The notes below the pieces were generated by a model, which was not told where the DNA came from, did not search any database, and was given only the letters and a program-made list of their open reading frames with translations. This document shows, one piece after another, positions 1 through 64,000 of a stretch of 64,000 nucleotides of DNA. A program made the translations under genes and the position numbers. The number at the start of each line of letters is the position of its first letter. Position 1 is the first letter of the stretch. Source of the DNA: Daucus carota subsp. sativus (Eukaryota; Streptophyta; Magnoliopsida; Apiales; Apiaceae); contig NC_030381.2 in the NCBI RefSeq assembly GCF_001625215.2, positions 48,073,214 to 48,137,213 on the forward strand, in the 5' to 3' direction.

Positions 1-1946
1 CCGCCTTGGTAAACATTTATATTCCTCCTTAATACGACCTCAGGAGAAAATATCAGAAAGAGAGCATAGTATCACAAAAGGTTGTATCATGCCTAAAGGG
101 GCAGGTGAGAAAAAGGGAGACAACTGTTGCTGTCTTGTGCTGCCTAAGCTGATTGATGGAGTTTTGCGAAGCTTTAGTAGTGCCCCCCATCTCTTAACTT
201 TTTCCATACCATCTTTACATGCCAAAACAAACAAACCTAAGCATTTTCATCACTAGCTTTACTCAGCTAACCTTGGTATCTAATGTAGGAAGAAGCCTGT
301 TTAAAAGTGATAGATACATTTTCATGTGGGGATTATACATGCATGGAGAGGGACTACTAGGTAAATGAATTTCCATAGAATTATGTTTGATCCATCTCTT
401 TCAGCTGCTAGCCAACAAAAACTCAAATTGTTGAAATTTCTAGGAAGACTTTGGATAATTTAATCAAGTCGAGTATAATTAATTAGGCAGTCTACTCTCT
501 TTCAAAAGTTTATCTCAGTACTAAATACATGTACCTGATCAGGATCTATTTATGTTGGAAATAATACGTATCAAGTACGCCGTTTTGATTGAACTTATAA
601 TAAGTGTTTATTGCTTAAATAAAAAAAATAAGTAAAAGTCAAAAGTTAGTTAAGTGATTAAAGTTCTGGAAAAAAAATAGAAGTTATGAAGCAAAAGGTA
701 GGATTCTTATTTTTTTTATATAAGTGTTTTTCGACTTTTTACACAAACGATACGAATAAGTGCTTTTAATTTATAACTTCATAAATGGGTTTTAAAAACT
801 CCCCCAAACACCCAACTCATCTGGTTTAACAGGTTTGGACTTTGGAGGGCGGGTGGGCATGGGCCCAAATGAAAAAAGGGTCCAATTTTTGAATAGTTTT
901 GTAATTTTAATAGGAAATAGTTTTAAAATAAATTTTGTATTTATTTACAAGTTCATTTACACTTTTAAAATTTAGTTGAATCACGTTTCCAAGACATTAA
1001 TTAGAGGTATTCAAGAAAAAATAAAAATAAAAATAAAATGCAAAATCATGTTTTCAATACAGCTTAAAGCACGGAGTCAAAATGGCTACTAATTTGCGAC
1101 GAAAAAAATATATGCAAAAATTTGATCTTTAAAAATTAATATTGAAAGGGCCCTGATTTAATACCTTGACTGGGACCCCAAAAATATGAGCGTGGTGCTT
1201 AATCAATTAATACCAAAATTTAATTGTTTATAATAATTAATGATGAATACATGTTCATTTTCATTTTCAACTAGTAAAATTAACTATATTTTAATTAAAT
1301 TTTTGTATAGTATATAATTATAAAAAAAAATAAAAAAAAAACCAATGGAAAGAACACCAGATCCATTATAAGATGTTATTTTAATTATTCAAAGATAATA
1401 AATAAATTATTTTAAATATTTAATCAAATATTGGTTAAACTAGAAAACTGAAAGAGACATACGTACGATTTGGGAGAAATAGAATAATATTTTTGCTGAT
1501 TAACAATACTCATCAAAGATTGTCACCATGAGATGCTCTAAAAGCACACTGTCCTTGTCTATTTTGATTCAACAAAGATGATACTGGTTTGTTGGGTTGG
1601 TTTTAGTTTGGTTCAAATTTAGTGGTCAAACAAACCATAACTATAAAACAATAAAATCAATGCGGAAGCTTTGTTCTGGGGAGAATATATGGGGAAATAT
1701 CATGCATATTAATAGAAAGAACAACTCAATCATTTTCGAATCGCAATATCATCAGCCACCTGATTCTAGGACTGTGTTTGTATGTAATTAGTAACCAGGT
1801 GTACATACAAATATGGTCTCATCGTATTCATCATAATACTACTAATCTATGATCAGAAGAAGAAGCAGAATGCAACGTAGATGTCCATCAATCAATGACA
1901 GCAACAAGCTGCTACTCTCTCAGGTCTTCCCCTTCTAACTCTTTCA
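1..1946. other. AT-rich intergenic region, no supported gene
   Basis: Only short ORFs of about 60 codons occur, with no recognisable motif and no convincing splice pattern. It contains one diverged copy of the hAT-like MITE listed separately near 577-814. The rest is AT-rich spacer with homopolymer runs (for example around 1321-1340). Confidence 0.6.
577..814. mobile_element. hAT-like MITE, diverged copy of a three-member family in this window
   Basis: The stretch shares its order of motifs with the copies near 43677 and 44367: TTGCTTAAA, a variant of AAGTGATTAAAG, TTTTTACACAAACG and ACGAATAAGTGCTT, ending in CCCAAACACCCA. The left end GCCGTTTTGATT is a decayed version of GTCGTTTGGATG. It has no coding capacity. 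Ends are approximate and no clear target-site duplication is readable. Confidence 0.55.
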
Positions 1947-2200
1947 TACTCCCTCCGTCCCAGTCAATAGTATACATTGGGGGACGGGGGCGCGGCACGG
2001 ACTTTAATGCTTCAATATAGTATAGTTCTGTAAATTATTTTTAAGATTTTTTTTTTTGTATAAAAGTATAACATTTATATTTTTATACAAAAAAAGAAAA
2101 TCTTAAAAATAAGTTGTGGAACTATGTTTTATAAGAGTCTTAAAAAGCATGTCGAGCAGTGAAAAAGAAACGTATACAATTGACTGGGACAGAGGGAGTA
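1947..2200. mobile_element. Stowaway-like MITE (Tc1/Mariner type)
   Basis: The ends are inverted: TACTCCCTCCGTCCCAGTCA at the left and TGACTGGGACAGAGGGAGTA at the right. TA dinucleotides at both edges fit the Stowaway target site. The interior is also partly palindromic, with TAAGATTTTTTTTTTTGTATA matched by TATACAAAAAAAGAAAATCTTA. There is no coding capacity, as usual for this class. Confidence 0.85.
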
Positions 2201-2929
2201 ATAATTTATAACAGAAAATATTAGTTTAATGTTTTAAAAATTCCCGATTAATCTTTAATTATTTCTTAAAAAATATTTAATGATTTATTGACTAAAAATT
2301 TATAATTTCTTTTTAGAAAAATCTGATAAATCCTGAATCAATAGGTCGACCGATTAATTTCGCTTCGTGATTTCTACGATCTTGGTTTCAGATAGTAGTA
2401 ATAAACCGAATTGAAATTGAAGATATTGTAGTGCAGACGTAACATCACTTGAAAAAGACCAACATAAACTGACGGAAAACAAAGGTGTCTAGGCAAAGTG
2501 TAGAATAGCATACAGAAGTAAAGTCAGTCAACCTTCTGCAGCAGCCGCGCGAAGCAGATCGGAAAGGATACGCTTTGCTTTGCTTTTCTTCTGCATGCGC
2601 TTACAATAATACGTAGCTCTAATAATCCCTTTAAATTATAAAGCCTGAAGGATATTCTACTGGCTTTTTACAAGTTCGTCCTCCTAAAATCCCCCGTATT
2701 TACACCGTATGCCACTGACTTCCCGTATTTATACCGCTTCTGTTTTGTTGTCGATGCTGCAAGAAGCCACGTTTCCTCAGACAACTTAAATATTCATTTC
2801 TCACACCTCCCCAGCTTATTTTCCCTGTACTTCTACTGACTTCTCCCTCAATATACTTTTGTACCTCTGCATATGGCTCTTTTGTGTTCAGCACGCTTTG
2901 TTAATGAAACCTAATTGCCTTTTTTTTTT

Positions 2930-3258
2930 TTAAAATCCAAGCTCTCTAATCATCGGGTCGCAAGCCGAGGTGCTGGATAGCAGAGCTCTACATTTATGCC
3001 GGTTTGTTGTTTAGGTATGTGTCTTCATCTACCCAATTCCTTCATCATAAGCAATCGAGGTTGAATATTACTGTTTATATATGTTAGGTATTTTTGAGCC
3101 GGGTGTTGGAATTAATTGAGCTCCCAACTGTCTTTCTTTGTCTATATGGATGTATCTACATGTATGTATATCGGAGTTAATGGCCTCCATCCGTATCTCT
3201 CAATGAGTGTGTTTTGTTGTACCTGTGTTCCAGATTATTTGAATTTTTTTTAAGACGA
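2930..3258 (+). promoter_or_regulatory. Probable promoter and leader of the Helitron RepHel gene
   Basis: This stretch lies between the proposed Helitron 5' end and the first ATG at 3259. It has no ORF of note. A possible leader exon ends near 3013 at AGGTATGT, a plausible donor, but no TATA box or acceptor stands out enough to fix the transcription start. Confidence 0.3.
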
Positions 3259-6200
3259 ATGGATAAATTTAGGCGCAGTACTTCGAAAGATGACCCTCTA
3301 CTTTGGAATCTATGTGAGTAGTTGTCAGTTTTGTTGTGTGTGGACAGTGTTATATTGTTTGACATTACTCACAGGACTGACATTCGTTTTGTTTCTATGA
3401 TTCTTTGTCCCTTTACATTCAATATGTGCAGTTAACTATCAACTGCCAGTTATGAAAGAATATGTTCATCCACCTAAAGATGAATCTTATTTTAATCAGT
3501 TGATTAAAGAGAGTAAGAGTATTTAACATAATTTTTAATTTTATTTGTTGTAGTTTTGTCCATGTTAGAAACGTGTTCAAATAATTGGTCTCCCCACAAA
3601 CATTGTGCAGGTTACAAAGTTGGACATCCTCAGCTTTCTGAAAAAAGAACTAAATGTAAGATATGGTTTCTAATTTGTATTATATTATTTCCGATTTTAT
3701 GTGTCCAGTTAATATTCTTCAATGTTGCAGCTCATATCGAGGATGATGTTGGAACCGCAAAGAAAACAGCTCTTCACACGCAGCAAAAAACCAATGTTCA
3801 GTCTCCGTCCTGCATTCCAGGTTCTAGGAATAGTGGCAAGCGATTTCCGGGAAAAATTGTCGAAAACATTAAACCAGACACACCTCCTGTTAGCTACTCT
3901 CAATGTTGTAAGGATCCTTCAGACCTCTTTAACTACGTAGTTTTACTAAATACTCTGACAAAAATAATTTTTTTTGTCACAACAGCCAGGATTTTCTCTC
4001 CTTTGACGCCATTGTCACCCAATATAGCTAGGCCTCTTCAGTCCCCACTACCAAATCATAAACCAAATGGTATTTAATTCGTTTGTGTATTTTTAATATA
4101 AAAGATATGTAATGCACTTTAGATGTAATGCATTTTTATTATCTGACTTCCAGCTTTAGGCCAACATACTCAAGGCAACAAAGAAAATGTGCCTACCACA
4201 AGAGTTAAAGGAAATGAATGTCTTCCAGAACAGAGTAAATTTTAATGGCCTATTGTACTAATTTATGCTTTTATTAGTTTGTTGCTATAGTAATTTGGTC
4301 ACTTGAAATACTTATGTTGACAGGAATTCATAAACAAAGTTCAGCGTTTAAAGAGAATAGACCTCCGACAAATATTAAAAGAAAAGCCTTGCTCAAATCC
4401 TCCAGATCAAACATCCATTCAGCAACGCAGAAGAGTAATTCGCTTTTCAGAATTAATTTAACCTTATTTGATGTCAAAAAGGTAAACGATAACTTATTTG
4501 CTTTTATATTGTACAGGGCCATGCAAGAACCCTGATGTCAATAAGATGGTATCACCTGCTGGGCACAGTAAGTTCAATTACTCTGTCCAATCTAAACTAC
4601 AAACTCAACCAAATGATTTTTATTTATTACCAACATACTGAATAATTAAAGCACACCCTTTTTTGCAATAGCCATCTTTACAAATTTAAGTTCCAGTAAA
4701 GATAAAGGGAAGATGGTGGTTGAGAATGCAATAAGACCCCAACATTTGAGGAGTGAAGTTGGTATGTTTCTCATTCAATTATACTTAATAAGAGAGAACT
4801 AGATTTAATTGGTTCTATTATTTTTACATTTTCTGGCAAATTACAGATGTTATGAATTTGTCTGAATATGATAGTGATTCAAGTGATGCTTTTTCTGACC
4901 AAGGTATTTACCATATGAAATTCATTTTAACGAATGTGTTATAAATGTCAAATTTATTTGTGTTTAATAATTACAATGCTTTTCAGATTTCCCTGAAGAT
5001 TTCATTCATGAATCACATAAATTTGGACCAACAGTTGGTACGTGACTGTGCTCGATGCCATTGAAAATCCCTTTTACCTTGAAATGTAATTTTGAGCCTG
5101 AGTTTATTAGGAAATGTAAAATTTTCAGGTACTCAGTCTGACAGGGGGGTAAATATTGACTTACCACCACGTAAATTAAATTTTGATCCTAAGGATTCTC
5201 AACAGGACTCAGCCGACCACTTCAATGATCTTGGTAATTTCAATAAGATTTTCCAGTTCTTATTTTTTGCATATGTGTGCAAAGAATTACAACAGTTGAC
5301 TAATATGATTCCATTTAACAAGATGTTCTCATATTAATCTTTCACAGGTTTTTCTCATTTTGGAGAATCTTACAGCGATCAGAGTGACGGCGATTCAGAA
5401 GATGGTAATCTGAAAACAATCATGTTAATAACTCTTGCTTTTATTAGTTCACCAACCTTAAATTTTGGAAATCACAGATTATGGTGGTGATTTTAACTGT
5501 CAAGACATTGAGGAAGAGGAACCAAATATATATGGTAATATATTGTGCCATGAATCTTACTTTTTAAACTTTCGAATGTTGATGCACAAATTTAAGGATA
5601 CAATATGTGATTTGCAGCTGTGAAAGAGTATGCTACTTTAGGTCCCCCTAACGTGAAATGTATTCATTGTCAAGCTTGGATGTGGAAAGAGGAACGTGTC
5701 AACAAAAGTGTGAAGAAAGGCACTCCTGTTTTTTCCCTCTGTTGTGCCAAGGGACAAATCAAACTTCCAAAAGAGAGGCCAACTCCATCATTCATTTGGC
5801 AGTTACACAATGATAAGAACAAGTCTCAAAGATTCAAGGATGGTATACGTCTATACAATAGCCTATTTGCTTTTACTTCTACCGGAGGAAAAGTTGATCA
5901 CTCTATTAATAATGGAGGAGCACCTTATGTATATCGGTTAAATGGTCAGAACCACCACCTTTTTGGTTCATTACTACCAGACGATGGTGAAGACCCAAAG
6001 TTCTGCCAGTTGTATATTTATGACACGGAGAATGAAATAGAAAACAGAATGAAATGGGTTAGTGTCACAGATGGTCAGCAAGTTGATGCTGAAATTGTTG
6101 AAGGATTGTCCCAGATGTTAGATGAAACAAATGAGCTGGTGAAGGAATTTAGATCTGCACGTGATCGGTTTGAGAATGGTGTGCAAGAGTTAGAAATCAT

Positions 6201-9200
6201 CCTCAAGGTATCCAGGGCTGAGAGTGGACGTGAAAATCATATCGGTCCATCGGATGAGGTTGCAGGTGTAATGGTTGGGGATATGGACGACACAAAAGGT
6301 ACACGTGATATAATTCTGCATTCACGTAAGAAAGGCTTAGAGAGAATAACAGACATTCACCCAAAATTGATGTCACTTCAATATCCTTTGTTGTTCCCGC
6401 ATGGTGGTGATGGCTTCCATAAGGACATACCCTTTGGGAAGGTTGATAATGTAACGCAGAAACAAAGGCAGATGATTTCAATGAAAGAATTCTATTCATA
6501 TAAATTGCAAGTCCGGACCAATGAAGGTAGTTTCATGCGTACTACAGAATGATGATTTGAATGTTTGAACTATTTCTCTCTCATGTTCATTAAAATTACA
6601 TAATCTGTGTTGTGCAGGAATTACACCACGGTTAGGTGGTAGGCTCTATCAACAGTATATTGTTGACGCTTTTTCAACTATTGAGCAAGCACGTCTGTGG
6701 TGGTTCCGTAAGCATCAAACAACCTTACGATCAGACCTATATTCAAGTATTAAAAAATCAGTGTCTGTTGGTTCTTCAGAGTGCTCAAATATTGGAAAAG
6801 GATTTATTTTGCCATCCGGTTTTGTTGGCTCACGAAGGTACATGCAGCAAAATTTCCAGGACGCTCTTGCTGTTTGTCGAGTAATAGGTCATCCCGACAT
6901 CTTCCTTACAATGACAACAAATCCTCTTTGGGATGAAATAAACGAGATGATGAAGTTGATTCCACACTGCAGCCCTCAGAATTCACCAGATGTGATCGCC
7001 CGTGTGTTTCGCCTCAAGCTTGATCAATTAATAGAGGAGATAAAGCAGAAGAAATTCTTTGGGACTTGCCTTGGTGGTATGTACTACCTCACACTTTCAT
7101 AAATGTACCAAGTCTGTGATTTACTATCATTATGCACTTTTGTTGACATACACTTTCTTAACAGTCATGTATGTGGTGGAATTCCAAAAGCGAGGCTTGC
7201 CTCATGTTCACATGCTGATTTGGTTGGATGCGGCATCTAAACAAAATCTCAAATCAAATGTTGACAACTTTGTATCAGCAGAGATTCCAGACGAGAAAGT
7301 TGATCCTGCAGGATATGCTGCCGTCAAAGCATTTATGATGCATGGACCATGCGGCAAAGAATATCCAAAGTCTCCTTGCATGAAGCAGCACAAATGTACT
7401 AGGCATTTTCCCAAAAAGTGAGTCCCTTTCCTTCTTACTTTAATTGTTAAGTTTTATTCTGCGTTAAGTAGCATATTCTTCAGATAATCACAGCAAGGTT
7501 AAGGAACTGCAAATAAAAGTATATGTTTGGTTTTGATAATTCTAAATTATCATCAGTCTACATACTTATGTGAAGGTTTAATTGAGTAATAGTCATTGCT
7601 GGCCAAATATGTGTTGTATTCCCAACTTGCTATTCAACTAAGTAAGAAAATGAACAATATATCTAGGTTCTGTCAAGCGACGACGTTTGATCAATCAGGG
7701 TTTCCCATTTACAAACGCCGGCAGACCAATATTACAGTTAAAAAAGGGAAAGCTGATCTTGATAACCAATGGGTGGTTCCATATAATAGAGATTTGTTGG
7801 TCAAATTTCAGTGTCACATAAATGTGGAGATTTGTGCTCACGCACGTAGTCTCAAATATCTTTTTAAGTATTGCCTCAAAGGACATGACCGAGCTACTGT
7901 TGAAATTCGGGGAAAGAAGCGCAGCTCCAACTTATTAAATGAAATAGAGCAACCTGAAGATGAAATCCAATCTTTTTTCGATGGAAGATACATTTGCGGC
8001 TGTGAAGCTGCTTACAGGATTTTCGGTTTTAATATCCATTATAGGTCTCTGGCGGTTCAACGACTTTCATTCCATCTCGAAGGGGATAAAACATGTACAT
8101 TTCGTTCAAATGAACCATTACAGAAGGTGGCTGCTAGAGAAGGGATCAGGCTCAGTCAGTTGGAGGCTTTCTTCGAGCTTAACTCAACTGATAACAATGC
8201 AAGGCAATATCTGTATGACGAAATCCCGCAACATTATGTCTGGAATGATACAGATAGGATTTGGACAGTGAGGAAGAGGGGTAAAAAGATTGGGAGGCTT
8301 TCTTACACCCATCACAGTTCTGGGGAATTGTGGTTTTTACGCCTACTCTTGACAAAAGTTCATGGTCCGACCTCCTTCCAATGCTTGCGCACTGTTAAAG
8401 GGAAGACGTATGACACTTTTCATGAGGCATGCAAAGTATATGGATTACTGGACGATGACAATGAATGGGATGAGGTTTTGAAAGAATGCTCTATTTCTGG
8501 ATTTCCCCCCCAAATCCGCCAGCTTTTTGTCCACATAATGGTGAATTGTAAAGTGACTGATCTTAAAGAATTGTGGAACAAACATTGGATTAATATGGTT
8601 GATGACATTTTGTTGAAACAGAGAAGATTGACTGGAAATCCATTACTGATTCTTAATGAAAAACAGCAGCAGTTTTATGCCTTAGCAGGTATTTACCATT
8701 TTCCATTCTTATCATCTCTGTTAAAAATGTCAACAAATATTATTTTAAAAAAATGTTAAATAATATGCAGAAATCCATACGTTGTTGAAGAGCGTTGGAA
8801 AGTCTTTAAAAGAGTACTCTCAAATGCCTCAACCTCCTCCCAGCTATTTGGATTGTAGTGTAAACAATCTCATAGAGGAGGAAACCAGTTATGATGTTAC
8901 AGAAATGGAGGAGGAGTATAAGCATCTAATATCATCCTGTAACCAAGAGCAGCTTGCAGTCTTTACATCTATAATGGAGTCAGTTGAGAAAAAAGAGGGA
9001 GGTGTTTTTTTTGTGTACGGTAGCGGGGGCTGCGGAAAAACCTACTTATGGAGAACAATGATTTCAAAATTGCGGTCTGAACGCCTGATTGTTCTTCCAG
9101 TTGCTTCATCCGGTATCGCCGCCACTCTCCTGCCAGGAGGGCGGACTGCACATTCAAGGTTTAAAATCCCAATTGTACTTGATGAGTATTCAATGTGTTC

Positions 9201-10410
9201 CATATCTCATACATCAGACATTGCAGAGTTGGTTAAGCGTACAAGTCTAATTATTTGGGACGAGGCCCCAATGCAACACCGATATTCATTTGAATGTCTT
9301 GATCGTTCACTTAAAGATATCATGAAAGCTGTTGATCCAAGAAGATATCATATGCCTTTTGGTGGAATTACAGTGGTTTTGGGTGGGGACTTCCGTCAAA
9401 TTCTCCCTGTCATCCCACAAGCTCCAAGGGGTGAGATAGTAGCTGCTTCAATAACAAGATCAAAGCTTTGGAAGATCGCCACTGTGTTTAAACTATTACA
9501 CAACATGCGTCTAAACAAGGGAAGAAACAACGAGGAGATTCAGAATTTGAAAGAATTTGCACAATGGGTTTTGGACATTGGTGATGGAAAAATAGGACCT
9601 CCTCCTGATGCAGGTGTGGAATATGGTGAGGATGACATTGCTGTGCCTGAACGTTACTGTAATATGGGTTCTGAAAATTCAGTGGAACAAATGATGAAAA
9701 CCACCTTTCCGTCATTTCTGGAAAAATTTCAGGACCCAAATTACTTGAGCGATAGAGCAATCCTAACACCAACAAATGTCATTGTTGGTGAAGTAAACAG
9801 TGTGATAGTGGACAGAATCCCTGGGAACATGTCTTCTTTCTTCAGCATAGACACAGCGGAAGATTATCCCGGAACTGCAAGAGAGCAGATGGCATGTTTC
9901 CCACCAGAATACCTCAATGCATTAAACATTCCAGGTTTGCCACTTCATGAATTAAAGTTGAAAGTTGGCGTAGTTGTTATGTTGATGCGTAACTTGAATC
10001 AGACATTAGGATTGTGTAATGGTACTAGAATGATGGTTACACTTTGCCTTCAGTTTTGTGTTTGTTGTGAGGTCATTAGCGGACAGTTCAAGGGGACAAA
10101 ACATTTCATTCCTAGAATGGAATTATGTCCAACCGAGACAAAACTCCCATTCAAGCTTTGCAGGAAGCAAATGCCTTTACAGATTTGCTATGCCATGACA
10201 ATTAACAAAGCTCAAGGACAGTCACTTGAAAATGTTGGGGTCTATTTGCCAAAAGGGGTGTTCTCACATGGACAATACTATGTTGCAGTGAGCCGTGTTA
10301 CTTCACCTGAAGGGCTGAAATGTTTCATCAACGATGAGCATGGACAAAGCACAAACATCACTCAAAATGTAGTTTACAAGGAAGTATTTTACAACTTACC
10401 AGTTGTTTAA
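3259..10410 (+). CDS. Helitron Rep/Pif1-like helicase (RepHel), 19 exons, about 1813 aa
   Basis: This is the Helitron transposase: a rolling-circle HUH nickase joined to a Pif1-family helicase. Exons: 3259-3313, 3432-3512, 3554-3655, 3731-3907, 3986-4069, 4154-4234, 4324-4434, 4517-4567, 4672-4761, 4847-4903, 4987-5037, 5129-5233, 5348-5404, 5478-5534, 5618-6526, 6618-7076, 7165-7417, 7667-8688, 8771-10410. They join to 5442 nt without a stop. Residues 1-386 (14 small exons) are low-complexity, with acidic and basic stretches. A Cys pair domain (CIHC, then LCC) follows near 400-425, then the Helitron-like N domain (GGRLYQQY). The HUH core reads GLPHVHM (near 857), and the paired catalytic tyrosines read YLFKY (near 991). 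Helicase motifs: GSGGCGKT, SSGIAAT, IIWDEAP, LGGDFRQILPV, TINKAQGQS, YVAVSRVTS. All key residues are present, so it may be active. The first ATG is chosen because it opens the continuous frame; cDNA would be needed to confirm it. Confidence 0.88.
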
Positions 10411-11035
10411 GTCCTGCTAATCTATTTTTGTAATAACAGTTTGAGTAATGTTTGTAACTTAAGGGCCTACATTTATGATTTTTTGCTTAAAACTATGCCC
10501 TTCACTTTTGGATTGAATTCTTCAATGGTTAATATGCTCACCACTGTTATTCTCAATATCAGATTGTTCTATCATGGTTTGATTTTTAAAAATGTCAGGT
10601 TAATATAATTTTCAACACTTAATTAAATGTTGTGCAATTTAAAATTTTATGTCATGCTCTTAGTAGTGGAACTTAGAGGGATATATATATGCGTGCCCTA
10701 CCACCCTTTACAAAGTGAAATGATCAGAAAAGTAGTACAGTACATGTGATATTCTTATTATAAAAGTAATATGTTATCCTAGGTTTGTGAGTTGTCCTAC
10801 TATATTATAATCAAGGAAGCAAGTACAATAATTGAGTTGCAGTATACATACATACAATACAACACTTGAGCATCTATTCTGGATCCAAAGTTCAGCACAG
10901 TTAAGCTTACAAAAGCAGTGGTTGCACTTTACAAAGAAGGTATAATATATTCCACAGATTTATTTGAGACTTGCCTGTTTAATGCGTAATGTTCCATTGT
11001 TCTTATTTATCTTGACTTTTTCTAAACAGGTTACA
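10411..11035. other. Spacer between RepHel and the first RPA gene; probable RPA promoter and 5' leader
   Basis: No coding sequence. A TATATATAT run at 10681-10689 could be a TATA box. A GT-AG pair (donor after about 10939 in AAGAAGGTATAA, acceptor AAACAG at 11029) would place an intron in the 5' leader just before the ATG at 11036. Confidence 0.4.
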
Positions 11036-13336
11036 ATGGACAAGGCTCTCTATAGCTTCGATTCACTTGAGGATATTGAGGACTCCAGAACTGACTGGAA
11101 AGTGAGAGTTAAATCTCAGTCTATTTGGAAAGGGATCAACAAGAAAACTGGTGAATGCAAAGGTTACAATATCGTCTTCTTTGATGACTATGTAAGTTTT
11201 CAACCTTGACCTAGGTTTTTCTTTTGTGGTTATAATAATTAAATAATGACTTGCACACCCTAAACTAGCAGAGCACCAGGGTTCATGCCTTCATTTCATC
11301 ACAAATAGTTCCACAGTTTGAGGACCTACTGACTGAAGAACAAATGTACCTCATTACAAACTTCAAAGTTTTGTTCTATAATGGAGATGAAACAAACAGA
11401 CCAGTTAGAACAGAGAAGCATATATATTTCACAAGTGATACGGTCATGGTAAAGGAGACATTGTCAGGACTAAAGTTCCCAAACTACAGCTTTGATATGA
11501 GAAACTTAGAGGAGATGGAAGTAATGAAAAAGGATAATCGATTCCTGATAGGTAATACTTTCATATCAAAGCTTTTGACGATATTTAGTTCAGTTCTTGA
11601 TTTTTAAATTTATTGCCAAATTAACTGTTCTACTTTAAATATATAGATGTCGTTGCCGTTGTTGAAAGTGTTCAAGAAAAAACTGTGTATATGAAGGATG
11701 CTGTGGAGAAATCACATGTTGCTTTCACAATATCTGATGGAAGGTATAAAATGCAATGCCTACATGTTGAAATAGAAACGTGATTTATAATAGGAGATAC
11801 ATGACAAATTATTGCTTTTTATATTCATTATCTGTAGGGCCACAAAGAATGTGACTTTCTTCAACGAATATGGTGATTCATTTCTCGAAGCTTATAAAGC
11901 AATTAAAGAAACACCAGTTATAATTATCATCACCTTTGCCAAGGTTACAGAGTGGAAAGGTATATTATTTTATATAGTTTAATGTGGATATGTGTAGCAT
12001 GCACTTCACGTATTTATTTCGTTATCCAGAAGTGGGCTACCTGTCTAATTTCCCTGCCACAAGATACTACTTGAATATCAATCATCATGTTGTCAACAAC
12101 CTAATTCAGAGGTTTCCTCTTCAACCACCAGATTATTTTCATTAAATTGAATAGACATCATATGCTGAATATTGAAATTGTTAAATTAAATTTGTAGATA
12201 TAGACAGCCAGGTTTCTATGTAATGGACATTGAGGAAGAAGAGGAGGTTTTAGAGCTACCCCAAATGAAGATTAAGGAGCTGAGAGACCTTAATGAATCA
12301 TTTGTTCAGGTACCAGAAGTAGTAAGTCGTATGGTTTTCTATTTTTACTGTTTTCTCTTCACTTATTCAATACCTTTATAAACAGAAAAAAGTTACCTGC
12401 CAAGTTACGCTGAAGAGGTTTGATGAAAAACAAAATTGGTACTCTGCATATTGTATAAAATGTGAAAAAGATTTGGAAATGGTTGATGGTAACTACAACT
12501 GCTGTGGAAGAAACTACCCATATCCAGACAAAAGGTCAGGGTTGTTTTCATATTGAACGGAATGAAATATTAATCTGAGAAATTTAAGTAATTTTCTTTT
12601 TCTACAGGTTTCGTTTGTATGGGTTGTGCTCTGATGAAACTGGAACTGTTCCAATTGTTTGGCCTGATGAGGAAATATCTCGATTGACAGGAAAGACGGT
12701 GTATGATGTTGATGCTGATGATGACGAGGTTAAGTTCTATCCTAACTGAATTTATAATATACCAAAATATGAGTACAGTAGTTATGTGTGAAGTTATTAC
12801 CTGAGTAATGTACAACAGGTTGATGTGAAGAACAAAATGCCCGATATCTTGAAAAGTTTAGAGAAGAAACAGTATCGTTTAGACATACTTCTTACAGAAG
12901 AAAATGTTAAACAAGGTTCCAATGTCTACAACGCTACAAAAATCTCCAAACCACTGGAAATTACAGACAACCATGATCCCAATCCAAATTTCCATGCTGT
13001 CAATGAGCAAACTGAGATCACCAATGTAAGCAAACTTCCACCATAAACTATCTTATGTTTCATACAAACTCACACAAGAAATGTTTTTATTCAACAGGAT
13101 ATCAGTAAAGAGCCAACCTCTAACATTAACAGCCCAGCAACGGAAAAATCTACAAACAAGACCAAATCAAGGCTCACAGCTGATATCATAGAAACACCCA
13201 TTAAGAAGCCAGATTTGAAGAAAGTAAAGCTTGAGAAAGTAAGTGCATAATACTTATCATCAGTTCACCAAATTATTTTAAGATACAATAATTAAAATCT
13301 CCTCTGACGATGATTTACAACTGCTTCCAGAAATGA
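11036..13336 (+). CDS. RPA70-like single-stranded DNA-binding protein, Helitron-encoded (copy 1), 494 aa
   Basis: Exons: 11036-11191, 11272-11551, 11647-11743, 11838-11959, 12030-12111, 12198-12321, 12386-12534, 12608-12728, 12819-13025, 13098-13238, 13331-13336; together 1485 nt ending in TGA. The product looks like replication protein A large subunit: an N-terminal OB-fold (SRTDWKVRVKSQSIWKG), a second OB-fold, and a C-terminal OB-fold with a zinc motif in which CIKC is followed by NCCG. A Lys/Thr-rich tail ends the protein. RPA coats single-stranded DNA in replication, and plant Helitrons are known to carry such genes. Its place directly downstream of RepHel in the same orientation supports a role in transposition. 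ATG at 11036 is preceded by an acceptor and by in-frame sequence lacking homology. The exact donor near 12321 has an alternative at 12310. Confidence 0.8.
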
Positions 13337-13881
13337 TGACGAAGAACTACAATCCCAGCAAACCTGTTTGAAGAATCTTTTGTATGAATGCACTTGCCTA
13401 TGTGCAAGTTAACTGTTATGTTGTCCAACTTTTGCATTGCTGGAATTTATTCAATTCGTAACGTCGACAATTGTAATATATTCTACCACTGAATTTATTC
13501 CCACGAACTTTATTTTCCTATTAATTATCAGGTTTGTGAACGTTAAGACAGTTTACCGTCTTCCTTACACTTCCATTGTGTACTAATATATAGGATTGAA
13601 GATATTAAGCAAACTCTAACCACATATTCTTTGTTATTTCAACCACATTTAACATATGGTCACTATGTGCTAACAAATAAATACCGTGTCAAAACTAAAC
13701 AATATCAAATGAATTGCAGATGTTAGTAATAAAGACGCAACCAAATTCCTTCACAGACAAGTGCACCTACCACAAATTAATACATTTACTGCTGCAACCA
13801 CCAGCCTTTTTAACAAGCCACACCTTTAGTTTTACAAATTCACACTATGCTAGCAAGTCACCAGCACACATACACTGCAAG
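13337..13881. other. Spacer between the two RPA genes
   Basis: No gene seen. It holds the 3' end of RPA copy 1 and presumably the promoter of copy 2 (AATATATAGG near 13584 is a weak TATA candidate). An in-frame upstream extension of copy 2 starting at 13714 exists but shows no family similarity. Confidence 0.4.
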
Positions 13882-15941
13882 ATGTCGACAAAGGGCTGTG
13901 ATTCACTCAGAAACATTAACAGTTCGAGAGCAGATTGGAAGGTGAAGGCAAGAGTTATCAGACAATGGAGAGGATCCACTAACACTGGGATTGTTTTTAA
14001 GAGCTACAACATTTTGTTGCTTGATGCAAAGGTAAGTTTACAACATGTGTATCAATTACAGTATGAGTTTTGTGCAAATTACCTTATCAACTGTAGTACA
14101 AAATTTATTCACAAGCAACCTTTGTTACAGAACTGCAGGATGCATGTCTTCATACCCGCGGCTATAGCAGACAAAATGTCAAGTATAATTGAAGAAGGAA
14201 AGATTTATCTGATCAAAAACTTCACTGTCAAGGACTTTACGGAAAAAGACAACTACAGGGTCGTGCACATGGATAAACAAATTTCCTTCACAACTGAAAC
14301 AAGGGTCAAGGAGTTGGATGATAGTGAAATCTTTATTCCAACTAACAACTTTGATTTGTTTCAGTTTTCAGATCTGAAATCCCAGGCTACACAAGATGTC
14401 TATTTGACAGGTAAATATATATGTACCAAAACTCTAGCATCACATTATAGATCTGGATAAATGTTTAGATTAACTACTCATACTCCAACAGATGTTATTG
14501 GCATAATTAAGAGTAAGGAAGAGATTAGCAGGATCCCAAATAAACAAGTAAAGGTCAAATTTGTGATCACTGATGGCAGGTAAAACATTATGCATCTAAT
14601 AAACGAAAACATATTTAAGATATAATGAAATTTTTTTTTAAACTATTTTCTTTCAGTAAAAATGTCAATGTTACTTTCTGGAGATCGTTTGCGGAAGAGT
14701 TTGAACAAGCTATGTCAAAAGAACTCCAGCAGCCGGTGATAATTATAATTGCAAGTGCACGAGTGACTCAATATAAAGGTCAGTGCATTGTCAGTTTTAG
14801 TCATACAGCTCCTCTTCTTTCTTCAATGATCTAGGCTTCTTGCATTGATATATAACACATTGGAAAATAATTACAGACCAGATTGATCTCTGCAACTATT
14901 CACCCACCAAATACTATTTAAACTATGAGCATCACAGTGTCGCCAAAATGAGGAAGTTGTAAGTTGACCTTTCTATTTATATAGTTAAAGAAAAAAAATT
15001 AGGACCAAATAATAACCTCAATCAAACCAGGTTGGAAGATCCTAATTTCTCCAATTCAAACCTGGGAAGGATTAAGAAAGAAGTTACAACTTTTAACATC
15101 GACCAAATCCTAAACCTCAGCAAAGACTACAACCAGGTAAGCTCTGTTCTACAAAGGTAATCAAGTATTACATAAACCTATTCATAATATATCAACTACA
15201 TTTAACAGGAAGAGGTCATTTGTAAGGGAACAATAAAAACAGTGGAAGAAAAAACGGATTGGAAGAGGTACATTTGCACTGCATGCTATAGGCAAACTCA
15301 CACTAAAGATGGATTACAGTATTGTGTAACCTGTACCCGGTTTGTTCCGTATCCATTAAAGAGGTAAATACTGTAATGTTGACATAAACAATTATGATTG
15401 TAAAAATTAGTCTGCAAGACTAACTACCCTACATTTAAGGTTTCATATCACCACGGTTGTGGCTGATAACACCGGTGAACTGAAGGTCGTCCTCAAAGAT
15501 CGTGAAATTCGGAACTTGATACACAAATATGTGGAAGAGGTCGACAGTGAGGTGATTTGAAAATTTATAATTACAAATTCTATGATCTTTCCTCATTGAA
15601 AGAATCACTAATGTACAAGTTTAATTAGGATGATTCTTTCCCAGAAGCAGTTAGATCTATTCAAGGAATGCAGTGCAGTTTCCAACTATTCGTTACAGCA
15701 AATAATGTGGAGGAGAAGAGTTCTAAATTCATGGCGACAAAGATAATTAAGGGATTCAACACTGAAGAAGATGTGGCAGAGCAGGAACAAACACTTGAAA
15801 CAATGGAAAACCTCGGCTCTCAGGTATTGTACGCCATTACATATATCATATGTTAAATATACCTACTAAATAAGTAACATACCAATTCTCCAGCAAACTG
15901 GGACATCTGTTCACCTGGACAACATCTCCCAACTCAACTAG
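13882..15941 (+). CDS. RPA70-like single-stranded DNA-binding protein, Helitron-encoded (copy 2), 445 aa
   Basis: Exons: 13882-14031, 14131-14410, 14492-14579, 14657-14778, 14877-14958, 15031-15136, 15209-15363, 15440-15551, 15629-15823, 15894-15941; total 1338 nt ending in TAG. The protein has the same order as copy 1: OB-fold A (SRADWKVKARVIRQWRG), OB-fold B, and a zinc-containing OB-fold C with CTAC and CVTC pairs. Exons 2, 4 and 5 have exactly the sizes of those in copy 1 (280, 122, 82 nt), so the two genes derive from one duplication, but the sequences have diverged a lot. The C-terminal tail is shorter. No stop or frameshift interrupts it. The likely role is single-strand binding during Helitron transposition. 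Confidence 0.78.
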
Positions 15942-16557
15942 AATCGACATTGGTAATTTACGCTTCTGACATAATTACTCATATACTTTTTCAGGTATTA
16001 TTTTAGTACTCTTAAGAAAATTTGTATTGCAGGAATGGACATGTGGATAAGCAACTTTTCCTCTGCCTATGTGCACTTTTGATTGCATCCAACTCTGTGC
16101 AATCCTTTAAATTATATTATCTACCAATGCACCAAAAACATTGGATTCATGCTGCTTAAGCATTTTATGTATAACTTCTGCAACTGGATATTGTTCTGAC
16201 TTATCTAAACTTTATGTTATTTGCACATTGTTCTAATTTGTATCGTTATTATTACAAACATACAAATTACATCTTCATATTATCCTGTTATAAAACATAA
16301 ACGCTGGAATGAACATAGAACCAAATTCACAACAATAAAAACTTCTAAAGCTGAGAAATGGAAGAAAGGAGTACTGATGTTGATGAATATTAACCAGTTG
16401 GAATCTGAAGCCATAACATCAAGTTCGATAGGAATACAGTGAAATACTAATACCTTAATTAAGTCAGTCAAGATAAACCTAAAAGCTAAGAATATTGTTT
16501 CATGGAATATACCACAGAAAACCAAAAGTTAAGAACAAGAGTCTGGGACACAAACAA
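15942..16557. other. Helitron 3' portion without a supported gene
   Basis: AT-rich sequence after the second RPA gene. ORFs here are short and show no motif. It contains the 3' untranslated parts of RPA copy 2 (plus strand) and of the B3 exon (minus strand). Confidence 0.4.
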
Positions 16558-16818
16558 TCAGTCTGCATTTTGGACTTTCTTCAGCACAAACACATCAAAG
16601 TTACGAATGCTTTCACTCTGCCAAATGAACTTCACTGCGTCACCAACAGCAAGACGCATGTCCGAGCGAAACTTGATCCAGCCATCATGTATGCACATTC
16701 GATTTCCATGTCTCCTGGCACGAACTTGCAGCTTCCAACATCGTTTGCCCTCATATACAGTAATGTAGTCAAGACGATCCCAGCGATCAGAAAGCTTGCT
16801 GAACTTTGAAGGAATGTC
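16558..16818 (-). pseudogene. B3-type DNA-binding domain, isolated terminal exon antisense within the Helitron
   Basis: On the minus strand an acceptor (TTTACAG at the 16819 side) opens an exon that ends in TGA at 16558. The product shows the B3 pattern: CWKLQVRAR, a GW-x-x-F loop (HDGWIKFRSDMRLAVGD), then AVKFIW and FDVFVLKK near the C-terminus. B3 domains belong to plant transcription factors (ARF, ABI3, REM families) and bind DNA. No upstream exon with a start codon is evident, so it is most simply a captured host gene fragment; a small exon upstream cannot be excluded. A 27-bp piece of the exon (16726-16752) is repeated exactly at 16875-16901. Confidence 0.55.
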
Positions 16819-17200
16819 CTGTAAATTAAAATTAAGAAAGGCCAAAGTTAGAATTAGGTGAAATGACACCTAATTTGCAGCTTCCAACATCGTTTGCCCT
16901 CTTTTTGGGATTTTCTGTTTATAAAATGACATGTGTTATATTATCGCTTCTAAGAAACTTATAATGTCCTGAATAATATAACAATGTGGTTTAACAATTT
17001 TTTCCTTTACGGATGATCTAAATTCATAACACATCTAATTTTTTTTAATATGTTTTCTAAAAACTGTCTTTTTGATATAATATTCACTTAAAGGTAATTT
17101 AACTTACAATAAAATGCGTTAAACAAAAAATTATCAGTAACAATATTATAATATATATTCTCAAATGAGTTATTATAGACAAAAAAATATTAATTTACAA

Positions 17201-17230
17201 CTCACCGTGCGAAGCGGGCAATAATCCTAG
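17201..17230 (+). repeat. Helitron 3' terminus with imperfect hairpin and CTAG
   Basis: CCGTGCGAAGCGGG lies 12 nt before CCTAG and is followed by T. The right arm lacks about two bases that a perfect palindrome (CCGTGC...GCACGG) would need, so the stem is weak. Confidence 0.7.
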
Positions 17231-18409
17231 TCAAATAATATTTACGCTATGCATGTACTACTTCACAGCTCTCCGTCCCTCTCGTTCATTTATTGTTGCT
17301 TGATACCAATCTCATTTTTGAAGAAACTTGCAATATAAAAAATATTCTAGATGTTTTACAATTCTCATCTCTTTTCTCATTAAACCTGCAAATTTCCTAA
17401 TATATTCTAGTTGAACAAGCTATCTTTGCCAATTTCTTGCGATGGTGGAGGAATGTTGGCGTTAGGATTAGGAACATGATAAGTACACATCTCTGTGCAT
17501 GGCTGGTCAAATGTAGTATGTTGTAGTATATCTTTGCCTATGTTTAGAGATTATAATATCAAGATTATTATCTTATGTATTTCATTACAATTTTATTAAA
17601 TTATATTTTGACTATCTTTCTATATAGTTCTATCTTGTGGGGGAATGTATTATAATTCCTTATACATAGCTAACAAAAATAATTGAAATTTAATTCGTAA
17701 GATTGTAATTTTTTAGAGTTAGAGAAAATATATAGGATGATTATTCTGAGAAAAATAATACCTAGAAACATACGTACGTACTTCTAACTCTAGATCCTAT
17801 GTATGCATAATTGATAACATATTACTTCTAACTCTGGGTCCTATATGTATGCATAATTCATAACATATTAATACTAAATACTTGATCAAATTTTAAGGCA
17901 AACTTGGATTAGGGAGTCCACGGTCACCCCAAATGAGCAAGGTCACTCAATTTCAAAAATAACTTGTGATTGATGTATCTTTCTATATACTCAATTGTGT
18001 GCATAAATGATTTTGCAATGAGTTCTTCACATGTTCAATATTTGTCTAAAATAATTTTTTGATGGATATATAGTTGTACTCCATTAATGCATACAGAGTA
18101 CATGCTATTACTATTTTTACTAGTGTTTGAATGACGAGGAAAATTTAGAACACACATGTGTATTTAGAGATTAGAATGGTATTATCAAGAGATCAAACCG
18201 GTACTAATTTGCTGACAAGTAGAGATTAAAATATTAAATCGGATCCACATTGCTTAGCTACTAAGAGAATCGATGATAGTTGATATTTAGTTGATTCATA
18301 CATAAAACTTGACAAGCTACAACTAATTACATACACTGTCAACACTAATACGAAACCGAAATATAAAGAGAAACACACTGTAAAGCTAGTTCATATGATA
18401 ATAATGTGG
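17231..18409. other. AT-rich intergenic region
   Basis: No gene supported. A short imperfect duplication is visible near 17779-17870 (TACTTCTAACTCT..TCCTATGTATGCATAATT.. twice). The stretch probably includes the 3' flank of the glutaredoxin gene. Confidence 0.5.
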
Positions 18410-18808
18410 TCAGAGCCAGAGAGCACCAGCATCCTTGAGGAGAGGAACAAGAGTGCCATTAATGTGACAAGCCATTAGGGTTTCCACTCCTCCCACAAAT
18501 TTACCCCCCACAAACACCGCTGGCACTGCATTCTGCTGCCCCTCACCCGCAATCCGGCTCAGAAACCCTAGAACATCCGGCCCAGCAGCCTCCCGGTCCA
18601 GCTCCACCACAGTCGGACCCACTCCCAGGCTGAACAGCAGCTGCTTCACCACATGGCACATGCAACAGCCACTGATAGTGAAAACCACCACCGCATTGCC
18701 AGTCACAAGGCCCCGGACCTTGTCGTAAACCGCGTTCATCTTCTTCTCATCATTGCTTGTGTTGCTGCTGCCTAAGGAAATTCCCAGGAGCTGGTTCTCA
18801 ACCTCCAT
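18410..18808 (-). CDS. CC-type (ROXY-like) glutaredoxin, 132 aa
   Basis: Intronless. The thioredoxin-fold domain spans about residues 37-125 with active site CCMC in the context TISGCCMCHVVKQLL. The glutathione-binding TVP-like segment is NAVPAVFVGGKFVGG, and the protein ends in ALWL. The CC-type class is specific to land plants. The C-terminal ALWL is the motif by which ROXY proteins bind TGA-type bZIP factors, so a nuclear role in redox-linked repression of transcription is likely. Length and lack of introns are typical. The start at 18808 is favoured because a TATA box lies about 80 nt upstream. The exact orthologue cannot be named from sequence alone; the CCMC site matches the ROXY1/GRXC7-like group. 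Confidence 0.9.
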   Translation of the reverse strand: MEVENQLLGISLGSSNTSNDEKKMNAVYDKVRGLVTGNAVVVFTISGCCMCHVVKQLLFSLGVGPTVVELDREAAGPDVLGFLSRIAGEGQQNAVPAVFVGGKFVGGVETLMACHINGTLVPLLKDAGALWL

Positions 18809-18888
18809 GCTTCTTCTAATTCACAGACAATAACAATTAATCTTTTTTTCAGGCGATGTGGTAAATAAAAGGGAAGTCCCCAACTGTG

Positions 18889-18896
18889 TTTATATA
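18889..18896 (-). promoter_or_regulatory. TATA box of the glutaredoxin gene
   Basis: On the minus strand GGCCTATATAAACAC lies about 80 nt upstream of the ATG, a normal distance for a short leader. Confidence 0.6.
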
Positions 18897-18899
18897 GGC

Positions 18900-20724
18900 C
18901 TGGATTTACAATGAGTGTCGATTTAAATGTGACTCTGATTATAAAATAATTAACAGTGACACAAAAAAAGGACAGGGCTTTTTCTGTGAGACAAGTGAAA
19001 CATGTCCATTTGCTTGCCATGTACATTTTCTAACTAACCGGTACTGCACCACTATTTACTTTTTGGTTTTTTTTTTTTGCTATCTTAGTTTTTACTTATA
19101 TCTGTAATTATGGTTTAATTAGGCAGTAATTAATTATTAATGCATCTTCAGAAAGTGATTCAATTAAGTAGCTATTGTACGTAATGCTGTGGCTATAGCC
19201 TACACTACATGTACTTGCCTTGGCACAAACACACCCGGCAAAGGCTGAAAATATATTACTTGTCACATTACATTTAAAGACAGACCAAAACGCAGAATAT
19301 TATTATTATCCTGATTGCGAGAACTCATCCTTGTAATCATTTCAATACATTTTACTGTTCCTCCACGTATTTGCAGAAATAAAGCCAGGGATAAAATTAT
19401 AAATATTTGGCATCATATGTTCATCACCATGCATAAATTACCGACATAGATACATATATATTTATCCCGTAAAATTTATTTGTACTTTTATGGAATTATA
19501 AGTGCGGTTACAACATAAAATTAATATTTACTTTTGTGAAATCATAATAAGTGCGGTTACATCATATCAATTTTCTTTATGATACATAACAGGAAACACG
19601 AGTACCTGCACGTTATTTGTTTATTCTACACATGTTCATCGATGACAATAATAGTCCGCTCTTTATAATAAACGTACAACGTAAATAAAGGGACATTACT
19701 TATTTACTCTACACATGTTCGTCGGTGTGATAATACGTTATCAATAATAAACACAGAATAGCAACTATTATCATGCATCAATGTACTCCCAATTATGTAT
19801 AACATCCGGTTTTTTAGACATTTTCTGCATTGTGATTTGTGATACTTTAGCTGCATTTTGTAAACCTCGTGACAGTTTTGGCTGCATTTGTAAACCCTTG
19901 TGACAGTTTTGGCTATCTTTAGGACAAAAGTGAAGTATTTAGATTTATGGTGCTCCGGCCGAAAGCATAACTTGTGTTTCAATAAGAAATCAAGGTTGCC
20001 CCCGAATTACACCCTAGCTGTACGGCGTTGGCTTCTTTCCTTTTCTAACTATGTTTCATTAGCAATATAAAGATACTTATAATCCAGAAAATTTAAAAAA
20101 AAAGAAGTAGTTCATAAAGAATTCATATTTATTAAATTATACATGTTAGATTATTCTTGTAAGTCATGATGTTTTACTTCAGCAATACACCGTTTTAGTT
20201 TCGGTTATTTCAGAATTCTGATTCCGTCATTCGGTCAAAAATAGAGAAAAGAAGAAAATGATACGAGTGACAGGGGAAATGAAGTCTGTGGTACGTACGT
20301 AGGAGCAAAAAGAGATGAAAGAAAGGTCATAGAAAAGAGGTGATATGAGAAAGCAGCAGGAGGAATGGATAAAAAGGAGAGAAATGAAGACAGGACTAAT
20401 GCATGAGACCGACTGCTGGTGTTTATACCCTGACCCTTGTACCTCCTGCTTCCACCAAAGGCGTGACCATCGTACCCATATTGTTCAGTACTACCGGACA
20501 TACATGATACCTGTACCCAATGATAGTATAAATCGGTGATCGGAATTAATCGGTGAAGATGCTGATTATAGATTAATTGGGTGATCGAGTTTAATCGAAA
20601 AGATTAATCAATTTAAAAATCAGATATTTTATAATATAACGATAACAATTAATATATTAGTTTAATTTATTATATAACAAACATTTAAAAAAATTAATAG
20701 TGGTTGATTGATTGGTTATTAAAT
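18900..20724. other. Intergenic region upstream of the glutaredoxin gene
   Basis: No gene supported. Short imperfect duplications occur, such as GTGCGGTTACA at 19502 and 19551 and TGTAAACC..TGACAGTTTTGGCT at 19859-19917. Around 20530-20600 a run of GATTAAT/ATTAATCGG motifs suggests an old dispersed repeat. Confidence 0.45.
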
Positions 20725-21395
20725 AGAGTTAATTACACTGTGTAACCCCTAGGTTTGCTCCAAACGCAGTCTAGTACCTGAACTTTAAAACGTGACAATA
20801 TGCACCATAAACTTAATATTCCTGTGCAAGTTGTAACCCCTAGTCACTATTCCGTCCAAATCTACCGTTAACTTCAACTGTTTGAGAGGTAACTTTGTAT
20901 ATATCAGTTTCTAACAGCTATTTTACCCCCTGTGACCCCTCAAAAATTATGTGTTATAGTTTGAAATTATTTCTGAATATACACAACGATGTAAAAAAAT
21001 TAAAATAATTTTAAAATATGTATCTAGATTTAGAATCTGAAAATTTATTTATTTTTAAATAAATGATGTAACTTATTTCAAAATATTAAAATAAATACAT
21101 ATTTCAAAAATTATTTTAATTTTTTTTACATCGTTGTGTGTGTTCATAAATAATTTCAAAATATAATACATAAACTTTGAGGGGTCACAAGGGGTAAAGT
21201 AGCTGTTAGAAACTAATATACACATTGTTATCTCTCAAACAGTTAAAGTTAACGGTAGATTTGGACGAAATAGTGACCAGGGGTTACAACTTGCACGAGA
21301 ATGTTAAGTTTAGAGTGCATACTGCCACGTTTTAAAGTTTCGGTACTAAACTGCGTTTGGAGCAAACCTAGGAGTTACAAAGTGTAATTAACTCT
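20725..21395. mobile_element. 671-bp fold-back DNA transposon (long terminal inverted repeats)
   Basis: The left arm starts AGAGTTAATTACACTGTGTAA and the right arm ends with its inverse, TTACAAAGTGTAATTAACTCT. Inverted similarity runs about 280 bp on each side, including GGTTTGCTCCAAACGCAGT / AACTGCGTTTGGAGCAAACC. The direct repeat ATTAAAT flanks both sides (20718-20724 and 21396-21402), a 7-bp target-site duplication. There is no ORF. The superfamily is uncertain; a non-autonomous Mutator-like or hAT-like element is possible. Confidence 0.8.
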
Positions 21396-21402
21396 ATTAA
21401 AT

Positions 21403-22493
21403 ATCAAATCGGGAAGAGATTAACCGGAAATTAAAAAGACCAAATTGGGGATTTTCAGAACCATACATATACTTTGTAACATAATTGATTAAAACATTGT
21501 ATTGCTACAAAGTTGGTTCATGTTTATAATTCAAATAAGGCACTGACATTAAAAAAAATACTTCATTTTCGGGTTCGGATTTTATTTCGGACTCTCTTAG
21601 TTTTTTTACTGATATTTCAAATGTCAGTCTCGACTTAGCATTGCCAGAGTATGTGTATGTATTTTGAAAGAGAAAATGAGAGGCCTGGAGATAGAATATG
21701 AGAGGAAGAATATGGACAAGCCAAAGAAACAGGTGACGTCTAGCACTCATTCGTAAACCAGAGACAAACTGCTACACTACAAGATAGTAACCAGGTACAG
21801 GATGACTGGTCTCTTCTTTTAATCAGCGACTACAATACTCAAGACTTTGTAATTTTCGCGAAGCTTTTCTATTGCTTAGTGGTGTCATTCTACCACTTAA
21901 AACACCAACTTAAAAAATATAAATCAAATGCAACTCATGTATAATAAGCAAAACTGAATTCACAGTTATGGATGGACAAATTTGTCAGTCTTATGAAGTT
22001 CAGGTTAAAAATGTATGTCCAGTACGGAAATACATAAGCTAATTCAAATTTTACCAACTTGGTTTCATTTCGGACAGATTCGCCAAAATCCCAAACCCGG
22101 TAGGTTTTCCTTATTTCACAAAAAAATTCTGGCCTGATACATTACCAGGCCATCACCCAAACTTCTGTTAACCCCTGCACTCCGGTGTTCCAATGAACAG
22201 CTCTCCGCCTGTACTGATATCCGCATGATGAATCATAAAGCTCAAATTAAAACAAGCCTGTTCAAATCAAATTAGAATCTACTCAAGCTCAAAGTAAACG
22301 GAGTCCATTCAAGTCAAAGTTAAAATCTTCTTGAGAGTTGCTTATTGAACAATAGCAGCAGTTGAGTTTACGAATTTGAGTTGATGTTGATGCAACCCTA
22401 ATATTATCAATTCCATCCTGATCGAGATACAAACCTATTTAACCATAGACGAAATTCAACTAGAAATATGGATACAATTAAAGAAAGACTACA
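21403..22493. other. Intergenic region
   Basis: No coding region could be supported on either strand; ORFs are short and without motifs. A short stretch near 22235-22330 repeats CAAATTAAAA/CTCAAGCTCAAAGT-type motifs, a likely degraded repeat. Confidence 0.4.
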
Positions 22494-22918
22494 GGACCGT
22501 TTGGTTCATAGTTAATGAGCTCGGTTAACGGGAATCGGAATCTCGTACCCATGTATTGGTGTTTGGATCAATTTTGTTGTGTAGAATGGGAACCTCATTC
22601 CCACTTGGTGGGTAAACCATTCCTCCAACACCCCTTCAAACACCCATTCTCATTTCCGATTATCATTCCCACCCACCATCCAAATGCCTTCTATATTATG
22701 GTATGTATGACAATCTAAAAAGACGTTTGGATGGTGGTGGGAATGAGAATGAGTATTCTCAAGAGTGTGTAAAGAACGATTTACGCATAAAGTGGGAATG
22801 CGGGATTGAGGTTCCCATTTTATATAAAAAATTATTAATCGAAACACCAACATATGGGTTTGGGTTTTAGATTCCGCTTCCTTTTAACCGTGATCAATAA
22901 CCATGGATCATAAGCCCC
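22494..22918. mobile_element. Fold-back MITE of about 425 bp
   Basis: The ends are imperfect inverted repeats: GACCGTTTGGTTCATAGTTAA at the left and the inverse of GGGGCTTATGATCCATGGTTA at the right. The internal halves are also inverted, for example CATTCTCATTTCCGATTATC opposite GGTGGGAATGAGAATGAG. No coding capacity. The superfamily is not certain, but the TTTGG-containing ends fit hAT- or Harbinger-like MITEs. Confidence 0.7.
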
Positions 22919-23344
22919 AAGTATTGAGTCATATAAACGAGGGAAAATATTCAAATAAGGTTGAAAAAAATGAAAGAAGACTTGTACTTATTGGCAGGAC
23001 GAGAACATATATTAACATTCTATATGAAGTAACAAATGTGCTTTTTAATAATATATCAAGTAATTAAAGGATCTAATGTTGTAGATTGAACAGTTCCAGC
23101 TACTTTCTAGCCTAAAATCCTACATAAAAGGAGATACATTCATAGATCTATTAAAAGAGGCCCAAACTAACAAAAAGACACAGCTGTTAATTTCATCCCT
23201 TTACGACCTTTGCATTAAGATAAATAATCCAACTATAACAACTTCCATATCACAACATCAAGAAACTGTATATATATTGGTGCATGCACAACCCTAGAGT
23301 GGCTTTAAATTTCTTAACAACATCTTATATATGGACTTAGGAAT

Positions 23345-23809
23345 ATGGATGCAGATCATGAAAAACTGAAGCTTTTACGATCATTCAATCTTAGGAGCGA
23401 CTCATTTAAACTCCGCTGCACCAACGATTCTTCAATAAACAGAGAAAATGATCCGGACATTGACTGTCAAGGCTACACAAGCCTTAGAGACGTTATACAT
23501 TCACCGCCAACAAAAACATCATCTATAGAATCTAATGCATTTGATGCTTCCACCATATCAATCAGAAATGAGCTGGTGAAGCATGCAGCCTCGGTTTATG
23601 TGCAGTCTGCAATCATAACATCGCGTCATCGGAGCTTCTTTGCCCATTTCTTAGATACGGTGAGAGATCAAGGAGAGACATTTCGATCCTGCTGCGGGAC
23701 GCACATTAGGAAGCCCTTGCAATCCTGTTTTGGGGTGATTTATAGGTTTTTTATTTACATGGCCAGTCATATTGCAAGAGTTTGTAGAGGGAGGGTGGCC
23801 GTAAGGTGA
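23345..23809 (+). CDS. Plant protein of unknown function, 154 aa
   Basis: A single open frame of 154 codons from ATG at 23345. The product starts with a polar segment (MDADHEKLKLLRSFN), has a Ser/Thr-rich part with TSLRDVIHSPP near residues 45-55, then NELVKHAASVYVQSA and a Cys- and aromatic-rich end (CFGVIYRFFIYMASHIARVC). The SLRDVI..SP, LVKHAA and C-terminal CFG elements resemble a family of small uncharacterised plant proteins, but I cannot name a function. There is no signal peptide; one hydrophobic stretch near residues 128-145 could touch a membrane. A TATATATATTGG run at 23269 may be the TATA box. Codon use looks real and the length is above chance. Confidence 0.6.
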   Translation: MDADHEKLKLLRSFNLRSDSFKLRCTNDSSINRENDPDIDCQGYTSLRDVIHSPPTKTSSIESNAFDASTISIRNELVKHAASVYVQSAIITSRHRSFFAHFLDTVRDQGETFRSCCGTHIRKPLQSCFGVIYRFFIYMASHIARVCRGRVAVR

Positions 23810-24952
23810 AAGCAAACGAATTCACTACATCTATGTATGTATATGTTAGCAGTTTCTTCTCTTTTTTTCTTCAAATGTGTTACAAATCAGCTTCTGGTAT
23901 AGAAACATTAAATTTTCTATGTACCAATTAAAGTTTAGTATCATAATTTAAAGGTAACAACATGTTTTAAACAACATTAGTCATTTCCTCATCGGTCATG
24001 GCTGCTATCACCAAAAAACATTCTGTCTACAATAAGCTGGCAGAGTTTTAGCCATGGACCACATCCATCTACCTCCCTAATGTAGAACAACGTCCATCTA
24101 TCTCCCTAAATGTAGAATTTTACAGTTCTGTTGCTTGTTTTTAGTTAGGTTGGTGGGTAAACATTGCGGCTATGAAGATACTACTCGAGCCTTTTATTCA
24201 TTCCCAGTGGATCTTTTTTCTCCCCAAGTATGAATCACATATATGGACTGACTGACATGTCCATGCTATGCTATGAAACATTTTCCTAGCACAATGTCCC
24301 TTTCCTGTATAAAAAGCTAATCCAACACTAACCACAAGGTTAAAAAGCTAATCCAACACAACCACAAAATATAATCCCATTATCAGTTACGGTACCAAGG
24401 ATGGTTCGTAAAGTACGTCCATATATTCTTTCTGAAGTAATATTGTATTCTTTTGGGAAAGCCTACACTATCACTGAAAGAAAAGCATTCGTTTACATTT
24501 CACCTAGGACTATGCCCTTGGGACATAAATTTTTTGTTGTTTCTCGATTGTCTTCGCTCAGCTATTATGAGGTACCTAGGGTGGAACATTGTTCTGCGTA
24601 TATTACAAATTGCACTTTCAAGTTGCGGGACAGACTAACTGTAAGTTATTTATATAATTGCAACTTTGTAGGGATATACTACCAACTGTTTGCTGATTAT
24701 ACCAGCCAAGAAACAAAATTACTTAATAAATTGAGTATGTAGTAATCTTGGTAAATATGCAAGCCTCTAGATCGCAGAAGACCTTTGGGCCTCACACTCT
24801 ATGGCATACTCTAACACAAACATGTTGATTGTTTCAATGTCATAAACTTGTACAAAATATTGTTCCACTTCAATAGTTAAGCTAAACTCCAACAAAGAAA
24901 CAGAGGATTATCATGTCCAACTAAATATAAGAGTTTGCAAAGGATCCAAACC
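23810..24952. other. Intergenic region between the 154-aa gene and the uL14m gene
   Basis: No gene supported. A 113-codon open frame at 24401-24742 lacks any recognisable motif and is treated as chance. Near 24059-24120 a short direct duplication (CCATCTACCTCCCTAATGTAGAA / CCATCTATCTCCCTAAATGTAGAA) is visible. Confidence 0.4.
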
Positions 24953-27139
24953 TCAAGCAATATGCTGCGCCAGACTCAAAATTTTGATATGCTTTTTCTT
25001 CCTCAGCTCATGTGGTACAGGCCCATGAACCCTCTTTCCAATTGGCTCCCCTTCCTTGTTGACAAGGACACAAGCATTGTCATCAAATTTAACCTCGCTT
25101 CCATCACAACGTCCTCGTGGCATAGCAGCACGGACTACAACAGCATAAACGACAGCTCCCTTCTTCACGGTGCCACCGGGTGCTGCTTCCTTTACAGATG
25201 CAACTATCATATCCCCCAACCTTGCCCCTTTCTTACCCTTCAATGCTTGTATGCACTTTACTAGCTTTGCCCCGGAATTATCGGCAACTTTGAGTTTGGT
25301 ACCCATCTGTATGAATGTCCTTGTTTGCTGTTCATATTTTATAGTAAATAGCATAAAGGTGAGTTCAAATATCTGTGTTCTTCCTCAATGGTGAGAAGCA
25401 TACTTTAACACGGGAGGCTTGAAATAAACAGAGAATTACTTGAAATCATATAATCGTAGATGTAATCCATTATGATTCAATATTAATTCCCATGTAAAAA
25501 TTAATAAAAAAGCTGGCTCTGCTCCAGTCAAATCTTACAGCTCCAAAGTAATAAACAATAATGGCTTGACCACGGGTTTCTGTTCAAGATCTTATGCAAA
25601 TATTACAAACTCTGCAAGATTCTAGGCCCCAGGACAAATATCCACAATCTAAAAAGTATAGCTCACCTTTAAACAATGAACACTTTCAGACATTTGAATG
25701 TGCACATAAGAAAGACTGAAGTTGCATTTCCAAGGTACTTTCTTAGTTTACTCAATTAAGGTAAAAAGAATAAAACCAACTAGCAATATTGAGGTGCTGA
25801 AAACATATGCAAACGGAAAACATACACAAACATAAGCAAAATATTGAGGTACTTTATATTAGTGCAAAAAAAAATTTGGGGTGGAGGGGCTACATGAGGC
25901 AACATCTAGTTTATCCATAGTCACAAGAGATAATACAGCTGCCTGCACAGCTTTCTTTCTGCTTGATGCTAATAATATTAATTCCAGATTCATATACTTT
26001 TACCATAGCTGACTTTCAAATACTACAAGGATCTTTTAGCATGACTTTCAATAGAATGAAGTCCAAGGGAAAGAACTTGAACTGAGTACGTAGCAATACT
26101 AAGGTTGCGTTCACTTGGATGGAATGGAACGAGAGAGGAATGGAATGACAAATTATAAAAAAGTTTTATGGAGAACGAAGAAGGTATGAGAATATAGTGA
26201 CTAAATATGAGTGAGCCTAAATTTTCTATGATGAAGATTGTAGAGAAACGTGATGAAGAAGTGGAACACGCATTCCTTCTAAAACATGTCGGTTAGATTT
26301 ATAGTGCAAATAGCTTGGAATGGAATGATTGAAGGAGTGAAAATTATAGACATTCTCTCCAATCACTTCCAATTTAGAGAACAAATTCCATTCCATTCTC
26401 ACCCCATTCCATTCCATCCAATTAAACGCAGCCTAAGTGAACAATTTTTTATTCGCCACTTCCACGAAAGTGCTTGAATTTTAAAGGCGGAGGTTGTTCA
26501 TCACAATATTGAAAATCTGCAAAGAAAAAAAGACATCTATGAGAAATACTCACCTGAGATAATGAATCAAAACAGGTTGTCTCCTGCGACATCCTCAGTA
26601 AACCAAGAGAATTGCTGTTGAGGCCCCCCAACAATGAACGACCAGCTACATTCCACATATGCGATGAAATAGTTAACAGTTACAACTTCAATAAAATAGT
26701 ACATAAAAAATTCAAGAACATCAAAACAAGGACTCTCTACTCTCTAAACCGTAAAAAAATAAACTCAACTTAACCCTAAAGTTAAAGTAATGCCTACCAT
26801 TACACTATTCTTTCGGGTTTTTTCTCCTTTATCCCACATCAAACCCAATTTCTATATTCTTCCCCAACTTATAAGTAGACTCCCTATAATCATGATATCT
26901 GGGCATTGCTAGCAGCTAGATTGGTTTAACCGGCTACGACAATCAGGCAACACATGGTAATTCCCAATTTACTGTAACGAAGTCTATACGCAAACAAATA
27001 ACACACTAATTGCAGAATACAATATAAAACAAGCAGAAAATTAATTGTACAAGAACAAATTATATAAAAATTGATTAAACAACAATAATAAAGGTATAAG
27101 AAGAGCATAGTTACCACGAAACAATTTAGAAGCAGCCAT
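24953..27139 (-). CDS. Mitochondrial large-subunit ribosomal protein uL14m (HUELLENLOS-like), 163 aa
   Basis: Minus-strand exons: 27115-27139 (MAASKLFR), 26554-26645 and 24953-25327; total 492 nt. The last exon encodes nearly the full bacterial-type L14 domain, with [42 protein letters not shown] and the C-terminal [19 protein letters not shown]. The 45-residue N-terminal extension, rich in Ser, Leu and Arg, is a likely mitochondrial targeting peptide. Arabidopsis HLL, needed for ovule development, has this same architecture, and its paralogue HLP is a close alternative. uL14 contacts 16S-like rRNA near the factor-binding region. The 1.2-kb intron 2 contains a Harbinger-like MITE. The gene is intact. 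Confidence 0.85.
26103..26433. mobile_element. PIF/Harbinger (Tourist-like) MITE in intron 2 of the uL14m gene
   Basis: Inverted ends: GGTTGCGTTCACTTGGATGG at the left and the inverse of GGCTGCGTTTAATTGGATGG at the right. Both sides are flanked by TAA, the 3-bp target duplication of this superfamily. The inner part is also fold-back (GGAATGGAAT/ATTCCATTCC). No coding capacity. Confidence 0.75.
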
Positions 27140-27466
27140 TTCGAATTCAACTGTATACAGAAATTTTTGAGTTGTTAATATCGATTATAAATTCATACAA
27201 GTTTAAGCAAGATGCAAGGAGATCGATTTTACCTGGGTGGCTTCAGCGGCGTCGTTTTGGGTTTAGCAAGCAACCTGTAGTTTGTTTCTAGGTTTTAGCC
27301 CCGCTTGTAATGGCAACTCGACTGCATTCTTACTGGTTACTACAGTTATATATGCTTGTAAAAATTTTATAATCACGTAATTTATTTAATTTCATTTGAG
27401 TGAGTTGCAATTGGTTTAATTATTCATTTAAAAGTTTAATCTTTTGTGATAATTTTTCACTGGAAT

Positions 27467-28057
27467 TACTCCCTCCGTCCCACCCATTTCTTATCAAATG
27501 GGTTGGGCACGGAGGTTAAGTAATATGTACTCCCTCCGTCCCCCTCAATTGTTTACATTGGTGGGGGACACGGAGACCAAGACAATGTATCAAAAATGAG
27601 TAAAGTTAGATGAAAAGTGGGTAAAGTGGTGGGACCCATCAATATTTAATAATAGATTTGAGATAGTGGAGGAAAGTAGTGGGTGTAATAGTAGTTTTTA
27701 TTGTTAAATATGAGATAGTGGGGGAAGATAGTGGGTGTAATGATTGAAAAACTTATTATTTATGGTAATGTAAAGAAATGAGAGGGACATCCCAAAATAG
27801 TAACTGTAAAGAAATGAGAGGGACAGAGGGAGTATAAAGTAGTGGAAAAGAGGAAGAAAAGTGGGTAAAGTGGTGGGACCCATTGATTTTTAATGTATAA
27901 AAAGAAGATAGTGGAGTAAAAGTAGTGTGAAAAAGAAAAAAAAAGTGGAGAAGTGGTGGGACCCATTGACTATTTTTGGTAAGTTTTGAAATGTAAAGAA
28001 TTGCGTGGGACACCCCAGAAAGGAAAGTGTAAAGAAATGGGTGGGACGGAGGGAGTA
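27467..28057. mobile_element. Outer Stowaway-like MITE interrupted by another MITE
   Basis: Ends: TACTCCCTCCGTCCCACCCA at 27467 and its inverse TGGGTGGGACGGAGGGAGTA ending at 28057, with TA at both edges. A second Stowaway-like element sits inside at 27528-27834. The remainder has GTGGGACCCATTGA-type motifs repeated. Confidence 0.8.
27528..27834. mobile_element. Inner Stowaway-like MITE nested in the 27467-28057 element
   Basis: Ends: TACTCCCTCCGTCCCCCTCA and inverse GAGGGACAGAGGGAGTA, with TA on both sides. The interior has GTGGTGGGACCCATCAATAT and two copies of a TGTAAAGAAATGAGAGGGAC block near the right end. Confidence 0.8.
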
Positions 28058-28500
28058 CAATTTATTTTGTGATCTTAATTATTTTTTACAAAATAATTTA
28101 TATAAACTATTAATTAATTGTTAAAGTTAGTAGTATTTAATCTAAAGAAGCATTCGGGAATTGATAAAACAAAAATTTATTAAGTTATCAATTCTAAATA
28201 AATTATACTCATCTACATATCTGACTTTTTTCGACACATATGTTAAGATTCTAAAAATAATCATATCATTCCGAATTTCTGATACGTATGAGTATCCTCG
28301 AGCATTCTTAAAATAAATATGATCTAAATTTTTTTATTTTTTTTAAAAGCTGCACGCATTATTATAAAAGATGATATTTTCATATAAAATATATAAAAAT
28401 CATTTTTTCTTAAATAACTCATGTGACTGTGGTATACTGTTATTCAAATACGATGACCAAGCCCAATGTTGGAGAGGCCCAGGTCAGATGATCAAAAACC
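28058..28500. other. AT-rich spacer upstream of the NAA38-like gene
   Basis: No coding signal. The promoter of the NAA38-like gene should lie at the right end; no clear TATA box stands out. Confidence 0.4.
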
Positions 28501-29460
28501 CAACCGAACAGACGAGCTAGCAGCGATTAAATCGCCGATTGCGAGCTCAAATTTCTGGCGGTGAGTAAAGTTCTAATCTTTTTGATTTCTTACCTTAGTT
28601 CTTATTTATTTTGTTTAATGCTTTCGAATTGTAATTGCTTGCTCATCTGTTAGGTAAAGACACGCTGCTGATTTGAGAGATAGAGATGAAATTAATTAAT
28701 TTATGCATTTGTTAATGTTTTAGTTTCAAGTTATAACACTTCTTATTGGAATTTATTTATGATGTATATTAGTTTCTGTTTTATTGACCCCGCACTAAGC
28801 CAATCTTTCGAAAAAATATTAACAATTTGTAGTTCATATTGTCTATTGATTAAGGGTACAATACAGATTTCGTGTCCAAGGATACCGTTACAGTAGTACA
28901 ATGAAGCTACAGAATTGACTATTGAGAAATGAGACTTTTTTGGTGCAACATCGGGTAGCATATCATATTGAAAGCTTAATACATTTGAAATTGTTTTCTG
29001 GTATTATGTGGTTGGAGTCTGAAATCAGCTGTTTGTGTTTGATTGGTTCGGTTTTGAAAGTTTTCGGTATGTTCTTAAATTAAAATTGACGAGAACTTAA
29101 TACGAAGCCACACTGATAATTGGCCTATTGAATATGCAAATGATGTTGTTGCCTGTCGGGGTGAATTTGAATGTAATGAGGACTTGCTCTGTTATACTCC
29201 ATAATATGCACATTTTTTCTGCTCATCCTCCGCTACCCTTAACCACCAAAAGTTGTATCTGCACTTTTAAATGACGTATATACATAATAATGATATTATA
29301 ATTAGTAAGAGATGAATATCTTTAATATCTTTCATGCTTTTTAATGCTGTGGCATTCTTATATTGTGTCATGAGACTAAGTGTTTTCGACTGTTTTCTGT
29401 TTCGCCCTCGACAGTTCCAGAGGCATTAAGAATACAGACAGAAGATTGTATCAAACTATC
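28501..29460 (+). promoter_or_regulatory. Probable non-coding leader exons of the NAA38-like gene
   Basis: A plausible first exon ends at 28560 (CTGGCG followed by donor GTGAGTAAAG). A second small exon fits 29416-29460, between acceptor CTCGACAG and donor GTATACT. Neither opens a long frame, so both would be 5' untranslated. This rests on splice-site shape only. Confidence 0.4.
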
Positions 29461-29871
29461 AGGTATACTATAAATTCTCTATAATGGAGCGTCAGCCTTA
29501 GTTCCCTTGTCACCTTTAAAACCAAGGTTTCTTTTCTTAATTATAATTAATTTCTGTTAAAAATTTGTACTAATTTTATCCCTGATGAGGAGACATAGAT
29601 AATGTGCTGAATTTAAAGGGAAAAATGTGTGTTCTTAGACAATATGAAGATTTATAATGTTCCTTCTTTGGTAGGGATGCTCTAAACATGCAAACAACAG
29701 GCCTTTCAGATTCTTTTTTTTAAAATAAAATGGATAAACATGATTAAAATATGACTTTCGAGTCAGTAGTAATATATCATGACTTCTGTCTGTAATTGCA
29801 AAAGAATTAGAAGTTGCTACATTTTTTATGTTCAGAAATCAACTGATCTTGGTTGTCGTATCATAAAGCTC

Positions 29872-30228
29872 ATGGAAGCCCAAAGCCAACTGGAGACATC
29901 ATCAACCAAGCCAGAAGAGTTGGATATGCCTAAAGCAGACCGTTCATCTCATGTAGATGGGGTAAAGAAGCTTCTGTTCCGTCGAATGCTTGTCGGGGTA
30001 AATGATGGGAGGTTTTTTATGGGCAACTTTTACTGCCTTGATAAGCAAGGGAATATTATTTTGCAAGATGCAGTGGAATATCGTAGTATGCGTCGTAATT
30101 CTCCAACTCCATTGGAGCAGCGTTGCCTAGGCCTCATTCTCATACCTTCCTCTTGCAGAACATCTTGTCACGTGGACTCATCCATCGAGGAACAACTGGC
30201 ACTATTATCACTCCAGGGACAGAAATAA
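29872..30228 (+). CDS. NAA38/LSMD1-like LSM-domain protein, NatC auxiliary subunit, 118 aa
   Basis: The coding part fits in one exon: an acceptor (TTCAG) at 29834 and an ATG at 29872. After a polar N-terminus of about 25 residues comes a single Sm/LSM fold: KKLLFRRMLVGVNDGRFFMG (Sm1 strand region), LDKQGNIILQDAVEYRS, and LGLILIPSSCRT with HVD (Sm2). In animals and plants such LSMD1-type proteins are the small NatC subunit NAA38, which together with NAA30 and NAA35 acetylates N-termini beginning Met-hydrophobic. Length and layout match. A general LSM-like function in RNA binding is the alternative. The start at 29872 is preferred over an in-frame ATG upstream at 29779 because of the acceptor. 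Confidence 0.8.
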   Translation: MEAQSQLETSSTKPEELDMPKADRSSHVDGVKKLLFRRMLVGVNDGRFFMGNFYCLDKQGNIILQDAVEYRSMRRNSPTPLEQRCLGLILIPSSCRTSCHVDSSIEEQLALLSLQGQK

Positions 30229-31236
30229 TCTCAATTCGCCACAGATAATTTATTTGTTATGAAACTGTGAGATCTGAAAGTTTCTGCACCCCAAAAAAAA
30301 TACTCCCTTTTCTCTGTTATTAAGTGGATGTAAATTTTAAGATCTAAAAGTAATGTTTTGTGCTTAAATTGATGTGAACAATCATTTAAGCATTGTGCCT
30401 GTTAGGATTTTCAAGTTGTTTTCATTTGCCAGGTTAAAATCAGCAATGTCTCATTAGTTGCATGGGACTACTATTAACTGTTATGTTGTTTATTTAAATG
30501 CAATATAAGTTGCCGTTGCCCTTGGGGCAGCTATTAAGATCCTCTGAGATCCTCTGTTATTGATATGAAAAGGTTTTCGGTATGTAATTTGCTTAATAGG
30601 TATGATACATGAGTAATGCTGCAGGTGCTCTTAAACTCTTATCAGTTCCCTGAAATTTTCGCACAGTTTGATCCGTTTTTACACATTTTGATCAGCTCAA
30701 CAGATGAGAGATTAAGTTGAATAAGCAATGAGTTCTATTACATGATTTAACAACCAGAATGTCTGCAAGAATATATGTTACTGCAGGGAAGGTTTCTGCT
30801 AGCAACTAAATAATCAATTCAAATCATTTATGAAATTAATGATGTCAACAGCTAGCTACAAAGTATCTGCTCGTTTTTCTTTTTCGATCTTGTGCTGGGA
30901 ACTATGAAATGAGATGGATAAAAGGCCCCACTGAGATGACGGGGTGCAACCTGAGGATATTATTCACTGCTCTAAGATCATATTATGCGACTTTTGGCTA
31001 ATGTCGTCGAGTACACAAGAAATCACATTTCAGCAATCAGGCTTACAGAACCCGAAAGTATTGGAACTAAACTCGCTTTGCATTGAAAGTTCTTAATCGG
31101 ATATACAACAAATACTAATTTTGACATACTTGATAAGGAATTAGTGCTTAGCTTTTAGCACTTCTGCCTTAATACAGCTTTGGTACTTGATAATTTACCC
31201 AGGACAAGCTGAGACATTAGTACAACTCAACAACCG
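30229..31236. other. Convergent spacer between NAA38-like (+) and DEG5 (-)
   Basis: Holds the 3' untranslated parts of two genes facing each other. No further ORF with support; A/T runs near 30292 may be part of a polyadenylation region. Confidence 0.45.
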
Positions 31237-34200
31237 TCAATACCTGTCCCTGTAAGCTGTTCCATATACAATTAGGGCAGGTATAGTTCGCACAACAGTA
31301 TCTATTGGTATTGCAAAGTTAACACCAGAGGACATCCCACTACCTGCATTACAGAACAGAAGTATAAATTATAAAGGTTAATGTAGAAACCTTCTGCACG
31401 AAAGCCACAATCCCTTAGCACTAACTTATACTAAGAACCAGGCTGCAATTCTTAATTAATGACGAAACGTCTCTTTACCTTTGCGAGTGAAAGTAGCCGT
31501 GTTAACACCAATAACATGACCAAATGAATCAATCAAGGGGCCGCCTGAATTTCCTGCATAAACCAACTCCCCTTTATAAAAATCATTTGCAAGTGTATTT
31601 TGAATAGAGGAAAGTAGAAGCACCAACTTTAAAACCAGATGGGACACTATTGCAATTTAATCTTAAGATTTAAATCCGCACTGCTTTAAACGTACATGTA
31701 GCCTTATTTGCAGATTCTCAATCAGTGAAATTTCTAAATATTTAAACTTCTACCTGAATTAATAGCAGCATCTGTTTGGATTGCCCCTCTGATGGGGCTG
31801 CCATTTGGTGAAGGTATCTCCCTGCCTAACCCACTGATTACCTGGTATCGCAAATGGTCAGTAAATTTTTCAATATACTTGGAGGAGCTTGCATCAAATA
31901 ATTGTTAGTTAATGTAGTAATCATTAGTTATTAAATATCTTTATGTAACAGCAATTTTTTGGTAGATCTCCTAGTGTAGAGCATCACACTCACGCACGAC
32001 ATCAATAAGTTAGTAATGTTACTGACTAGAGGTTGGGAAAAAAAGTAATCAATAAGAGCTTTGTCCAGATGATACTGTAAAAAAAATCCAGATAGATTTA
32101 CCCCTGTTGTCAGAGTGTTCTCGTATCCATAAGGATTCCCAATGGCGAAGCAGCTCTGACCCACACGTAAACTATCTGATGTTCCAAGAGTGACTGGCTT
32201 TGGTTCATTTCCTTCAACGTCAACCTGAAATAATATAATAAGTCAACATTGGATACAACGGTAGGCGTATCAGGGTTAATTTGGACCAGAACTAGCAAAA
32301 GAGTTCCGTCTAGATAAGCAACAGGGAATTTTGAAGTATTTATGACTTTATATGGACCATTCATAAAGTATTTAGCCATTTAGGGTGGAAGATCTCAGAA
32401 TTTTCCTGTTGAAGCCAGTCCACCACTTTGTACTAGCAACCATAAGAATGGCATTTGATGCTAGAAAATTATTCCTAAGCAGCATAGAGCTGAACAGTAT
32501 GATTTTATCCAGAATGGAACATTTCAGAACCTTGAAAACAGCTATCTCATTTCCCAGCCTAGTATAAACTACTCATATCCTTACTTCTCTTAAAAATTCT
32601 AACTACTTTTCAATATTTACCAAACGTGAACCATGGAAGAAGGAAATATGTCACTACAGGGTGAACCATGGAAGCATTTTACTTAACTCTGGAGCATTAC
32701 ACTGCCAAATTAAAACGTACCTATATTAATAAGATAAGTAAGGTTTCGCGAGTATGTATGTGACTTTGTTGTGCTTTCAGATGTATTAAATGCTCATGTG
32801 TAAATATATTTAAAAAATGTTTGATTAGCAAAATAATGTAATTAAATGTTCAGGATAGTAGTAGGAGTTTCATTCTTTAACCTTTAGAACAGCCAAATCA
32901 TATGCTGGATCCACACCAATGATCTTAGCATCCCTAGAGAAGCTGTTGCCCCGTTTATCAACTAGATATACCTGTACGAGACACAGATGCACCATATCAA
33001 GGGTTAGGGCAGGTATATATCCATAACAGAGATCTGGAATTACCACTTCTTGCAATGAAAGGAAGCAGATAGATAAAAAAATGAATAGGGATTCTTAAAC
33101 AAAAACCTTACAGCGCTGTAGTCCTCCACTGTCCATAGCCAGTTTCGAAATGACATGATAATTCGTCACCTGTCAATAATATGTCTAATAAAAAACATAA
33201 TACATTTCCATATCAAGAGAAGAGACCACATTCAGTGGCGAAAATATAAAATAAATCAGTGGCACATACAACTCAATTAATGAGTCCCTGCTTGAACACA
33301 AAGTCTCCAACAACAAACACATTCATGCAAAAAAAATAAGATCTTCTTATCTCGGTACCAGGGAAGACAAATTTTTATACCATGCATAGATACTGCCAGA
33401 GGGAGTTTCAATAATTTTTAGAAATAATTATCTAGTTCAGACAAAATTTAGAAAATGTCAACCATATGAATTATTTAAAAATAATTACCAAGTGACTGCT
33501 ACATGTGAAATAAGAATAATCTTCAAAAATAATCTATATTAACTGCAGAGGCATTACTATTGGTTTTAAGTATAGAATGTTCGAAATTATCAAAAAAAAA
33601 AAAGTATAGAATGTTCGAAGAAACCACCTAGTTATGGTACAAAAAACAGCCAACGCTCGACCTTTAATGTAATTATCAGACGATGGCATGGTTCCAAAAT
33701 AACATGCATTGCAACAGAATTTAAAATGTGGGGAAATCACAAGATCAATAACTGCACATAATGATGATTTACTTTTTCCTTATAGGATGCTGACTATACA
33801 TATGTATGCAATATAGGATTAAAATCCTACAATGTGACCAAACTTATCCCAGATGAAGCCTGAACCTGTCCCTTCGACCTTTGCAAGTTCATCATCTATC
33901 ATCACTACCTCATCAGAGCTCTTGGGTTTTTTCACGATTTCAAGGTCTTTGATGAAAACAACAGACGGTGAAGTTTCCTACATATACACCAAGAAGCTTT
34001 GTTATAATAAACCAGAATGACATTTAGCTTGACACTGCAAGAATGCTTCTGCATTATGGTGCAAGGACAAAGGAGTGGCATTCACATAGATTATGTTAGT
34101 CGTGTTTACAGTTGGAAATCACGAATTTAAGCTCAGCATGAATTAGAAAAGACTTAGCATCATGGCTCAGTGCCAGGCCCCACAACATAGATTGTCAGAT

Positions 34201-35404
34201 ATAAGAAATTTGAATCCCACTACACATTTCTCAACATTTAAGCATACTCTGTCTGCTAGAAAACAATGTGCTACATTTTCAAGATAAGAGTGCATCGCCT
34301 TAAAAGGATGCACAAGTCTTTTCAATCAAAGAGATACATGGAAGACTAATCTTCAATGTTTACCCCAAGACCCTACAAGAGTTCTTATATATGCCAGGGT
34401 ATAGTGGTTTTGCACAAATAAAGACCACCATTAGATGCCTTCCTTTTTGGTAATGTTTAAGGTGTTATTTTTGATTTGTCCCACATCGGTTTAGGGAGGG
34501 GTTATAGATGCTACTATACAAGAGTGAAAGAAGTCCTTTATTGTACAATCTATTTTCTGGTACCTAGCAGTATGTAGCTCAAAGCTGAATCACTTCATTA
34601 GGTCAGCATCCTTCAACTGAAGAATTTATGGCTAATCTGTTGTTTAAATTTAAATCATGAAAATAATAATTTTTTTTAAAGCTATTCTACAATGGTACAT
34701 GAAGACATACCAGCAACGATCAAATTGTTGCCTAAATACTATGCCCCAATGGCCAAAACTGCAGCCGTTAAAAACACAGGCAGACATGATAAATGTAGGG
34801 TTCTTGCCATTCAAATTCCATCTATCTACACAGTACGAGTGCATAATTTCTATTCAAAATCAACATCTGATCAGCAAAGTTGTCAAATTTCAGTATAATC
34901 GGGTGACCCAATTACAACATGCAGTCCCAATAAATAGTTCCAACAAGCATCACCACTACATAAGACAAGCTATTTCATTTAAGGCCCTCATTTGCAAAAG
35001 CTTCTTCGGATTTCGATTACTACAGAATCTAAAATTGCTTATGTTTTAATCAAACCAACCAAAGTACACACACACACACACACACATGGTAAAGAGTAGT
35101 GAGTTTAGATGACCTCAAAAAGCTGAACAACTCTATCCTCTTCTTGATCAAGTGTATCTTCATCTTCTTGTTGTTGGGCATTTGCCAATAGCTGAAATGA
35201 AAAGGGAGTGGACACCAGAGAAGTAGCAGTAAAGATCAAAGCTTTTCTCCTTGTGACAATAATGTTGCTCTTCTTTCTTGCATCATTGCTTTCAGAACCC
35301 AAACATAACCAACAACTAGTGGAAGAACTACATGACGAAGATTGTTTGAGGTTAGAGACCAGTTGGGGGATAGATTGCACTCTTAAACAACCCAACACCA
35401 CCAT
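31237..35404 (-). CDS. DEG5: DEG5-like trypsin-type serine protease of the thylakoid lumen, 327 aa
   Basis: Minus-strand exons: 35114-35404, 33831-33977, 33107-33169, 32882-32971, 32102-32224, 31754-31841, 31479-31553, 31237-31343; total 984 nt ending in TGA. The protease domain shows the triad: TNYHVI (His), PAYDLAVL (Asp) and NSGNSGGPL (Ser). It ends right after VNFAIPIDTVVRTIPALIVYG, so there is no PDZ domain, which is the mark of DEG5 against DEG1 and DEG8. The N-terminus has a chloroplast transit-like Ser-rich segment and a twin-arginine thylakoid signal (TRRKALIFTATSL) ending near ANAQ. DEG5 works with DEG8 in degrading damaged D1 of photosystem II. Start at 35404 is the first ATG; the frame continues upstream without one. 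The gene is intact. Confidence 0.92.
34150..34222 (+). repeat. Possible SINE remnant (tRNA-like promoter boxes) in DEG5 intron 1
   Basis: ATGGCTCAGTGCCAGG resembles a pol III A box region and TTTGAATCCCAC about 45 nt later resembles a B box, the layout of plant SINE heads. No poly-A/T tail or target duplication is secure. Confidence 0.3.
35065..35087. repeat. (AC)n microsatellite
   Basis: An uninterrupted run of about eleven AC dinucleotides in the first intron of the DEG5 gene, close to exon 1. Confidence 0.9.
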
Positions 35405-35449
35405 CACTTTAACCCACTGTACTTTCCTTATTCTGTTTCTGTTGTGCAA

Positions 35450-36553
35450 AGGAAAAAAAATTAGAAGGTGTTTTTTCTTTGTTCTTATTCATGGGATAGA
35501 TTGGAGTTTATGTTTTGTGGTTCTACTCAGTTCAAAGGATTTTCTATTTAGCTTGGGAAAATATGTATACACATTTTTTATAAATAAGCTTTAATGCTCT
35601 TTAGTCTTTTGACTTTTCCCGTTTGTTTTTGCATCTCAAAATATTACAATTACTTTTAAGTTTTAACTGATCTCATCTGACAAATTGTTTTGGTTTTTTT
35701 CTCTGTTATGTTTTTTTTTATTAATTGCACTGTTTCTATTTTCATATAAGAATTAAGAAATAGTAATAGGAGAATTTATTGAGTGTTTGAAGAATTTTTT
35801 TTTTATCGACATGTACAAAGTATTGAGTTATCGTCTTTGCAAACTGCAACGAGATCCGATAAAAATTTGAAGTGTCCAAAAGATGACATGATTACTAAAA
35901 TACTCCTATGGACATGCCCCAGGACTACTATGCAGATTGCAGAACCACAACTTTCAGAACCAACTGAATATACTGAACAATCATATTGTTGCTGCAATTT
36001 TTTGTGCTGATTATCAAAATTCTGGGTGTACACTTTACACTCTTTTTTTTGGTGGCTTAGTTTTTATAATATTAGTAATATATGAGGCAAAGCGTCTACT
36101 TTAAAAAATAGAGCAAAGTTAATAGAAAGAAGTTCAAGCTCCTATGAGCATTGCAACAATAAAATTTGGATTGGAAAAAAAAATTCCGAGTTCATTTAAA
36201 AGAAACAGAAATTTTCACTTCTCATACCGTAATTTTGCACTTGTCACTTGTCATACCATAACTTTGCATTTATCACTTGGCAAAGGGCTATGGTGATTCA
36301 TTATTTGAGAGGGGTACTATCTGACGCTTCGCTCGATTATTGTCCTATTCCGCTCTGGTATTGTATTCTACTTTTTAAGTACGGGGCGGGGTTAACCCAT
36401 ACGGCGATAAATAAAACATAAGAACTTCAACTAGAGATAATTTGAGTTGGTTGGCCATAATCAAGGAGTGACGCTTTGACTACCAGCAAATGCTGCCAAA
36501 GCCGACCCTCTCAAGTTTCGGGCTGTTTTCTAGAGTAAAGTAGCCGATCTATA
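35450..36553. other. Spacer upstream of DEG5, no supported gene
   Basis: The DEG5 promoter should lie at its left end. Farther on are AT-rich sequence and, at about 36218-36285, a short duplicated phrase (TCACTTGTCATACC / CACTTGGCAAAGG-like). No ORF with recognisable features. Confidence 0.4.
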
Positions 36554-36625
36554 TGTCCTCCGGGTTCCATTCCTCGGCCCATCCTAAACTTGTAGCATCA
36601 TCTGCAACATCCTTGTTCTTGTCCT
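36554..36625 (-). pseudogene. Orphan exon-like segment, minus strand
   Basis: On the minus strand an acceptor (TTACTGCAG) opens a frame coding about 24 residues (DKNKDVADDATSLGWAEEWN and a few more) before a stop. It looks like the last exon of a gene, with a Trp- and acid-rich end, but no partner exons are recognised nearby. It may be a relic of a captured or deleted gene. I cannot name the source. Confidence 0.3.
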
Positions 36626-37032
36626 GCAGTAAAAACGCTATAACTAGCATTTAATCGGATAGAGAGATAGTTCATCATCCATACGAGCTGATGCGGAGTG
36701 AGGTTCCTCCAAATTTTCGTCAAATAAGATACATTAGACTATATATAGTCTGGTGACATACTTAATAAAATGGAAGAAACTACCAGGATTCACCCTACTT
36801 AATAACATCTTCGCAAAAATAAAGCCGAGGTGCAGTCTTATTCAGCTTCCATTCTTATTGCTCAACCTCATATTTGCATATACATGCGTTGACATTATTA
36901 TTAAAAAAAACAGCAGATAATAAGAACAAAATTACAAAAGTAAGTGAACCAAAAGCTATTTTCTGGATACAACCCTCCTAGATTATTAAAGATAGTTACT
37001 GATTACTACTTAAACCTCTTAAAATCTTCTTC

Positions 37033-37812
37033 TCACGGCTCTAATCGAATCTGCCTATTGCATCTTTTAATGAACTCTTCCACCCTTCTATTGAGTTCTT
37101 CATTCGACATGCTTGAAAACTCGTTATCTTCTGCATTCATATCAAAATTTTCCGTCTTTGAACGATAAAGAACACTCGTGTTCTTCTCTTTATGGTCCTT
37201 TAGAGCAACAGCTGCATCTCCATCCGACATACTAAGATGTCGGCATGGTGGTGCTTTCTTTTTTTCTTGATCATTTTTTTCGACGTCCTTGTGATCAACT
37301 TTCGAACCAAGTTGATGAACAATATCGTCTTTTTCAGAAATCATAATAGGTTTCATCTGGTGATCTGCCTTGTTATATGTTGATGACTTGGTTTCCTTGT
37401 AAACAACAATATCTTTCACTTGTTCATTGTGCACAGTCTCTGCGATTTTCAGGGCCGGGGTGTGATATTTGAGATCATTTTCCCGTTCATGTCGGTAATT
37501 ATCATCATTCGGATGATCTTTGTAGAGACCATCGTTAGAAGATGAACAAAAAGCTCCAAAATCAAGCGCGATGATGAGGACTATAATGTTGGAAACAAGA
37601 AACCAAAATTTTGTTGTGCTCAAGAAACTGGAATGAGAGACATTCAAGTCATTGAAAAAGTAGTATTTAAAGATAAATATTAGAATAGATAAGAACATAA
37701 CCCAAAAGGGTATAGATTGGATGAAAGCTTTAGGTTGATTTAGTGAGTTTTGTTGTGAATTTTGATGGAGTAGTGCAGGCATTTTTGAGGAAGGAGTTGT
37801 GCAAGTGTGCAT
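37033..37812 (-). CDS. DUF4408/DUF761-type membrane protein, about 260 aa
   Basis: Intronless. Two hydrophobic segments follow the N-terminus (IPFWVMFLSILIFIFKYYFF and FWFLVSNIIVLIIALDFGAF), the DUF4408 region. A long polar middle with Lys/Asp/Glu follows, and the end holds SSMSNEELNRRVEEFIKRCNR, the DUF761 motif of cotton-fibre-type proteins. The family is plant-specific; function is poorly known. ATG at 37812 is preferred: a TATA box lies about 50 nt upstream on the same strand. The ATG at 37782 (MPALLHQ) is an alternative, only 10 codons shorter. The frame stays open upstream to about 37968 but without an ATG and across the promoter. Confidence 0.82.
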   Translation of the reverse strand: MHTCTTPSSKMPALLHQNSQQNSLNQPKAFIQSIPFWVMFLSILIFIFKYYFFNDLNVSHSSFLSTTKFWFLVSNIIVLIIALDFGAFCSSSNDGLYKDHPNDDNYRHERENDLKYHTPALKIAETVHNEQVKDIVVYKETKSSTYNKADHQMKPIMISEKDDIVHQLGSKVDHKDVEKNDQEKKKAPPCRHLSMSDGDAAVALKDHKEKNTSVLYRSKTENFDMNAEDNEFSSMSNEELNRRVEEFIKRCNRQIRLEP

Positions 37813-37854
37813 GTATTGAGATTGTGGTAGAGGAGGAAAGATTGCTGAGGGGGG

Positions 37855-37864
37855 TTTATTTATA
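37855..37864 (-). promoter_or_regulatory. TATA box of the DUF4408/DUF761 gene
   Basis: Minus strand reads CTCCTATAAATAAACC about 45-50 nt before the ATG at 37812. Confidence 0.6.
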
Positions 37865-37968
37865 GGAGTAATTCTCAATGACAAATGATTGCATGTTAGT
37901 TTGTTTTTTTCCCCAAGTAACTCATCAAGTGTCACATGACTTGTTATTTCTGAAGAAAAACTTTGCAC

Positions 37969-40900
37969 TGTGCGGAACTGATAACTGAGTTGTCATTTCA
38001 AATACTCATATTTATATTAACATGTGAAAATCTGGATTTCAAATCAAATTTTTTAAACAAATTATTTGATCAAATTCAAAATTTCAAATGAAATCTAGGT
38101 TCCTAAACAGACTATTAAATTAATTAAAATATAATGGCTTTCTTAACTAAACTTTTGACTAAAAACCATTATAATTGGTGTATCTAATTTTACGTATCAC
38201 TTGCATCATATATATCGTATGAATATTTCAAATAAGAATTGTTTATTATAGGATACATGCCATACAGATATTTTATATAAAAATTGATATTTTAATGTAA
38301 TATTATAATATAATATTATAATACCGCGCAAGTTATCCTAGATATGTCTCATCTATTAATAAATAATAAGAAAGATCATACCTTAATTTAATTGTTGTTT
38401 TGGCTTGTCGTGTGCTTGAATCCGAATTACTTCATATATCTAATCTGTACCTACAATACTTTGTTTTCTTCCAAATTATGACTGAATTCAGTGTTTGTAT
38501 AGGGATCAGTTGCGATTAACACAATTTTGGGTACATATGCCACAGTATAAGCTCCTTATATTATAAAGAGTTTCCCGTTCTAACGACCTGGTTTCCTCCC
38601 AACTACACTCGAAGCTGTGTGCCACAATGAGATCACATAATCATGACATGATTCCCGGAGACTTTATAAATTAAACAAATACATATATATGAAGTATTAT
38701 TGCATGTAAGATTTATCACTTGGATTTAGAAAATTTTGTACAGGTTTTGATAGGTGTGGCGGTATTGTAGAAATTGGGAATCAGAACTAGTTGATTGACC
38801 CGTCAATTAAGGATCTATCGGAAATTTAATTAATAAATCGATAAAATATTTTTTAACGATTAATCGCAAATTTTTAAAACAGTATCCCAGTACCTCTTTT
38901 GTGAAAGAGTTATTTTTTGTTTCTAAAGAATGATCTTTTATTCTTGTCATAAAATGATGATTGATTTAAACTATATTTACGTCAGTATCATAAATTAAAT
39001 TTTATTTATAAAATTAAAAGTATATTTATTTTATTATATAATTCCATGCAAGCACTCAGAAACTGATTTTCTTTCGATAATAAATTAAAGAAGCCAATCC
39101 AACTCCAATCACATTCAAGATGTACCCATGCATTGCATCGCAATTGCATATTGCCCTACCTCAACACAAATTCCTCCCCTTTAATAATTCCAATTTGTCT
39201 TCTTATTTACATTACTCCATGACAATGTGAATCCTACAATATAAACCGCACACCTTCATACCTCTAGTTGTAAGTAGACAATAGGTGTAAAAATACACGT
39301 ATTGCACGAGTAAATGTATTTGAATAGAGGCCTCTTAGGTGGATTTTGTACATGCACAGGTGTACATTTAAACATTAAAACACAGTGTGTTTGGTAATAA
39401 TAGAGAAGAGAGTTGTCGAAAAGTAACCATAATATCCTTGTCCGATATAAATAAATAATTAAATATTTGATGGGGACACTCGAACATATCGTTTACATTT
39501 AATTATGTGAAGGTTACTTGTTACACGTAAAATGCAGGTGGCACCAAAGTATAATAATAAGGAGATGATGATTGAAATTATTGCCAGGATTATGAGCTTA
39601 GATTGGTGGTATGGCTCGTAGGTGTTGAGCAAAGTCGTCTTCGACGAAACAAAATTAATAAAGTGTGATAGTGTAACGAATTTAAGATAGAAAATTGAGC
39701 GTCGTCTTTGACATGGGCAGATTCGGACAGATTCTCATGTTCGTGATAATAGATTCAGAGTTATATACAGTTTCATCTTTCATTTTCTATTTAAAAAAAT
39801 GTTAGAATGTAAAAATCTCAAAAATATTTTCATATATGATATAGAGATAATTATTTTTATATTTGTTTTTGAAAAACATTTTTTCAATATCGAAGAATTT
39901 GACAGAAAATAATAATAAATCTTTTTTTTGAAGATTTCCACCGATGAAAGGTTAATGTGGATGATGTCTCTTAGATAACATAACAAGGTCCTTACTTTAA
40001 GATTTTTAGAGTTTTTTCATGATGATTACTTAGAAATATTTAAATATACCAACTAATAATAATACTAGAACCCGTCGTATATATATTTATCCACGAATCA
40101 AAATAAATTATTTATTGGAAAATGAAAATTGATAATATCTGACAGTTCTCTCCTTTCTGGTTTCTTAAATTTTACTTCCGTCAGTCTCGAATATGGAAAA
40201 AAATTCTTAAATCCTTGTCATTCCGGAACCACTTCTCTTTCGCAACTTTAAAGTGTTGTTAAGTCGATATTAACCTACCAGACAAAAAAAATTGAAACAA
40301 AATTCTATGAGTCAACGGACTCTTGAATATAGGTGGTGAAAGCCAGACCTCCCTCAGGTCTTTACAGACTATACTACTTTCAGTTAGGTCTGTTATATGC
40401 AGAAAATCAGTGAATATTATAATATATGATAATTGTTTTTATACAAAAAATATTTAGAATTTAAATACTGTGCTGACTGCTGATCATTAAAACTCAAGTA
40501 CATCATTATTTCTCACTTAAGTTTAAACATATATGGGCTTCCTGAACAAAAAAAAAAAGAGTGTAAACCTGGACCTGTGGACTGTTGCACAGTTATCAGG
40601 CCTGAAATAATGTTCCAAACTTTGCTATTCTAGAATTCTAAAATTTGTTTTGGGCCAGCCTGAAACTCAAACAGACTCTTCAAAACTAGCACAACTTACA
40701 TGACAGCAAAAAAAAATAATTAGAAATACAGTGTCTGAAAAGCTTGTTGGTATGTCCAAATCAACATAAGAACAGATATTGATACTACATAGAGGGATGT
40801 CCCATCCTGTTTCCAAAATTTTTATATTTGATAATACTGCTTGATTTTGACTGTTCTGATGTTTGTTTTTTTTCACTTTTTAGTTATTGTTCCCCTTTTC

Positions 40901-41297
40901 ATCACCTTAGTCTCATCCCATTTTTCATGCCAGTGTTGCACAATCTTTTCACTCCTCACAAATCTTTTCCATGCACTCTTACCACTGTCAAGCCCTCATG
41001 GCTACTACATGATTCCTTTAGACCAGATATTTGGACCACTTCTTATTTTTGTGTAATAAGTGTGTGTATACATTTTTGTTTATCATATCTAGTTTAAACT
41101 CTTGCACCATCCTTCTCAGTCTCCTATATTTGGTAACAATATAGGGGACTCTGCAGCTTTTCATGCAGCCTTACAAGTGACAACTTACTGCTAGCTCATT
41201 ATGAGATTCCAAATTTTTATATTTTTTTGTTTATATAGCCTTGTGCAACCTACACTGAGTTCACAATCTTGTTGTTTTCTTTGTCCTTAGACCTCTC
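37969..41297. other. Long AT-rich intergenic region
   Basis: No gene supported over 3.3 kb. Features seen: a palindromic AATATTATAATATAATATTATAATA near 38299; ATTAATCG-type repeats near 38800-38875 that also occur near 2230-2360 and 20530-20600, probably an old dispersed repeat; and the promoter of the LRR gene at the right end (TATATAG at 41234-41240). Confidence 0.45.
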
Positions 41298-42692
41298 ATG
41301 GCTTCTTGTATTTGTTTCTTGGTTCTTTTTTCAATGTTTTTTGTGTTTGCAGCTGGTGAAATAATGGAAGAAAATGAGTTAGTTGGTCTTTTTGAGGTTA
41401 TGGATTCACTTCTTGATGATACCTCTTGGGGAGAGATGCACCCATTGCCATGCACTGACACTCCATGGCCTGGTGTACAATGTGAGATTGCAGGTGACTT
41501 AAACTCTCCAATCTTTCATATCACTAAGATTCACATTGGCCCTGATATTCTCTCCCCACCTTGTTGCAAATTCAATGCTACATTATCATCAAAAGCTTTG
41601 CTGAAATTGCCTTACTTGAAAACACTCTCTTTGTTTAACTGTTTTACTGGTTCACCAGTCTATATTCCCTCAACTCTTTTTGGTACATTCTCTACCTTGG
41701 AGCTTCTAGCACTCAGGTCAAATCCCACTCTCTTTGGTGAGATTCCTTCAAGTCTTGCAAAAGTACCTACCTTGAGGGTACTTTCTTTGTCCCAAAATAA
41801 TCTTTATGGAAGAATCCCAAAAGAGATTGGTGGGATGGTCAGTTTGGAGCAACTTGACCTGAGCTACAACAAATTAAGTGGTTCAATTCCTCAAGAAATT
41901 GGAGGGCTAAGAAGTTTGACCATTTTGGACCTTAGTTGGAATGGGCTACAAGGTGAACTACCATACTCATTGGGTCAACTTCAGCACCTTGAAAAAATTG
42001 ATTTCAGCTCAAACAAGCTTCAAGGAAGGGTGCCTCAAGATGTGGGACATCTGAAGGAGTTGGTGCTTTTAGATTTCAGTCATAACTTATTAACTGGGCC
42101 AATCCCTGAAACATTATCTGGCTTGCAGAAACTAGAGTACCTAATTATTGAAGACAACCCAATTAATTCAGGCTTGCCATTATTTATTGGAAGACTAAAA
42201 AAGCTTAAAGTTTTGAGCTTTTCTGGCTGTGGCTTAACAGGTCCATTACTAACCTCATTGTCTCATTTAGATGGCCTCATTGCATTATCATTAGACAATA
42301 ATAACCTCAGTGACACAGTTACTCCAGCTTTAGGGATGCTTCCAAATCTTGATCACTTAAACTTGAGTCATAACTTTTTGACTGGTGAGGTTTCCTTACC
42401 AGAAGGCTTCATCAACAGGCTTGGGAAAAGGCTGGATCTTGGGGGTAATGTTGGGCTATGCACAAGACAGAAGTTCAAAAAAACCAACAAGATGAGCCCA
42501 TCTTTTCTACAAACACCTTCATGTTTGGAAACAAGAGGCCCAGCTGCATTGGATCATTCAAACAATATCAAGAAAGTGAAGCCAGTTTGGTACCAAGACA
42601 GTAACATGAGTTCTGGCAGTGGCAGGCTTGATCATCAAAGTTTTGAGTTTGGTAGTACTTTTCTTGTTTGTTTCTTGATCTCCTTGATCTAA
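41298..42692 (+). CDS. LRR protein like PII-2 / receptor-like protein 29, 464 aa
   Basis: Single exon. A signal peptide (FLVLFSMFFVFAAG) is followed by a short N-terminal part with paired cysteines (PCTDTPWPGVQCE) and by about ten plant-type extracellular leucine-rich repeats, e.g. LRVLSLSQNNLYGRIPKEIG and LEQLDLSYNKLSGSIPQEIG. After the repeats comes a Cys cap (GLCTRQK) and a polar linker, and the end is hydrophobic (FLVCFLISLI), which suggests a GPI-anchor signal rather than a kinase. PII-2 in Arabidopsis is needed for growth promotion by the root fungus Piriformospora indica; RLP29 is the closest alternative name. It is probably at the plasma membrane facing the apoplast. The frame is intact and has no kinase domain. 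Confidence 0.88.
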   Translation: MASCICFLVLFSMFFVFAAGEIMEENELVGLFEVMDSLLDDTSWGEMHPLPCTDTPWPGVQCEIAGDLNSPIFHITKIHIGPDILSPPCCKFNATLSSKALLKLPYLKTLSLFNCFTGSPVYIPSTLFGTFSTLELLALRSNPTLFGEIPSSLAKVPTLRVLSLSQNNLYGRIPKEIGGMVSLEQLDLSYNKLSGSIPQEIGGLRSLTILDLSWNGLQGELPYSLGQLQHLEKIDFSSNKLQGRVPQDVGHLKELVLLDFSHNLLTGPIPETLSGLQKLEYLIIEDNPINSGLPLFIGRLKKLKVLSFSGCGLTGPLLTSLSHLDGLIALSLDNNNLSDTVTPALGMLPNLDHLNLSHNFLTGEVSLPEGFINRLGKRLDLGGNVGLCTRQKFKKTNKMSPSFLQTPSCLETRGPAALDHSNNIKKVKPVWYQDSNMSSGSGRLDHQSFEFGSTFLVCFLISLI

Positions 42693-43676
42693 ACAAGTTG
42701 CTTAGGCACAAATATTAATGTGATACATTTCTTGGAAAATGTTGTGAGTTAAGATTGTCATTAGTCAATTTCTTGTATAGGGAGAAATGTGAAGAAGATA
42801 TGTACAGTATCTAAATGTAACAGAAGTTGTAGTGAATGCATGGAAAAAAGCTTTTGCTTTTACTACTTTTGTGTGTGTTTCTAAATTTCAATTGTTTCTA
42901 ATTTTAAAAAAGTTGGTCTTTTAGTTCTTGTGAGCAAGTATTGTTGTCTGGTCCAGCTTTTATATTGAGCGTAAAACACAAGTGTCAGTTAGAATTAAAG
43001 TTATGTTATGACAAGAAACAAGATAATACAATCTCTGCATCACCTGAGAGAGATTTGTATTGATGCCATCTGATTCTTTGCAGCAGCCCCTGCACCCTGC
43101 TCATTTCACATGCATAAATGTGTTTGGACTAGTAGAAAGTATTTGATTACTTGTACATAACAAATTGGGCTTTAATGACAAAAGAGAAAAACAATTTGGG
43201 CTTATGTTTGGGCTTTGCCGGTTACTTCCTACTTTAATTTTTGTCCGGAGTCTCTGTTTAAAACATTCTTTATTTATTGAAAAATCTCGATTAAATTTAA
43301 AATAAAATTTATCAATTAGATTTCAATGTAACTAGAAATTTCTAATGGATTATAAATCAATAATTCAACTGACTACCTGACAAAAAATAATAATTCAACT
43401 GACTAATTTTAATTTCTGATTTATAGCTGATTTACGATTTTTAGAACCCTACCGAAAGTCCCAACGGTCCTTATGTCACATGTTAATCCATATTTTTATT
43501 GCCTCACCTGTTAACTTAACTTAAATTATAACAAATCTGTCTGATTAATAATTACCAGAACTACCAACCCAGAATCCAGATCCAATCTCGTCTAGTAGGT
43601 GAAACAGCTCGGAGGCTGGAGCACCTAGTTTCCTCGGCGAACGCAGCTTTCTGCTCTCTCTGATTTTTAATACTAT
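42693..43676. other. Spacer downstream of the LRR gene
   Basis: Contains the 3' end of the LRR gene and AT-rich sequence. An exact repetition of AATAATTCAACTGACTA occurs near 43359 and 43388. No gene supported. Confidence 0.4.
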
Positions 43677-43914
43677 GAAGCGGTTTGGATGAGCTTAAAA
43701 ATAAGTGTTTTTTGCTTAAAATAAATAAATAGAGTAAAAGTTAGAAGCATGTTAAAACTTATAAGTGATTAAAGTGTTTGGTAAATAAGTAGAAGTCTTG
43801 AAACAAAAGTTAGTATTCCTAAGTGCTTTTTGATTTTTACACAAACAGTACGAAATAAGTGCTTCTAACCCATAAACCCAGAAGCCAGCTATTAAGCCGT
43901 TGCCAAACAGCCCC
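43677..43914. mobile_element. hAT-like MITE, second copy
   Basis: Starts GAAGCGGTTTGGATGAGCTT and ends GCCAAACAGCCCC; ends are inverted (GGTTTGG / CCAAAC). The interior matches the copy at 44367-44612 in TTATAAGTGATTAAAGTGTTTGG and ACACAAAC. No coding capacity. Confidence 0.7.
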
Positions 43915-44366
43915 TATATGACGTGATTTTTCAATACATGACTTATGATTTTTTGATGCAATTAAAAATATTTTGATCATTTATTAAAATAATTATTTTT
44001 TAATATTTTTCAATAAAAGTATATATTTGTTATATATATATAATAAATTTAAGTGTGCAGGTTCTTTGTTTAAACAAAAATTTAAATATATAATAATAAA
44101 GCATAATGGAATATGTATAAAGAAATCAAGCATATAGTGTTTAAAAAAATAAACGAGAGAATATTTTAGATCTCCTTCAGATGACGAAATCTATGTTATT
44201 AAATGTTAATACAAAGATGCTTGCTTGCATCACATTGGTGACGAGAAACTCAAAATTCTTCTCATTTATTCTAACATCATTTATTTTTAAACAATACTTA
44301 GTACAACTTTAAGATGAGGTACATCATTGAGGTTGAGAAGAAAATTCTATGAAAACTGCTATCAAT

Positions 44367-44612
44367 GGGGGTCGTTTGGATGAGCTTAAAATAAATGCTT
44401 CTTGCTTAAAATAAATAAGTGGAGTAGAAGTTAGAAACAAGATAAGACTTATAAGTGATTAAAGTGTTTGGGAAATAAGTAGAAGTCGTGAAACAAAAGC
44501 TAGCATTCCTAACTTTTTATAAGTGCTCTTGACTTTTTACACAAACGGTACGAATAAGTGCTTCTAACTTATAAACCGAGAAGCTCGGCTTAAAAGTTGA
44601 TCCCAAACACCC
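44367..44612. mobile_element. hAT-like MITE, third copy
   Basis: Starts GGGGTCGTTTGGATGAGCTT and ends ATCCCAAACACCC. It is the best preserved of the three family members (also 577-814 and 43677-43914). Inverted ends GGGGTCGTTTGG / CCCAAACACCC. Confidence 0.7.
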
Positions 44613-46230
44613 ACTAAGTCAGAAATATTAGAAATCATACATAATCTAAGATCAAGACATTATAAAATACATTAATTTGTGAAGTATATTTTATAAATAT
44701 TATTAATTTATTAAAATTGTTGAAAATCATCTATGTTTAATAAATAAAATATGTATGTTGGGCAAGTTGAACAAATGATCTGCAAACTATATATATTTCG
44801 TAGAATAAAACATTTTGTAATATTGTACATGTAAAATATATACGGTATTCAAGATTTTAAATGAAATAATGATCTTCATACAACATGATCTATAAAATTA
44901 TATATATTTTATAATAATTTTATGCAATATTACAGAACATAAATGATCTCCGTCAAAAAAAAAATCTTCGTACGAGTTAACTCGATGCAAAATGAAATAT
45001 GAAAGAGGACGTACATATCTAAATTGTGATTTTGCTGCTGGGATAGAAACCACTGAGCCATCAAAATGTCAATTTATAAGTTGCCCCACTTTTTGGAAGA
45101 TATAACATGGAGTAATTTGACAGCTTAGACCCGGTGGCGGAATTAGAAGTAAAATTTAGGGGGTTTAAACAGTATTGCATGATTCATGGGTCGTTCAGAT
45201 ACGAGATGCGATTATACGAGAGTCAAGACATGGGTATGTATTGTAGATCTAAAAAAGTTTATCAGGTTGCATCATCCTCTTCTCCCGTTTTTTCTTGCTA
45301 AAATAAAAAAATTATTATATCATCAAAACATTTTAATTTATTATCTTAACAAAGACTTTAAATATCATAATTTGAAGTTGAAATATCATAAATATTACAT
45401 TTTGAAAATATAATCATATCACATTAAAACACCACATCATGCCACATTATGTTTATAATAATGAGACACTACATGATACAACGTTTAAAAAATATGTTAA
45501 ATGGGTCTGAATTTTAAACACTCTCTTATTTTTTCCGAACATGATATTTGTGTCATTATTACTTGAAATTATTAATAAAAGGGCCAACAATCCCTAATTA
45601 TTCCGTTGTAAGAGAAAGTCTAGTAGGTTACTTATCTAATTATCTATTAATAATATAAAATAATGAGTCTCGGTGAGTCCTATTGATTTAGGTAATCTGT
45701 TTTTGGTGTCAAACTCCAAGAACAATCCTATTTTTGTACCCTATTATTATTTAAATAATAAATTTGAATCTAACTATCTATTTGAAGGAAAGAAAAGATA
45801 AAGAAAAAAAAGAAGAGGAAAATAAAATTTTTATTCATAAATATTAAACAATTAATGACTAAAAGTAACCTAAAAATAAGTAATTGGTACGAAATTTGGG
45901 ATGTGCCAGTGATTCAGCTAATCACTGGGATAGTTTTGAATAGCTCTTTTTCGATATATTATTTAAATGTGATGTTAGGAGTTCATTTAGATAATCTATT
46001 GGATTTCCTCCAACACCCGCCCTAAATAATGATTTCGGGTTTAAGAATGCATAATATTCTTTCTACTCTACTAAACATGTCATAATGTCGTTAGTGGAAT
46101 GAAAATATGTAAATACTTAAAAAAAAAAAATCTAACGAAATTGAATGGGGTAGTCGAAATTGAACATTTCCCCGACAATTTTCAAAACTTTGTATTTCAG
46201 TTGAATATTTTTAAATTTTAATATTAAAAA
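44613..46230. other. AT-rich intergenic region
   Basis: No gene supported. The stretch at about 45129-45185 (CCGGTGGCGGAATTAGAAG) resembles degraded ends of retroelements often seen in plant spacers. ORFs are short and motif-free. Confidence 0.35.
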
Positions 46231-47555
46231 CTAGTGAATAAAGCCGCGCTTCGCGGCGGCGTTATAAATTTATTATAAATTTAGATAAAAAAAATTGTTC
46301 TACCTATTTTCTTGTCAAACATAATACTAACAGAAAATTTATTATTATTTTGATAAAAATTAATTTGGGCCGCCCTCCCCTCAAACACAATACTAATAAA
46401 GGATCTTTTTTATAAATTTTGATACGAAATAATATTATAATTGCATAAAAGTTATTTTGAGTCGTGTTCCCGTTAAACATATCATTAATAAAAAATATTA
46501 TAATTAATAAAAAAATTTGTTTAAGTGTCCCTTTTGTCGAACACAATACTAATAAAAAAATTGTTTGACCCGCCCCTATCAAAGACAATATTAATCAATA
46601 ATTATTATAATTATGATAAAATTAAATATAATTATATAGATAAAAATTAGTTTGAGCCGCTCACTTGTCGAACACAATGCTAATAACAAAACATTATAAT
46701 ATATAGATATTAGTTGGTGTCGCCCTACCGTCAAACACAATACTAATAAAAATTATTATAATTATGACAAAGTTAAAAATTATACTTGGATAAAAATTAT
46801 TTTAAGTTGTGGTCCGTTTGAAAAAAAAAATATTATAACTTAGATAAAAAAAATTATTTTAGCTGCTTTCCCGTCAAACATAATACTAATAGAAAATTTA
46901 TTATTTAGATAAAAATTAATTTGGGCCGCCCTCCCCTGAAATACAATACTAATCAAGAATCATTTACATTATGACAAAATTATAATTACAATTGGATAAA
47001 TATATCCAATTTCATAGATTTTAGCTATTATATTTTTCTTTAAGATTTCCATTTCTTAATTGTTTAGAATTATCTCTCTTTTCTTTTAAGATTTCTATTT
47101 CTTCACTACTTAGAATTTTATAGATTTTAGCTATTATATTTTTCTTTAAGATTCCTATTTCTTAACTGTTTAGAATTATCTCTCTTCTCTTTTAAGACTC
47201 TTATACCGGTTAGAATTCTTTTAATAGATTCTAGAGTATTACCTTTAGAATCCGATAAGAAAAAAGATTTGTATTATCTTTAGAATTCTTGAACATGATT
47301 TTTTGAATTATAACTATATTTTCTCTCTGAAATTTAAGAAAAATAAGAAGACTGAATCGAGGAATTCTAGAGGCGCCTAGATTCTAGAGTATTACCTTTA
47401 GAATCCGATAAGAAAAGAATTGTATTATCTTTAGAATTCTTGAACATGATTTTTTGAATTATAACTATATTTTTTCTCCGAAATTCAGAAAAATCAGAAG
47501 ACTGAATCGAGGAATTCTAGAGACGCCCGCATCCTCCTTTATATATATATATTGA
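46231..47555 (-). mobile_element. Non-autonomous Helitron, reverse orientation
   Basis: Read on the minus strand the element starts A/TCAATATATATATATAAAGG (47555) and ends with a perfect hairpin, GCCGCG-AAG-CGCGGC, then TTTATTCACTAG at 46231, followed by T. These are the Helitron rules. It has no protein-coding gene. The part at 46300-46960 is built from degenerate repeats of a unit with TCAAACACAATACTAATA, and two tandem duplications follow (47014/47120 and 47225/47378). The 5' base could also be 47559. Confidence 0.75.
47014..47527. repeat. Two tandem duplications inside the small Helitron
   Basis: A unit of about 106 bp starting ATAGATTTTAGCTATTATAT occurs at 47014 and 47120. A unit of about 153 bp starting TAGATTCTAGAGTATTACC occurs at 47225 and 47378. 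Both are imperfect, so they are older than recent slippage. Confidence 0.8.
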
Positions 47556-47690
47556 TTGATGACGCCACAATCAAAATATGGGTAGGGAAGGTGCATACGA
47601 TTCTTTAAAATAGAGAGAATGTAGACGAATACACCTTCTCTTTCAAACCTATAAAAAATTATTTTTGACTCCCGATGGTGTACTTTATTA

Positions 47691-48040
47691 GAGCAAGTCC
47701 AACAGTGTCTTAATGGAAACCCTATATATATAATAAAATATAATGTCCTAGTGATTTAGGACACTATACACATACATCTATTCCAACAATATGCCTTATC
47801 TTCCTGTCTTAATATTAAAATAATAATATATTTGAATACAACTATATATAATCCAAGTATGAAAAGGTGTGAAAAGAGAGAGAAAGTGAATATTTTATGG
47901 ATTAAAATTGTTTAGGACAAGTGTGGTAGTGTGTCCTAGTGTTTTAAGGCACCACTAAGACACTGTTGGATCGCATCTTCATCTCAAATGCCTTAAATTT
48001 TAACTTAGAACATCATTATAGGACACTGTTGGACTTGCTC
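47691..48040. mobile_element. Tourist-like (PIF/Harbinger) MITE, 350 bp
   Basis: Inverted ends GAGCAAGTCCAACAGTGTC and GACACTGTTGGACTTGCTC are near perfect. Both sides carry TTA (47688-47690 and 48041-48043), the 3-bp target duplication of this class. A third, internal copy of the end (AAGACACTGTTGGATCGCATC) lies near 47957. No coding capacity. Confidence 0.88.
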
Positions 48041-48043
48041 TTA

Positions 48044-48865
48044 TTACACAGGCTACCTCACTGTACCAGATCCAACAATTTAACTCATATGAGTCGTTTT
48101 CGTCAGAAGAAAAAAAAAGAAGAAGAAGACTCCTATGAGTCGTATGCTCCTCATAAAACAATGTCACCGATTCACTGGATAATCAGTCATTATTGGGCTC
48201 TTTAAGACTTTAACTAACCAAATACTAGGAAGATCAAAACCCAGTTAGGTGAAATGGATCAAAGTTGTTACATAATTGACGTTAAGCTGCCATTCAAAGA
48301 TTGTACGTTTCATTATTTTATTATTATCTATGTAACGTGTTTAAACTGTCCATTCGTATTATGAATGAATCATACGGCAACGCCACTGCTAAATCAATCC
48401 TCGATCCTATATTCGGACCCATCTCTCTCCCGCTGGGTCAACCCATCTTACCCCTTATGCCTCTTGCCTAAATAACTTTTACTCAAATTATTTCACACAA
48501 TTATTACTCTCTGCTACGTGCCTTTGGATCCATTTTATAAGTCATTTTTAAAATAATCAATCCGATAATTCAAATTAATTTTCATATATCTCTCTACATA
48601 AAAAAATAATTCAAAACTCAACGATATATACCAAATTCTGTATTACTTTTTTTCATGATATTGGATAATTGACTTGTATACGAACAATTTTTTAAATAAG
48701 TAACATTTTCTCCGGACAAACTATGCGAGAAAAAAATCCAAACAAAAATGGTCAATTCTTTAAGAGTACCACTTGTTAACAACTTCTGGCTATTTGTGAA
48801 TAAGTTTTTGCGGCACTATTTTTGTCTTATTAACTGAGATTTGCTCTAGTTGAAATGATGGAGTC
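48044..48865. other. Spacer upstream of the glycolate oxidase gene
   Basis: No gene supported. The right end contains the promoter of the oxidase gene. Confidence 0.45.
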
Positions 48866-48872
48866 TATATAA
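48866..48872 (+). promoter_or_regulatory. TATA box of the hydroxy-acid oxidase gene
   Basis: TATATAA in GAGTCTATATAACAATAGC. A leader exon would run from about 48895 to 48954 (CCAG followed by donor GTAATT) and splice to the acceptor CTGCAG ending at 49501, 20 nt before the ATG. Confidence 0.6.
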
Positions 48873-49520
48873 CAATAGCAGCCTCATTATCAGTCTTCGC
48901 AAGCAGCTTATCAAGTTTGATTCATTTCTTTCACCCCTGATACTTAAAAGCCAGGTAATTTTCTACTCGAATTTACTGTTTTTGTTCATCTGGGATATCT
49001 TACATGCATGTATTAACACATGTTTATGGAATGATCATTGATTAACACATGTTTTGCATTTTGTTTATCATGTCTGGGGTTTGATCCCTTTTGGTTACTT
49101 TGAGTTTAGGTACTATGTACATGTGTTTGTGTGTAATAATTGGACAATTGCTATTGATAAAAATGACTGTTATAGCCACTATAAAGAAATAAATAATGGA
49201 TAATTTGTGTTTGCAATGCATTGTGAAAAGTACTCAGTTGTACTTTAATATTTGCTCCAGGGTACTGGATATTATTAAGTTAAGTGAATTAATTAAGATG
49301 TAAATATGTGAATGCTTCTGATGTGCAATTTACCTATATAATGATATGTTAAGAAGGGCTAATATGAGATTACATTTACATCGTTGTTGAGCTGGTTCAC
49401 TTATTTGTGCGTACTGCTCTGCGATTTTTGTGTTCATGTCGATGATATTATAGCTTTTCCATAATATGTGATTCTGTTTTTTTTTCATTTTTGTATCTGC
49501 AGAAAATTTAGTACAGTTTG

Positions 49521-52500
49521 ATGGATTTAAGTCAAGTAACCAATGTCACGGAGTTTGAGGCAATTGCAAAGAAGAAACTGCCCAAGATGGTTTACGACTA
49601 TTTTGCATCAGGTGCTGAGGATGAATGGACCCTCAAAGAGAACCGCAGTGCATTCTCCCGGATACTGTATGCATTTTTTGTAGCTTGTTATTTTCCTCTT
49701 TGCCTATTGATTTTAATTCAAATGATTGAGTTGGTGCTAATATGTATTGACCATATACGAAATACCACTGGGGGAGAGTTGAAATCATGTTTTCTCTTGG
49801 GGATGTGAACTTTTACTTTTAGATTAATTCTCCAGCTGATTTCTACTGATCATAACCTCTTAATGATTATCTTGCAATTTATTATTTCTTAATCAGGTTC
49901 CGACCCCGTATCCTCATAGACGTAAGCAGCATAGACATAAGCACAACTATTTTGGGCTTCAATGTTTCGATGCCTATTATGATTGCTCCCACTGCTATGC
50001 AAAAAATGGCTCATCCTGAAGGTATATACCCCTATTATGTTGGCATTGATCGTTTCTCCAAGGGGATGCTCTAGTAGTGTACATTGTCTTTGTGCAAACA
50101 TAGAACGATACGATGCCTGTTTTATCACATGTACCTTAAACATATAAATTGAGGCATACATACTTTAGAATGTGAAATAACCAGTTTAATTGGACTGAAA
50201 GCCTTCCTATAACTTTTGGTGGCTAAGGCCTGTATTTTTGTGCAGCTTCTTTGCAGATTGTATACATTACTATTATACTCGATTGTGTTCCTTTACCGCA
50301 CTGTCCTTTCTCTCACTGAATATAATTTTAGCTAACAAGATATTATTAGGCTTATTTTTAAGCGAACAACTTATAATATAATATTTTATTTGGTTTGGAT
50401 CTTATTCAAAGTTGCATCGTTATGCAGGAGAGTTTGCAATAGCAAGAGCAGCATCTTCTGCTAGTACAATCATGGTTAGTTTGTCACTTGTGCTTAGCTT
50501 GTTTATACATCCTAACAAATCAGACTTTACTCCACCATAACATCAAATTCTAGGTGGACCACCGTGCTCATATGACAGAGTCCAGTACCATGCTTGCAAA
50601 TGCTCTTTCATTCCATATTGGTTTCTACTTATGTTTGATTCTTTCTTGCAGACACTATCCTCATGGGGTACTTCCAGCATCGAAGAGGTAGCGTCAACTG
50701 GACCTGGCCTACGGTTTTTCCAGCTCTATGTAAGATTGATGAATCCATTGCCTACATCCGTTATTTTCATGGTTTCTGACCTATAAGAAACAATTTCACA
50801 AATCTGGTTGGGTAAAGTCTAGTTATAAAAATATGATAACAAGCAACTACAATGCACACAGTTTGCAAATTACCAATGATATTAATTTAAACATTAAACC
50901 TACAATGCATGCAGTTGTCAAATTGCCATTGAAACAATTTAATCATTGATAAGTAAGTCATTACTGTGCATTACCCCCAGAAGGTTTCCTAGTACGAGTA
51001 ACTCATAGGTGTCTTATTGTTCCCTCAGTAAGTTTAAGTTCTGGTTAGATTTTATAACACATTCCCACCTTTTACAACATAATTCAGAATTTACTTGCAT
51101 TTTGTTATTGCACAATATGAGCATCTAATTTTATCATCCATGACCTGTCTGATCAGACTTTAATTGATATTCAGGTTTACAAAGACAGAAACGTGGTAAG
51201 AAACCTAGTAAAGAGAGCTGAAAAGGCTGGGTACAAGGCAATTGCCCTTACTGTAGATACTCCAAGGCTTGGGAGGAGGGAAGCAGATTTTAAAAACAGG
51301 TGCACTATGACAAATAAAGACACTTGAATGGCTTTGCTGAACTTCTGTGCCTTTTGTTTCATTTGATTGGATTTGATAGCTAGCTAAAGTTTACTGCCTT
51401 TTTCTGCTTTGTGCTAACTTTTTATGTACCGTCTCTGTTAGGTTCAATTTGCCACCACACTTGACACTCAAAAACTTTGAGGGCATGGACATTGGCAAAT
51501 TTGACAAGGTAATTGTAATGAAATACTGGTAATACCAATACAGGGTGGTTCTTGAAGTTGGTTCATTGATCACAAATTTTATGTTTTTTTTTTTTTTTTG
51601 CACAGAATGCAGAAGATTCTGGACTAACCAAATATGTTGCTGGTCTAGTTGACCGATCTCTTAGCTGGAAGGTGATATCGATTTTATATTCAGTGATTGT
51701 GTATACTTTCCTAATTATTTTTTCAAATTACTAACGGAAAAGCTTTTTGAACAGGATATTGCATGGCTTAAAACGATTACTCACTTGCCAATTCTAGTGA
51801 AGGGTGTGATAACTGCTGAGGATGGTGAGTCATTCAGTATTTGTTACCCATTTTCTCTCTACTTATTGTATGCCACAATCCCGTAATTAATTTACTTTGT
51901 CCTTTTGCAAATAATTCAGCTAAGATAGCAGTACAGACCGGAGCAGCAGGGATTATTGTCTCAAATCATGGCGCACGACAACTTGACTATGTACCTGCAA
52001 CTATTATGGCTTTGGAAGAGGTCATTCTGCCTGCTCTGTTTTAGTAACATTATTTTGAGTTTGTTCTCTTAAAAGAGAGGTTTTAAAACATAGTTCAACA
52101 TTAAAAAGAACATTGTCGAAACATATATATTACAATTATATTGTTCCTTTCGCTAAACCATATTACATGAGCATCTTGATGTCTTCATGCATCATCATGT
52201 ATTAAGGGTTATCTACTTGCACAATCAATCATCAAGTTTACATATGCTTTTGATCTATGTCTTAATAATCTCTTGAAGTTTTATGGCTTTTTAATTCATT
52301 CTATATACAGGTAGTCCAAGCTGTACAAGGTAAAATTCCAGTATTTCTTGATGGCGGGGTTCGGCGTGGCACGGATGTCTTCAAGGCCTTGGCCCTGGGG
52401 GCAGCTGGCATATTTGTAAGTAAAAAATATCCTGACTCGCATTGTTAACTAGTTAAATAGTTAGTCGCATCACAACCAGTTCTGTTCAGTTTCATTATCA

Positions 52501-53360
52501 CATGAGTTGTAAATACGATTCTCGTAAACAGATAGCAGTCTAATGGGCGTAATTAACCCGTACTCTATGCACAAAATTTTAAGCCACATAAGCACAGAAT
52601 ATTTTTTTCCTGAAGATATAGATGCTGTAAATTATCCTCAATCAAGGTTTTATCAGTATCTGAGGTTTTCTTTATTAAAATAGGGGCCAAAGGGGCCATG
52701 GCCCACCCCTAAGGCCCCTATAATATCAATACATTTTACATTTTATATGTATATTTTTTGTTAAAAGTTATATAAAATTTTAATTTTTGGCCCACCACCA
52801 ACTGTTAAATATATCACATATATGATTTGATTCACTTTTTTCTTTTTAATATTGATATTATAATAGATGAATTTCGGGATTTTAAACTATTCAGGGTGCT
52901 GTTTTGATTTATATTATATACAAGTTACTTTATATCTTCATTTTTGTATCATATATGTTTGAATACTATTTTGAGTTGGCCACCGTCGAGATTGAGGTCC
53001 GGCTTCGTCCCTGCTGTTACCAGGGTTAGTTTGTCGTTTTGAGTAGTTAGTGAATGCCCTAAACTTACCACTCGAAGTTTCTATTTGTGATCATCTTTTA
53101 TGTCTGGTAACTGGTAAGGACAAAGGCTAGACACGAATCTTGTTTGTAATTAATTACTAATTCTGTAATTTCAGGTTGGAAGGCCTATAATTTGGTCGTT
53201 GGCAGCTGATGGTGAGGCTGGTGTGAGTAAAGCACTTGAGATGCTACGTGAGGAGTTTGAGCTAACTATGGCATTGAGTGGATGCCGCTCAATCAAAGAG
53301 ATCACACGCAAACATATCACAGCACCATGGGATCGTGCTCAGATCACACCAAGGTTATAA
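49521..53360 (+). CDS. Peroxisomal (S)-2-hydroxy-acid oxidase (glycolate oxidase), 371 aa
   Basis: Coding exons: 49521-49666, 49897-50021, 50428-50474, 50652-50729, 51175-51299, 51442-51508, 51606-51671, 51755-51824, 51920-52020, 52311-52415, 53175-53360; total 1116 nt. FMN-dependent oxidase fold: [14 protein letters not shown] near residue 25 (active-site Tyr), [37 protein letters not shown] (second Tyr), [22 protein letters not shown] (Lys), [11 protein letters not shown] (catalytic His and Arg), [20 protein letters not shown] and GRPIIWSLA. It ends in PRL, a plausible peroxisomal targeting signal. The reaction is glycolate to glyoxylate plus hydrogen peroxide in photorespiration; divergence from the leaf GLO1/2 type leaves lactate or long-chain hydroxy acids open as substrates. 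The gene is intact. Confidence 0.93.
52670..53030. repeat. Probable degraded transposon fragment in the last intron of the oxidase gene
   Basis: GGGGCCAAAGGGGCCATGGCC and, later, TTGAGTTGGCCACC and GGCTTCGTCCCTG are typical of degraded repeats in plant introns. The last intron (759 nt) is the longest of the gene. No ends or target duplication could be fixed. Confidence 0.35.
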
Positions 53361-54413
53361 GTTCCATCAAATTAAACAGAATGGACCAAACATTGCTGTT
53401 CAGGAGCTGCCCTATTGTTTAGTATATGATCATCTCTTTAGAGTTGTGATGTGTATAATTCTTTCAGCCTCAATAAAGTTCTCAGCAACAGTTATACATC
53501 CCCGGGTAGCTGCTCATTGTACTGCCCCTTCAATTATGTGAGACTTGAAGTGATTGTCAATTTTTGTGTTTCTTGTAGTGGTGGAAAAGTGAATTATTTT
53601 TGTTTTAGGCCTTGGCTATGTTGTGGAAATAACATTGCCATCAGGACCTGCATATAGAGCCACTGTTAAGATTTAAGCCTCTGGTTTCCGAATAAAATTT
53701 ACTACGCCAGTACTTCAGCTGCTGATGTTAGTAGCCCATAAACATACCAAATGGTGTAACAATGTTACAGTTAGTTCGAAATATAGATTGAAAAATTAGA
53801 GTTATATTCATCACATCATTAAAAAGTAAATATAATTGGAGTGTTAAAATTAAGTAGAAGTGAAATTTGTATTGAAAATAATTAGATAGTACATTATGAA
53901 TAAGATAAATTTGAAATAAGATATATAATTAATTATTGGAGATACGGTGATATTTTAGTGATACAGACATACAGTGATTACTAATATGTTATAAAAATTA
54001 TATATTTATTTATATTAAATTTTTATAATCGAAATATGATATATAATTGGCTAGTTGATTGAACAAAAGCTTTACTTAAATTAATTAATTAATTAATAAT
54101 ATAACTATATTAATTTTCATTAATGTTATAATGATATAAACTCTGTTATAGAATTGATAAAATATATTATATTTTCAATAAGAAAAATAAGAATAATTTT
54201 TAAGAGCCTTGGTTCTTTGTTTCAAAAAAAAAAAAAAAGAGCCTTGGTTCTTTAATTTCAGATAATTCCGACAACAACGCACTTAAAAAACCAAAGGGGG
54301 TCACCGGTCACCACACTGAAATTCAAAAAAACACAATTGAAATTCCCGAAACCCCAATTCAAAAACCTCATCTCTCTCTCTCTCTCTCAATCACTCCCTG
54401 GATCGAGAGAGAA
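53361..54413. other. Spacer between the oxidase gene and CDC27
   Basis: The first 300 bases are probably 3' untranslated region of the oxidase gene. Then AT-rich sequence follows, with AAGAGCCTTGGTTCTTT repeated at about 54202 and 54237. The CDC27 leader has a CT repeat just before the ATG. Confidence 0.45.
54370..54388 (+). repeat. (CT)n tract in the CDC27 leader
   Basis: Run of TC/CT dinucleotides 25 nt before the ATG, a common feature of plant 5' leaders and core promoters. Confidence 0.8.
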
Positions 54414-57400
54414 ATGGAGACGATGCTAATCGACTGTGTACAAAACAGTCTCCGTCACTTGCTCTACCGCAACGCTATTTTCATGTGCGAGCGTCTCTGT
54501 GCTGAGTTTCCTTCCGAGGTACAAACGTATACTTCTTTAATTATCTCTGTTAATTGCGTTTTTAATTACTTTTTCGCGTTATTTAATTGTTTCTTTTTTG
54601 TTATTACTTAGTTTTAAATCTCGATAATTGCTTGAGAAACTAGCTCATATTGTTTGTTATTTGTGAAGGTACTGTATATGTAATACTCGTAATTAGTTTA
54701 TATCTATTGTTGTTTATGGTTATCGAGGCTAATAGAATTTATCGAGCTGTTATTTTAGCTTTAATATAGTGCATCGGATATATGTGCTAGGTTGTTTTTC
54801 TCTGTTTCTGTTAGATATTGTCTGCGTCAGGTTGATGGTTGTGGTTGTGTGCTTCTGTTAGAAATATGTTCCGTATTATGATAGGCTGAAATCGGAATGT
54901 ACTGTGTTTGTAAGATATACAGTTTTGCCGGCTATTTGTTATATATGGTTTTGTCATTTGTCGTCAGCTGGAGCTGGGTAAATAGAGGTTGTAGATTCCA
55001 TGTACAACTATTATCTCTTTTTTAGCTAGGACACCTTGTTATAGAATCATATTATTGAGATTAAACAGGACAAATAATTGACTCAAAATTGCAATCAAAT
55101 TCAGTGGTCAGCGTGTGTGCATATAAACAGTGTTATCACATACTTGGTCCACATACATAATTTCATTGACCTACACAAAATTACATTATCTGGAAACAAA
55201 ATAACCGGATTCATCCACCGGAAATATGAACAATATCATTCCAAGTAACAAATATGTGTTCAATTCGTACATAGATTAAATCTCGAAAAGCGTGAAGAGA
55301 GATAGAGAGAGATGTGAATCGAACCGTTATGCGTTGAAGCGTGAAGCCAGAGAGAGGGAGAAGGAGGGAGAGAGAGGGAGGGAGGGAGGGGAGAGTTCTG
55401 CCTTACTTTTAATATTGCTGTTTATGTCTTGTAATCGCCTACCAGTATATTCTGTATAGTAAGGATTGTGTATTTTGGGAATACCAAACACAAAAGTAAT
55501 TTAACCCTGAGGGATAAACATTTGATATAGCTACAATCCTTCGATGTAGTCATTAGTTCTATGCTATATTATTACTTATTCTGGTTCAGAAATATAACCT
55601 TATTCAGTCAAATATTGTTCTAGAAGTTCCAGTCTGCATCATATATGTACATTCTTGTAGTCTTCTTCTCAAACTTCATTTTGTGAACTTATCTATCAGA
55701 AGGATTTGTGTACTTGGAGAGGAATCTTGGACATGCCTGCTGTCACTAGCTCTATATCTGCACCGACTTTAAACTCTTAATTTACCGTTAACGTCACTTG
55801 GTTAAGAAGCATTGTTTACATGTTAATTTTTTTCCTTTCAATGAGTCATTATTATTATTTCTTATTAATTTTTTTGGATATGCCATGGATTATAATTGAA
55901 TACAGACAAATTCGCAACTGCTAGCAGCGTGTTACTTGCAAGACAATAAAGCGTACTCTGCTTATCATATTCTAAAGGGTACGCATATTTTACTTTATTT
56001 TCACAAGTACATCGATTTTACCTCCAGATTTTTCCCATCTTGTTAATATATATAGTAGATCTTGTAATACTGTAAAAGATATAATTCTGAAATTTCATCT
56101 ATACCTCTAAGCAACACTCATCCATGATCTCTTTGCTGTTATTTTCCTTAATTAATGAAGGAACACAACAGCCTGAATCCAGATATCTCTTTGCCATGGC
56201 ATGCTTTCAGATGGATTTGCTAAATGAAGCTGAAACAGCACTGTGTCCTGCTAGCGAGCCTAGTGCAGAGGTATCAATTATTTTTATCATGAAATAAGTG
56301 TCTATATATGTTAATTTAGAGCCACTATATTACAGAGATAATATCTGAAACAATTCACTTGCTGAATGCATGGTAGTTTAATTCCTGTCAAAACTTAGGC
56401 CCCATTTGTTTAGAGCTTAATGATAGCTTAATGAAGTTAACTGACCGCTTAAGCTGATTCATCTCATTTGGCAACTTTTTTCACAGAACTTAACCTGCTG
56501 AGCGAAACATATAAAGTGCTGACCCATTCCGGCTTGAATTTCTATCTCAACAGTTCAGCAGTGTATATTAACGCAAAGTAGTATGGGGAAAAAATAAATT
56601 AATACTGATTTTGTAGCTTTGTGGTGTGAAAAAAATAATTAGTTATTACTTATTTACATGAAGCCATTAAAAGATTCTTTCATTGTTTATTTATTAATAT
56701 AGATTTTTTTTATAATTTTCTCAATTCAAATAAAATATGATTATATTCAGTGACATAATAATAATTATTATTATATGACAATTACTTAAGCTCAAATTAA
56801 TTAATTAATTAATTAATGAGAAAATTAGGAAATAAAATCAATCAGATATAATTAAAATTTATTTGTCAAATGATATTTACTATTCAGCATTCAGATATTT
56901 TATTGATTCAGATTATTCAGATATATTATTCAGTCAGATATAACTCATTCAGATTTGCCAAATGACCCCTTAGAAAATGGTTACTACACAATTATCCTCA
57001 TCTTGTCTTCAGCTTGACATCTTTATCATATTACGTGGTCCTAATTGAATTTAATCACTTATATATGCAGGTTCCAAATGGTGCTGCTGGTCATTATCTT
57101 ATTGGTCTCATCTATAGGTTCCTCACGATTTTCCTGTAGTTACTCAAAGCATGTCTTTACTATGTTTTCTTCAACGATCTTTTTATTTGTTTATGTTATT
57201 ATTTTACATAAGCAGTAAATGTTGATTACGTATTCTGTTAATGCCATTTACCATGCAGATATTGTATGTTGTGAGCTGTGCAATCAATAAATTTCTAGAA
57301 GCACTTTGTATTCACATTGTGTCGCTCAAGTTCTAAAAATATATTTAATATTCTGGTAGTATTTTTAAGCTTTGGTATCAAGAATTTAATGAAGCACTTG

Positions 57401-60400
57401 GTTACTTATGAAATAGTGGACTTAGAGCAAATTAAAGTGCATGGTAGATATGGTTTGCAATCATCTACTCAGGGAATGCGGTGTTCTTGTGCTTCTTTCT
57501 TATGTAACCCTTACAAAGGATTTTTGTGTACCAAGTCCTTTTGCAGCTATATTTGACAGACCAACCATATATGCTAAGCCTGTAAGCTATACAAGTTACT
57601 ATTTAGAAAGCTTTTCCAATGTATCTAATGTTCACCTCAAAGTTTGAATTATAAGAAACATTAATAATGTAAGTTTAAATTTGCATGACTGTATGCTGTG
57701 GCTGTGCATATCTTTTTTCCCCATATAGATCATGTGTAGAAGTAGAAGGTCTCCGGTGTTACTTAAAGTTTCTTCTTTTCAGGTATACTGATAGAAGAAG
57801 AAGTGCTGTGCATCACTTTAAACAAGCCTTATCAGTTGACCCATTATTTTGGGCGGCATATGAAGAGCTGTGTGTATTAGGTTAGTGGCAAGATTTCCTG
57901 AAGGAGATATGTATTTTCTAGCGCATGCATAATGCAGCATAAATCTATCCAATTTGACCACTGAAATCACGTGCTACGGAATATAGTAAATGTTAGACTG
58001 ATGGTTGTGTTGTGTGGCAATTTCGGGTAACAAGTCGTGTTCGTGTCAACAATCGGGTCGATTTCGGTCAAGCTAAAATCACTTAGAATTGAATAAAACT
58101 GAAAATTGAAATTCTTAGAAATGAAATTCCAATTTCGGGTTTTGGGTTTTGTCTCAGTAAATCGGGTTGCGGGTTCGGGTCGTGTCTGATATTGCCACCG
58201 TAGGGCAAGTGCTAAGAGAAATAATGCACACACATACACATACACATACACATACACATTAATGTCAACGTTATAAAGGGTCCTCATGTTTTGTTAATTT
58301 AATTGCACAAAGCACGATATATGTCATTATGAGTTGGTAATACCTTCATTCTTCTCAAATGTGCTGTTTCATGGCTTAATGTTAACCTTATATTGTCAAA
58401 GTGGTGTTGAATGTTGTAAACTTGTAGCTTAATAAATTATATATTAGCTAGGTGCTTGCACTGTCTTTTTTTAATCTTTTTTATTTATAGGCGAAAGTAC
58501 CAACTTGCTATCAATGATGTATACCATTCTCCTATGCTCAGCTCAAGATATTTTTTCTACAGGTGCTGCTGAAGAGGGGAATGCAATTTTTGGTGAATCA
58601 GCATCACTGTATGTTCAAAAGCTATACTCGGGTCATGCTGTGGTTTCCCAGAGCATGCTGTCATCTACTGAAAATAAAATTTCAGTTTCGGTGAGAAATT
58701 TAAGTCCACATGACCCAAGTCCAAGGCAAGTAAAGAATATGCACAGTAATACTTTGAAAGATAACTCTGGAAGTTATCATGGAACAGCTTTGTCTGTAGG
58801 AGCTTCTGGTCAGTTTATCAATGGAAGTTCTGCCAATATGACGTTTTACAGCACTCCTTCTCCAATGACTGCACAGGTTCTTTATCCAATTGTACATGTT
58901 CCTGTTCATGTTTGTTTTCCATAAAATGTTTGGCAAAATTATTTGCTATATTGCTTTATTATTGATTTTCTTTTGTTTGGGTGCTGTTAAGCAGTCGTTC
59001 TGCTATGGTTTTTTTATATTAAATTTGGTTGCACAGCTTCTTTTTGGATTAACTCTCTTTTCTTTCTTCCGCTACTTTCTTTTCTTGATCGCTGAGTTAT
59101 ATTATTGGCTTCTAGAAATATGTCAGGTGCTGGGCATTGCCAATCTTTTGAAGCCTTTGTTAATAGATATTTACCCTTATCTATAATGTTCATCATCTTT
59201 GTATAACTATTTGCTAAATCAGTGTTTCAATAAAAGTGTCTTGACTGCATTATTTGCATATAAACACATTAGTTGATGACTGCTATTGTAAGTCTGTAAC
59301 AATGACAATGTGTTGAACATAAAACACTGTTTTTTATTCTTTTATACAACTTCCAGGATAGGAATTTTTATTGAATATATGTCCTCTGCAGTATTGTATT
59401 AAGCACAAAGGTATAATGTTGAACAATTCTATAATCCCCCTTCCTTATTGCTTCTTATATTATGCTTAATATGTCAGCTTTATCAAGTAACTTTTCAAGC
59501 CTGTTTTTGGGGGTGGGGGTGGGGTTCTCCCAAGTTAAGATCTTATCTGGATTCTGGAGAACATGTGACTTTATTTCTTCACTGACTAAACCCTTATTCT
59601 GGGAAATAGCTTCAATTCCTGAACACCCTCCTTTTCTTGATACTGTTCACCTGAAAATTTTACTTTTCTTTGATGGGAGACTGCGATATTTCAAGGGAAT
59701 GACAGTGGTTTTTCTTTTCTCTGATCAGCCCTTCATATTCTACTTACCTAACTGCCTTTCTTGGGAAAGCATATGTTGATGTATTAAGATAAATAATAGT
59801 TCTCATTGTTCTGATAAAATGCAGATATCAGCTGTTGCTCCGCCTCCTATATATAGAAATATGCAAGCAAATGGTCCACATCCGAGCTTACTTGGTAATG
59901 ATGGGTCCTCAAGGTCCACAATAAACACAACTATGCAAGCCCCTCGAAGAAAGTTTGTGGATGAGGGAAAATTAAGAAAGGTTATAAAACAGTTTTACTG
60001 ATTCAGTACTCTTGCTATTATTGTTCTGCCTATCCTGATATAGTGTAGTACTTTGTTCTTAAGTGTTGTAACACCCCAACACTTTACATTTTACTCTATC
60101 TTGCTCATGTGTTCCGTTTTAGTAACACCATCACAGGGTTCATTTTCTCTAATTCAATGGGTGGCTGGACATATTTGTTTCCAGATTTCAGGAAAGTTAT
60201 TTGATTCAGGCCCAAGACGAAGCACGAGACTTGCTGGAGAATCAGGACCCAACACAGGCTCAAGTACAGCATCATCTACTGGAAATGGAACTAGTCACTC
60301 CTCAAAGTATCCTGGTGCCTCAAAGTTGGGCTCTGTTGCATCTCGTTCTGCGACTTTCCGGAAGGGACAAGCTCGGGGTTCTGAAAGTACTGATGAAGGT

Positions 60401-63400
60401 GAGATATACTGATTGTATTAGTTCCCAGTATTTTGCTTCTTGAGCATATACAGTTTCTGGCTTTCTGCTACTAGCGACATTTAGCATAATTAGATATGTT
60501 TGAAGTTTTGAACCACCTAATAGATGGTAGAGCCGGCCACATGGGCGGTACAGCAATGGCCCGAACCGTTGAAAAAGCCGGCCAAAGCCGCACCAAAAGG
60601 GGCTGGTCTCAACCCGGCACGAACTGCAGTAACCAACGAGCCGGTTACGAGTTTGATATTCCGAAAATGTGAACCGGCATGGAACGTCCCGGGTCCCTGA
60701 CCCGGCACGGCCCGGTGGTTTTGTATTATAAAGATAAATCCTGATTTTCTGAAGTTGTTATGTGTCTTCCATATGCGATCACATCTTTTAACCTTGACAT
60801 TACTGACATGTGTCTTGAAGCAGATGATACACCCTTCACACCCAGGTACGGTTTATCTGACTTAGTTACTCACACTTTAGTGTAGGCAATATAAGTTTAA
60901 CAATGACCTAATATTTTATTAAATTTACGTATAAAAATTGAACTTAAAAAAAGAAACCGCCCAACCCCCCGGGCTCGCCGCAGTGTTGCATGGTTCATGG
61001 GCCCTCGTTCCCGAACACGATTCCTCTTCAAACCAGATCACCCGGATCACGCTCTACTTCGGTGACTTCAACGATCCATCTTTGACTTAAGTGATATAAT
61101 AAAGGAAGATAACTTGACACTATCTTGATTAAAATTAATTTTAAAAACGTACTTCAGTAAAAGAAACAAGAAAAGGAAGGAGTTGGTAAGATGATAAAAA
61201 GACAAACGAGACATGCATTGGTTAAGAGGATTTAAATCCCCTTATAAATACGTATTGAATGTCCTCAGTAACCTTAAATTTTCATTTTCTGATTAACTTA
61301 CTTCAGTAACCTTAAATTTTCATTTTCTGATTAACTTACTTCTGAATTTTCAGGTAAATAAATATTTTAATTATAAAAACCATACCTAGACTTTATATTG
61401 TATATTAAAAATCACTAAAAAGTGTCCCTTATATCGACCCGCGACTCGGATTCACGGGTCATCGTAACCGATTCATAAAAACTAACGTTTTATGTACCCG
61501 ATCCCATACCACGTACTCGAACGAACAGTGAACCATGCAACACTGGCTAGCCGTGTGGGTCACGGGTTACCTTTTTCCGACTCGCAACCTGGCACGGCAC
61601 GTCTCACCTAATAGTAGTGCCGATTCTGTGCCTGAGCTGAACGAGCACGGCGTGGCTTCAACCTGGCCCAGCTCTAACCGCCCATGTGGCCGGCTCTAAT
61701 AAACGGTTTTGCTTGATTTTTCATTTAAATGGTTTAATATGGTATGACTATTGTTTATAAATGCAAGCATTGAGAATCATTTTGGTCTGTGTACATTTTG
61801 TTACATGTTTAATTATCATTCAGTATGTATCCTAAGAGTACTAAGATTGACTATTTTCTATCCTTTTCTCTATCATGTGATTATTGTCAATATTGCAGGG
61901 GTTCAACAAGAGAATTATGATGATTCCCATCCTAGTATAACGACAAGTTCCACATCATCACTTGCATGTGATACCAAATCCCTTGAAGAAGGGATCTTGA
62001 TGACCACAGGGGGGATTATTATGAGTGAATCACAAGCTATAACTGGCGCTTCAGACTTAATAACACTCTTGGCTATTCTTGGGGAAGGTTATAGACTTTT
62101 GTGCATGTATAGTTGCCAGGTATTGCACAGTGATAGCTGAAATTATATTGTAGTTTTGTTTATTATTTATTCCTCCTATTTTTAATTTATGTTTTTTGTT
62201 AGCACAGGATGCGCTGGATGTTTACCGAAGACTTCCGCATAAGCATTATAACACTGGCTGGGTCCTTTCTCAGGTGATATGGCTTCTATACCTGAAATTT
62301 CATCTGTAAATTTTTTGTTCTTCACTTGCATTGATATTAGATTTAACGGCAAGACTTCTTTAGTCTTAAAGATCCCGAATAGTGCATGTTACTACAGCCG
62401 CGTGATTTTGCTCCAATACACAGTTTGATCTACTATTGACATCCAAAGCTTATCTGGGAAGTGGTGACCTACTTTGGGACTGAGAATATTTCCTGGTTTA
62501 TTTTAGTGCCTGTCTAGTAGTCTCCACTATCACCTATGTTTTACACCTGGCAATTCGTTCGGATCGTGTACTTTCGTGTCGTGTACCTTTTCGTGTCGTG
62601 TACTCAAAGACCAAACACAAAACTGACCCGTTTAGCGTTCGTGTATTTTCGTGTCGTGTACCTCCGTTTTCGTGTCGTTCTCGTATCGTGTTTCGTGTAA
62701 AATCAAATTTTAAATATAAATATAAATAAATATATAAATTAATGTAAACATTAGATTTCTAGGCAAAAAATTTACAAAATTATATGAAATATATATATTT
62801 AAATCATTTATACTTATAATATTATAAATTATGCATTATTTTAAAAGAAAATATACATATATTTATTATAAAATATATAAAAGAAAATATACATATATTT
62901 ATTAAATATAAATAAATATATAAATTAATGTAAACATTAGATTTCTAGGCAAAAAATTTACAAAATTATATGAAATATATATATTTAAATCATTTATACT
63001 TATAATATTATAAATTATGCATTATTTTAAAAGAAAATATACATATATTTATTATAAAATATACATATTTATAATTAAATATCAATATTTAATTATAAAA
63101 TTATATTTATTTCGTGTACCTCGTGTCGTGTCCTGTACGGTTATACCCAAAGGGTAAACACAAAACCAACACGACATCTCAGTCGTGTACTTCGTGCTCG
63201 TGTATTTTTCGTGTCGTGTACTCAAAATGCAAACACAGACACTAAATTTTCATGTCGTTTTCGTGTCGTATGAAAAATTCAATGGTATAGAATCAAGAAC
63301 TTTTGGGGTGGATGCGTATGTTTTTTTATTTGATATCAACTTATGGGTACTTCAGTACACACTATTATCTAGCAGTATATAGAGTTGCTATTATCCCAGG

Positions 63401-63740
63401 TTAGAACTCCAATTTAATGCTTTATCTTGGTATACTCAAAAACAATTCTATGAATTAGTTTTGTGCAATATAAATATGTCATAGTTAATTTTTGTCTGAC
63501 CGATGCTTTTAGTTGGTCCTTTAAAATGCTTGATATCCATATTATTTTCAGAGTATGCCCATATGTTTGAAATCTCATAACTAATTTGTAGTGTCATATG
63601 TATGAAATCTTGCATCACAGGTCGGAAAAGCACATTTTGAGTTGGTTAATTATTTGGAAGCTGATCATGCTTTTAGTCAGGCTCGTCTGATCTCTCCCTA
63701 CAGTTTGGAAGGAATGGATGTATATTCTACAGTTTTATTT
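54414..63740 (+). CDS. CDC27B: CDC27B / HOBBIT, anaphase-promoting-complex subunit APC3 (5' part, continues beyond the window)
   Basis: Coding exons in the window: 54414-54518, 55906-55978, 56161-56270, 57071-57117, 57783-57880, 58563-58876, 59825-59980, 60185-60398, 61899-62119, 62208-62273, 63621-63740; together 508 codons in one frame. The first part (METMLIDCVQNSLRHLLYRN, AFPSEVQT-type helices, SRYLFAMACFQMDLLNEAE, YRYTDRRRSAVHHFKQALSV) is the N-terminal TPR dimerisation region. A low-complexity Ser/Thr linker with DSGPRRSTRLAGE follows. Exons 9-11 start the C-terminal TPR array (ITLLAILGEGYRLL, LPHKHYNTGWVLSQVGKAHFE, DHAFSQARLISPYSLEGMDV). The APC/C marks cyclins and securin for destruction; HOBBIT/CDC27B in Arabidopsis is needed for root meristem cell division. 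The last TPRs are missing only because the window ends. Confidence 0.93.
55350..55393 (+). repeat. GA/GGGA-rich microsatellite in CDC27 intron 1
   Basis: Run of GAGAGA, GGGAGAAGGAGGG and GGGAGGGAGGGA, purine-only for more than 40 nt. Confidence 0.85.
56398..56969. mobile_element. PIF/Harbinger-like MITE in CDC27 intron 3
   Basis: Left end GGCCCCATTTGTTTAGAGC; right end TTTGCCAAATGACCCC, inverse GGGGTCATTTGG. TTA flanks both sides (56395-56397 and 56970-56972). Interior AT-rich, with four TTAA/ATTAATTAATT blocks and no coding capacity. Confidence 0.7.
58013..58199. mobile_element. Small fold-back element in CDC27 intron 5
   Basis: Ends TGGCAATTTCGGGT and GATATTGCCA are inverted (TGGCAAT/ATTGCCA). 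The interior has GTCGTGTTCGTGTC and GGGTTCGGGTCGTGTC, shared in type with the element near 62548. Superfamily uncertain. Confidence 0.45.
58228..58259. repeat. (ACATAC)n microsatellite
   Basis: Four to five units of CACATA in CDC27 intron 5. Confidence 0.85.
60528..61698. mobile_element. 1.17-kb TIR transposon in CDC27 intron 8
   Basis: Ends TAGAGCCGGCCACATGGGCGG and CCGCCCATGTGGCCGGCTCTA are exact inverse copies of each other, starting and ending with TA. They are far richer in GC than the surroundings. Near-terminal segments share CCCGGCACG/CGTGCCGGG-type motifs. No long ORF. A 38-bp direct duplication (GTAACCTTAAATTTTCATTTTC) lies near 61268-61340. Non-autonomous; superfamily not certain. 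Confidence 0.8.
62545..63270. mobile_element. Repeat-rich transposon fragment in CDC27 intron 10
   Basis: Both ends are crowded with CGTGTCGTGTAC and TTTCGTGTCGTGT repeats, at 62565-62700 and 63110-63265; several copies keep the same orientation. The AT-rich centre contains a 186-bp tandem duplication. Such subterminal repeat clusters are typical of hAT- or CACTA-like elements. No target duplication was fixed. Confidence 0.5.
62715..63065. repeat. 186-bp tandem duplication
   Basis: TTAGATTTCTAGGCAAAAAA begins at 62751 and again at 62937, and the AT-rich sequence around it is virtually identical, from AAATAAATATATAAATTAATG to TACATATATTTATTA. Confidence 0.85.
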
Positions 63741-64000
63741 GTGAGTTATCTTTTCTCTGCAGGGTATATTTTAATTTTTACAATCGAAAAGGTTTCTAGT
63801 TTGATTATTGGTTCTGTAATCATGTGAACACAATACCCCCAGAACGCTGTCAGCTGTCTATAAAAAGCATCAAACCTCTTTTTTATCCTGTGATTTCTTT
63901 TAAAATGTCTGTATTTGATAACTCTCTGTCTACACAAATTTGCTCCTAATCCTATTCATAAACATTATTTTGTGTGATTTACATCTTTTGGATATGTCAT

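Follow-up and report, generated by a model that had tools for sequence, protein, structure and literature searches.

A two-RPA Helitron with open transposition genes and a remnant of the antisense B3 gene found in its relatives

The window analyzed here, a 64,000-nucleotide stretch of the Daucus carota genome, contains a Helitron on its forward strand at positions 2626 to 17230, starting with TC at 2626, ending with CTAG at 17227 to 17230, and flanked by the letters A and T (A/TC...CTAG/T) (Table 1). Both ends recur in four further genome copies with the same start and stop letters, each between A and T, and the 300-base flanks of the five copies have only scattered 17- to 20-base matches in common. 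The Helitron 3′ end at CTAG/T proposed in the earlier note is thus borne out by four copies in different flanks, and all five display the 5′-TC and CTRR-3′ ends of Helitrons together with insertion between A and T without target duplication.

Table 1. Features of the Helitron at positions 2626 to 17230 of the window
Feature	Position	Strand	Evidence or remarks
Left terminus and 5′ non-coding region	2626..3258	+	Of 11 genome matches, four besides the window copy reach 96-98% across 633 bases
RepHel exons 1-14, N-terminal region	3259..5534	+	No domain match; introns all in phase 1
RepHel exon 15, N-terminal domain	5618..6526	+	Splicing, Helraiser alignment
RepHel exons 16-18, Helitron_like_N and HUH-Y2 nuclease (PHVHM, YLFKY)	6618..8688	+	Pfam 1.4e-51, Helraiser alignment
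RepHel exon 19, Pif1-type helicase, stop codon	8771..10410	+	Pfam PIF1 9.4e-89; Helraiser 1.6e-94
RPA1, 11 exons, 494 aa, open	11036..13336	+	Pfam DUF223 3.1e-9
RPA2, 10 exons, 445 aa, open	13882..15941	+	Pfam DUF223 2.8e-11
Exon 6 (last) of antisense B3 gene	16558..16818	-	Pfam B3 1.8e-7; exons 1-5 missing in window copy
Scar of deletion removing B3 exons 1-5	16864..16901		Filler 16872-16901: 30 bases copied from B3 exon sequence
AT-rich right-terminal tail	16902..17230	+	In relatives, upstream of the antisense B3 gene
Hairpin CCGTGCGAAGCGGG	17205..17218	+	12 bases from 3′ end; identical in five copies, including the cousin

One of the five end-sharing copies is a cousin with similarities of 75% and 69% at the respective ends, and short derivatives with the same ends are a 3.6-kb copy on C7 and a 7.4-kb copy on C1. 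The search for near-identical copies, suggested in the earlier note as a check, returned one other full-length copy, on C5, which is 98.0% alike and has all three genes broken (at least five indels and one stop). When the joined flanks were searched in the genome, no match elsewhere spanned the junction as an empty site would; the flanks matched their own places only, bar one weak 74% match to part of the left flank. The 5′ non-coding region is the probable RepHel promoter, and no heat-shock motif TTCnnGAA is present in 2626 to 3258. CpG in the element is 0.47, compared to 0.72 to its left and 0.58 to its right, a depletion such as follows long methylation. Helitron hairpins normally measure 16 to 20 bp and lie 10 to 15 bases from the 3′ end; the one found here has 14 bases, lies 12 from the end, and folds weakly, ranking 56th among 450 CTRRT sites. 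Decay of the window copy was considered as a reason for this weakness and discarded, as other copies have the same 14 letters. Hairpin variants are present in other Helitron families.

By our own splicing, the RepHel gene comprises 19 exons (3259 to 10410) encoding 1,794 amino acids with a single terminal stop; all introns are GT-AG, and 17 of the 18 are in phase 1. The exons join without a stop, as in the open 19-exon model of the earlier note, which estimated about 1,813 codons. As in other RepHel-type proteins, an HUH nuclease with two tyrosines is fused to a Pif1-type helicase, and exons 15 to 19 align with the Helraiser transposase 7LCC at an E value of 1.9e-270, over residues 10 to 1420 of 1427. 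The residues described as essential in Helraiser (H593, H595, Y727, Y731, K1068, and R1457; available text of PMC4778049) align, counted along the alignments, to PHVHM, YLFKY, GKT, and SRV in the window RepHel. The PHVHM and YLFKY motifs and the Pif1 helicase named in the earlier note are corroborated by this alignment and by Pfam PIF1. The 7LCC structure itself has K1068Q. For exons 1 to 14, a gene-model search that had 23 of the element's other introns as its training set recovered 13 of the 14 exactly, with a score of 159.9; the maximum in 60 dinucleotide shuffles was 56.0, and some shuffles were without any chain. No RepHel relatives were found in scans of viral contigs.

RPA is a well-known accessory gene of plant Helitrons. 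Two such genes, both open as had been claimed, lie in tandem downstream of RepHel and share its strand, the plant-Helitron arrangement; their first nine introns have the same phases, and their exon lengths are similar. Genome-wide, 91 of 150 RPA matches are sense and downstream within 20 kb of RepHel, 59 are near none, and no other arrangement occurs, as counted with 88 of the 121 RepHel matches (those of at least 54% identity, two fragments dropped). The element is confirmed as a genuine plant rolling-circle transposon with open frames, belonging to a known kind.

What remains at the right side is the last exon of a B3 gene lying antisense to RepHel. The sister copy C1b has this gene complete, with six exons, 344 amino acids, and three B3-like units; copy C7 retains exons 1 to 4, and C5 retains parts. 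The B3 gene is mobile with the element. Because relatives carry the gene and most of it has been deleted here, the description of the window element as complete cannot be upheld. Against the Pfam PF02362 cutoff of 30.1 bits, the window exon scores 31.4 bits and the full C1b gene 45.5 bits, two stretches of the full gene passing; the PDB gave no match at 0.01 for the antisense B3 protein. Helitron families on C7 and C2 each have two tandem B3 genes (A and B). Among ten of their exons, all four last exons match B3, two of them above the cutoff; of three first exons examined, one gives a weak match (0.0059), and the three middle or other exons give no Pfam B3 match. The B3 likeness of the middle unit hence lies in its exon plan and alignment only. 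Plant B3 proteins of the REM type have several B3 domains each. The gene described here is like them in its multiple B3 domains and unlike them in being located inside a Helitron, antisense to RepHel, and moving with the element, REM being a name by resemblance only. A recent B3 donor at C1:15493342 was considered and rejected (Helitron-like end, 72%; B3, 52% over the longest well-matched stretch).

The genome searches score the best candidates only, in the case of B3 117 out of 496; B3 presence and the genome-wide counts are hence lower bounds. A B3 match lies antisense and no more than 20 kb downstream for at least 31 of the 121 RepHel matches, the window family's two included, compared to one antisense upstream, one sense downstream, and none sense upstream. 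Viewed from the B3 side, the 126 matches, minus ten of the window family removed before clustering (the family was kept in the 31/121 count), form 74 clusters. At least 34 of these lie within 20 kb of RepHel, where a local-shift null gives a mean of 1.1 and a maximum of 5 in 1,000; with RPA added to the 88 RepHel matches named above, at least 46 of the 74 are so placed (null mean, 1.5; maximum, 6 in 500). The local-shift null does not use the length of C4, which a random-placement null had taken as 48 Mb, too short a value. Among the candidates scored, 90 of the 121 RepHel matches have no antisense B3 match within 20 kb downstream, and this holds for 31 of the 31 with less than 54% identity. 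One Pfam B3 match is antisense at 4.5 kb from a 49% RepHel; of the best 25 Pfam B3 matches, one is within 20 kb of RepHel, placed upstream (150 of 151 matches were used in this positional comparison).

Comparison of the C7 and C2 families gave 65 and 51% for A-A and 50 and 55% for B-B but only 32 to 44% for A-B, with a pS of 0.79 versus a pN of 0.28 over 347 codons in four exon pairs. The A-A/B-B correspondence and the pS and pN values together argue for old residence under constraint; as synonymous sites are saturated, the between-family dN/dS serves as an upper-bound argument only. Probable right termini lie 575 and 754 bases past the first B3 match in the C7 and C2 families, respectively, these elements being delimited on the right side only. 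An antisense B3 gene is likewise present in a family with 62% RepHel identity, where the 4 kb examined yielded no right end. For this genome, the gene predictions show that many Helitrons of the clade carry one or two tandem putative genes of three B3-like units, in antisense orientation and mostly near the right terminus. That the window exon is a one-off captured fragment is ruled out by the whole gene in C1b, the genome-wide antisense-3′ placement, and the tandem selected genes elsewhere. We found no description of an antisense B3 gene of Helitrons in the open-access literature, as covered by titles and abstract openings.

Between the window and C5 copies, RepHel exons 15 to 19 differ by N10:S20, indicating a lineage under purifying selection; all three genes together give N46:S36 (one-sided binomial p = 0.0015). 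Window-specific changes, which include the stem of the other copies, affect 29 of 3,554 coding versus 76 of 4,257 non-coding sites (p = 0.0002). Constraint is not seen in RepHel exons 1 to 14 (N16:S2) or RPA2 (N9:S2) against C5, nor in the window-specific N:S of the polarized regions (22:7). The window branch is the longest, at 1.6 to 1.9% of non-coding sites versus 0.4 to 0.6% in the others, so the window copy is not the youngest. With a nonsense share of 3.4 to 3.9% of changes, 8.2 kb of coding sequence free of selection should have gathered about five stops, plus more indels, at 1.8% window-specific non-coding change. That the window genes are open at 1.8% whereas C5 is broken at about 0.4% indicates that most of the window branch was under selection. 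Judged from these substitution patterns, the window copy, with predicted RepHel and RPA genes open, is shown to stem from a lineage selected for RepHel function.

According to the available text of PMC13286980, Feng8 is active and is the one autonomous element in the wheat Xuan-Feng family that is fully intact, with a RepHel of 1,676 amino acids in seven exons. It shares with the window element the HUH motif, two tyrosines, helicase, long N-terminal region, 5′-TC, CTAG, and AT insertion; it differs in its seven exons versus 19, in that no RPA is mentioned in that text, and in its demonstrated activity (PMC13286980). Rice Helitrons of the Mothra sister family are similar in size (8 to 15.5 kb), in having RepHel beside a plant Helitron RPA gene, and in having short relatives that nearly share their ends; the available text of PMC4683698 describes one PHRPA homolog per element, versus the pair here, and mentions no B3 gene, unlike the window family with its antisense B3. 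Helraiser/Helibat1 (PMC4778049; PDB 7LCC) is alike in RepHel domain order and named catalytic residues and unlike in its 19-bp palindrome, versus the weak 14-base hairpin here, and in being without RPA (none is mentioned in the available text of PMC4778049), of which the window element has two genes.

We read the window element, with a probability of about 0.78, as a two-RPA rolling-circle Helitron of a lineage selected for RepHel, belonging to a clade with a putative antisense regulator gene of three B3-like units, lost here by deletion. The earlier note had instead seen a rare complete, possibly active autonomous Helitron serving the small element at 46231 to 47555. All three genes are open, the lineage bears the marks of selection, and the window holds the sole full-length family copy found with open genes; yet open RepHel exons are the rule in this genome (86 of 121 matches to exon 18, the one exon counted, are full-length and open), so the supposed rarity does not hold, and with the B3 gene truncated we regard such an element as unlikely. 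Its proposed client also has different termini: in gapped comparison, the small element resembles the window ends at 66.7% (5′ 30 bases) and 76.7% (3′ 30 bases), both below the family rule of about 80% identity over the terminal 30 bases at each end, with which the available text of PMC4683698 agrees. The 3′ resemblance is real (0 of 2,000 shuffles; among the CTRRT sites of the window, surpassed by that of the small element alone), and the 5′ resemblance was equaled in 22 of 2,000 shuffles.

A better contender, falling only somewhat short of even odds, is that the copy is intact but has gone silent, having inserted with its genes open and had too little time to break. CpG depletion and the longest branch of the family favor this reading, against which stand the roughly five stops expected without selection at 1.8% change and the breakage of C5 at about 0.4%. 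As regards the B3 gene, different Helitrons could have repeatedly captured host REM-like B3 genes and carried them as dead cargo without a role. Gene capture by Helitrons is frequent, the host has B3 domain clusters (e.g., C1:47505306-47521466), and B3 is being lost in the window family, with exon 6 only in the window and a partial gene in C5. Such an origin is nevertheless quite improbable given the near-constant position and strand (31 antisense downstream versus 2 in all other arrangements), the corresponding and constrained A and B genes of two families, and the location of the best 25 Pfam B3 matches, of which the only one close to RepHel is upstream.

In the two-RPA Helitron that we favor, the rolling-circle steps known from Helraiser and Feng8 would apply: RepHel would nick at 5′-TC and peel off a strand, the RPAs would coat the single strand, and RepHel would halt at the hairpin and CTAG and insert between A and T. 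The B3 protein would be a DNA-binding regulator encoded by the Helitron and specific to its family, acting at the ends or promoter of the element itself to control or unsilence transcription; the window copy, its B3 deleted, would depend on the B3 of relatives if it needs one. More broadly, and tentatively, at appreciably less than an even chance, a large clade of plant Helitrons might encode a vertically inherited, selected B3 regulator that binds its own termini or promoters, countering silencing or timing transposition. VANC proteins of VANDAL transposons are the model for the anti-silencing manner proposed.

By itself, the Helitron adds one more member to a known kind. The antisense B3 gene carries greater weight; accessory genes reveal the ways in which transposons deal with their hosts. 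If true, a DNA-binding protein resident in Helitrons and kept by selection would be their own regulator, a passenger that may help such transposons control themselves, and might explain part of the large number of B3 genes recorded in plant genomes. Helitron B3 genes may also have contributed to the REM genes with multiple B3 domains in these genomes. With such a regulator, Helitron control would become directly testable by binding and reporter assays.

The Helitron at 2626-17230 (the window copy) carries genes for a nuclease-helicase (RepHel) and two RPA proteins, and near its 3′ end the remnant of an antisense gene made of B3-like units. We read it as a two-RPA RepHel Helitron from a clade in which many elements carry a B3 gene, proposed to encode a regulator of their own, a reading to which we assign a probability of roughly 0.78; confidence was lowered slightly because the middle B3 unit was not recognised by Pfam.

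The B3 gene is whole in copy C1b, where it is open, with six exons and 344 aa, and matches Pfam PF02362 at 7.4e-12 in two stretches. Its exons form three pairs of like plan, each pair being one B3-like unit, the third the most clearly recognised. Copy C7 retains exons 1-4, and C5 retains exons 1, part of 4, 5, and 6. The earlier note had described the window copy as apparently complete with all genes open, which holds for RepHel, RPA1, and RPA2 but not for the B3 gene, cut to exon 6, beside which a 30-base filler lies in the scar of a deletion. Since it is intact or partial in all four copies, the B3 gene travels with the element; a search of the cousins on C8 and C2 did not find it.

Helitron copies and relatives in the host genome, with gene features of the window copy
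Feature	Position	Strand	Description	Identity
Copy C5			Full length, 15,682 bases	98.0% over 14,249-base alignment
Copy C7			3,576-base derivative	
Copy C1b			7,361-base derivative; has RPA2 sequence and B3 gene	
C8 cousin	28.9 Mb		3,617 bases	75% and 69% alike at ends
C8 fragment	17.3 Mb		5′ fragment, matches 2626-6378	98.0%
RepHel	3259-10410		19 exons, 1,794 aa, without internal stop	
B3-domain exon	16558-16818	minus	Last of six exons in the C1b gene	

Searches of the genome (441,086,747 bases, 11 contigs; window at C1:48073214-48137213) gave at least nine matches to the right end and at least 11 to the left, and the near-identical copy that the earlier note had proposed to seek turned up as C5. 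The window copy, C5, C7, C1b, and the C8 cousin all begin with TCCCTTTAAATTATAAAGCCTGAAGGAT after an A and end with CACCGTGCGAAGCGGGCAATAATCCTAG before a T, their 300-base flanks having just scattered 17-20 base matches in common. The 3′ hairpin folds weakly, yet is unchanged in all five; related letters occur at the ends of other Helitron families. A genome search with the joined flanks found no empty site for the window insertion; a single 74% match to another place covers part of the left flank. Near the C5 insertion, the left flank holds GCCAAGCGTAGCGGACAAGAATACTAG followed by T, which resembles the right end of another Helitron.

RepHel exons 15-19 align with the Helraiser transposase structure 7LCC across nearly its full length (E 1.9e-270), and all six catalytically essential Helraiser residues named in PMC4778049 are found, counted along alignments. 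A domain search of exons 1-14 gave no match. With 23 other introns as its training set, a gene-model search recovered 13 of these 14 exactly, scoring 159.9 versus at most 56.0 in 60 shuffles; between the window copy and C5 they show 18 differences in about 1,100 sites (16 non-synonymous, 2 synonymous), close to the intron rate (65/3283). Score and substitution pattern together suggest that exons 1-14 are genuine parts of the gene, though weakly constrained. Across 3259-8771, 17 of the 18 RepHel introns are of phase 1, and the 14 N-terminal exons are short (45-177 bases). This 19-exon plan is unusual compared with the seven exons of the wheat Helitron Feng8 (PMC13286980). The first nine introns of RPA1 have the same phases as those of RPA2; in translation, the RPA1 zinc ribbon (12386-12534) has CC where RPA2 has CxxC, which may alter the fold.

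C5 carries a stop at RepHel codon 485 and indels in RepHel exons 12, 18, and 19, RPA1 exon 5, and RPA2 exon 6; the window copy is free of these indels and of stops in the three genes. Between the two copies, RepHel exons 15-19 show 10 non-synonymous to 20 synonymous changes, RPA1 11 to 12, and RPA2 9 to 2, where a neutral ratio would be about 2.5 to 1. Window-specific changes, which take in the stem of the other copies, fall at 29/3554 coding versus 76/4257 non-coding sites (p 0.0002); their non-synonymous to synonymous ratio in those regions, 22:7, alone gives no sign of constraint. We conclude that the window lineage was under selection for RepHel. Of the full-length family members found, the window copy alone is open, and it is not the youngest.

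At least 121 genome matches to the RepHel exon-18 protein were obtained, 99 spanning at least 325 of 340 residues; 86 of these 99, the window included, are stop-free. This survey covers one exon of 19; with open matches so common here, the earlier view of an open Helitron as rare loses its ground. Several exon-18 matches score equally, as recent copies would. Five such loci (C6:30079874, C6:36891518, C7:39178926, C2:36204110, and C2:36223217), whose adjoining RPA scores are also equal, appear to stem from recent amplification of another Helitron family.

Genome-search counts for RepHel, RPA, and B3 are lower bounds from the best candidates scored. The B3 protein gave at least 126 matches, 116 of them outside the family in 74 clusters; 34 clusters have a RepHel match no more than 20 kb away (local-shift null mean 1.1, at most 5). 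B3 is antisense and downstream at no fewer than 31 of the 121 RepHel matches, the other arrangements numbering 1, 1, and 0. With RPA matches added, the clusters close to a Helitron gene number 46 of 74, of which 45 are antisense to it; in 11 of these the nearest Helitron gene is 3′ of B3, so RPA seems to follow B3 in some elements. RPA served as a positive control: of its 150 matches, 91 are in sense downstream of RepHel, 59 near none, and 0 in other arrangements. Among Pfam B3 control matches, the best 25 include one within 20 kb of RepHel (upstream), ranks 26-100 one near it (in sense), and the last 50 ranks six, all antisense downstream. Because the share with B3 downstream falls by RepHel identity class (2/2, 7/11, 20/68, 2/9, 0/31), the gene looks like a trait of a Helitron clade; against this, one Pfam B3 match adjoins a RepHel of 49% identity.

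Two further families, on contigs C7 and C2 (RepHel 80% and 78% identical to that of the window copy; distinct from copy C7), each have two tandem B3 genes, with a probable right terminus 575 (C7) and 754 (C2) bases past the first B3 match and the left end located in neither. Of ten exons searched with Pfam, all four last exons gave B3, two of them above the cut-off, and one first exon gave it weakly; two further first exons and three middle ones did not match. Across families, gene A is nearest to gene A and gene B to gene B; C7-C2 divergence in B3 exons is 0.79 synonymous (saturated) and 0.28 non-synonymous, versus 0.83 and 0.12 in RepHel exon 18, the B3 exons thus changing about twice as fast. 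The A/B pairing and the 0.79 versus 0.28 argue for a B3 gene long resident in this clade and maintained by selection. A gene of this type is present, too, in a family whose RepHel is 62% identical; the 4 kb read there showed no right end.

Elsewhere in the window, a small non-autonomous Helitron with tandem-repeat blocks (46231-47555, minus), whose hairpin ranks first among the 450 CTRRT sites there, belongs to a different family from the large one; the earlier note had named it as a small relative. An inverted repeat at 20710-21410 (322-base arms, 86% complementary, 57 bases apart) looks like a foldback element. TACTCCCTCCGTCCC ends at 1947-1994 and 27467-28067 (inverted at the second place) resemble those of Stowaway-like MITEs, and an open frame near the Helitron 3′ end (18410-18820, minus) resembles a CC-type glutaredoxin.

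Feng8 of wheat demonstrates that a RepHel gene of this type can be active and drive a family on its own (PMC13286980), and the window element is of the same kind as the 8-15.5 kb RPA-RepHel Helitrons of rice (PMC4683698). Searches of open papers, judged on titles and abstract openings, found no report of a Helitron with B3; what is new is thus the B3 gene, the element otherwise being a member of the known RPA-RepHel kind. The B3 product is most likely a DNA-binding regulator, and its fast but constrained evolution and place near the terminus would be in keeping with a factor that is specific to the family and directed at its own element.
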